Positions 1 through 32,822 of a stretch of DNA of 32,822 nt are shown here, in pieces. The notes under the pieces are model-generated. The model did not search any database. It had not been told where the DNA came from and saw nothing but the letters and a program-made list of their open reading frames with translations. The translations under genes and the position numbers were made by a program. Origin of the DNA: Nitrospira sp. (GTDB taxonomy: Bacteria > Nitrospirota > Nitrospiria > Nitrospirales > Nitrospiraceae); assembly GCA_005116945.1 (NCBI GenBank), contig SWDH01000026.1, positions 68,197 to 101,018 on the forward strand. Direction: 5' to 3'. Every line of letters starts with the position of its first letter. The stretch's first letter is position 1.

Positions 1-1006
1 ATCTCCCGATCATCTCTTCAGCGCCAAGCCCCATCAGAAAACTCATTTGGTTCGTAAACCCTGTCACGTGAAGTCCTTGCGTCTCCCCAACAGAAGCCAG
101 ACTCGAAAAATCTACGTGGGCGGTCATATCCTGTTCGCCGACGCGAATAAATGGATCGTCGTTCGCCTGCTGTCTGAAATAGCAAAGGAACGTGCCGTCC
201 TTGCGTTCAGACCCATAGAGATCCTGGGCTGTATGGCCATAGTCGACGGTCAAGACAAATCCACGACCCATCCGCCGCCCCACCTGCTCCATCCAGTCCA
301 CTGCGAGGAGATTGACTTCGGTGCTGTAGCCTTCCGGCCATACAGTATTCAGACGCTGGAGATAGTGAGCAAGCGCGGCCGTGGACAACGGCTTGAGGCA
401 TTCCACAAAGCGGCCATCTCGATAGTCAACATAGAGCTCTTCGGTCCGTCCGTCCTTGACTCGAACCCGATGCACCGGAAAGGCATCGATCAACTCATTG
501 CTGAAGAGTAAACCGGTCACGCACTGTGGGGCCAGTCGATCGAGATCGTCCATCCACGTGACAAGGCCAGCCTTGCCGAGCCATGGAGCCAAGTTCTGGC
601 GCTGGAGGTTCCGCATCACCGGGCTCCGCTCGATCAGGACATAGCGGACGCGCGATGCAAAGTCATCTTGACCTGCATGGATCGCCGCAAGGCAATCTCG
701 GGCTAATAAGCCTTTACCGGCACCCATTTCAACGATCGTGAAAGAAGCGGGACAACCCAATACGTCATCCATTTGTCTGGCTTGCCCGGCAATCGCGCGG
801 CCAAGAATGGGATGGACGTCGGAGCTGGTGTAAAAATCGCCGGACCAGCCGATACGCTCATGCTCAACGCTGTCCGATTGGCGCATGTAATAGCCGCATA
901 GAGGATGATAGAGCGCCAGCTCCATGAAGCGGACAAAGGGGATGGGTCCGTTTCTGGTAATTTCTGACGAAATGGCAGCAACGAGTTCAGGATACCCGCT
1001 TGTCAC
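1..1006 (-). CDS. SAM-dependent methyltransferase, MidA/NDUFAF7 family (DUF185, COG1565), partial
   Basis: The reading frame is open from a GTG at 1006 to the left edge, giving about 335 residues; the family is usually near 390, so the C-terminus lies outside the window. The GTG follows a GAGGAG ribosome site at about 8 nt. The N-terminus reads GPIPFVRFMELALYHP then GYY, the hallmark opening of this family, followed by GDFYTSSDVHP and a class I SAM-binding loop (VEMGAGKGLLARD). A SNELIDAFPVHRV block is also typical. Mitochondrial NDUFAF7 dimethylates an arginine of complex I; the bacterial substrate is unknown. No partner gene is visible on the left. It is divergent from the PagL-like gene. 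Family assignment is strong; function in this organism is inference. Confidence 0.85.
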   Translation of the reverse strand, partial: MTSGYPELVAAISSEITRNGPIPFVRFMELALYHPLCGYYMRQSDSVEHERIGWSGDFYTSSDVHPILGRAIAGQARQMDDVLGCPASFTIVEMGAGKGLLARDCLAAIHAGQDDFASRVRYVLIERSPVMRNLQRQNLAPWLGKAGLVTWMDDLDRLAPQCVTGLLFSNELIDAFPVHRVRVKDGRTEELYVDYRDGRFVECLKPLSTAALAHYLQRLNTVWPEGYSTEVNLLAVDWMEQVGRRMGRGFVLTVDYGHTAQDLYGSERKDGTFLCYFRQQANDDPFIRVGEQDMTAHVDFSSLASVGETQGLHVTGFTNQMSFLMGLGAEEMIGR

Positions 1007-1427
1007 AACCCACTCCTCTTAATTTCCTTCTCTGAATACCCCCCCACAGCTTCCGGCAAAGCACTCCATCCCATCGACAACACAAGAGAAGTGACGCCAA
1101 TGGCTGAGGAGACACCCCACCCCTCCCTCTCGAAGGGTCAACACGAGACTAAAAGTGGCGTAGATTAGCCTCGGAATCGTTGCTAAGTCAAGGCGGAGAG
1201 TATTGGAAATTCAGGCAAATATCCCAATTCAAGAAACCCACTATTCGCCTGAAATATTTCTGCTTATTAGATGAGACGCAGGGAGACGGTACCGTACTCT
1301 TGCCGCTGGGGGGTATATAAGATGATGGAACCGTGTATACGTATTGTGCGATGTATCTCTGTGGACAGCACAGTGGCAGAGGTTCAATCATCGGATGACT
1401 CAGCATACGATGCAAAGGGATGAGGCC
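1007..1427. other. intergenic region between divergent genes
   Basis: This 421-bp gap separates the divergent methyltransferase and PagL-like genes and should hold both promoters. A TATATAAG stretch at 1314-1321 resembles a -10 box for the rightward gene, but no good -35 stands 16-18 bp upstream. An open frame runs through part of it as an upstream extension of the PagL-like gene (from a TTG at 1344), but it has no ribosome site or signal-peptide character. I see no repeat or RNA gene here. Confidence 0.4.
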
Positions 1428-2153
1428 ATGCAAATGCACTTCAAAGTCCGGCCCCGCCGGTGGGGCAATGCTCGCGCTGGCCTGAGCCAGACGCACGGTC
1501 TACGAAGGAGGGTCGCATGGCTTCGCGCTCTTGGGTTCGCGGCGGTGCTCTTCACAGTCTCGATCGAATGGAGCGCGTCGTTCTGCTGGGCGGAATCCGA
1601 GACACGATTACCGGACGCGCGAGACATTCTCAAGCGCGGGACCATTGAGGTGGGTGGGGCTGTAGGATTCTGGCAAGTGTTGAACTTTCCGTTTCACCAA
1701 GAACCTTCGACGAATCGTAGCGCGGTATTCATCCGGCCGAGGATCGGAATGGTAGTAACGGATGAAATACAGGCGGGTCTACTGACCGGAAATCTCGAGG
1801 TGCTTGCGGAACCGTTCTTCGCCCTATTTACACAACCGTTTTCGGCGGAGGCGGCAGGAGGCGCCTTGGTCTTCAAGTATAACTTCCTGTCGTTCGGGCG
1901 GTGGATACCCTTCTGGGATGCCGGGGTCGGAATGCTCTGGACCAATCTCGCTCCCCGCATTCCAGAGCAAAGCACACCCCTCAACCTACTCATCGAGACC
2001 GGGCCAGGAGTCCAATACTTCATGACGGAACAGACGGCTCTGACTTTCGGGGTTCGATACAGCCATATTTCGAATGCGGAGACAGGTCAACGAAACACTG
2101 GCCTCAACGCCGTACTTCCTTATGTGGGGCTGTCTTGGTTCCTGCCGAGGTAA
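1428..2153 (+). CDS. PagL-like lipid A 3-O-deacylase / acyloxyacyl hydrolase family outer-membrane protein
   Basis: This predicts a 241-residue secreted beta-barrel. An in-frame TTG at 1344 would give 269 residues, but the ATG at 1428 follows an AGGGATGAGG ribosome site. A long basic leader with a hydrophobic stretch ends in a likely signal cleavage near SFCWA-ES. The C-terminal RYSHISNAETGQRN followed by TGLN matches the PagL-type active-site strand, in which the His and Ser of H-x-S-N (about H213 and S215) form the catalytic dyad; an Asn/Gly-rich stretch and terminal aromatic strand (VGLSWF) follow. PagL removes the 3-O acyl chain of lipid A in the outer membrane. The catalytic acid cannot be placed with certainty. 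The gene stands alone and converges on vapC across a repeat element. Confidence 0.72.
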   Translation: MQMHFKVRPRRWGNARAGLSQTHGLRRRVAWLRALGFAAVLFTVSIEWSASFCWAESETRLPDARDILKRGTIEVGGAVGFWQVLNFPFHQEPSTNRSAVFIRPRIGMVVTDEIQAGLLTGNLEVLAEPFFALFTQPFSAEAAGGALVFKYNFLSFGRWIPFWDAGVGMLWTNLAPRIPEQSTPLNLLIETGPGVQYFMTEQTALTFGVRYSHISNAETGQRNTGLNAVLPYVGLSWFLPR

Positions 2154-2240
2154 CGCAAGCGACGAACCGTCATGCATCATGCGGGCTAGGCGCTCGCCAT
2201 GGCGTCTGCCAGCAAGGGTTTACCCCTTTACACCTCACTC

Positions 2241-2444
2241 AGGATCGCTTCGCCATTCTCTCGACCTGCGCGGCAATTCGGGCACCGTTCTGTCGAACCA
2301 CTGCGGCTCGCCCTTGGCGAGTGATGCCGATGTCCGAAGTTCCGTCCCGCAACGCGTAGGACGGAACAAGTTTCGACGCCAAGCAGCTGTGAGATCTAGA
2401 ACGGTCGAATTGACGCGTGAGAGAGAGACGGGCGCAGCGATCCT
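2241..2444. repeat. ~204-bp inverted-repeat-ended intergenic element, copy 1
   Basis: The ends AGGATCGCTTCGCC (2241-2254) and GGCGCAGCGATCCT (2431-2444) are inverted repeats with one mismatch in 14. Inside are two hairpins: CTCGCC-CTT-GGCGAG (2307-2321) and GTTCCGTCC, 11-nt loop, GGACGGAAC (2339-2367). Positions 2307-2375 are identical over 69 bp to copy 2 at 4043-4111. The element lies between convergent genes and ends 3 nt before the vapC stop codon. It could be a MITE-like non-autonomous mobile element or a bidirectional terminator/structured RNA. No transposase is present and no clear target-site duplication is seen (a TACACC occurs on both sides but at unequal distance). Confidence 0.85.
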
Positions 2445-2447
2445 TCT

Positions 2448-2846
2448 CTACACCCAATTTTCCAGCCGCAGACCCGGTACGCGCTGAAACTCTCGCAGGT
2501 TGTTCGTGACAAGACGAACCCCCAGGCTCAGAGCATGGGCGGCAATGAGCAGGTCCATCGAGCCGATGGGGGAGCCCTTCTGTTCGAGGAGAGCGCGTAG
2601 TCGGCCGTAAGATAGGGCTGCGTCTTGGTCGAATGCGGCGAGATCGAGCGGAGCGAGAAACTGCTCCAGTGCGAGGCGGTTCTTGGTCGTATGCCGGCTC
2701 TTGTTCACGCCGTAGGCCAGTTCGGCGACCGTGATGCTGGAGACGCCGATGTCTCCGACCGGGTGGGAAAGAAACCGGTCGATGACGGTGGGCGGACGCT
2801 GCTTGATGAGGTAGATGCAGATATTGGTATCCAGCATCACCTTCAT
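2448..2846 (-). CDS. vapC: VapC-type PIN-domain ribonuclease toxin
   Basis: This is a 132-residue PIN-domain protein. The start at MKVMLDTN (2846) is chosen because its ATG overlaps the vapB stop codon as ATGA, which implies translational coupling; a longer in-frame extension to 2945 lies inside vapB. The acidic catalytic residues are visible: D6 in LDTN, E42 in VAELAYGV, D98 in SMDLLIAAHA, and the C-terminal VTNNLREF block. VapC toxins cut RNA (tRNA or rRNA sites) when freed from the antitoxin. The C-terminus LENWV is usual for the group. The gene appears intact, follows vapB in a two-gene operon, and ends just before repeat element copy 1. Confidence 0.93.
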   Translation of the reverse strand: MKVMLDTNICIYLIKQRPPTVIDRFLSHPVGDIGVSSITVAELAYGVNKSRHTTKNRLALEQFLAPLDLAAFDQDAALSYGRLRALLEQKGSPIGSMDLLIAAHALSLGVRLVTNNLREFQRVPGLRLENWV

Positions 2847-3088
2847 GCGAAGGTCCGTTTCCGTTTCTGTTGGGGAGGCTGCGCTCGTCCTTCCTTCATG
2901 AAGTCGTCGGTGAACATCGAAAGGCTGTCCGTGAGCGGCTGCCACGTCTCCTTCTTGGGGCGAATGATGAGCGTATTGCCCCGGCGTTGAATCTCGACTT
3001 CATCGCCCTCCAACTGAAATTCGCGGGGGATTCGCACGGCTTGGCTGTTTCCGCTCATGAACAGTTTGGTCTTTTTTCGTGACGCCAT
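2843..3088 (-). CDS. vapB: VapB-type antitoxin with SpoVT-AbrB fold
   Basis: This 81-residue protein has the swapped-hairpin AbrB DNA-binding domain near residues 6-47: LFMSGNSQAVRIPREF, then EVEIQRRGNTLIIRP. The remaining C-terminal tail (PLTDSLSMFTDDFM and a basic end) would wrap and inhibit VapC. The ATG at 3088 is preceded by AAGGA at 7 nt. It directly precedes vapC with a 4-bp overlap. VapB proteins bind their own promoter as a complex with VapC; a palindrome over the -10 region upstream fits this autoregulation. A longer in-frame extension to 3196 crosses the promoter and is not a credible start. Confidence 0.92.
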   Translation of the reverse strand: MASRKKTKLFMSGNSQAVRIPREFQLEGDEVEIQRRGNTLIIRPKKETWQPLTDSLSMFTDDFMKEGRAQPPQQKRKRTFA

Positions 3089-3108
3089 GATGCTGTCCTT
3101 GTGTGGTG

Positions 3109-3153
3109 CCGATGTATATACACCATGATATACATCGGTGGTGCGCCTGTCAA
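3109..3153 (-). promoter_or_regulatory. vapBC promoter with palindromic operator
   Basis: On the minus strand a perfect TTGACA (3148-3153) and TATCAT (3125-3130) are separated by 17 bp, a strong sigma-70-type promoter. The -10 box lies inside a perfect 11-bp inverted repeat, CCGATGTATAT (3109-3119) and ATATACATCGG (3128-3138), with an 8-bp spacer. The layout, 20-65 bp before the vapB start, is that expected for VapBC autorepression. Confidence 0.8.
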
Positions 3154-3305
3154 TGGACGAGAAGGAGGGAATGAAGTCGGGATCGCGACGCCCCATTCGC
3201 TCTCGCCAGCAAATAGTGGAGTACGGGGAGATGAGTCCTGCCAGATCCGGGCGATTCCTTGCGCCATTCTCAATCCAGCGGTAACGTCAGGCTACCAAAG
3301 GAGAG

Positions 3306-3953
3306 ATGATGCTGAAGCGCATTCTGATTTTGCTGGTCCTTGCTCTAACCCAAACCGGATGTGACATTAACTATGGGGAGAACTTGCACCCCCTGGATCT
3401 CTGGAACCTGGAAGAGGTCCGTCCCCGGCTGGAGCGAGAGAAACGAGAGTTTCTGAAGATCGAGGACCTCCAAGTCGGAGGTGGAGCCATTGCCGCCTGG
3501 GGACGTCGACTGAAGGCCGAGATCGAAGTTCGGTATGCCGATGATGGAGCCACCATTTATAAAGGTCCCCTTGTCACCTATGTTGGCTTCAAGGGTCTGA
3601 TTCCCGACGATCTCCGTGATCGCTTTATGCTGGAATGGACTGGTCAAGCCGGGATTCAATTGGGGCTCAACGGCATGGCCATCGGAGGCAAACGACGTAT
3701 CACCATCGATAAAGAATTGGTCTGCGTTGGTCCCGATACCGGCTGCTATCTGCTTCGACCCGAGCGGCAGTTCGTCAACGAAATTGGCGTTAGCAAAAAG
3801 GCCTTGGTTGTCGAGGCCACTCTGACTGAATCCTGTGCTCCCGTCCGTTTTCGCTGGCGTGCCGGGAGTAGTTTCACCTTGGTTGATGTAAGTGCCGGCT
3901 GTCGCACCAAGAGTGAACCCAAAGCCGGCGGAGCCGACTGGCGTATTTACTAG
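3306..3953 (+). CDS. FKBP-like secreted lipoprotein
   Basis: This 214-215 residue protein starts at ATG 3306 or 3309; the AAAGGAG site at 3297-3303 is better spaced (5 nt) for 3309. The N-terminus is a lipoprotein signal with lipobox TQTGC, so the mature protein should be membrane-anchored on the periplasmic side. Around residues 70-140 are V-x-Y-x-D-D-G, a YKGPLVTYVG strand, LGLNGMAIGGKRR and ITI, resembling the FKBP-type peptidyl-prolyl isomerase core (GM-x-VGGKRR-x-xIP). The usual PPELAYG after the GGKRR strand is replaced by DKELVCVG with extra cysteines, so isomerase activity is uncertain. It converges on secA across repeat element copy 2. It could be a substrate-binding or folding helper lipoprotein. 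Confidence 0.6.
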   Translation: MMLKRILILLVLALTQTGCDINYGENLHPLDLWNLEEVRPRLEREKREFLKIEDLQVGGGAIAAWGRRLKAEIEVRYADDGATIYKGPLVTYVGFKGLIPDDLRDRFMLEWTGQAGIQLGLNGMAIGGKRRITIDKELVCVGPDTGCYLLRPERQFVNEIGVSKKALVVEATLTESCAPVRFRWRAGSSFTLVDVSAGCRTKSEPKAGGADWRIY

Positions 3954-3973
3954 CGAGTCCTTCCCACCCTCTA

Positions 3974-4181
3974 ACAGGCTCGCTGCGCCTTTTCTCGCGC
4001 CCTACGCGGCAATTCTGGCACCGTTCTGTCGCACCAATGCGTCTCGCCCTTGGCGAGTGATGCCGATGTCCGAAGTTCCGTCCCGCAACGCGTAGGACGG
4101 AACAAGTTTCGGCATTAAGCGGTGGTGCGACTAGAACGGCCGAATTGACGCGGGGGAGGGAGAGAGGCGCAGCGAGCCTGT
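3974..4181. repeat. ~208-bp inverted-repeat-ended intergenic element, copy 2
   Basis: The ends are a perfect 16-bp inverted repeat, ACAGGCTCGCTGCGCC (3974-3989) and GGCGCAGCGAGCCTGT (4166-4181). Both internal hairpins of copy 1 recur (GTTCCGTCC/GGACGGAAC and CTCGCC/GGCGAG) within a 69-bp identical block at 4043-4111. Compared with copy 1, an A-T pair in the terminal stem has become C-G on both arms, a compensatory change that supports the paired structure. It too lies between convergent genes and ends 1 nt before the secA stop codon. Confidence 0.87.
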
Positions 4182-4182
4182 C

Positions 4183-6912
<2,730 letters not shown>

Positions 6913-6920
6913 GATGCTGT

Positions 6921-6935
6921 CGTTCGGTACGAACG
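6921..6935 (-). promoter_or_regulatory. short palindrome just upstream of the secA start
   Basis: CGTTCG-GTA-CGAACG is a perfect 6-bp inverted repeat with a 3-nt centre, 9-23 nt before the secA ATG, where a ribosome site would normally be. It could be an operator or an mRNA hairpin that limits initiation. E. coli secA is translationally controlled by SecM, but no SecM-like gene is seen here. Function is a guess. Confidence 0.35.
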
Positions 6936-7082
6936 CCGATGTCTCCTGAAATATTTGCTGCAGTATACAATACCTTTTCCTTGAATCCTATAACAAGCAG
7001 CAGCTCAGACCTTCGATAATTTCATACTTAATCTCTCCTTACACCGTCAACCTTCTTCAGGCTTCCGCCCTGAGCAACCAGC

Positions 7083-7112
7083 TTGACAGGCCTAGTGAGT
7101 CTCCATTAGGAT
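7083..7112 (+). promoter_or_regulatory. candidate promoter for the TonB/mini-protein cluster
   Basis: A perfect TTGACA (7083-7088) is followed after 18 bp by TAGGAT (7107-7112), a 4-of-6 match to the -10 consensus, 29 bp before the first gene of the co-directional cluster. The spacing is acceptable for sigma-70. No metal-regulator box that I recognise overlaps it. Confidence 0.4.
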
Positions 7113-7141
7113 TCGCGGCAGATCATACTGGTCGTCTTCTG

Positions 7142-7447
7142 ATGAACCACACCGTCACCAAATTTCTGTCGATCCTCCTAGTACTCTGTGTCCTTTCCGT
7201 CGGCGGATTGGCACAGGCGCAGTCGGTCGAGCACGCCGGGCACCATGCCCAGCATCATGCTGCCACACATGGCACGTTGCTCTGCTCTTGGATGTGTGCT
7301 GCCGGGACGGTTCTCGATACGGCGGTCGTCACGTTTCAGACTGAACTCAGTCCGATTGCGCTTATCGCACCCTCCCATTTCGCGCAGCCCTCAATCGAGG
7401 CTTGCCTAACTTCTCCCAGCCGCGCCCCTCCATCTTTCTCTTTATAA
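7142..7447 (+). CDS. small secreted His-rich protein with C-x3-C and RAPP motifs (copy A)
   Basis: This 101-residue protein has a signal peptide (hydrophobic residues about 8-24, cleavage near AQAQS), a His cluster (H31, H34, H35, H38, H39, H43), then CSWMC (C48, C52), a variable middle and the C-terminal SRAPP near the end. Copies at 9269, 12874 and 19148 share the plan, so it is a real gene despite its size. The general plan recalls DUF2946-type exported proteins (His-rich, Cys pair, C-terminal RAPP/RGPP), but I cannot confirm family membership. His and Cys content suggests metal binding in the periplasm (inference). It is the first gene of the cluster, 118 bp before the beta-barrel gene. 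No strong ribosome site precedes the ATG. Confidence 0.68.
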   Translation: MNHTVTKFLSILLVLCVLSVGGLAQAQSVEHAGHHAQHHAATHGTLLCSWMCAAGTVLDTAVVTFQTELSPIALIAPSHFAQPSIEACLTSPSRAPPSFSL

Positions 7448-7565
7448 TCTTCGGTGTTCATCGGCTCGCAGCAGGGCCGTATCCATCTCTCATACGATCC
7501 ACTGAATGGGTTGTAGGGTAGGCGGGCAGGAACGATTCTTCTGGAGAGAAAGGACCAGCATCATT

Positions 7566-8672
7566 ATGGCAGGGAAACGGTTCATCATCGGGTTCATCCT
7601 GAGTCTTGCTCTCGTGGTTTTCTTATGGCCCGGTGCCCAGACCGCGCAGGCATCGTGCGGGGCGGTCAGTTGTTTTGTCGTGATCGGGTCTCAGCAACAA
7701 GTGCCTCAGGAAGGCATGTTGACGATCAACGGCATGTATAACTACACTCCCATGCGCTTGCTTAGTGGAACGACCGGTATTATCCCGGCAGCAGATCAGG
7801 CAAACCAGCGGTTGATCTTGGACCATCATAAAGAGGTCAGGACGATCACCCAAACCTATACGCTCGACATGAACTATGGGGTGACCGATCGATTTGCCGT
7901 TCAGGTGACCGTGCCGTATTTGAGGCGAAAGCACGGTCACATCGATGAAATCGGTGAGTCGACGGAGGAATTCGGTGAGCGAGCGGATTTTTTCGACAAC
8001 GGGATCGGCGACATGCGAGTCACGGCAAAGTATAATGTCTTGCCCACGCTGAGAAACTTGGTGGTTTTGGGTTTCGGTATGGATCTCCCGACCGGCGACA
8101 CGCGAGCCAGAGACAGCGGTAACCGTGTGCTAGAATCATCCGGACAACTGGGGCGTGGCCACGTCGGCTTGATCGGCTCGGTCTATCAGACCTATGAACT
8201 GATCCCGCATCGGTTGAATCAATTTGCCTATGGCAGCTATCGCCATACCTTCCGCAATCGGGACGGTTATCAATTCGGCGATGAGTTTCTCTTCAACTTC
8301 GGCGTCAATCTTGTCACCCTGCCTTGGCTGGTCGTGACCAATCAATTCAATTACCGCTACCTCGTGCATGACAATGTGCGGGCCAATCTACTACAGTCGG
8401 GGGCGCCGTTTTCCGGCGAGGAGCCTCTCGAGATCGACCCATTCGTCACCACGCGCCGAGTCTCCAGCACCGGCTCGACCTATTTTGCCTATACGCCTGG
8501 ATTCCAGATCAGCCTCGGCGAACTCGTGAGTTCTTCGTGGACGGATGCGACATCCGTCTATTTTTATACCCAGATTCCCATTGCGCGAGACGCGAATAAC
8601 AATCTTTCGCAGGGGACGAGTTTTATTTTTGGCATTACCAAGTCGTTTCAGCTGATCAAGCCGGCAGCCTGA
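7566..8672 (+). CDS. outer-membrane beta-barrel protein, transporter-like (MetA/phenol-degradation-like fold)
   Basis: This 368-residue protein has a signal peptide (FIIGFILSLALVVFLW, cleavage near AQASC) and then regular amphipathic beta strands, including YGVTDRFAVQVTVPYLRR, GIGDMRVTAKYNV and FGMDLPTGDTR. These resemble the transporter/MetA-pathway family of uncharacterised barrels. The mature N-terminus begins SCGAVSC, a Cys pair close to the cleavage site. The ATG at 7566 is chosen over an in-frame ATG at 7506 because the signal peptide starts there and an AAAGGA lies upstream. It is followed after 35 bp by a TlpA gene. It may form a pore or sensor for the uptake system, but its substrate cannot be read from the sequence. 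Confidence 0.72.
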   Translation: MAGKRFIIGFILSLALVVFLWPGAQTAQASCGAVSCFVVIGSQQQVPQEGMLTINGMYNYTPMRLLSGTTGIIPAADQANQRLILDHHKEVRTITQTYTLDMNYGVTDRFAVQVTVPYLRRKHGHIDEIGESTEEFGERADFFDNGIGDMRVTAKYNVLPTLRNLVVLGFGMDLPTGDTRARDSGNRVLESSGQLGRGHVGLIGSVYQTYELIPHRLNQFAYGSYRHTFRNRDGYQFGDEFLFNFGVNLVTLPWLVVTNQFNYRYLVHDNVRANLLQSGAPFSGEEPLEIDPFVTTRRVSSTGSTYFAYTPGFQISLGELVSSSWTDATSVYFYTQIPIARDANNNLSQGTSFIFGITKSFQLIKPAA

Positions 8673-8707
8673 ACCTATTGAAGCCGGTTGAGCGGAAGGA
8701 AGGGCAT

Positions 8708-9262
8708 ATGAAGAAGACGGCCAAAATCGCAGTGATGGGGCTGATGCTGGCAGCCTGCGCGTATAGCCCAGTGCTGGCGCCGTCGGTCTGGAGCATGGGT
8801 TCGCGAGTCCCGACGGTCGGGGTGCAAGCAGAGGACTTTCGGCTCACCGATCTGGCAGGCAAGGAACAGAGCCTAAGCCAGTATCGCGGCAAGATCGTGC
8901 TCCTGAACTTCTGGGCCACCTGGTGCAAGCCCTGCACGACCGAAATGCCGGCGATGCAAGCCAGCTTTGATAAGCTGCGCGATAAGGGCTTCGTGGTATT
9001 GGCCATCAATGAATTGGAAGATGAGGCCAGAGTGCGTGAGCATATCAAGCAATATGGCCATACATTCCCGGTCCTGATGGACCCCGACAACAAAGTGGCC
9101 AATCAATTCGGCGTGGTCGGATTACCTGTGAGCGTGTTCATCGATCAGGAGGGCCGCGTACAGGAATACATTAAAGGCGGGCTGCTCACCGAACAGAAGA
9201 TCGATGAAATCGTTGTACGGATTCAGAAGCAGGAACCGGTAAAAGCAGCGGCGCTGCGATAA
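8708..9262 (+). CDS. TlpA-type thioredoxin-fold lipoprotein (WCKPC)
   Basis: This 184-residue protein starts at the ATG at 8708, after a GGAAGGAAGG site. The leader holds a lipobox, LAAC with the Cys at 17, predicting a periplasm-facing lipoprotein. A thioredoxin/AhpC-TSA fold follows, with FRLTDLAGKEQSLSQYRGK, LLNFWATWCKPC (C73, C76) and the cis-proline loop VVGLPVSVFID. TlpA/ResA proteins reduce disulfides of exported proteins, for example in cytochrome c or copper-protein maturation. The next gene, 6 bp on, encodes a C-x3-C small protein, so that protein or the Cys-bearing barrel could be its substrate (inference). A second TlpA at 12329 sits in the same relation to another small protein. 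Confidence 0.9.
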   Translation: MKKTAKIAVMGLMLAACAYSPVLAPSVWSMGSRVPTVGVQAEDFRLTDLAGKEQSLSQYRGKIVLLNFWATWCKPCTTEMPAMQASFDKLRDKGFVVLAINELEDEARVREHIKQYGHTFPVLMDPDNKVANQFGVVGLPVSVFIDQEGRVQEYIKGGLLTEQKIDEIVVRIQKQEPVKAAALR

Positions 9263-9268
9263 CAGCCT

Positions 9269-9568
9269 ATGACTCATAAGATTCGACAATGTGTTGTTGG
9301 AGGGTTCGCGCTCTGGCTTGTGGCGCTCAGCGGGATCGTGTACCCGCAGCTCTCCGCCCACATCGGACAACATCAGCATCACAACGCGGCGACACACGCC
9401 ACTGCGCTCTGTTCATGGCTCTGCATCGCCGCCGACGCGGTCGAAGGCCCTTCGATCCAACTCGCTCCCGTTGAACAAGTCGCCCTCATAGAACTGGAAG
9501 TCTTCGAATCGCAGATCAGTCCGGTCCTCAATCTTCAGCCCCCTTCGCGGGCGCCTCCTCTCACGTAG
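9269..9568 (+). CDS. small secreted His-rich protein with C-x3-C and RAPP motifs (copy B)
   Basis: This 99-residue homologue of copy A has the same motif register: H31, H35, H37, H38, H43, then CSWLC at C48 and C52, with the shared core NAATHATALCSWLC. The N-terminus is a signal peptide (hydrophobic about 9-26). It ends PPSRAPPLT. It starts 6 bp after the TlpA stop codon, so co-translation is likely. The alignment of His and Cys with copy A at identical positions, while the rest of the protein differs, indicates selection on these residues. A role in periplasmic metal binding or as a TlpA thiol partner is inferred. The 172 bp to tonB hold no other convincing gene. Confidence 0.7.
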   Translation: MTHKIRQCVVGGFALWLVALSGIVYPQLSAHIGQHQHHNAATHATALCSWLCIAADAVEGPSIQLAPVEQVALIELEVFESQISPVLNLQPPSRAPPLT

Positions 9569-9740
9569 CACCCCTTCTTTTCTCATTTTCAGAGTGTATT
9601 GGTGACAATGGCCGCGACTCCTTCGGCCTTTGGCTCGACGGCTGTTGAAATAGCCGTTGACATGGTCTTCTCCAGGTCGATTGACGAAGAATGGCCGAGC
9701 GTAACGTTCAGCGAACATTCACATTCGTAGGAATCAGGTA

Positions 9741-10658
9741 ATGGTCAGTCCAAATACACAGTATCGCTTGCAAGGATGGATGGTGTCCGCGACCGTTCAT
9801 GGACTGGCGCTGACCGTAGCCCTCGGGCTTATGACGCAGGTCAAACCGGTCGTGCCGAAAGAAGTGTTCACGTGGGACGTCGCATTGGTCGAACCTCAAC
9901 GGCCTCACAAAACGGGTCAGGCTGAAATCGAGCCAACCCGGGAACCTGTGAAGCCGACTCCGACCCCGGCTGTTCCTAGCCCTCGTCAGCCCAAAAAGCT
10001 CACGCAGAACGTGCAACCTCGCGAGGTCACCCAGATTGTCCAACGCGAAAACCCGCCAATTGAAGAGACCGTGGCGGTGCAAACGAGAACGGAACCAGTC
10101 ACGCCGGTCATAGAGCAGCAGCCTCCGGAAGTTCAGCAGATCGAACAGTCCGTGGACGAGCCAGTTGTCCCTGTCGTGCAACAAGAAATTGCGACCCAGC
10201 CCGAGATAACAGAGACGCCCATTCAACCAGTCGAAGCTCGCGTCGTTGAGACGGCTCCTGTGACACACGATCCCGACCCTCCGGCTCCCCAAGCGCCGGC
10301 TCAATCTGTCGCGCAGGAGTCCGCGCCGCAGACGCCGACGGCAACTCATTCGACTCCTGCTGTCAAAGCCGATCATGGCTGGCTGGCTGAATCGCTGAGG
10401 CGGAGACTGGCTGAGATCAAACGCTATCCTAGTTCTGCGCGCCTCAACGGCTGGGAAGGGAAGGTGGTGCTACGCGCCGTCATTCGAGCCGATGGCCATT
10501 TGTCAGAGGTGAAGGTGCATCGAAGCTCCGGCCACGAGACGCTCGACAATGCGGCCATTGAAGCCATCAGGCTGGCCTGTCCGCTGCATATGCATCGAGC
10601 GCTCGGCACGTCCGAAGTCGCAGTCTATGTGCCGATGGTCTATAGCCTGGGGAGTTAG
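9741..10658 (+). CDS. tonB: energy transducer TonB
   Basis: This 305-residue protein has the TonB layout. A single N-terminal membrane helix (about 14-33) contains S16-x3-H20, the conserved SxxxH face that meets ExbD. A Pro/Glu/Val/Gln-rich periplasmic spacer fills about residues 50-205, and the C-terminal TonB domain (about 210-305) includes IKRYPSSARLNGWEGKVVLR and VKVHRSSGHETLDNAAIEAI. TonB carries energy from ExbBD to outer-membrane receptors. The full receptor (13304) and exbBD (16021-16810) are in the same transcription direction, so the set can be self-contained. The start is the ATG at 9741 with AGG-rich sequence just upstream. Confidence 0.95.
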   Translation: MVSPNTQYRLQGWMVSATVHGLALTVALGLMTQVKPVVPKEVFTWDVALVEPQRPHKTGQAEIEPTREPVKPTPTPAVPSPRQPKKLTQNVQPREVTQIVQRENPPIEETVAVQTRTEPVTPVIEQQPPEVQQIEQSVDEPVVPVVQQEIATQPEITETPIQPVEARVVETAPVTHDPDPPAPQAPAQSVAQESAPQTPTATHSTPAVKADHGWLAESLRRRLAEIKRYPSSARLNGWEGKVVLRAVIRADGHLSEVKVHRSSGHETLDNAAIEAIRLACPLHMHRALGTSEVAVYVPMVYSLGS

Positions 10659-10678
10659 TTGCAGGAAGGAGATGTGCT

Positions 10679-11032
10679 GTGTCCTTGAAGTTGGACCAAG
10701 GATTGAAGATGGTGCGAGCCGCGATGGTGTTCGGCCTGCTAGGCATGGTGGCTCTACCGGTCGGTGCAGAAGAGAAACAGAACGTGATGAGCGAAAAAGG
10801 TCGGACTGAACGGATTCAAGAACTTCAGCGGAAACGGGCACACATCGAGAGTGAATTGCGCCAGCTCCGCTCCCAGCCTGAAGGGACAGCGCGATCCACG
10901 GTTCCGCGTTCTGAATTTTCGGACCAACCGACAAGAAGCATGAAAGAATCTCTGGAGTCTGTGCCAGGGGTAAGCACGCGGCAAGGTGCAAGCGGGCGCG
11001 ACGCACAAATATCCATTCGTGGATCGAAATGA
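10679..11032 (+). CDS. truncated TonB-dependent receptor: signal, coiled coil and start of plug only
   Basis: This 117-residue protein starts at a GTG (10679) placed 7 nt after AAGGAG. A signal peptide (cleavage near VGAEE) and a charged coiled-coil stretch (RIQELQRKRAHIESELRQLR) are followed by the start of a plug domain, PTRSMKESLESVPGV to ISIRGSK, where it stops. The full receptor at 13304 has the same plan and nearly the same plug opening (PTRTVKESLESLPGV, IMIRG). There is no sign of barrel sequence downstream; the next gene starts at once, with a 4-bp ATGA overlap. It is either a receptor remnant with its barrel deleted or a retained periplasmic stub that could bind TonB or other partners. 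The tidy coupling argues against simple recent decay. Confidence 0.66.
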   Translation: MSLKLDQGLKMVRAAMVFGLLGMVALPVGAEEKQNVMSEKGRTERIQELQRKRAHIESELRQLRSQPEGTARSTVPRSEFSDQPTRSMKESLESVPGVSTRQGASGRDAQISIRGSK

Positions 11033-11040
11033 GGCCTACC

Positions 11041-12327
11041 ATGATCAAACGGACAATCAGCACTCAAAGACTGGCCTGGATGGTCGGAGTTGCGTTCAGT
11101 GTCGTCTCGTTCGTACCGATGGCATTGGCCGAGTCTGATCAATCGTTGCGGTTTGGCCTGAAACTGACGACCGATCATCGGGTCAGGGCAGTAGTCGGCC
11201 CCTCCGTCCAGATCGACAACGAGGGCCGTATTTCGCTTGCCTGGGTAGAAGAGGACAAAGACTTACGAACGGTGCTCTATGCGAGAACTGAAAAGCCGGA
11301 AGGACCGATCGGCACTCCGGTCAAGGTGAACCAGCCGACCGAGGCGCCTTACATGCGACAAGAAGCGCCTGCTCTGGCACTCGCTGGCAACGACATATTC
11401 CTGACATGGGCCTTGACCCATCCGAAACTGACGCCCGACAAACCGTTCTCGAACGAATTGCGACTCAGCCGATCCACGGACGGGGGCAAAACATTTCTGC
11501 CATCAATTCTGGTCAACGACGATGAGCAGGTCATCGGCCACAGTTTCGACTCGATCCACGTCGCTCCCGATGGCGTGGTGCATGTGACCTGGATCGATGC
11601 GCGTGAAGGCAAGAAAGAATCCGGCACGTTTGCGGCACGCTCAATCGATCGTGGACGCACCGTCTCAAAGAACCTCAAAGTGGATGAGGACACCTGTGTC
11701 TGTTGCCGAACCTCTCTCACAAGCGAGCTGGACGGAACTCTGTATGCGGCCTGGCGCAAGGTTCTCCCCGGCGAGATCCGCGAAACGGTCGTGGCCCGTT
11801 CCACAGACGGTGGAAAAACGTTTTCTGCGCCAGTGATTGTCGGCCACGACAAGTGGGTATTCCCTGGCTGCCCACATCGGCCCGCCTCAATCGGCACAGA
11901 TCGGCTCGGACGGCTCTATGTGGCCTGGTACACCGAAGGCGTCGATGAAACCCCGGCGGTGTTTCTCGCCTATTCGGATGACCGGGGAAAGACATTCTCG
12001 CCTAAACAGAAACTGAACGTGTCCAAAGGAACCTTCCCGGATCATCCACAAATGGCGGTCGATCCTGAAGGTCGGCTCGTTCTTGCCTGGGAAGAGCAAT
12101 CTCCTGTCCGGCGTGAAATCGTGATGAGCGTATCTCTTGACCGTGGACAGACGTTCAGCGCGCCGCAGAAATTGAATGAGAAGAAGGGCCAGACACCGTC
12201 CCTTTCAATCAATTCGAAGGGGCTGGCCGCCCTAGCGTGGATGGAGCATGCGATGCCGGCTCATCGGATGGTGGTGCAAACGCTTCAGCTACCGACGGCA
12301 AAGGTTCTCGCGAGGCAAGAGCCGTAG
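11041..12327 (+). CDS. secreted BNR/Asp-box repeat (sialidase-like fold) protein with CVCC motif
   Basis: This 428-residue protein has a signal peptide (VGVAFSVVSFVPMALA-ES). An in-frame ATG at 11029 overlaps the previous stop, but 11041 has GAGG at 6 nt. It contains at least five Asp-box-like repeats (STDGGKTF, SIDRGRTV, STDGGKTF, SDDRGKTF, SLDRGQTF), the mark of a six-bladed sialidase-like propeller. Between repeats 2 and 3 is DEDTCVCCRTSL (C219, C221, C222), an unusual Cys cluster for this fold. No sialidase active-site Arg triad can be claimed, so the name should describe the fold only. It sits directly before a TlpA gene (1-bp gap), which could keep the cysteines reduced. A metal-binding or docking role is inference. 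Confidence 0.78.
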   Translation: MIKRTISTQRLAWMVGVAFSVVSFVPMALAESDQSLRFGLKLTTDHRVRAVVGPSVQIDNEGRISLAWVEEDKDLRTVLYARTEKPEGPIGTPVKVNQPTEAPYMRQEAPALALAGNDIFLTWALTHPKLTPDKPFSNELRLSRSTDGGKTFLPSILVNDDEQVIGHSFDSIHVAPDGVVHVTWIDAREGKKESGTFAARSIDRGRTVSKNLKVDEDTCVCCRTSLTSELDGTLYAAWRKVLPGEIRETVVARSTDGGKTFSAPVIVGHDKWVFPGCPHRPASIGTDRLGRLYVAWYTEGVDETPAVFLAYSDDRGKTFSPKQKLNVSKGTFPDHPQMAVDPEGRLVLAWEEQSPVRREIVMSVSLDRGQTFSAPQKLNEKKGQTPSLSINSKGLAALAWMEHAMPAHRMVVQTLQLPTAKVLARQEP

Positions 12328-12328
12328 C

Positions 12329-12877
12329 ATGCCAGCGTCAATGAAACACACCGTGATCGCAATGGCGCTCTCTCTTGTGAGCATCGTTGCGGCTGGTCCT
12401 ACACTGGCCGGCGATCCCTTTGTCTCGCTCAAGATGAGCCGGTTGCCCGAGGGGAGCATGGCAGCGCCCTTTGAGCTCACGACGCTGGACGGCAAGCTCC
12501 TGAAATCGAGCGAGTTGGCAGGGAAGGTTGTGCTTGTCAACTTTTGGGCTACCTGGTGTGGACCCTGCAAAGAAGAAATGCCGTCGCTTGCGCGATTGCA
12601 AGAGCAACTGGACCCTGCACACTTTACCATGTTGACCGTGACGACGGACCTCCAGCGCCAGGGCATCACCCACTTTCTCTCTCAGTTGGGAGTCAGCCTG
12701 CCGGTGCTTTTCGATGAAGACCAAGAAGTCTCACGGTCCTTCATGGTGCGCGGTCTTCCGACCACGATCGTGATCGCTCAGGATGGTGCGCTCGTCGGAC
12801 GAGCGGTTGGGCCTCGCGCCTGGGATAGTCCTGAGGCAATAGCGGTGATGCGGCACGTCATGGAGAGAGGGAAATGA
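12329..12877 (+). CDS. TlpA-type periplasmic thioredoxin-fold protein (WCGPC)
   Basis: This 182-residue protein has an N-terminal signal/anchor (VIAMALSLVSIVAAGPTLAG) and a thioredoxin fold: FELTTLDGKLLKSSELAGK, LVNFWATWCGPC (C77, C80) and the cis-Pro loop VRGLPTTIVI. Unlike the first TlpA at 8708 it has no lipobox. The ATG at 12329 is 1 bp after the BNR-protein stop; ATG 12341 is an alternative. It overlaps the next gene, a C-x3-C small protein, by 4 bp (ATGA). It probably reduces or exchanges disulfides in the neighbouring Cys-containing exported proteins. The sequence differs clearly from the first TlpA outside the active site, so this is an old duplication or separate acquisition. Confidence 0.9.
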   Translation: MPASMKHTVIAMALSLVSIVAAGPTLAGDPFVSLKMSRLPEGSMAAPFELTTLDGKLLKSSELAGKVVLVNFWATWCGPCKEEMPSLARLQEQLDPAHFTMLTVTTDLQRQGITHFLSQLGVSLPVLFDEDQEVSRSFMVRGLPTTIVIAQDGALVGRAVGPRAWDSPEAIAVMRHVMERGK

Positions 12878-13197
12878 GGAAGGCTTTTGTTCCGCTCGCC
12901 CTGACTCTTGCGGCACTCTACCTGACCCTCTCGGTCAGTGCCGTGACCTGTCTCTTTGCACACGAGAGCGAGTCACGCGCATCCCATCATCATACAGGCG
13001 GAACGGCGAAGTCCTCTCTATGCACTTGGGCCTGCGACGCCAATCCGACCGTTGACTTTTCTATAATCACGGCGGAGACGCAACAGCATCCCTTTGTGGC
13101 GATGCTGCCGTTGGCCGAATCTTCCACCTCACATTTTCTTTTCCAGCAATCAGCTCGGTCCCGCGCACCTCCTTATTCGTATATCGCATCCACGTAA
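12874..13197 (+). CDS. small secreted His-rich protein with C-x3-C and RAPP motifs (copy C)
   Basis: This 107-residue member of the family has a signal peptide (about residues 4-28), HHH at 38-40 with H30 nearby, CTWAC (C50, C54), and the C-terminal SARSRAPPYSY. An extra Cys lies at 26, inside or just after the signal. It is translationally coupled to the TlpA gene by an ATGA overlap, repeating the TlpA-small protein pair at 8708-9568. The complete TonB-dependent receptor follows 106 bp later. The aromatic Trp at the centre of the Cys motif is shared with copies A and B. Function is unknown; metal binding or delivery to the receptor system is inferred. Confidence 0.7.
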   Translation: MRKAFVPLALTLAALYLTLSVSAVTCLFAHESESRASHHHTGGTAKSSLCTWACDANPTVDFSIITAETQQHPFVAMLPLAESSTSHFLFQQSARSRAPPYSYIAST

Positions 13198-13303
13198 CGT
13201 TCATCGGATTTCTCCCTGCACTGACAGAGCTGTAGCGTGCTCGGCTTGCCTCTGCACGGAGGCGGCTATCCGTTTCATTCATCACATCAAAGGAGTATGG
13301 GCT

Positions 13304-15607
13304 ATGGTGTCGTTCAAGAGAGTGAGGCATATCATTGTGGCTGTCGCAGTGCTCGGAGGCGCTGTGACTCTGGATCACATCGCACTGGCACAAGAACCAG
13401 CCGCGGCAGAGGCCGTGCAGCAAGGATCGAGAGAGCAACAACTTCGTGAACAGCTCAAAGGCATCTTGCAAGAGCTGGAGGAACTCAAGCAGGGTCGTGA
13501 GAACACCCTGCCTCCGGCCGAACAGCCCAAGACGGTCACTGAAAAGGTGTCGCCGGAACAATCGCAGGTGACCGGGGCAATGCCGGAATATGAGCTGAGC
13601 GATACGAGCATCGTGAGCACGCGCTTTCAGAAGCGGCCGGAAGGCCTGTCACTATCCGCGACGGATCCGTCGGAAACGGATTCCCAGCCGACCAGAACGG
13701 TGAAGGAGTCGTTGGAATCGCTCCCCGGCGTGGTCTTGCGTCAGGCAAACGGGCCGCGCGATTTCAGCATCATGATTCGTGGCCAAGGCGCCAAGACGAC
13801 CTTCGCGATTCGGGACATCAAGGTCTACGAGGACGGATTCGTTCAAACGCAATCCGATGGGTTATCCAGGCTCGATATACATGACCCCTGGTTTATGAGA
13901 AGCACCGAAGTGATTCGCGGCGCCTCGTCGTCTCTCTACGACAACTATGCCCTGGGCGGTATGGTGCATTTCAGGACCAGGCGCGGCAGCGATATCAATG
14001 GAGCCGAGGTATTTGGAAGCGGCGGGTCGTTCGGGTACCATAAGGAAGCCCTCGCCGTCGGCAAGCAATATGAAAATCTCGACGTCTCCCTCTTCGCCAG
14101 CAACGTGGGGGAAGACGGATTTATCCGCCACAGCAATTATAGTACGCAAACAATCAACCTGAATCTTCGATTCAGGATCGACGACAAGCAGAATTTCTAC
14201 TTTAAGGCCATCACCAATTGGCTGGACACCCTCGTACCCACCCGTTTGACCCAGGCGCAGTTCACGTTCGATCATCGGCAAGCCGGCAACGCCCCGCAAC
14301 TCGGGCAACGTCGGCTCGACCGGCGCACGATTGTCGGAGGCATCTACGAGCGGCAAATCAATGCCAATACGGTCCTCACGCTGGAAGCGGACTACGATGT
14401 GAAAGACATCAACCAGACGTTCAACCAGATCGGCGACAGCATCAATCCCAATTTCAAGCACTACGCCGACCTGCGGCACGATGGGCACTTGTTCGATATG
14501 CCACTGCGGAGTTATGTCGGCTTCTTTCTGAATAATATGGAGCAGGAATCGCAGAGCTTCCAGAACCTGGCTGACGGCAGAGGCACCAGAGGTAGACTCC
14601 TCCAGAATTCGCGTGGAACGATCAGGAACATCGGCGGCCGATTCCGCGAGGAATTAGAAATTGTACCGAACGTGATCCTTGCGGGCGGATTGGGCTTTGA
14701 GCAATCCATGTTGAGTGTCCAAGCGATTAACTATGGACCCGCAGGGGTCGATCCTCCATCTCCTACAAGCGCAAGCCGCACGTTCACCAACTGGGCCCCG
14801 GAAATGGCATTAACGTGGAAACCCACGGAGGCCTATCGGCATTGGGTTCGAGCCTCCACAGGGTATGGGATTCCTGGTTTCGGCAATGTCCTGAGAGATC
14901 CCGTCACAGGACTGCCGGGTACGAACTTCAACCTGAAGCCGCAGAAGAATGCCAATTTTGAAATCGGAACGGAGTCCAAGCTGACCGAGACCCTGACGGT
15001 TCAACTCGTCGGGTTCTGGACGTTCTTTAAAGATGAATTGATTGCGCGAGCAGTGTCGGGAACGAACGTGGCCACGGTAAACGCCGACTCCTCTCAATAT
15101 CGAGGGATTGAGGCCTTCTACGATTGGCGTCCGATGACAGGCCTGCGACTCTCCGGGGCCTATACCCACATTGAAGCTAAATACACGAATTTTTCAGACC
15201 AGATCAATACCGCGGCCGGATTTTTGGTTCGGGACGGGAAGAACGTGCCAAACGTCCCGACCGACGTCTTTAACTCAAAAATCGCCTACGATCATTGGCC
15301 GACCGGTTGGGGCGCCTGGGTTGAAGGCAGTTATTACAACAGCTACTTCCTGAACAACAGCAACACGTTCAGTATCCCCTCTTATGTGGTCGCCAATGTG
15401 AATATTCACAAGAATTTTGAGTTGAACAACTCCTGGTTCCGGTTCGCCAAATTCTTTTTCGAGGTGGATAACATCGCGGATAAGAAATACGCCGCGTCTG
15501 GCCAGGTGATCGTCGGTGAAACACCCGGTCAAGCTGCACTCCAACAGGCCTTCTTTGCGGGCTATGGGCGGGCTTTCTATGGAGGCGTGACGCTGGGACT
15601 GTTCTAG
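13304..15607 (+). CDS. TonB-dependent outer-membrane receptor
   Basis: This 767-residue receptor starts at the ATG at 13304, 8 nt after AAAGGAG; in-frame upstream codons to 13094 overlap the small protein gene. A signal peptide (cleavage near IALAQ) is followed by a coiled-coil stretch rich in Glu/Gln/Leu, unusual before the plug. The plug (about 130-235) includes PTRTVKESLESLPGVV, IMIRGQGAKTTF and VIRGASSSLYDNYALGGMV. A 22-strand barrel should fill the rest, ending in the aromatic GGVTLGLF typical of Bam substrates. The ligand cannot be told from the sequence; the plan resembles metal-chelate or heme/copper-type receptors rather than the siderophore type at 19575. The operon supplies tonB and exbBD. 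Confidence 0.93.
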   Translation: MVSFKRVRHIIVAVAVLGGAVTLDHIALAQEPAAAEAVQQGSREQQLREQLKGILQELEELKQGRENTLPPAEQPKTVTEKVSPEQSQVTGAMPEYELSDTSIVSTRFQKRPEGLSLSATDPSETDSQPTRTVKESLESLPGVVLRQANGPRDFSIMIRGQGAKTTFAIRDIKVYEDGFVQTQSDGLSRLDIHDPWFMRSTEVIRGASSSLYDNYALGGMVHFRTRRGSDINGAEVFGSGGSFGYHKEALAVGKQYENLDVSLFASNVGEDGFIRHSNYSTQTINLNLRFRIDDKQNFYFKAITNWLDTLVPTRLTQAQFTFDHRQAGNAPQLGQRRLDRRTIVGGIYERQINANTVLTLEADYDVKDINQTFNQIGDSINPNFKHYADLRHDGHLFDMPLRSYVGFFLNNMEQESQSFQNLADGRGTRGRLLQNSRGTIRNIGGRFREELEIVPNVILAGGLGFEQSMLSVQAINYGPAGVDPPSPTSASRTFTNWAPEMALTWKPTEAYRHWVRASTGYGIPGFGNVLRDPVTGLPGTNFNLKPQKNANFEIGTESKLTETLTVQLVGFWTFFKDELIARAVSGTNVATVNADSSQYRGIEAFYDWRPMTGLRLSGAYTHIEAKYTNFSDQINTAAGFLVRDGKNVPNVPTDVFNSKIAYDHWPTGWGAWVEGSYYNSYFLNNSNTFSIPSYVVANVNIHKNFELNNSWFRFAKFFFEVDNIADKKYAASGQVIVGETPGQAALQQAFFAGYGRAFYGGVTLGLF

Positions 15608-15641
15608 CTGGTTGGAACAGGCAAGGTCTTTTCGGCCAGAT

Positions 15642-15666
15642 AGGGGGGGCGCCCATGCAGCCCCCT
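15642..15666 (+). terminator. candidate weak terminator or attenuator hairpin after the receptor gene
   Basis: AGGGGGGGC (15642-15650) and GCCCCCT (15660-15666) can form a 7-bp GC stem with a 9-nt loop, 35 bp after the receptor stop. No T-run follows, so it is not a classical intrinsic terminator; it may slow polymerase or protect the upstream mRNA end before exbBD. Confidence 0.35.
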
Positions 15667-15727
15667 CCTCTACCGGAATGTTTTCACAACATGATGAGTG
15701 TGACAACGACGGAAAGCGAGGTGCAAG

Positions 15728-15907
15728 ATGAACAAGCAATTGCTTCGAGTCAATGAAGCGGCGGCAGTCTTGAATGTCAGCCGCTGGACGGTCTATCGGT
15801 GGGTGGAGGAAGGGCGGTTAAGTGCCACGAAAATCGGCAGGCAGAGCTTGCGCGTGATCGGCAACTCGGTCGATAAACTGATCGCTGAGAATCGGACCGA
15901 TCACTGA
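15728..15907 (+). CDS. small excisionase/MerR-like helix-turn-helix DNA-binding protein
   Basis: This 59-residue protein is nearly all a winged HTH of the excisionase type (HTH_17-like): LRVNEAAAVLNVSRWTVYRW, then EEGRLSATKIGR and SLRVIGNSVDKLI. Such proteins bind DNA as Xis factors, plasmid/TA regulators or small transcription factors. There is no integrase near, so a regulatory role is more likely than excision. It stands between the receptor gene and exbB, in the same direction, and could control this cluster. The start is the ATG at 15728, with a weak upstream site (GAGGTGCAAG). Confidence in the fold is high; its target is unknown. Confidence 0.82.
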   Translation: MNKQLLRVNEAAAVLNVSRWTVYRWVEEGRLSATKIGRQSLRVIGNSVDKLIAENRTDH

Positions 15908-16020
15908 CGCCAGCTAGCACAGGCAACGGGTAAAGTGCGGCGAAACACGATATCTCGCCCGCATGAGTCATGAGTAGTGCGGGCCAGGGGCAGCAGTTGT
16001 AGAAAGGACCCTGTGTTTCG

Positions 16021-16446
16021 ATGGAAGGACTCAAGGAACTTGTCGAGTATGGCGTCATCGGACTTTTGCTGGGATTGAGTGTCTGGGCCATAGGGGTGGC
16101 GGTGGAGCGCTGGCTCTTCTACCGGCAGGTAGACCTACGTCAGTTTCCCACGCTGGATCTCTGCGAGGTCACGTTGACGAAGAAGCTGGTCGTCATCGGG
16201 ACGGTTGCGGCCAATGCGCCATATATCGGACTACTCGGGACGGTCCTCGGCATCATGCTGACGTTTCACACGATGGGTACATCTGGCACGTTGGTGGTGA
16301 GTTCAATCATGATCGGCCTGAGCCTCGCGCTCAAGGCCACCGCAGCAGGCCTGCTGGTCGCCATTCCTTGCGTCGTCATGAACAACGTACTCCGGCGTCG
16401 TGTCAGCGAACTCCTGGCGCAATACAAGACGCAACATGGATCGTGA
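16021..16446 (+). CDS. exbB: short ExbB/TolQ-family proton channel protein
   Basis: At 141 residues this is much shorter than E. coli ExbB (about 240). Three membrane segments are visible: about 8-30 (YGVIGLLLGLSVWAIGVAVE), 55-80 (IGTVAANAPYIGLLGTVLGIM) and 88-118 (SSIMIGLSLALKATAAGLLV). The A-x-x-IGLLGTVLGIM block and the Thr/Ala-rich third helix are diagnostic of the MotA/TolQ/ExbB channel. The large cytoplasmic loop is reduced to a few residues, giving a minimal form seen in some TonB loci. It overlaps exbD by 11 bp. ExbB and ExbD use the proton gradient to power TonB. An AAAGGA lies about 15 nt upstream, rather far from the ATG. Confidence 0.9.
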   Translation: MEGLKELVEYGVIGLLLGLSVWAIGVAVERWLFYRQVDLRQFPTLDLCEVTLTKKLVVIGTVAANAPYIGLLGTVLGIMLTFHTMGTSGTLVVSSIMIGLSLALKATAAGLLVAIPCVVMNNVLRRRVSELLAQYKTQHGS

Positions 16447-16810
16447 ACTGAATCAAATCAACGTCATCCCGCTGGTGGATGTCATGTTGGTGCTCCTGGT
16501 CATCGTATTGACCAGCGCCACCTTCATTAGCGCAGGGCAGATTCCAGTCAATCTGGCGAAGGCCGCGGCAGCGAACGAGCGGCAAGACACTCCTCGCATC
16601 ATTACCGTCACAGCAGAGGGTGAATTGTTCGTGAACGATCGTCCTGTCACCGACGAGCAACTCGATGCCACGCTCAACAGCCATCCTCGCGAGTCGCTGG
16701 TCCTGGTCCGTGCCGACAGAGTCACGCGGTTGGAACGGTTCGTCACCGTCGTCGATCGTGTCCGCGGACTCGGCTTTCACCAGGTCAGTTTGGAGGTCAC
16801 TCGTGCCTGA
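16436..16810 (+). CDS. exbD: ExbD/TolR-family proton channel protein
   Basis: This 124-residue protein has a short cytoplasmic N-terminus (MDRELNQINVIPLVDVMLVL), one membrane helix (about 11-32) with the essential Asp at 15 of the V-D-V-M-L-V-L-L motif, and a periplasmic domain (about 50-124) ending LGFHQVSLEV. The Asp carries protons during TonB energisation. The ATG at 16436, inside the end of exbB, gives the expected N-terminus; a longer frame from 16400 has no support. It is the last gene of the cluster; downstream is a toxin-antitoxin promoter. Confidence 0.93.
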   Translation: MDRELNQINVIPLVDVMLVLLVIVLTSATFISAGQIPVNLAKAAAANERQDTPRIITVTAEGELFVNDRPVTDEQLDATLNSHPRESLVLVRADRVTRLERFVTVVDRVRGLGFHQVSLEVTRA

Positions 16811-16911
16811 GTTGAAAAATCCCTAGCTGCCGGCTCCTGACAGAATCCAGGATTGAAGCCAGCGATCGCCCCTTCCAACGTATGTCCTTCCGGCGGTGTA
16901 GGCGCTATGTG

Positions 16912-16958
16912 TTGACACGCCCCTCCAGTCCGGCATAATGTAGGCTCATCACTACATT
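16912..16958 (+). promoter_or_regulatory. promoter and palindromic operator of the Phd/PIN toxin-antitoxin pair
   Basis: TTGACA (16912-16917) and CATAAT (16934-16939) are separated by 16 bp. Overlapping the -10 and the start site is a perfect inverted repeat, AATGTAG (16937-16943) and CTACATT (16952-16958), with an 8-bp spacer. A GGAGGA ribosome site (16961-16966) follows before the ATG at 16973. This is the expected position for autorepression by the antitoxin-toxin complex. Confidence 0.75.
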
Positions 16959-16972
16959 GAGGAGGAACTCCT

Positions 16973-17251
16973 ATGCAGATGGGACTGCGCGAGGCGAATC
17001 AGAAATTTTCCCAGTTGGTGAAGGCCGTCAAGGAAGGCAAGGAAGTGCTGTTGACGGAACGTGGCAAGCCTCTGGCTGTCGTGAAGCTGATCGGAGCCTC
17101 CGATGACGCGAGCTCCGTCATTCGGAGGCTGGAGTCTGCCGGGTTGTTGCGCGCGGCATCGAACAGCCGTGCACTTCCAGCGTGGAGCCCTCGATCAGTG
17201 CGCGGCGTGCCGTTGTCCCACACGGTTGTCATGGACAGAGAAGAACAGTGA
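16973..17251 (+). CDS. Phd/YefM-type antitoxin
   Basis: This 92-residue protein has the Phd/YefM N-terminal DNA-binding fold: LREANQKFSQLVKAVKEGKE, then VLLTERGKPLAVVKLI. The C-terminal half, which would neutralise the toxin, is variable (RRLESAGLLRAASNSRALPAW). It pairs with a PIN toxin through a 4-bp GTGA overlap. Its promoter and operator lie directly upstream. Pairing of a Phd-fold antitoxin with a PIN toxin is well known. The start is the ATG at 16973, 6 nt after GGAGGA; an in-frame ATG is also at 16979. Confidence 0.9.
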   Translation: MQMGLREANQKFSQLVKAVKEGKEVLLTERGKPLAVVKLIGASDDASSVIRRLESAGLLRAASNSRALPAWSPRSVRGVPLSHTVVMDREEQ

Positions 17252-17688
17252 CGCCGCGTCATCGGGCCTACTTCGATACCAGCGTGTTGGTGAAACGGTA
17301 TATCAAAGAGAAGGGCTCAGGCCCCACGCGTCGGCTGCTTCAACGGTTTCGGTTTCTCTCTTCAGCGATCGCGCCGGTTGAAGCCCTGTCGGCGCTCAGC
17401 CGGCGACGGGCATGCGGTGAACTTACGCCGCGGGATTTTCTTGCCATCCGTTCGAGGCTGGACAAGGATCGGGCCTATTGGGAATTAGTGGAAGTGAGCG
17501 AGCCTGTCCTCCGGCACGCCGAAGCGCTGGTCCAGAAGACGGATGTAAGAACGCTCGACGCCCTGCACATTGCGTCAGCAATCATGTTTCAAACAGCCTC
17601 AGGACTGACGATTCCCTTCATCACCAGCGATGCCAAACAGCGCGACGCGGCCCAAGCCATGGCCTTGACCGTCATCTGGGTGGAATAA
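17248..17688 (+). CDS. PIN-domain ribonuclease toxin (VapC-like)
   Basis: This 146-residue protein starts at the GTG at 17248, overlapping the antitoxin stop (GTGA); a longer upstream frame from 17182 lies inside the antitoxin. Catalytic acids are in place: D10 (AYFDTSVLVKRY), E45 (APVEALSAL), D104 (TLDALHIASA) and D128 (FITSDAKQRDAA). All four match the PIN nuclease centre, so the toxin appears intact. It presumably cuts RNA when its antitoxin is lost. The C-terminus VIWVE is near the usual end for this family. Confidence 0.9.
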   Translation: MTPRHRAYFDTSVLVKRYIKEKGSGPTRRLLQRFRFLSSAIAPVEALSALSRRRACGELTPRDFLAIRSRLDKDRAYWELVEVSEPVLRHAEALVQKTDVRTLDALHIASAIMFQTASGLTIPFITSDAKQRDAAQAMALTVIWVE

Positions 17689-17885
17689 AGAAGCGCTTTC
17701 GGTCGGGCGACGCCGATCGTTCCTTGAACCAGAGTCTGGAGGCACTGGTCCGCGCCCAATGGGACGCGCGGTGGTGCCGCGCCTCTCGATGACAATCGAA
17801 GACGCGTTTCTTAGCCTCCATTCCGACGGACTTGCCATCACCATTCCCACTGACCTCAGCGATCAAGACCGCCTTGCCCACCGTC
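17689..17885. other. intergenic sequence without a recognised gene
   Basis: This stretch follows the PIN toxin and ends where the duplicated leader sequence begins. A GC-rich hairpin GCGCGG-TGGTG-CCGCGC (17766-17782) is present without a T-run, so its role as a terminator is doubtful. Open frames here lack starts, ribosome sites or recognisable motifs. Confidence 0.4.
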
Positions 17886-18130
17886 AAACTTGTAGCATTT
17901 GTGAGCATCCGTAATCAGACGTCGGTAGACAAGCCGGGGAGCATGGGCTAGAAACGTAGGTCCGTACTCCTGCGTCTTATGGATCGAGTCACGGATATGA
18001 ATTGGAAGAAACTGATCTCGATCCTTCTGCTGCTGTCGATGTACTGGTGGTGCGATCTGCCTCCTTTCTGAAGCCCTGTCGAGCTCGCCGAGTACTCTGT
18101 CCTATCGCCTGAAGGATCGCGCTGCGAGTC
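17886..18130 (+). repeat. direct repeat, decayed copy of the leader and 5' part of small-protein gene D
   Basis: Sequence from about 17886 matches 19046-19286 with scattered changes and small indels. Shared stretches include CAGACGTCGGTAGACAA, GAGCATGGGCTAGAA and CACGGATATGAA. The match covers about 110 bp of leader plus the signal-peptide part of the small protein. Duplication followed by decay of this copy is the simplest reading. Confidence 0.7.
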
Positions 18131-18225
18131 CGCCCCCTTTCTTGCCCATTACCCTCAGAGCTTTTCCGGTCATCCTCTTCGAGATGATCCCCGCGTCGCG
18201 CGTGAACCGGATACGACTGATTGAT
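17997..18225 (+). pseudogene. decayed copy of the small secreted C-x3-C protein gene
   Basis: From the ATG at 17997 the frame reads MNWKKLISILLLLSMYWWCD then LPPF and stops at 18069-18071, 24 residues in. The intact paralogue at 19148 reads MKWKTLIVVVLLLQVCVY and continues for 110 residues. Nucleotide similarity continues past the stop (CCTATCGCCTGAAGGATCGC against CCTGTCGCCTGAGGGGTCGC) and fades near 18225, so this is a remnant of a full gene. The fifth trace of the family in this window. Confidence 0.65.
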
Positions 18226-18254
18226 GACATTGATCTCCGCGTCTTCATGGAGGT

Positions 18255-18491
18255 ATGATGGCCACCATGAACTTCTTGGCTCGCATCACGATCAATCCTG
18301 CCCAGTGTGGAGGGCGCCCTTGCATCCGTGGCATGCGAATGAGAGTCAAGGATCTGTTGGACCTCCTCGCGGCTGGAGTCGCCCCTGAAGAAATTCTGCG
18401 AGACTACCCGTATCTTGAGAAAGAAGATATTCAAGCCGTACTCGAATTTGCTGCCGCCCAGGCCGATCACGTCATGCTCCGTGCCGGATGA
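18255..18491 (+). CDS. DUF433-family antitoxin
   Basis: This 77-78 residue protein begins at ATG 18255 or, better spaced from GGAGG (18249-18253), ATG 18258. It contains INPAQCGGRPCIRGMRMRV, the signature opening of DUF433, then a VKDLLDLLAAGVAPEEIL helix and DYPYLEKEDIQAVLEFAAAQ. DUF433 proteins are small HTH antitoxins usually paired with DUF5615 PIN-like toxins. That partner does follow here, with an ATGA overlap, but is broken. The antitoxin itself looks complete, so it is now an orphan and may still act as a regulator. Confidence 0.9.
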   Translation: MMATMNFLARITINPAQCGGRPCIRGMRMRVKDLLDLLAAGVAPEEILRDYPYLEKEDIQAVLEFAAAQADHVMLRAG

Positions 18492-18819
18492 ACTTTCTCA
18501 TTGACGCGCAACTTCCTCCAGCACTCGCTCGCCTGATCATTTCCTTCGGTCACCATGCTGTTCACGTTGAAGAAGCCACGCTGCTTCTCGCCGCTGATGA
18601 AACCATCTAGGACTATGCCCTACAGCATCAGCACATTATCATCACGAAAGACGAAGACTTTAAGAACATGCTGTTACTGGCCACCACAAGCAAAACGCCC
18701 GTGGTGTGGGTGAGAATCGGAAATTGCTCGAATGCCGCGCTGACCGGTGGTTCCTACCACTCTTTCCTCAAGTACTCGAATACCTCCAGGCAGGAGAGTA
18801 CCTTATCGAACTGTACTAA
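18488..18819 (+). pseudogene. DUF5615 PIN-like toxin, inactivated by a stop codon and a frameshift
   Basis: The ATG at 18488 overlaps the DUF433 stop codon (ATGA). The frame reads MNFLIDAQLPPALARLI, then ADETI, then a TAG at 18608-18610 where the family has Trp (DDxxIWDYAL; TGG to TAG is one change). It resumes as DYALQHQHIIITKDEDF and VVWVRIGNCSNAAL. Near 18741-18746 one base is missing; only after a frame change does the usual end appear, RWFLPLFPQVLEYLQAGEYL to a TAA at 18817-18819. Both lesions fall in otherwise well-preserved sequence, so decay is recent. A sequencing error could explain one lesion but hardly both. Confidence 0.88.
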
Positions 18820-19045
18820 TGGGCGATCGTGAGTAGAAGCCAACAGCGCTCCTTTCACTCCATTCCATCATCATTCCTTCACCACCTCCGTCATGCCACA
18901 CCAGCGCAGGATGCCCTTCTTGCGATTTCTGCTGGTGCTGTTGATCCCTGCTGGACACAGACGCTGCTCGCGGAATGACGCAACAATCGAATGTTTCAGC
19001 AGGCTGCGAGAATCCGGCTTCAGCCTACAGACCTGTGTCGTGTCG
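18820..19045. other. intergenic sequence without a recognised gene
   Basis: Between the broken toxin and the second copy of the leader repeat I find no gene with a ribosome site or known motif. Short frames on both strands have low-complexity or shadow character. Confidence 0.35.
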
Positions 19046-19286
19046 AAAACTGTAGCATCCGTGAGCAGACGTCGGTAGACAAACCGGAGAGCATGGGCTA
19101 GAAGCGTGTGGTTCACGCTCCTGTGTCTTATGGATCGAATCACGGATATGAAATGGAAAACACTAATTGTAGTTGTCCTGCTGCTACAAGTATGCGTGTA
19201 CAACGGGTTGACTCCTCTCTGGACCGGGGTCGAACTGGCCAAACACTATGTCCTGTCGCCTGAGGGGTCGCACTGCAACGAAGTCT
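19046..19286 (+). repeat. direct repeat, intact copy of the leader and 5' part of small-protein gene D
   Basis: This is the partner of 17886-18130. The leader part (19046-19147) contains AGCGTG-TGGTT-CACGCT (19102-19118), a 6-bp hairpin not preserved in the decayed copy. In both copies one frame of the leader reads QTSVDKP(E/G)SMG and then TAG, which might be the end of an older gene or a leader peptide. The leader could carry regulatory sequence for gene D. Confidence 0.6.
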
Positions 19287-19480
19287 GCGTGCATCCCTCT
19301 TCCTTGATCGACCCGCCTCTCGAATCAGCTTCACTCGATAGTTCGTATAATGAACCTGTCCCCCCTGAGCGCCTCATCGTCCTGCTGCCTCATCCACACG
19401 CCGCGCGTGACCGACCTCCATCGCTATTGTGTTCGACCAGCCATAGTCTCCGTGCGCCTCCCACGCTGATTCTCGCGTAA
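19148..19480 (+). CDS. small secreted protein with C-x3-C and RAPP motifs (copy D)
   Basis: This 110-residue protein is a divergent member of the small-protein family. The start at 19148 (MKWKTLIVVVLLLQVCVY) gives a clean signal peptide; in-frame ATG 19130 and upstream codons are less likely. It has H33, SHCNEVCVH with C43 and C47, and the C-terminal SLRAPPTLILA. The His cluster is weaker than in copies A-C and the Trp of the Cys motif is replaced. It precedes the siderophore-type receptor at 19575 by 94 bp, as copy C precedes the other receptor. No strong ribosome site is visible. A decayed copy lies 1.15 kb upstream. Confidence 0.6.
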   Translation: MKWKTLIVVVLLLQVCVYNGLTPLWTGVELAKHYVLSPEGSHCNEVCVHPSSLIDPPLESASLDSSYNEPVPPERLIVLLPHPHAARDRPPSLLCSTSHSLRAPPTLILA

Positions 19481-19574
19481 CGCAGTCCTACGCCCATTGC
19501 CAGTCGTTGAGTTTTTCTTTCGAGGCCCTTCCTCGGAGAGAGACGATGGCCCGTGGGAATCAAGGAGGAACATC

Positions 19575-21962
19575 ATGAAATTGCGCTCACCCCTGCGCAC
19601 TCGCCAGCAGCCAGGACTCACACTCGCTGTCAGCCGAATCCCTTCAGCGCTCCTCGGCTCCGTCATCCTTATCATCGCCTTAGCGGCCTGTATCGGGCCA
19701 GTCAAGCCGGTGCCGACCCAGCAGAGTCAGGAGGCGCCGCCACCACCGACAGAGACTGCCGAAGCGCCGAAGCCCATTGAGCTGGCTCCGTCCGAGGCAC
19801 CGCCAGCCGTACCAAACGCGCCAGCCCTGCCGCTTCCGCCGCTCAGCTTAGGCCAGTCCACCGCACCTCAAGAGAAGGAAGAAATGCCGATGGTCGAGGC
19901 CAAGCCGGTGCTCGTCGCCGCGTCGCGCGAATCCTACATGGCGCCCAACGCCACCAGCGGCACGAAAACCACCACCCCGATTATGGACACCCCGCTGAAT
20001 GTGCAGGTGATTTCACAACAAGTCTTGAAGGATCAGCAGGTGATCCGCCTCGAAGAGGCTTTGACGAATGTTAGCGGTGTCACAACGAATAGATTGGATG
20101 GCCAGGGAGGCGCTCAAAGCATTTTTTTGCGCGGCTTCGAAACCAACACCTACTTTCGGAACGGCATTCGATTCGATGACAATGTCTTTGGCGATCCGCA
20201 GCAGTTCGCCAATGTGGAGCAAATCGAAGTGCTGAAGGGCCCGGCCGCGATTCTGTACGGACGGGTCGAGCCAGGCGGCATGGTCAATATCAGGGCCAAG
20301 CAGCCCCTGGCGACGCCGTATTATTCGCTGAATCAGCAGTTCGGCTCCTACAACCTGTACCGCACCAGCATCGACGCGACCGGGCCGTTGACGAACGACG
20401 AGACCCTGCTGTACCGGGTGAATATGTCTTATCAGAGCAACGGCTCGTTCCGCGACCTGGTCACGGGCCACGATGTGTTCTTTGCGCCGATAGTCAAATG
20501 GAACATCAGCCCCCGTACCCAGGCGACCCTGGAATTCGAGTACCAGCGGCAATTGTCCAGTCAAGACGCGCAAGGCTTGCCGCTCGTCAACAATCAATTC
20601 ATCAGTATCCCGCCTCGCCGAAACTTGGGAGAGGCCAATCGACTGAGAACCGAAAAAATGTTCGTGGGCGGAAACTGGTCGCATCAGTTCAACGACGGCT
20701 GGTCCATCACGCAGCAGGTAGCGTTCAAAAGACAACATGTGAACTACGGGACCTTCGTATTCCCTTCCGATATTTTCGGCAATCAGGTAGATCGGTTTGC
20801 GATCGGTGGGGGCCGTGTAACCGATACGGTAACCACCAATGTGAATCTGACCGGACACGTCAACACATGGGGGCTCGCGCATACCCTGCTGTTCGGTGGT
20901 GACTATTATCACGTGAACGAATTAAATCAACTGGCGCTCGTTACTGATCCTTCACTCATCGGGGTCGATCTCAATAATCCCATTCATGGAGGACCCATTC
21001 CTTTGACAGGCCCGGATCTTCAGTTTCCTACCCAAAGCAATACGTACGGCCTGTATCTGCAAGACCAGATCACATTGCCCTACAACGTGCACATCCTGGG
21101 CGGGCTGCGCTACGATTATGTGCGCGCCACAAGTGGAGCGGGGTCCCCCAGTCCGATCATCCAAAACACGCCAGAAGCGAACGATGCAGTCACACCGCGG
21201 TTCGGCCTGTTGTGGCGACCACAACCGTGGTTGAGCCTGTACAGTAATTATGTAGAGAACTTCGGCGCGAATGCTGGCGGACTGGCTTTTGCAGGCTTTG
21301 ACCCCTCAGGCGCCCCCTTACCTGGCACACCCTTAAAGCCAACCAGCGCACAGCAATGGGAAGTGGGCGCCAAGACTGAGTTCTTCGATGGCCGCCTGCG
21401 TGCCACTCTGGCCTATTACAACTTGACCAAACAAAATGTGGCCACCACCAGTCCGAATCCAGCCGTCGCCCTACTGGGCTTTTCTGTTGCGACCGGCGAA
21501 GTGCGCAGCAAGGGGCCGGAACTGGATATCCAGGGCGAACTCCTACCGGGCTGGAATGTGATTGCCACCTATGCCAACCAGGATGTCCGTATCACCAAGA
21601 GTAACAATGGTGACGTCGGTAACCGCCTGCAGTTCGTGCCGCGTAATGTCGGGAGCGTCTGGACCACCTACGAAGTTCAGCAAGGGCCGCTCAATGGCTT
21701 CAAGGTCGGCGGTGGCGTACGAGTACAGGATGATACGGTGAATGCGGCGAATACCCTTAAATCCCCAGGCTATGCCCTGGTAGGGCTCATGACCGGGTAC
21801 AGCTACTACGTCGGCACGTCCAAGGTCACGGCGCAACTCAATGTCCACAACCTGCTGGACAAAAACTATTTTACCAATGCCGATACGGTCGGCGGAACGT
21901 TTGCGGTGGGCAGCTTCGCCACCCCGCGGACATTTATCGGGTCGATTCGAATTGAGTATTAG
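19575..21962 (+). CDS. TonB-dependent siderophore-type receptor
   Basis: This 795-residue receptor starts at the ATG at 19575 after AAGGAGG. The leader contains IIALAAC (C39), a lipobox-like site not usual for such receptors, then a Pro/Ala/Glu-rich stretch (about 45-110). The plug starts near TPIMDTPLNVQVISQQVLKD and continues EEALTNVSGVTTNRLDGQGG, IFLRGFETNTYFRNGIR, VEQIEVLKGPAAILYGR and EPGGMVNI, the classical FhuA/FoxA-type ferric siderophore plug. The barrel ends FATPRTFIGSIRIEY with a terminal aromatic. It should import Fe-siderophores using TonB. A PepSY-type membrane protein fragment, a usual partner, follows. The exact siderophore is not readable. Confidence 0.93.
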   Translation: MKLRSPLRTRQQPGLTLAVSRIPSALLGSVILIIALAACIGPVKPVPTQQSQEAPPPPTETAEAPKPIELAPSEAPPAVPNAPALPLPPLSLGQSTAPQEKEEMPMVEAKPVLVAASRESYMAPNATSGTKTTTPIMDTPLNVQVISQQVLKDQQVIRLEEALTNVSGVTTNRLDGQGGAQSIFLRGFETNTYFRNGIRFDDNVFGDPQQFANVEQIEVLKGPAAILYGRVEPGGMVNIRAKQPLATPYYSLNQQFGSYNLYRTSIDATGPLTNDETLLYRVNMSYQSNGSFRDLVTGHDVFFAPIVKWNISPRTQATLEFEYQRQLSSQDAQGLPLVNNQFISIPPRRNLGEANRLRTEKMFVGGNWSHQFNDGWSITQQVAFKRQHVNYGTFVFPSDIFGNQVDRFAIGGGRVTDTVTTNVNLTGHVNTWGLAHTLLFGGDYYHVNELNQLALVTDPSLIGVDLNNPIHGGPIPLTGPDLQFPTQSNTYGLYLQDQITLPYNVHILGGLRYDYVRATSGAGSPSPIIQNTPEANDAVTPRFGLLWRPQPWLSLYSNYVENFGANAGGLAFAGFDPSGAPLPGTPLKPTSAQQWEVGAKTEFFDGRLRATLAYYNLTKQNVATTSPNPAVALLGFSVATGEVRSKGPELDIQGELLPGWNVIATYANQDVRITKSNNGDVGNRLQFVPRNVGSVWTTYEVQQGPLNGFKVGGGVRVQDDTVNAANTLKSPGYALVGLMTGYSYYVGTSKVTAQLNVHNLLDKNYFTNADTVGGTFAVGSFATPRTFIGSIRIEY

Positions 21963-21983
21963 CCAGAGCCACATGGAGCGAGA

Positions 21984-22220
21984 ATGCCCGCCATGGCTCG
22001 CGGCTTCTGGGTGCTCCTGCATCTCGATGCCGGGCTGTTCAAGTCGTTCTTTCTCATTGTGGCCGGACTGACGGGCAGCATGCTCGCGGTCGATGGCGAG
22101 ATTAATCGCTGGCTCAATCCGTTCGACCTGCGCAAGCGATCCCTGGCCGTACGGCCAAGCAGGCGGGTAATGCGATCACCTTGGACGTTCTTTGGCTTGA
22201 CCCAGATGGAGGCTGAATGA
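21984..22220 (+). pseudogene. 5' fragment of a PepSY-associated membrane protein (PiuB-like)
   Basis: The frame reads ARGFWVLLHLDAGLFKSFFL, IVAGLTGSMLAVDGEINRWL and NPFDL, the first membrane helix and following segment of PepSY-TM iron-regulated proteins, which are normally 350-500 residues. After about 22140 similarity to the family is lost and the frame closes at 22220. It lies 21 bp after the siderophore receptor, the usual place for a PiuB-type ferrisiderophore reductase-like gene. The rest was probably deleted in the rearrangement that also cut the PIN and ABC genes to its right. Confidence 0.7.
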
Positions 22221-22251
22221 GGCGCATCGGACGATGAGAGGGACGTGCCGA

Positions 22252-22590
22252 TTACAGCAGTTCGACACCGGGCAGCGCGGTCATGCGCTGGTCGAAGGTG
22301 AGGACGCGGCTGCACCCAGCATGGCGGGCTTTGGCCACGATCAGGCAATCGGGGAAATCCACCGCTCCGGACTCGAAGCTTGCCAGCGCCGCACGCACGG
22401 CATCCGGAGATTCGAAGGCGATGCTGCTGTTGTCGAGCAGGGCGCGCACGGTGCGCGCGATGTCTGGACGCGCAAGCCGGTAGGCTCGCGCCAGCGTCCA
22501 ACAGAGCTCAGCCAGGACCACGTCGGCGATGAACAGGCCGCCCTGCTCGCCGACCTCCGCGTCGAACGCCGCCTTGGTTCCCGATAAGCA
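22252..22590 (-). pseudogene. PIN-domain toxin fragment lacking its N-terminus
   Basis: On the minus strand the frame reads AAFDAEVGEQGGLFIADVVL, AELCWTLARAYRL, then AVDFPDCLIVAKARHAGCSR and VLTFDQRM to a stop at 22252. This is the C-terminal two thirds of a VapC-type PIN protein, with the second (Glu) and later acids. The opening block with the first catalytic Asp (normally DTNVLVR) is missing: upstream of about 22580 the sequence is antisense to the ABC ATPase. The frame stays open to an ATG at 22683 only by chance. No antitoxin gene is nearby. Confidence 0.72.
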
Positions 22591-23200
22591 GCGCGTGGCC
22601 ATCGTCGGCCCATCAGGAAGTGGAAAGTCCACCTTGTTGGGTCTCATCGCGGGGCTTGATCGGCCAACCTCCGGCTCCATCACGTTAGACGGCGTGGAAA
22701 TCTCGACGATGCGTGAAAGTGCCTTGGCGCGGTATCGTCGCGATCACATCGGCTACATTTTCCAATCTTTTCATCTCATTCCCACTCTCACGGCGCTGGA
22801 AAATGTTTTGGTGCCGTTGGAGTTGGCCGGGATGAGCACGGCGCAGGATCGCGCCACGGAACTGTTGAATACCGTGGGCCTTGGAGAGCGGCTCCATCAT
22901 TATCCCGTCCAACTCTCGGGAGGCGAACAACAGCGAGTGGCGGTGGCCAGAGCCTTTGCCTGTCACCCGCCGATTCTACTGGCCGATGAGCCGACCGGTA
23001 ACTTGGATTCGGCCACAGGCCAACACGTCATGCAGTTGCTCCAGTCGCTCCATCGCGACTATGGAACCACCTTGGTCTTGGTCACACATGATCACACCAT
23101 CGCCTCGTCGATGGAGCGCGTGATTTCATTGCGTGACGGTCGCATCGAATCCGACCGCCTCACCGATCCAGACCCCCGAGTTGCAGAGCCACCCCTGTGA
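22529..23200 (+). CDS. ABC transporter ATP-binding protein (LolD/YbbA type) with a replaced N-terminus
   Basis: Of 223 residues, from about residue 18 on it is a normal ATPase: VAIVGPSGSGKSTLLGLIAG (Walker A), a Q-loop in YIFQSFHLIPT, LSGGEQQRVAVARA (signature), ILLADEPTGNLD (Walker B) and LVLVTHD (switch His). Family members have about 30 more residues before Walker A, with the A-loop aromatic that stacks on adenine. Here the first 15 or so residues (MNRPPCSPTSASNAA) come from the opposite strand of the PIN fragment. No ribosome site precedes the ATG at 22529. It overlaps the permease start (GTGA). It may be non-functional or poorly expressed, although every core motif survives. Confidence 0.85.
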   Translation: MNRPPCSPTSASNAALVPDKQRVAIVGPSGSGKSTLLGLIAGLDRPTSGSITLDGVEISTMRESALARYRRDHIGYIFQSFHLIPTLTALENVLVPLELAGMSTAQDRATELLNTVGLGERLHHYPVQLSGGEQQRVAVARAFACHPPILLADEPTGNLDSATGQHVMQLLQSLHRDYGTTLVLVTHDHTIASSMERVISLRDGRIESDRLTDPDPRVAEPPL

Positions 23201-25863
23201 ATCGTTTTATCTTCAAGATGGCCTGGCGGGAAACCAGGGGAGCCTGGCGGCACTTTCTCTATTTCTTCGCCTGTATCGCGATCGGCGTGGGCGCCTTGGT
23301 CGGAGTCTCGCTCTTTGGCGCGCATATGGAACGCGCCGTCACGAAAGAGGCGCGAGGGCTGTTAGGCGGCGATCTCGAAATTCGCCTGACTCGCCCCCTG
23401 AGTCTGGCTGGTCAAGCGGTGCTGAGCTCGCTGGGAGCGCGCGACATAGTCTTCACCCATGTGAGTGAACTCGTTGCGATGGCCTCGCGTTCAACTCCTG
23501 GGTCATTTATGACCCAAGGGACCCAGATCATCGAACTGAAAGCGGTCGAATCGGCGTATCCCCTGTACGGCACGATTCGGCTCGACTCGACACAGGCGCT
23601 TGACGCTCTGCTTCACCCGGATGAGCGCCGCTGCGGCGGGCGTTCTTGTTTTGGCGCGGTGGTACAGGAGTCGCTGTTGATTCGGATGGGTCTCTCGATC
23701 GGAGAGCGATTGAAGATCGGTCAGGCGATGTTTCTGATCACGGGCGTCGTGCGGACCGAGCCTGATCGAATGGCCAACGCCTTCACCTTGGGCCCACGGG
23801 TGATGATTGCGCAGGAGGGGTTATTAGCTGCTGAGCTGGTCAAACCTGGAAGCCGTGTGCGAGAACGATATCTTGTAAAAACACCTCCCACGATGCCGCT
23901 GGAGCCGCTCCTTTCCGAGTTACGCGACCGATTGGAGGCTGATTCTGCACGAGTCACGAGCTATCGCACAGCCCAGTCCCAATTGAAGCAATTTCTCGAA
24001 CAACTCTCTCGCTATCTCGGGCTGATCGGGCTCACCGCGCTCTTCATCGGCGGACTGGGGGTCGGAACCTCGATTCATGCGTTTTTGCGGGACAAATTGC
24101 GGACGATCGCGACCTTAAAGGCGGTCGGCGCAGATTCGGTCACGGTCGTCTCAACTTACGTGGTCCAAGCGATCTTCCTTGGATCCATCGGAAGCCTGGC
24201 CGGTATCCTGTTGGGAATCGCACTCGAACGAGGGCTCCCTCCGCTCGCAGCGGCCCTCTTCGCTTCAGACATCCTCGATCAACTCGGCGTGTCTTCGGAA
24301 TTATCGCAGTCCTCGATCTGGCCCTTGCTGAAAGGAGCCTTGCTGGGACTCTTGTCGACGTTGCTGTTTACGCTCTGGCCATTGTTGAAGATTCGAGATA
24401 TCCACCCCGGTGCGATTTTCCGTCGCGATGCTGAACAGGCGACCGTCGGGTTGGAGACTGCTGCGTTACGGTGGTGGGCACGATGGGGACTCACCGATGG
24501 ATGGAATGTCGGCACGGCCGGAGTGATCATTTTCGGGCTCTGCGCACTGTCGGTGTGGCAAGCCGGTTCCTGGTCGATCGGCCTCCTGTTTATCGGGGCG
24601 ACATCTCTCGCCATCACGGTCCTCTTCGTCTGTGCGCAGGCGTTCGTGCGAGGGCTGGCCTTGATGCCGTTGCCTCGTGTCTTGAGCCTACGCTATGCCT
24701 TGGGGAATGTCGTGCGACCGGGGAGCCAGGCGACAGGGATCATGGTCGCGATCGGCATCGGCGTGATGGTGATTGTCACGGTGTCGCTGGTGGAACAAGC
24801 GTTGCTCAGCCAAATACAGGATAATCGCCCGGCGGATGCCCCGACGTTTTTCTTCATCGATATTCAACCCGATCAAGCACAGGGATTCGTGTCGCTCATT
24901 GACCGACAAGCCGAGGGAGCACATCCCGAGCTCACGCCGCTAGTGCGTTCGCGTCTCCATGCGATCAATGGGAAGGTCATCAAGTTTGATGAAGCCGGAG
25001 AGAAAGATGAGAAGCGCACGGAGGGAAACGAGGGGCGAGGAAAACAGTGGTATTTCACCCGTGAGTATGTGCTGACCTTTCTCGATCGGCTCCCGAAAGA
25101 CAATACGATCACGAAAGGGGAATGGTGGAAGCCCGGGCAAGTTTTTTCGACACCCCAAGTATCAGTGGAAGAGGACGCGGCCATGCATTTAGGTCTCACG
25201 ATTGGTTCACACGTGGAGTTCGACATACAAGGGGCCACGATATCGGCGGAGGTGAGCAGTATCCGAAAGGTCGAGTGGGGAAATTTTTCGACGAACTTTT
25301 ACATGATTTTGTCCCCGGGCTCGATTGCCGCTGCGCCGTTTACCTATGTGGGGACGGTGCGGGTCTCAGCAGCGAAAGAGGTGCCGTTGCAGCAGGCGGT
25401 CGTTGCCTCATTTCCAAACATCAGCGCTATCCATATCGGTGACGTACTCGATGGGTTTGCGCGTGTGCTCGACCGTCTCTCACTGGCGATCCGGGCCGTT
25501 GCGCTCTTTTGTGTGATGGCCGGCGGGTTGGTCATGGCAGCAGCACTCGCGGCGACACGCTACCGGCGTCTGTATGAATCGGTCATTCTGAAGGCGCTCG
25601 GCGCGACCCGCAGCTTGATTGCGCGGGCCTTTGCCATGGAGTATGTCCTGCTGGGCGCCGTCGCGGGGCTCATCGGATTATCCCTTGGAAGCATCTTGGC
25701 ATGGGCCTTGGTTCGGTATGTGTTCGACCTCCCCTGGAGCATACATCCACAAGTACTCGGCATCGGCCTCTTCCTCACGATATTGCTCACACTGATCGTA
25801 GGGTTTGCCAGCACCTACCGGATTCTTGGCCAGAGGCCGCTGGCCGTGCTCCGGCACGAGTAA
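23197..25863 (+). CDS. FtsX-like ABC transporter permease (YbbP type)
   Basis: This 888-residue protein starts at the GTG at 23197, overlapping the ATPase stop codon. It has an N-terminal helix (WRHFLYFFACIAIGVGALVG), a MacB-type periplasmic region, a first FtsX block (about 265-410: LGLIGLTALFIGGLGVGTSI, LRTIATLKAVGADSV), two middle helices (near 440-490), a second periplasmic part and a second FtsX block (near 765-885) with LKALGATRSLIARAFAMEYV and the end LGQRPLAVLRHE. With YbbA-like ATPases such proteins work in extracting or exporting lipids or lipoproteins; the E. coli substrate is not known. The gene is full length, in contrast to its ATPase partner. Confidence 0.93.
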   Translation: MNRFIFKMAWRETRGAWRHFLYFFACIAIGVGALVGVSLFGAHMERAVTKEARGLLGGDLEIRLTRPLSLAGQAVLSSLGARDIVFTHVSELVAMASRSTPGSFMTQGTQIIELKAVESAYPLYGTIRLDSTQALDALLHPDERRCGGRSCFGAVVQESLLIRMGLSIGERLKIGQAMFLITGVVRTEPDRMANAFTLGPRVMIAQEGLLAAELVKPGSRVRERYLVKTPPTMPLEPLLSELRDRLEADSARVTSYRTAQSQLKQFLEQLSRYLGLIGLTALFIGGLGVGTSIHAFLRDKLRTIATLKAVGADSVTVVSTYVVQAIFLGSIGSLAGILLGIALERGLPPLAAALFASDILDQLGVSSELSQSSIWPLLKGALLGLLSTLLFTLWPLLKIRDIHPGAIFRRDAEQATVGLETAALRWWARWGLTDGWNVGTAGVIIFGLCALSVWQAGSWSIGLLFIGATSLAITVLFVCAQAFVRGLALMPLPRVLSLRYALGNVVRPGSQATGIMVAIGIGVMVIVTVSLVEQALLSQIQDNRPADAPTFFFIDIQPDQAQGFVSLIDRQAEGAHPELTPLVRSRLHAINGKVIKFDEAGEKDEKRTEGNEGRGKQWYFTREYVLTFLDRLPKDNTITKGEWWKPGQVFSTPQVSVEEDAAMHLGLTIGSHVEFDIQGATISAEVSSIRKVEWGNFSTNFYMILSPGSIAAAPFTYVGTVRVSAAKEVPLQQAVVASFPNISAIHIGDVLDGFARVLDRLSLAIRAVALFCVMAGGLVMAAALAATRYRRLYESVILKALGATRSLIARAFAMEYVLLGAVAGLIGLSLGSILAWALVRYVFDLPWSIHPQVLGIGLFLTILLTLIVGFASTYRILGQRPLAVLRHE

Positions 25864-26125
25864 AAGAGGCCAGAATAAATTGTCTCAATATTTCCCATAA
25901 GCAACCCTTGCAATAAGGTCCATCCCCGTTTACATAAGGAACATCAACTCCACACCGCCGCCAGCGCCGGAGGGCAGATGTTGCCACAATCACCAAAACG
26001 GCTTGCGACACCAACCGTTTTGCAATTCCGCTGCTTTCGATATTCCGACGACTGACGTTGAAGCCCTCGAAAGGCATGCGGCAAGCCTCATCTACCTCGA
26101 TGAATGTGGGAAACGGCACATTGAC
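25864..26125. other. intergenic sequence upstream of the MBL lipoprotein gene
   Basis: The 262-bp gap holds an in-frame open stretch upstream of the MBL gene, without a ribosome site. I see no clear promoter, hairpin or repeat. Confidence 0.3.
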
Positions 26126-27208
26126 GTGAAACGATGGATACTCATAGCCCCGGTGCTGGTGTGCCTCTGTCTTGCAGGCTGCTTTGAAAGGATCGTTGCG
26201 CCCAAGGACGTATTCGGCAGCATCAAGCAGGGAGAAACCTACAGTCCGGCTTCGAACATGATTGATAACTGGTATGCGGTCGAAGCGATCGATGCCCGGA
26301 CCTTTGCCATCAACGAGCCGAAATCTTCCCAGTACAACACGTCCTATCTGATCGCCGGGGATGAGCGGGCCATCATGTTCGATGCGGGCAGCGGCGAACG
26401 GCCGGCCGGCTCCCAATCTATGCGCGAGGTCGCGGAACGTTACACAGACAAGCCGATTACGCTTATCCTGTCGCACTTTCACTACGACCATATTTATGAC
26501 GCCGCAAAATTTGACGGCGTCACCCTCATCGACCGTCCGGAAATCCGCGCCAATATCAGAGGCGATGCTTACACCATCAGCGCGTTGGAATCGGTTGACA
26601 AGGAGATGCCTCCGCTCAAGGTGGCCGGTCTCATCGCCGATGGCGATGTCATCGAGCTTGGGGGCCGCAAACTCGACGTGCTCAACTTACCCGGGCATAC
26701 CACGGAGTCGGTAGTCCTGATCGACCGGCTCGGCAATCAGGTCTTCACCGGTGATTTCGTCTACCAGCATCTGGGCGGCATCATCGCCTTTGCGCCAGCA
26801 TCCAATCTTACGGCTTACAAGGCAAACAGCGCCAGGCTGTTGCGACTCACCAACGCCGAGACGCAGTTTTTCGGCGCGCACGGAGTTCCGCACTTCGGTC
26901 GCGACTGGTTGACGCTGCTGGACAGGGAACTCGGCAAGATCGTCACAGGCGAAGCGAATTACCGATATGTGGCACACTATCTGGCCCCTGGCATCCCGTG
27001 GCGTGTACAGCAGAATGGCGACATGTACATCTACACCACGCCCCTGGTCGATCCGCCACTATTCTGGTCCAAATGGATGCTGCTGGTACTGGCGGGTGTG
27101 AGCACGCTGTCGCTGTATCTGTTCTATCGGGTTGTCCGCCTGCCCTTCATTCCTCCCGGGAGCAAACACGACGTGACACATCCGGGGCGTGAGCCGTACG
27201 GGCCGTGA
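26126..27208 (+). CDS. metallo-beta-lactamase-fold hydrolase, lipoprotein with C-terminal membrane helix
   Basis: This 360-residue protein starts at a GTG (26126), where a lipoprotein signal begins (KRWILIAPVLVCLCLAGC, lipid Cys at 19); an open frame upstream to 26003 lacks a signal and ribosome site. The MBL fold has HFHYDH (H117, H119, D121, H122), LPGHTTES (H191), TGDFVYQH (D210) and GAHG, a full set of metal ligands. A helix near 331-348 (WMLLVLAGVSTLSLYLFY) lies before a basic tail. Substrates of this MBL subgroup vary (lactones, esters, glyoxalase II-type thioesters), so none is given. Having both an N-terminal lipobox and a C-terminal helix is unusual. Confidence 0.87.
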   Translation: MKRWILIAPVLVCLCLAGCFERIVAPKDVFGSIKQGETYSPASNMIDNWYAVEAIDARTFAINEPKSSQYNTSYLIAGDERAIMFDAGSGERPAGSQSMREVAERYTDKPITLILSHFHYDHIYDAAKFDGVTLIDRPEIRANIRGDAYTISALESVDKEMPPLKVAGLIADGDVIELGGRKLDVLNLPGHTTESVVLIDRLGNQVFTGDFVYQHLGGIIAFAPASNLTAYKANSARLLRLTNAETQFFGAHGVPHFGRDWLTLLDRELGKIVTGEANYRYVAHYLAPGIPWRVQQNGDMYIYTTPLVDPPLFWSKWMLLVLAGVSTLSLYLFYRVVRLPFIPPGSKHDVTHPGREPYGP

Positions 27209-27285
27209 ATGATGGCATCGAAGCCCGGGAGTTGAAGCCAATCAGCTTGCTTGCTGAGAACACTGACTGAGGGTCGAATCGACGG

Positions 27286-27780
27286 TCAGATGGCGGGATC
27301 GGGAAGACGCAAGGCTAGAATTCGGCTGAGGCGCCGTTCCTCTGAGCGGAGGAGACTCGAAAACCGAAGCCCGATCCCTTCGGCGCAACGGGAACGCACA
27401 ATGGCGCCGTCAATCATGATGGGATCATCGTATTCAGCTGGATGGAACTCCAGCATCACCTGACATCCCATCGGAATGCGCTGGGTGGTGCGCACGCGGC
27501 ACCCCCGGAGCGACAAATTTGACAGCATCCCTTCGACCACGATGCGCTGGCTGGGATCATAAATCGGGCGAACCGCAGCGGGATATTGAACGGGGACTCG
27601 GTCATAGTTGCGGCGAGGATTGGTTTTGATTCTACCGAGGAAGGTGGTAAAGCGGTGCGCACAGAGCTGACAGCGAAAGGGATAGATGGTCAAGGTGCCG
27701 AGAAGCCGATCAGCCATCCTATTGCGTGGAGCGAGTTTTGTCTTCAGCGTCCCACATTTCGGGCAAGGGCAGGTGCGCAT
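27286..27780 (-). CDS. PilZ-domain protein with N-terminal zinc ribbon
   Basis: This 164-residue protein has four cysteines in ribbon spacing at the N-terminus (CPKC at 6-9 and CQLC at 37-40, plus C4), then a PilZ domain (about 55-160) with the c-di-GMP-binding RRNYDR (R57, R61) and NLSLRG (N88, S90, G93). PilZ proteins sense cyclic di-GMP and adjust motility, polysaccharide or secretion. The zinc ribbon may mediate protein or nucleic acid contact. It stands alone, converging on the MBL gene, and no diguanylate cyclase is near. The start is the ATG at 27780; the region upstream is free. Confidence 0.88.
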   Translation of the reverse strand: MRTCPCPKCGTLKTKLAPRNRMADRLLGTLTIYPFRCQLCAHRFTTFLGRIKTNPRRNYDRVPVQYPAAVRPIYDPSQRIVVEGMLSNLSLRGCRVRTTQRIPMGCQVMLEFHPAEYDDPIMIDGAIVRSRCAEGIGLRFSSLLRSEERRLSRILALRLPDPAI

Positions 27781-27880
27781 AGTCGGTTATCACCCTTCTT
27801 CTGAATCGTTCTGGAACCCCATCCTACAAATTCACCAAATCGAACGGCAACCCCCCTTTCGAGAGTCTTCCTGGCGCACA

Positions 27881-29074
27881 TCAATTGGGAACGAACTTGA
27901 ACAGGCCGCCTCCTTGGGTCATGACGTAGAGTTCGCCCGCAGCATCTTCACCGAAGCTCGTGACAGAACTGCCCGACGGACTGAGTAAAGGCCATTCTTT
28001 CTGCTCTGTGGCTTGACCATTCTGATAGCGAAAACTCCTCACAAACCCGGCGCAAAAATCTGCATAAAAATAGGTACCGCTCAATACTGGTACGGCAGCT
28101 CCTCTATACACATAGCCGCCCGTCACCGAACAGGCTCCGCCGAGGTGGGGATAATCGAGCGCCGGCAACGTCAGGCTTCCTGAATTGCAGTTGCTTGACG
28201 GATTGAAACAGAGGAACCCCTCCATCAATCGCCAGCCATAATTGAGCGCCCGTCCTGCATTGGGGGCAAGGGAAACATTGATTTCTTCACGCGCGCCCTC
28301 TCCGACGTCTCCGATGTACAGATCGCCCGTCACCCTGTCGAACGAAAACCGCCAGGGGTTTCTGAGACCGAGGCTCCACACCTGCTGCGCATCCCCCCCG
28401 AACACAAAGAATGGATTAGTGTTATTGCATGGCCCCCCCGTGTCCGGATGTATTCGAAGAATCTTGCCGAGTCGCGTCCCAATCGTTTGTCCGTTGTTAT
28501 TGGGATCGCCTTCTCCGCCGCCATCGCCGACACCCGCGTACAAACAACCATCAGCCCCAAAGGCCAGCATCCCGCCATTGTGATTAGAGAAGTTAGGATG
28601 CGCCACGGTGAGAAGCGGCGTACCAGCAGAATCTGCGAGATTCGGATCCGTGAGATTCCTGAGATAGCGGGCGATCACAATGTTGCCGGCGAGGTTTGTG
28701 TAAAACACATAGAACCGTCGATTGGCAGCGTATTGGGGGTCAAACGCCATCCCGAGCAACCCTCGTTCCCCGCCTTTTGACAGGAGGCCGCTGATATTCA
28801 GGAATGGTGTCGCGAGCAACGAACTAGTTGTCACATTGAAAATTCGAATCAGTCCGCCCTGCTCAACAATGAAGAGACGGCCGGTGTCATTGGGCGGTGC
28901 GGTCATGAAGACCGGTGAACTGAGACTCGTACTGATCGTTTGAAGCCGCAGATCGTTCGATTGTAGTAGTGGTGGCAGGGAGTCTTGGTTCGATTCGTTG
29001 TCGGAGCAGCCGCTCACGTATCCAGTACTAACAAGTACCAAACACACCATCAATAGGCGCCGAATCTGTATCAT
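27881..29074 (-). CDS. PQQ-dependent sugar dehydrogenase family lipoprotein (GSDH/HHIP-like beta-propeller)
   Basis: This 397-residue protein has a lipoprotein signal (LLMVCLVLVSTGYVSGC, lipid Cys about 23). The mature part matches the soluble glucose dehydrogenase propeller: SLSSPVFMTAPPNDTGRLFI, GGERGLLGMAFDPQY, NFSNHNGGMLAFGADGCLYA, VGDGGGEGDPNNNGQ, TRLGKILRIHPD, GLRNPWRFSFDRVTGDLYIG and DVGEGAREEINV. The HNGG and GLRNPWR strands carry the His and Arg of the PQQ site in characterised enzymes. It likely oxidises sugars or sugar-like aldoses at the outer face of the periplasm. No PQQ synthesis genes are in the window. It is monocistronic. Confidence 0.9.
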   Translation of the reverse strand: MIQIRRLLMVCLVLVSTGYVSGCSDNESNQDSLPPLLQSNDLRLQTISTSLSSPVFMTAPPNDTGRLFIVEQGGLIRIFNVTTSSLLATPFLNISGLLSKGGERGLLGMAFDPQYAANRRFYVFYTNLAGNIVIARYLRNLTDPNLADSAGTPLLTVAHPNFSNHNGGMLAFGADGCLYAGVGDGGGEGDPNNNGQTIGTRLGKILRIHPDTGGPCNNTNPFFVFGGDAQQVWSLGLRNPWRFSFDRVTGDLYIGDVGEGAREEINVSLAPNAGRALNYGWRLMEGFLCFNPSSNCNSGSLTLPALDYPHLGGACSVTGGYVYRGAAVPVLSGTYFYADFCAGFVRSFRYQNGQATEQKEWPLLSPSGSSVTSFGEDAAGELYVMTQGGGLFKFVPN

Positions 29075-29215
29075 CAGCTACCTCACGTGATGCCAGGATG
29101 TGCGCCTTCAGCCTACTATAGACTGCCGAATAGCTTCAAATCGCTCCTCTGCGTGGATACGCATACCTGGCCCCTTCACCATTGCTCACGAACTTCTCCC
29201 TCTCCAAATAACGGT

Positions 29216-30058
29216 CTATCGATACCTATCCAGGTATACATGTAACGCGCGGATATCCCGCTCTTTGACCGTGACAGAAATTCGCAACTGTTCCAAATAC
29301 TGATCGAGCGTTTTGCCGCCAAGGTCGATCTTGCGCGTCATGAAAAAGTCCCGCACGTCTCGTTCGAGTTCAGGCGTGGCAAGACTGACGATCCCGCCGC
29401 ACATGCGTCGCAGCCCTTGTTTGGGGAATATGCGGTCCATCTTCTCCCAATTCGTTTTCAGAAATGTCCACGCGAGTTCTCTCCCATCCACATTGCCTAA
29501 CATGGCGCTGACGAGAAACGGCGCGTCTTGCGAGCGGATTTCCCCACTGATGGTTCGCGCAAGCGTGCGTTCGACCAATGCCTTGGGCTGAAAGGCCGCG
29601 AGCGAAAAGAGATAGCGCCGTTCTTCTTGCGGTGTCACCGCAGTGCGGAATCGTTCGTCAAATTCTTCATACCTGGCGGCGTCACCCGTATGCGCGAGAA
29701 TCGAGACGAGCGCGGGGACAATATTGGGGTCAACGGCTTTCGCGTCGTTGCGGTACGCCCGGTACAGCTCGGCTGCGCGTTGTTGAACGGCTGGATCGTT
29801 GCCGAGTTTCCCTTGTGCGCCGATCAATTCACCCCGCAGCTGTTTCGTCAATTCGCTCTCACCACGTTGAGGAACCCACCCCAAGTCCGCAACTGCCGGA
29901 CCAATTCGACTACGCACAAAGGCTTCGAGCGCCGGTCGGTCCGCCACGGTGATAATCCGGTTCAGAAAGGAGAACGATTCGAGTAACAAGGCCCAGACAT
30001 TCTTGTCCCGCTCCTCGGTGAAACGAGCCGTCAGGTCAAGATAGTCTGCGAGGGGCAT
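29216..30058 (-). pseudogene. 3' part of a broken M1 aminopeptidase (ERAP1-C-like helical domain)
   Basis: From the in-frame ATG at 30058 the 280 residues (MPLADYLDLTARFTEERDKN onward) match the C-terminal helical domain of M1 aminopeptidases, ending LRISVTVKERDIRALHVYLD. Upstream, in the same frame, the usual lead-in NDAWATTVAGL is still readable from about 30091 before a TGA at 30103, so the frame did not start here. About 90-100 residues that link the catalytic half to this domain are missing and the frame is shifted. It might be translated as a separate chain, but without a ribosome site, so it is better called part of a pseudogene. Confidence 0.82.
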
Positions 30059-31688
30059 GAGGCCTGCGACGGTGGTCGCCCAGGCGTCGTTGGGCTTCGT
30101 TCAAGTAGTTGAATCGTTGTTGCGTGATGGTCAGTTCTGAAGCCGCGCTCACGTTGGCGGTCACGAGCGGGAATCCGGGCTGGAAAATCCAGCCGTCCAT
30201 GAGTTCAGGCACCGGCTGTTTCGCAACCTTCCCCAGTGAAACCCAAAGATCGCTCGTGTCTGCGTTCCCATAGGCATGCGCATGCAAGTAGTCGCGGACC
30301 CCGTCTCGGAACAGGGTCGAGCCGATGTGCTGTTCCAGCATTCGGAGTACCGATGCGCCCTTTTGATAGGTCAGCACGTCGAACATCGCGTCGGCATCCT
30401 TAGGAGCCTGCACCGGATATTCGATCGGTCTGGTGCTATGCAGTCCGTCGACTACAAACGCGGCCGCTCGCTCGACGCCGAAGCTGTCCCATCGTTTCCA
30501 CTCGGGTTTCCAGGCATCGACGGCCAGCATTTCCATGAACGTGGCAAAGGCTTCGTTCAGCCAGAGCCCGTTCCACCAAGTCATGGTCACTAAATCACCG
30601 AACCACATATGCGCATTTTCATGCGCAACCACATCGGCCACGCGTGCGAGGTCACTGTGCGTCGCACCCTGCCGATCGACCAACAGAGCTGTTTCACGAT
30701 AGGTAATGGCACCAAGGTTTTCCATGGCACCGGAGGCAAAGTCAGGAATCGCGAGCAGGTCCAGCTTGTCCCCGGGATACGGGATTCCATAGTAGCTCTC
30801 AAAAAATGAGAGTGACGCCGCCGCAATGTCTTGACCAAATTTGGTTAGATGCTTCTTCCCGGGAACGGCCCATAGGCGAAGTGGCGTCTGGCCGATCATC
30901 ACGGGTTCGGTCGGCTCGATTCGGCCCACGATGAATGCGACCAGGTAGGTCGACATCTTGATCGTATCGGCGAAACGGACGACCTTCTTCCCCGCAGCCA
31001 GCGTTTCAGTTACGACCGAGCTGTTGGACACTGCGGTGAGCATAGGATCGATGACCAATGTCGTGGCAAAGACGGCTTTAAAATCCGGTTCATCCCAGCA
31101 AGGGAACGCCCGACGAGCATCGGTGGCTTCGAACTGTGTCGCGGCCAGGCTATGAGTCGTCCCGCGCTCGTCTTTGTACGTGCTCCGGTAGAAACCTCGG
31201 AGCTTGTCGTTAAGCGTCCCTCGGAATGTCAGCGCGAGCTTCCAGGTGCCGGGCATGAGAGGCCTGGAGAATGTGAAGGTGCAGCGTTCGAGCGATGCAT
31301 CTAGTGCAATCATGGCCTGCACTATTGAGCCAGAATCTCCCTCGATCTGAGCCGAGACGATGTCAAGTTCGATCGCGTTGAGAACGATAGCGGTCGTTGA
31401 TTGATGAATCGTGAGAGTGATTGTCTCTTGTCCAGAAAATGTTGCGCCCGGCAGGTCCGGCTCCAATCGCAAGTCATAGCGGATTGGGACCACATGTCTC
31501 GGAAGCCGATAGGGACCGAGTGTGCCTGGGAAAGAGTCCTGGTTCATGTCCTCACCTTTCGATTGATCGGTCGTGGTGTGTGTTGAGGGGGTCCTGAGGC
31601 ACGAGCTGAAGAGAGGCGCCAGTGGAAGGGCTAAGAAGAGTCGGGCATGCGTCGTGAGAGCCTGCAGGGTTTCCCGTCTGCTAATCAT
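30036..31688 (-). pseudogene. 5' part of a broken M1 aminopeptidase (catalytic half)
   Basis: The frame from ATG 31688 overlaps the rpiA stop codon (ATGA) and starts with a Tat-like SRRETLQAL leader and a Cys near 30; an ATG at 31547 with AAGGTGAGG would give a cytoplasmic form. Catalytic motifs are complete: SGAMENLGAITYRE, then HENAH (356-360), 18 residues, Glu 379 in NEAF, and DVLTYQKGASVLRMLE. After QQRFNYL the frame leaves the family (RRLGDHRRRPHAPRRLS) and stops at 30036. Junction near 30086-30108. The two halves are therefore the remains of one gene with an internal deletion of roughly 270-300 bp and a frameshift. Catalytic residues alone could still fold, but activity is doubtful. Confidence 0.85.
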
Positions 31689-32386
31689 GTCTTCGTTGCA
31701 GGGTACGACTCGACTCCATTCGCGGTACCCACGATGAGCAAGTCTGTTCGTCCGACAAAGAGGCCGGTCTCCACCACTCCAGGAATGAGGCTCAATGCCA
31801 TCTCGAGTTCTCGCGGATGGTCGATCCGTGGGAGATGAACATCCAATATCACATGACCTGCTTCCGTAGTGAATGGTACTCCGTTCCGTTCCCTGAGGAC
31901 CACAGCGCTCTTTGTAAGAAAGTGGATTTCTCGGGCTGTACTGCCCCAACCGAACGGGATCACCTCGATGGGAAGCGGGAACGATCCCCCGAGCACTGGG
32001 ACTCGCTTCGCGTGGTCGACCACAACGATGAACTGCTTGGCCGACGCCGCAACAATCTTTTCTTTCAAGAGGGCACCACCGCCACCCTTAATGAGATTGA
32101 AGTGAGGGTCGACCTGGTCTGCCCCATCGATCGCGACATCGATGACCCAGGTATGGTCGGTATCGATGAGCGCGATTCCTTGTTGCCGGGCGAGCGCAGC
32201 CGTTTCGTTCGACGTGGGCACTCCACGAAGTCTCATGCCCGCGCGGACTTTTTCCCCCAGTGCGAGGACCATGTGTTTTGCCGTTGAGCCGGTTCCAAGA
32301 CCCACGACCATCCCGTCACGCACGAGTTCGACCGCTTTGAGCGCAGCGGCTTTCTTCAAGCTGTCAAGATCCTGGCTGCTCATCAC
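31685..32386 (-). CDS. rpiA: ribose-5-phosphate isomerase A
   Basis: This 232-233 residue enzyme interconverts ribose 5-phosphate and ribulose 5-phosphate in the pentose phosphate/Calvin routes. Motifs: VVGLGTGSTAKHMV, PTSNETAALARQQGI, DVAIDGADQVDPHFNLIKGG, GGALLKEKIVAASAK and a Lys in VVVDHAKRV, with EVIPFGWGSTAREIHFL. Starts: GTG at 32386 or ATG at 32383; the latter touches the glucokinase stop (TGATG), implying coupling. It is followed with a 4-bp overlap by the broken aminopeptidase, so glk-rpiA-aminopeptidase formed one operon. All active-site residues I recognise (Asp, Glu, Lys) are present. Confidence 0.97.
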   Translation of the reverse strand: MMSSQDLDSLKKAAALKAVELVRDGMVVGLGTGSTAKHMVLALGEKVRAGMRLRGVPTSNETAALARQQGIALIDTDHTWVIDVAIDGADQVDPHFNLIKGGGGALLKEKIVAASAKQFIVVVDHAKRVPVLGGSFPLPIEVIPFGWGSTAREIHFLTKSAVVLRERNGVPFTTEAGHVILDVHLPRIDHPRELEMALSLIPGVVETGLFVGRTDLLIVGTANGVESYPATKT

Positions 32387-32822
32387 GATGCGGGGGTAGA
32401 GGAGAGGGAAGCGGCGACGGATGCGGCGCCCAGCAAGGGGGTCTTCTGATTCATCACCACTTTCACCGGGATCGAACTCATCACGCGCTTGTAGCGGCCC
32501 TTGTTCGTGAATGACTTCATAAATGTGCCGTCTTTCAGTTTTGCCAACAGCTTCGGTGCAATGCCGCCGCCCACATACACACCATTGAGTGTCATGCCCT
32601 TGAGGGCAAGATTCCCTGCTTCCGCTCCATAAATAGAGGCGAACAGGTCCAGCGCTTGCTTGGCAATATCTGCCTGCCCCTTGAGCCCGGCTTCTGCGAT
32701 CGCCGCAGCAGGGTCACCGGCTTTAATTTGCTCGGCGAGCCACGTCGGTTCATTCTTCTTACTGTCTCGGACATAGTCATAGATCGCGTGCAGACCAGGA
32801 CCTGACAAGACACGCTCATAAC
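32383..32822 (-). CDS. glk: glucokinase, C-terminal part (runs off right edge)
   Basis: The minus-strand frame is open to the right edge, so only the last 145 or so residues are visible. It reads YERVLSGPGLHAIYDYVRDS, then FASIYGAEAGNLAL, NGVYVGGGIAPKLLAKLKDG, TFMKSFTNKGRYKRVMSSIP and VKVVMNQKTPLLGAASVA, matching the end of bacterial Glk (ROK-unrelated hexokinase-fold type). GVYVGGGIAPK is the adenosine-site segment. Glucokinase phosphorylates glucose to glucose 6-phosphate. It is the upstream partner of rpiA. The start is outside the window. Confidence 0.93.
   Translation of the reverse strand, partial: YERVLSGPGLHAIYDYVRDSKKNEPTWLAEQIKAGDPAAAIAEAGLKGQADIAKQALDLFASIYGAEAGNLALKGMTLNGVYVGGGIAPKLLAKLKDGTFMKSFTNKGRYKRVMSSIPVKVVMNQKTPLLGAASVAASLSSTPAS

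Follow-up and report, generated by a model that had tools for sequence, protein, structure and literature searches.

Candidate metal-sensing arrest leaders within a gene cluster for TonB-powered uptake in Nitrospira

The DNA analysed here, referred to as the window, is a 32,822-nucleotide stretch of contig SWDH01000026.1 from Nitrospira sp. According to the list of open reading frames (ORFs) and a reading of the sequence, 13 genes lie on the same (+) strand over positions 7142-16810 (Table 1), in agreement with an earlier sequence-only reading that had counted twelve or thirteen co-directional genes and had correctly given a 6-bp gap between TlpA1 and R2 and a 4-bp overlap between TlpA2 and R3. 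That reading had overlooked that the gene opening the cluster (7142) encodes a small protein of the same kind, and that a fourth such ORF (19148-19480) lies beyond the cluster. These small proteins (R1-R4) are named leader peptides after the interpretation developed below.

Table 1. Features of the cluster and its downstream neighbours (positions in the window).
Feature	Position	Strand	Evidence
R1 leader, 101 aa, preceding barrel; hydrophobic N-terminus, His-rich, CSWMC motif, linker of 41 aa, C-terminal RAPPSFSL	7142..7447	+	ORF list, orthologues, regional dN/dS
Leader-tail arm of conserved helix, from last base of the second Pro codon of RAPP; pairs with barrel ribosome-binding region	7432..7444	+	
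Conserved 8-bp hairpin in R1-barrel gap; arms 7494-7501 and 7507-7514	7494..7514	+	
Barrel ribosome-binding region, purine-rich; partner of 7432-7444	7542..7555	+	
Outer-membrane beta-barrel, CG-x3-C near N-terminus, predicted FapF/COG4313-like channel fold	7566..8672	+	
TlpA1, thioredoxin-like, WCKPC	8708..9262	+	Family scans
R2 leader, 99 aa, preceding tonB; CSWLC motif, linker of 41 aa, C-terminal RAPPLT	9269..9568	+	
TonB	9741..10658	+	Family scans (TonB_C)
Short plug-like protein; coiled-coil-like stretch and first part of TBDR plug, ISIRGSK end	10709..11032	+	Plug, E 1.4e-7
BNR-type beta-propeller, motifs CxCC and CPHR	11041..12327	+	BNR_2
TlpA2, thioredoxin-like, WCGPC; alternative in-frame ATG start at 12329	12341..12877	+	Family scans
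R3 leader, 107 aa, preceding TBDR1; CTWAC motif, linker of 42 aa, C-terminal RAPPYSYIAST; 4-nt overlap between its start and the TlpA2 stop	12874..13197	+	
TBDR1, TonB-dependent receptor; YncD/PqqU closest among solved structures	13304..15607	+	Family scans, comparison with solved structures
HTH_17/excisionase-type DNA-binding protein, 59 aa	15728..15907	+	Family scan
ExbB, above cut-off of TIGR02805 (ExbB2)	16021..16446	+	Family scan
ExbD, best model TIGR02804 (ExbD_2), below cut-off (95 vs 123 bits)	16436..16810	+	Family scan
Decayed second copy of R4 upstream region and start, only 24 codons open	17904..18071	+	Direct repeats, 91% and 79%
R4 leader, 110 aa, preceding TBDR2; CNEVC motif, spacing of 54 aa, C-terminal RAPPTLILA	19148..19480	+	
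TBDR2, siderophore-type receptor, above TIGR01783 cut-off	19575..21962	+	Family scan

Family scans identified TonB_C in TonB, Plug/TonB_dep_Rec in TBDR1, and AhpC-TSA/Redoxin in both TlpA proteins; the barrel matched no family in the Pfam or NCBIfam scans, and nothing exceeded the cut-off for the propeller in the NCBIfam scan. In a Foldseek comparison with solved structures, the barrel model (pLDDT 81, with the Cys stretch itself below 50) matched 5o67 (E 5e-15) and 4rl8 (E 1.8e-11), and its predicted fold is that of FapF/COG4313 outer-membrane channels, from which the barrel differs in sequence (identity of at most 15% among the matches listed) and in the CG-x3-C motif near its N-terminus, invariant across 35 aligned sequences. 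The propeller shares a predicted fold and BNR repeats with BNR/sialidase-type propellers but differs from them by its conserved CxCC and CPHR motifs. The short plug-like protein ends in SIRGSK in seven of nine aligned sequences (window copy included), the other two ending in RGSGK and RGSGASAGSR. Among solved structures, YncD/PqqU was closest to TBDR1 (E 1e-42), and the NCBIfam PqqU model (NF041535) gave 190 bits, both of which would fit uptake of a non-metal compound, for example PQQ, by this receptor, whose use the leaders would just couple to copper status. We consider this unlikely, since the score lies far under the model's cut-off of 1200 bits and conserved Cys/His motifs occur in two other products of the operon, the barrel and the propeller. 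The copper-receptor model TIGR01778 (OprC-type) was not among the 22 NCBIfam families found for TBDR1 at E ≤ 1; this, like the closeness to PqqU, counts against the copper-sensing leader model developed below.

All four leaders carry C-x3-C and end in RAPP, and R1-R3 share a His-rich head; the N-termini of leaders are hydrophobic as judged by eye. The distance from C-x3-C to RAPP is 41 or 42 residues in R1-R3 and 54 in R4. Of 62 leaders from 34 locus stretches, 61 had a spacing of 41 or 42 and, as any distance of 30-70 residues was permitted in this count, this constancy goes beyond chance. The motif R[AG][PG]P lay within 14 aa of the stop in 157 of 165 matches to a profile that was itself built from motif-bearing leaders, and R[AGS][PG]P lay within 20 aa of the end in 190 of 195 leaders (79 named loci). 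One variant, the C23 type, has a CQWVQHH head with one Cys and several His and precedes a TonB-dependent receptor (TBDR) gene. The His/Cys head and the RAPP region are under the strongest purifying selection, the linker under a weaker one: for R1, R2 and R3 (24, 13 and 6 sequences, respectively), dN/dS was 0.07, 0.09 and 0.16 in the His-CxxxC head, 0.29, 0.36 and 0.35 in the linker, and 0.07, 0.01 and 0.00 in the RAPP region. The leader profile matched 143 of the 146 genomes of the order Nitrospirales. By comparison, Pfam DUF2946 (PF11162), the family of the Bordetella pertussis leader CruR, matched none of 148 Nitrospirota genomes at E ≤ 0.001, with a Caulobacter control giving a match. R1 reached E 0.015 and 16.5 bits against PF11162 (cut-off 23.7), R2 and R3 had no PF11162 match in the Pfam scan, and one of 23 A2 members matched at E ≤ 0.01 (best 4.7e-4); because DUF2946 fails to recover the Nitrospira leaders, homology to CruR is not established. 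We consider it likely that R1-R4 are metal-sensing RAPP-type arrest leaders that gate the next gene and split an operon of TonB-powered copper uptake and handling, a model whose sequence basis comprises the anatomy, conservation, position and selection pattern of the leaders and the R1-barrel RNA helix.

A same-strand gene was present within 450 nt after 128 of 162 leaders, the first being a barrel (37), TBDR (31), tonB (11), lipoprotein propeller (9), TlpA1 (7), HMA-like cluster (6), propeller (5), cytochrome P460-like cluster (4), HTH-like (3), PepSY_TM (1, headed by an R4-type leader) or other gene (14); the remaining 34 leaders, which count against the leader model, lie in part at contig ends and in part elsewhere (e.g., R2 in L048). 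One leader type can head different targets, with the R2 type preceding tonB or a second barrel and the R1 type a barrel, TlpA or tonB. The sequence-only reading had taken the small proteins as partners of TlpA; in this alternative they would bind copper in the periplasm as clients of the adjoining TlpA, which would keep their cysteines reduced in a copper-delivery pair. Such pairing would fit the strong selection on the His-rich C-x3-C head and the conserved TlpA1-R2 and TlpA2-R3 adjacency, a leader directly following 26 of 34 TlpA1 and 27 of 30 TlpA2 genes, with an exact 4-nt overlap in 20 of the 27, an arrangement beyond chance. However, the C-terminal RAPP is constrained like the head and the linker keeps its length while its sequence varies, the nearest upstream neighbour is not TlpA for 109 of 162 leaders, 32 leaders border secA on the other strand, no TlpA gene precedes R1 or R4, and no TlpA match was found beside R4 or beside the leaders of four one-leader genomes. 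In addition, published accounts report that the CruR product was undetected by proteomics (PMC9426467) and that exported CutF is quickly degraded (PMC9973294). The RAPP ends, the leaders that follow no TlpA, and the different genes headed by one leader type all speak against the client role, which we regard as highly improbable. Nevertheless, TlpA-leader adjacency is conserved beyond what pure leader function needs, which counts against the leader model, and because of this conservation a secondary TlpA-leader link is kept in play, TlpA perhaps keeping the leader cysteines reduced.

A second alternative is that the leaders are RAPP arrest peptides monitoring protein export, in the manner of SecM/VemP, or thiol-redox state. 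RAPP arrest peptides are described before sec genes and thioredoxin-domain genes (PMC12992588), R1 adjoins secA, and 32 of the 162 leaders have secA as their nearest neighbour; however, secA is encoded on the other strand and the leader does not head it, the targets include TBDRs, tonB, HMA and PepSY_TM genes, and the leaders share a conserved head, His-rich and with C-x3-C, making this alternative quite improbable. The expectation that the genes co-occur across genomes held in part: the barrel was found in 28 of 32 genus genomes and the propeller in 10 of 12 genus and 84 of 146 order genomes (the order set including the 12), with gene order and leaders mostly retained across the compared loci, but the locus is modular, and several genus stretches (e.g., L045, L048 and L051) have R1-barrel-TlpA1 without an adjoining tonB-propeller block.

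At the R1-barrel junction, a covarying helix joins the leader's last codons to the ribosome-binding region of the barrel in the sequence alignment. The alignment supports 21 pairs in two helices (93.4% of cells paired), and seven pairs changed on both sides, a number matched by none of 500 shuffles, although the structure was derived from the same alignment and kin sequences can beat shuffles without structure. When a stalled ribosome was modelled, the mean probability that the barrel's purine run is unpaired rose from 0.09 to 0.49, with an increase in 16 of 16 orthologues. By a narrower measure, an 8-nt Shine-Dalgarno (SD) window, the value rose only from 0.31 to 0.40 over 31 barrel junctions (by more than +0.2 in five) and fell from 0.53 to 0.40 for R1 of the window itself. 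Over 112 junctions, the own-versus-swapped percentile was 0.58 and the mean excess unmasking 0.043. SD masking by the leader is not general, and its support is confined to the R1-barrel junction; no conserved RNA fold was found at the R3-TBDR1 junction. Leader 3' ends also carry a stretch in which C exceeds G (median 0.263, compared to 0.090 at 738 other gene ends), mostly attributable to amino-acid composition (0.092 expected of 0.126 observed; mean synonymous z 0.87). Synonymous z exceeded 2 in 10% of leaders and 14% of control genes, and R1, R3 and R4 of the window had no C>G excess beyond amino-acid composition.

Under the arrest-leader model, the ribosome making the leader would stall on reaching the last Pro-Pro, at which point the His/C-x3-C head, 41-42 residues back, would sit just beyond the exit tunnel. 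When copper is scarce, the stall would persist and the downstream gene would be made. At the R1-barrel junction, the stalled ribosome would occupy leader codons otherwise paired with the barrel's ribosome-binding region; at other leaders, it may protect the C-rich RNA from Rho. Binding of metal, probably Cu(I), to the head would release the stall and switch off the next segment. Since leaders precede barrel-TlpA1, tonB-propeller-TlpA2 and TBDR1-exbBD, the operon, presumably co-transcribed, would be split into these separately gated segments.

The metal was proposed from the start to be perhaps Cu(I), and the leader type and its targets support a conserved TonB-powered system of the outer membrane that is linked to a metal, probably copper. 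Copper is favoured by the nature of the targets, among them TBDRs, tonB, an HMA protein, PepSY_TM and barrels rich in Met and His. In the four one-leader genomes inspected, the barrel behind the leader contains 5.6-6.4% Met and 2.9-4.1% His (the window barrel has 7 Met in 368 aa). It is possible, though on the unlikely side, that the leaders sense another metal, or different metals through swapped heads such as those of R4 (CNEVC, 54 aa) and the C23 type, a reading that overlaps the leader model except for the metal. The R4 target TBDR2 scores above the TonB-siderophore cut-off, the C23-type head has a single Cys among its His residues, and His-only CutF-like proteins are described before HupE/UreJ genes (PMC9973294); yet the R1-R3 class has a copper-type C-x3-C head, and the PepSY_TM family headed by an R4-type leader also occurs in the B. 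pertussis copper operon.

Nitrospira rank among the main nitrite oxidizers, and some are complete ammonia oxidizers, whose ammonia-oxidizing enzyme is thought to need copper. No study of the control of copper uptake in Nitrospira was found in the literature searched. The presence of the leader family in 143 of 146 order genomes, missed by DUF2946, suggests that family surveys underestimate how widely metal-sensing nascent peptides occur and how varied they are, and the repeated internal leaders provide a testable case of an operon cut into separately gated segments. More tentatively, and with somewhat more doubt than confidence, Nitrospirales may possess a leader platform outside the DUF2946 model, in which one arrest chassis (signal, fixed linker and RAPP) would bear exchangeable metal heads, occur in 1-10 copies per genome, act as serial checkpoints inside operons, and give the channel, the TonB motor and the receptor each their own metal gate, with leader tail codons serving as an anti-ribosome-binding site at least for the barrel.

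Several known leader systems resemble the one proposed here. In the published account of CruR, the RAPP and Cys motifs are required, Rho terminates, and copper switches the system off (PMC9426467), and arrest has been demonstrated in vitro (PMC12992588); the operon is described as CruR (a DUF2946 uORF), CrtA/BfrG and CrpH (PMC9426467, PMC12914433, PMC13038864). CruR and the Nitrospira leaders are alike as small ORFs, putatively of the exported type in Nitrospira, with two Cys followed at fixed spacing (45 aa in CruR, 41/42 in Nitrospira) by RAPP near the C-terminus, in their position upstream of TBDR genes, in the excess of C over G in the RNA of the leader end, and in a link to PepSY_TM, present in the B. 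pertussis copper operon and preceded by one R4-type leader in Nitrospira. They differ in that CruR has CXXC rather than C-x3-C, Pfam DUF2946 does not recover the Nitrospira leaders, these also head tonB, barrels, TlpA and propellers, and at R1-barrel a conserved helix covers the ribosome-binding region, in contrast to the Rho-based action described for CruR. CutF of Rhodobacter capsulatus is an exported leader whose CxxxC, proline-rich C-terminus, cis action and stem-loop over the next ribosome-binding site resemble features observed or proposed in the Nitrospira leaders, but copper turns its target (a multicopper oxidase) on and its end was no strong stalling sequence in the published test (PMC9973294); as the Nitrospira targets are of the uptake type, their response is probably opposite in sign. 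The RAPP-/RAGP-type arrest peptides SecM, VemP, ApdA and ApdP share the RAPP/RGPP end (PMC10987492, PMC10951233), and the Nitrospira leaders, small ORFs that precede a target, carry such a motif close to their C-terminal end. The logic of these arrest peptides, in which arrest exposes the ribosome-binding site of the next gene, is that proposed for R1-barrel, but these peptides are described as monitoring protein localization and heading sec/yidC (PMC10987492), whereas the Nitrospira leaders have a His/Cys head and mostly outer-membrane targets. Metal-sensing RAPP leaders are thus already known from CruR, whose genes are described as overwhelmingly first in their operons; on our best reading, what is new in Nitrospira is the occurrence of several leaders inside one operon, with R1 first and R2 and R3 internal as judged by gene positions.

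The best reading of R1, R2, R3 and R4, the four small cysteine ORFs of the window, is that they are leader peptides acting as serial nascent-chain metal gates within one TonB operon that is on at low copper. A ribosome translating a leader would arrest at a RAPP motif, the metal would be sensed by the nascent chain, and the next segment, presumably co-transcribed, would be gated. Sequence analysis shows the anatomy, position, conservation and selection pattern of the leaders and an RNA helix at R1-barrel, whereas arrest, metal, sign of the response, Rho involvement and co-transcription are inferred. The locus singled out by the sequence-only reading contains 13 genes, all of them present on contig C19 of the draft genome (G000, 3.39 Mb), with the gap and the overlap that it described. 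The four ORFs share a hydrophobic start, a C-x3-C motif and a C-terminal RAPP, and the first three also have a His-rich head. A target gene follows each of them after 94-172 nt. R4 also has, 1.15 kb upstream, a decayed second copy of its leader start with only 24 open codons.

Leaders, their targets and neighboring features (bare coordinates refer to the window, L-numbers to fetched genomic stretches; leader and target start positions are computed choices)
Feature	Position	C-x3-C to RAPP (residues)	Target or remark
R1	7142	41	barrel
R2	9269	41	tonB
R3	12874	42	TBDR1 (TonB-dependent receptor)
R4	19148	54	TBDR2 (TonB-dependent receptor)
TBDR2 start	19575		corrected start, from sequence
Locus of 13 genes	7142-16810
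secA beside R1	4183-7142		divergent; coordinates as given
Plug-like short gene	10709-11032
Excisionase-type HTH gene	15728-15907
Antitoxin-like and PIN-domain-like genes	16973-17688		downstream of exbD
Decayed duplicate of R4 start	17904-18071
Excisionase-type HTH gene	L064:11105-11350
Leader, cytochrome P460-like protein behind	L063:2699-3919		coordinates as given
Leader, HMA (MerP/CopZ-like) protein behind	L064:9766-10871		coordinates as given
CQWVQHH leader	G000:C23:153709-153993 (L136:9644-9997)		large TBDR
CQWVQHH leader	L151:7777-8130		large TBDR

Selection on the leaders is unevenly distributed. For the His-CxxxC head, the linker, and RAPP plus tail, respectively, dN/dS was 0.07, 0.29 and 0.07 among R1 orthologues, compared over 101 gap-free codons; 0.09, 0.36 and 0.01 for R2; and 0.16, 0.35 and 0.00 for R3. 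A nascent-chain sensor is expected to have a constrained head and end and, between them, a linker whose length is fixed while its sequence is free; a TlpA client would not need this pattern. The sequence-only reading had likened the small C-x3-C proteins to partners of TlpA thioredoxins in copper delivery, a role that was rejected in favor of leader peptides.

A script found 62 leaders in 34 stretches (approximately 25 genomes of the genus plus the source genome), with a spacing of 41 or 42 residues in 61 of them. The leader profile built in this study (A2) matched 31 of the 32 genomes of the genus and 143 of 146 genomes of the order, with 1-10 matches each in the order, including all 122 order genomes with completeness of 90% or more and contamination of 5% or less. 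R[AG][PG]P occurred within 14 residues of the end in 157 of 165 A2 hits (7,694 ORFs, 74 fetched stretches), and R[AGS][PG]P within 20 residues in 190 of 195 hits from 79 loci with public record names, 75 of which contained at least one leader. These counts are biased towards the motif, because the leaders that seeded A2 had first been picked up by a RAPP/Cys pattern, apart from the four of the window. The other eight of the 165 hits comprised three RSPP, two RAPP with longer tails, one RARPPP, one RGPS and one unrelated frame. Among the best 80 of 94 relatives, a set that does not delimit the distribution of the family, titles named Nitrospira (including N. moscoviensis and N. defluvii), Nitrospiraceae, Nitrospirales or Nitrospirota/Nitrospirae, and one named an uncultured Nitrosospira. 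In N. moscoviensis and N. defluvii, leaders lie next to propeller and TBDR1 genes. When plasmids were searched by tblastn with two leaders, one gave no match and the other only a Candidatus Manganitrophus plasmid record at E 0.2. A variant leader, with a CQWVQHH head, several His and a RAPP end, precedes a large TBDR in two stretches, and the receptor in L136 has a carboxypeptidase-regulatory domain. Approximately 30 low-scoring profile hits, about one per genus genome, may be of this type (two were inspected).

Downstream genes were tallied for 162 unique leaders, i.e., the A2 hits minus one A2-like frame (L067:10158) and with two repeats merged. Within 450 nt, the first gene downstream on the same strand was a barrel (37), TBDR (31), tonB (11), lipoprotein propeller (9), TlpA1 (7), HMA-like (6), propeller (5), cytochrome P460-like (4), HTH-like (3), PepSY_TM (1) or other (14), a tally biased to barrel and propeller because hits to barrel, propeller and leader sequences had served to choose the 74 stretches; the remaining 34 leaders had no such gene. 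The TBDR class is defined by TBDR1, TBDR2 labels being left out of the tally, and two more TBDRs behind CQWVQHH leaders were counted as other. Cluster names rest on one scanned member each, for which Pfam gave HMA, Cytochrome_P460 and PepSY_TM, while the three HTH-like genes were named by reading. Two further leaders, both from one genome, precede a cytochrome P460-like and an HMA protein. In four single-leader genomes the leader heads a protein of 382-392 aa with 5.6-6.4% Met and 2.9-4.1% His, and both of those scanned scored above the Phenol_MetA_deg cut-off; in a fifth genome, a leader is followed by a protein of 405 aa that resembles these in its Met/His motifs and has no Pfam match. The HMA, PepSY_TM and Met/His-rich targets point to copper as the probable metal.

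The nearest upstream neighbor of the 162 leaders was an opposite-strand secA in 32 cases, TlpA in 53, and others or none in 77. In other systems, sec genes are under the control of RAPP arrest peptides. Several leader-headed units have a small HTH gene of the excisionase type next to them (in the window, L064, L069, L207 and L251), the window copy being family-scanned and the others known from sequence or BLAST labels; their products may regulate leader-headed operons.

At the RNA level, the R1-barrel gap is near-constant in the genus (mostly 113-124 nt), and an alignment of leader end, gap and barrel start had 66% mean column identity over 21 sequences. RNAalifold predicts a helix between the codons that directly follow RAPP and the purine-rich ribosome-binding region (SD) of the barrel gene (7432-7444 with 7542-7555 in the window) and places a separate hairpin. 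In this structure 93.4% of cells are paired and seven pairs changed on both sides, which none of 500 shuffles reached, although the structure was derived from the very alignment scored. With a ribosome modeled at Pro-Pro, the mean unpaired probability of the purine run rose from 0.09 to 0.49, increasing in 16 of 16 sequences. Measurements over an 8-nt stretch at the SD speak against this: the value rose from 0.31 to 0.40 across 31 barrel junctions and fell from 0.53 to 0.40 for the window's own R1. SD masking is thus supported at R1-barrel and hinted at in R4-type leaders (0.26 to 0.50 in R4, with the TBDR2 start set one base late; 0.20 to 0.72 in L139; 0.12 to 0.55 in L140). As a mechanism general to all leaders, SD masking was rejected: excess unmasking across 112 pooled junctions was 0.043, tail-SD duplexes were barely better than swapped ones (percentile 0.58), and R3-TBDR1 had no conserved RNA fold.

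Stretches with C>G of at least 0.15 were found at the 3' ends of 94% of leaders versus 30% of other genes. They resemble the Rho-site signature of CruR (below), and Rho may take part in gating, but the bias mostly reflects amino-acid content, and the idea that synonymous sites are under strong selection to keep a Rho site was rejected. CCTCC was also enriched (104 of 160 leaders; background PP pairs, 208 of 756). As a clean anti-SD signal, however, the first Pro codon pair was rejected, since these leaders are related in sequence and a preference for low-G codons accounts for the enrichment equally well. No Rfam match was found over 6800-20000 at E <= 0.1, and promoter and terminator scans gave results near shuffle level.

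Among the other proteins, the barrel is modeled with a channel fold like that of FapF/COG4313 and has two cysteines near the N-terminus, invariant in 35 sequences. The propeller (model pLDDT 89.7) has a predicted sialidase- and lectin-like fold, and at least 90% of 34 sequences retain its CxCC and CPHR motifs. TBDR1 comes closest to YncD/PqqU, yet scores far under the PqqU cut-off, and TBDR2 is, judged by sequence, a siderophore-type receptor. The plug-like short gene encodes a secreted-type mini-protein in which a coiled-coil-like stretch is combined with the opening part of a TonB-receptor plug; it resembles the N-terminus of TBDR1. Several stretches (L052, L055, L058, L148) lack the gene at this position. 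A decayed receptor was rejected, as seven of nine aligned sequences share a SIRGSK end; the protein may touch TonB or ExbD. The antitoxin-like and PIN-domain-like genes, named by eye, are a possible VapBC pair.

Titles and abstract openings on Nitrospira or comammox copper/TonB, arrest peptides, Nitrospirota uORFs and CruR do not describe this locus; the text of the EMBO J 2025 survey names Nitrospirota once, in a frequency analysis (PMC12992588). The window leaders share their anatomy (Cys motif, spacing and C-terminal RAPP) with CruR, the copper uORF of Bordetella pertussis, described in PMC9426467 as a Cys motif, 45 residues and RAPP. There, arrest at RAPP is lifted once copper is sensed, and Rho then terminates transcription ahead of the gene for a TonB-dependent transporter; arrest of CruR at RAPP was later demonstrated in vitro (PMC12992588). 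CruR genes are described as overwhelmingly first in their operons (PMC9426467), and cruR as first in more than 40% of CrtA operons (PMC12914433). The Pfam CruR family, DUF2946, had no matches among 148 genomes of the phylum. Unlike CruR, the Nitrospira leaders are repeated and include copies internal to the putative operon, and they form a family outside the DUF2946 model.
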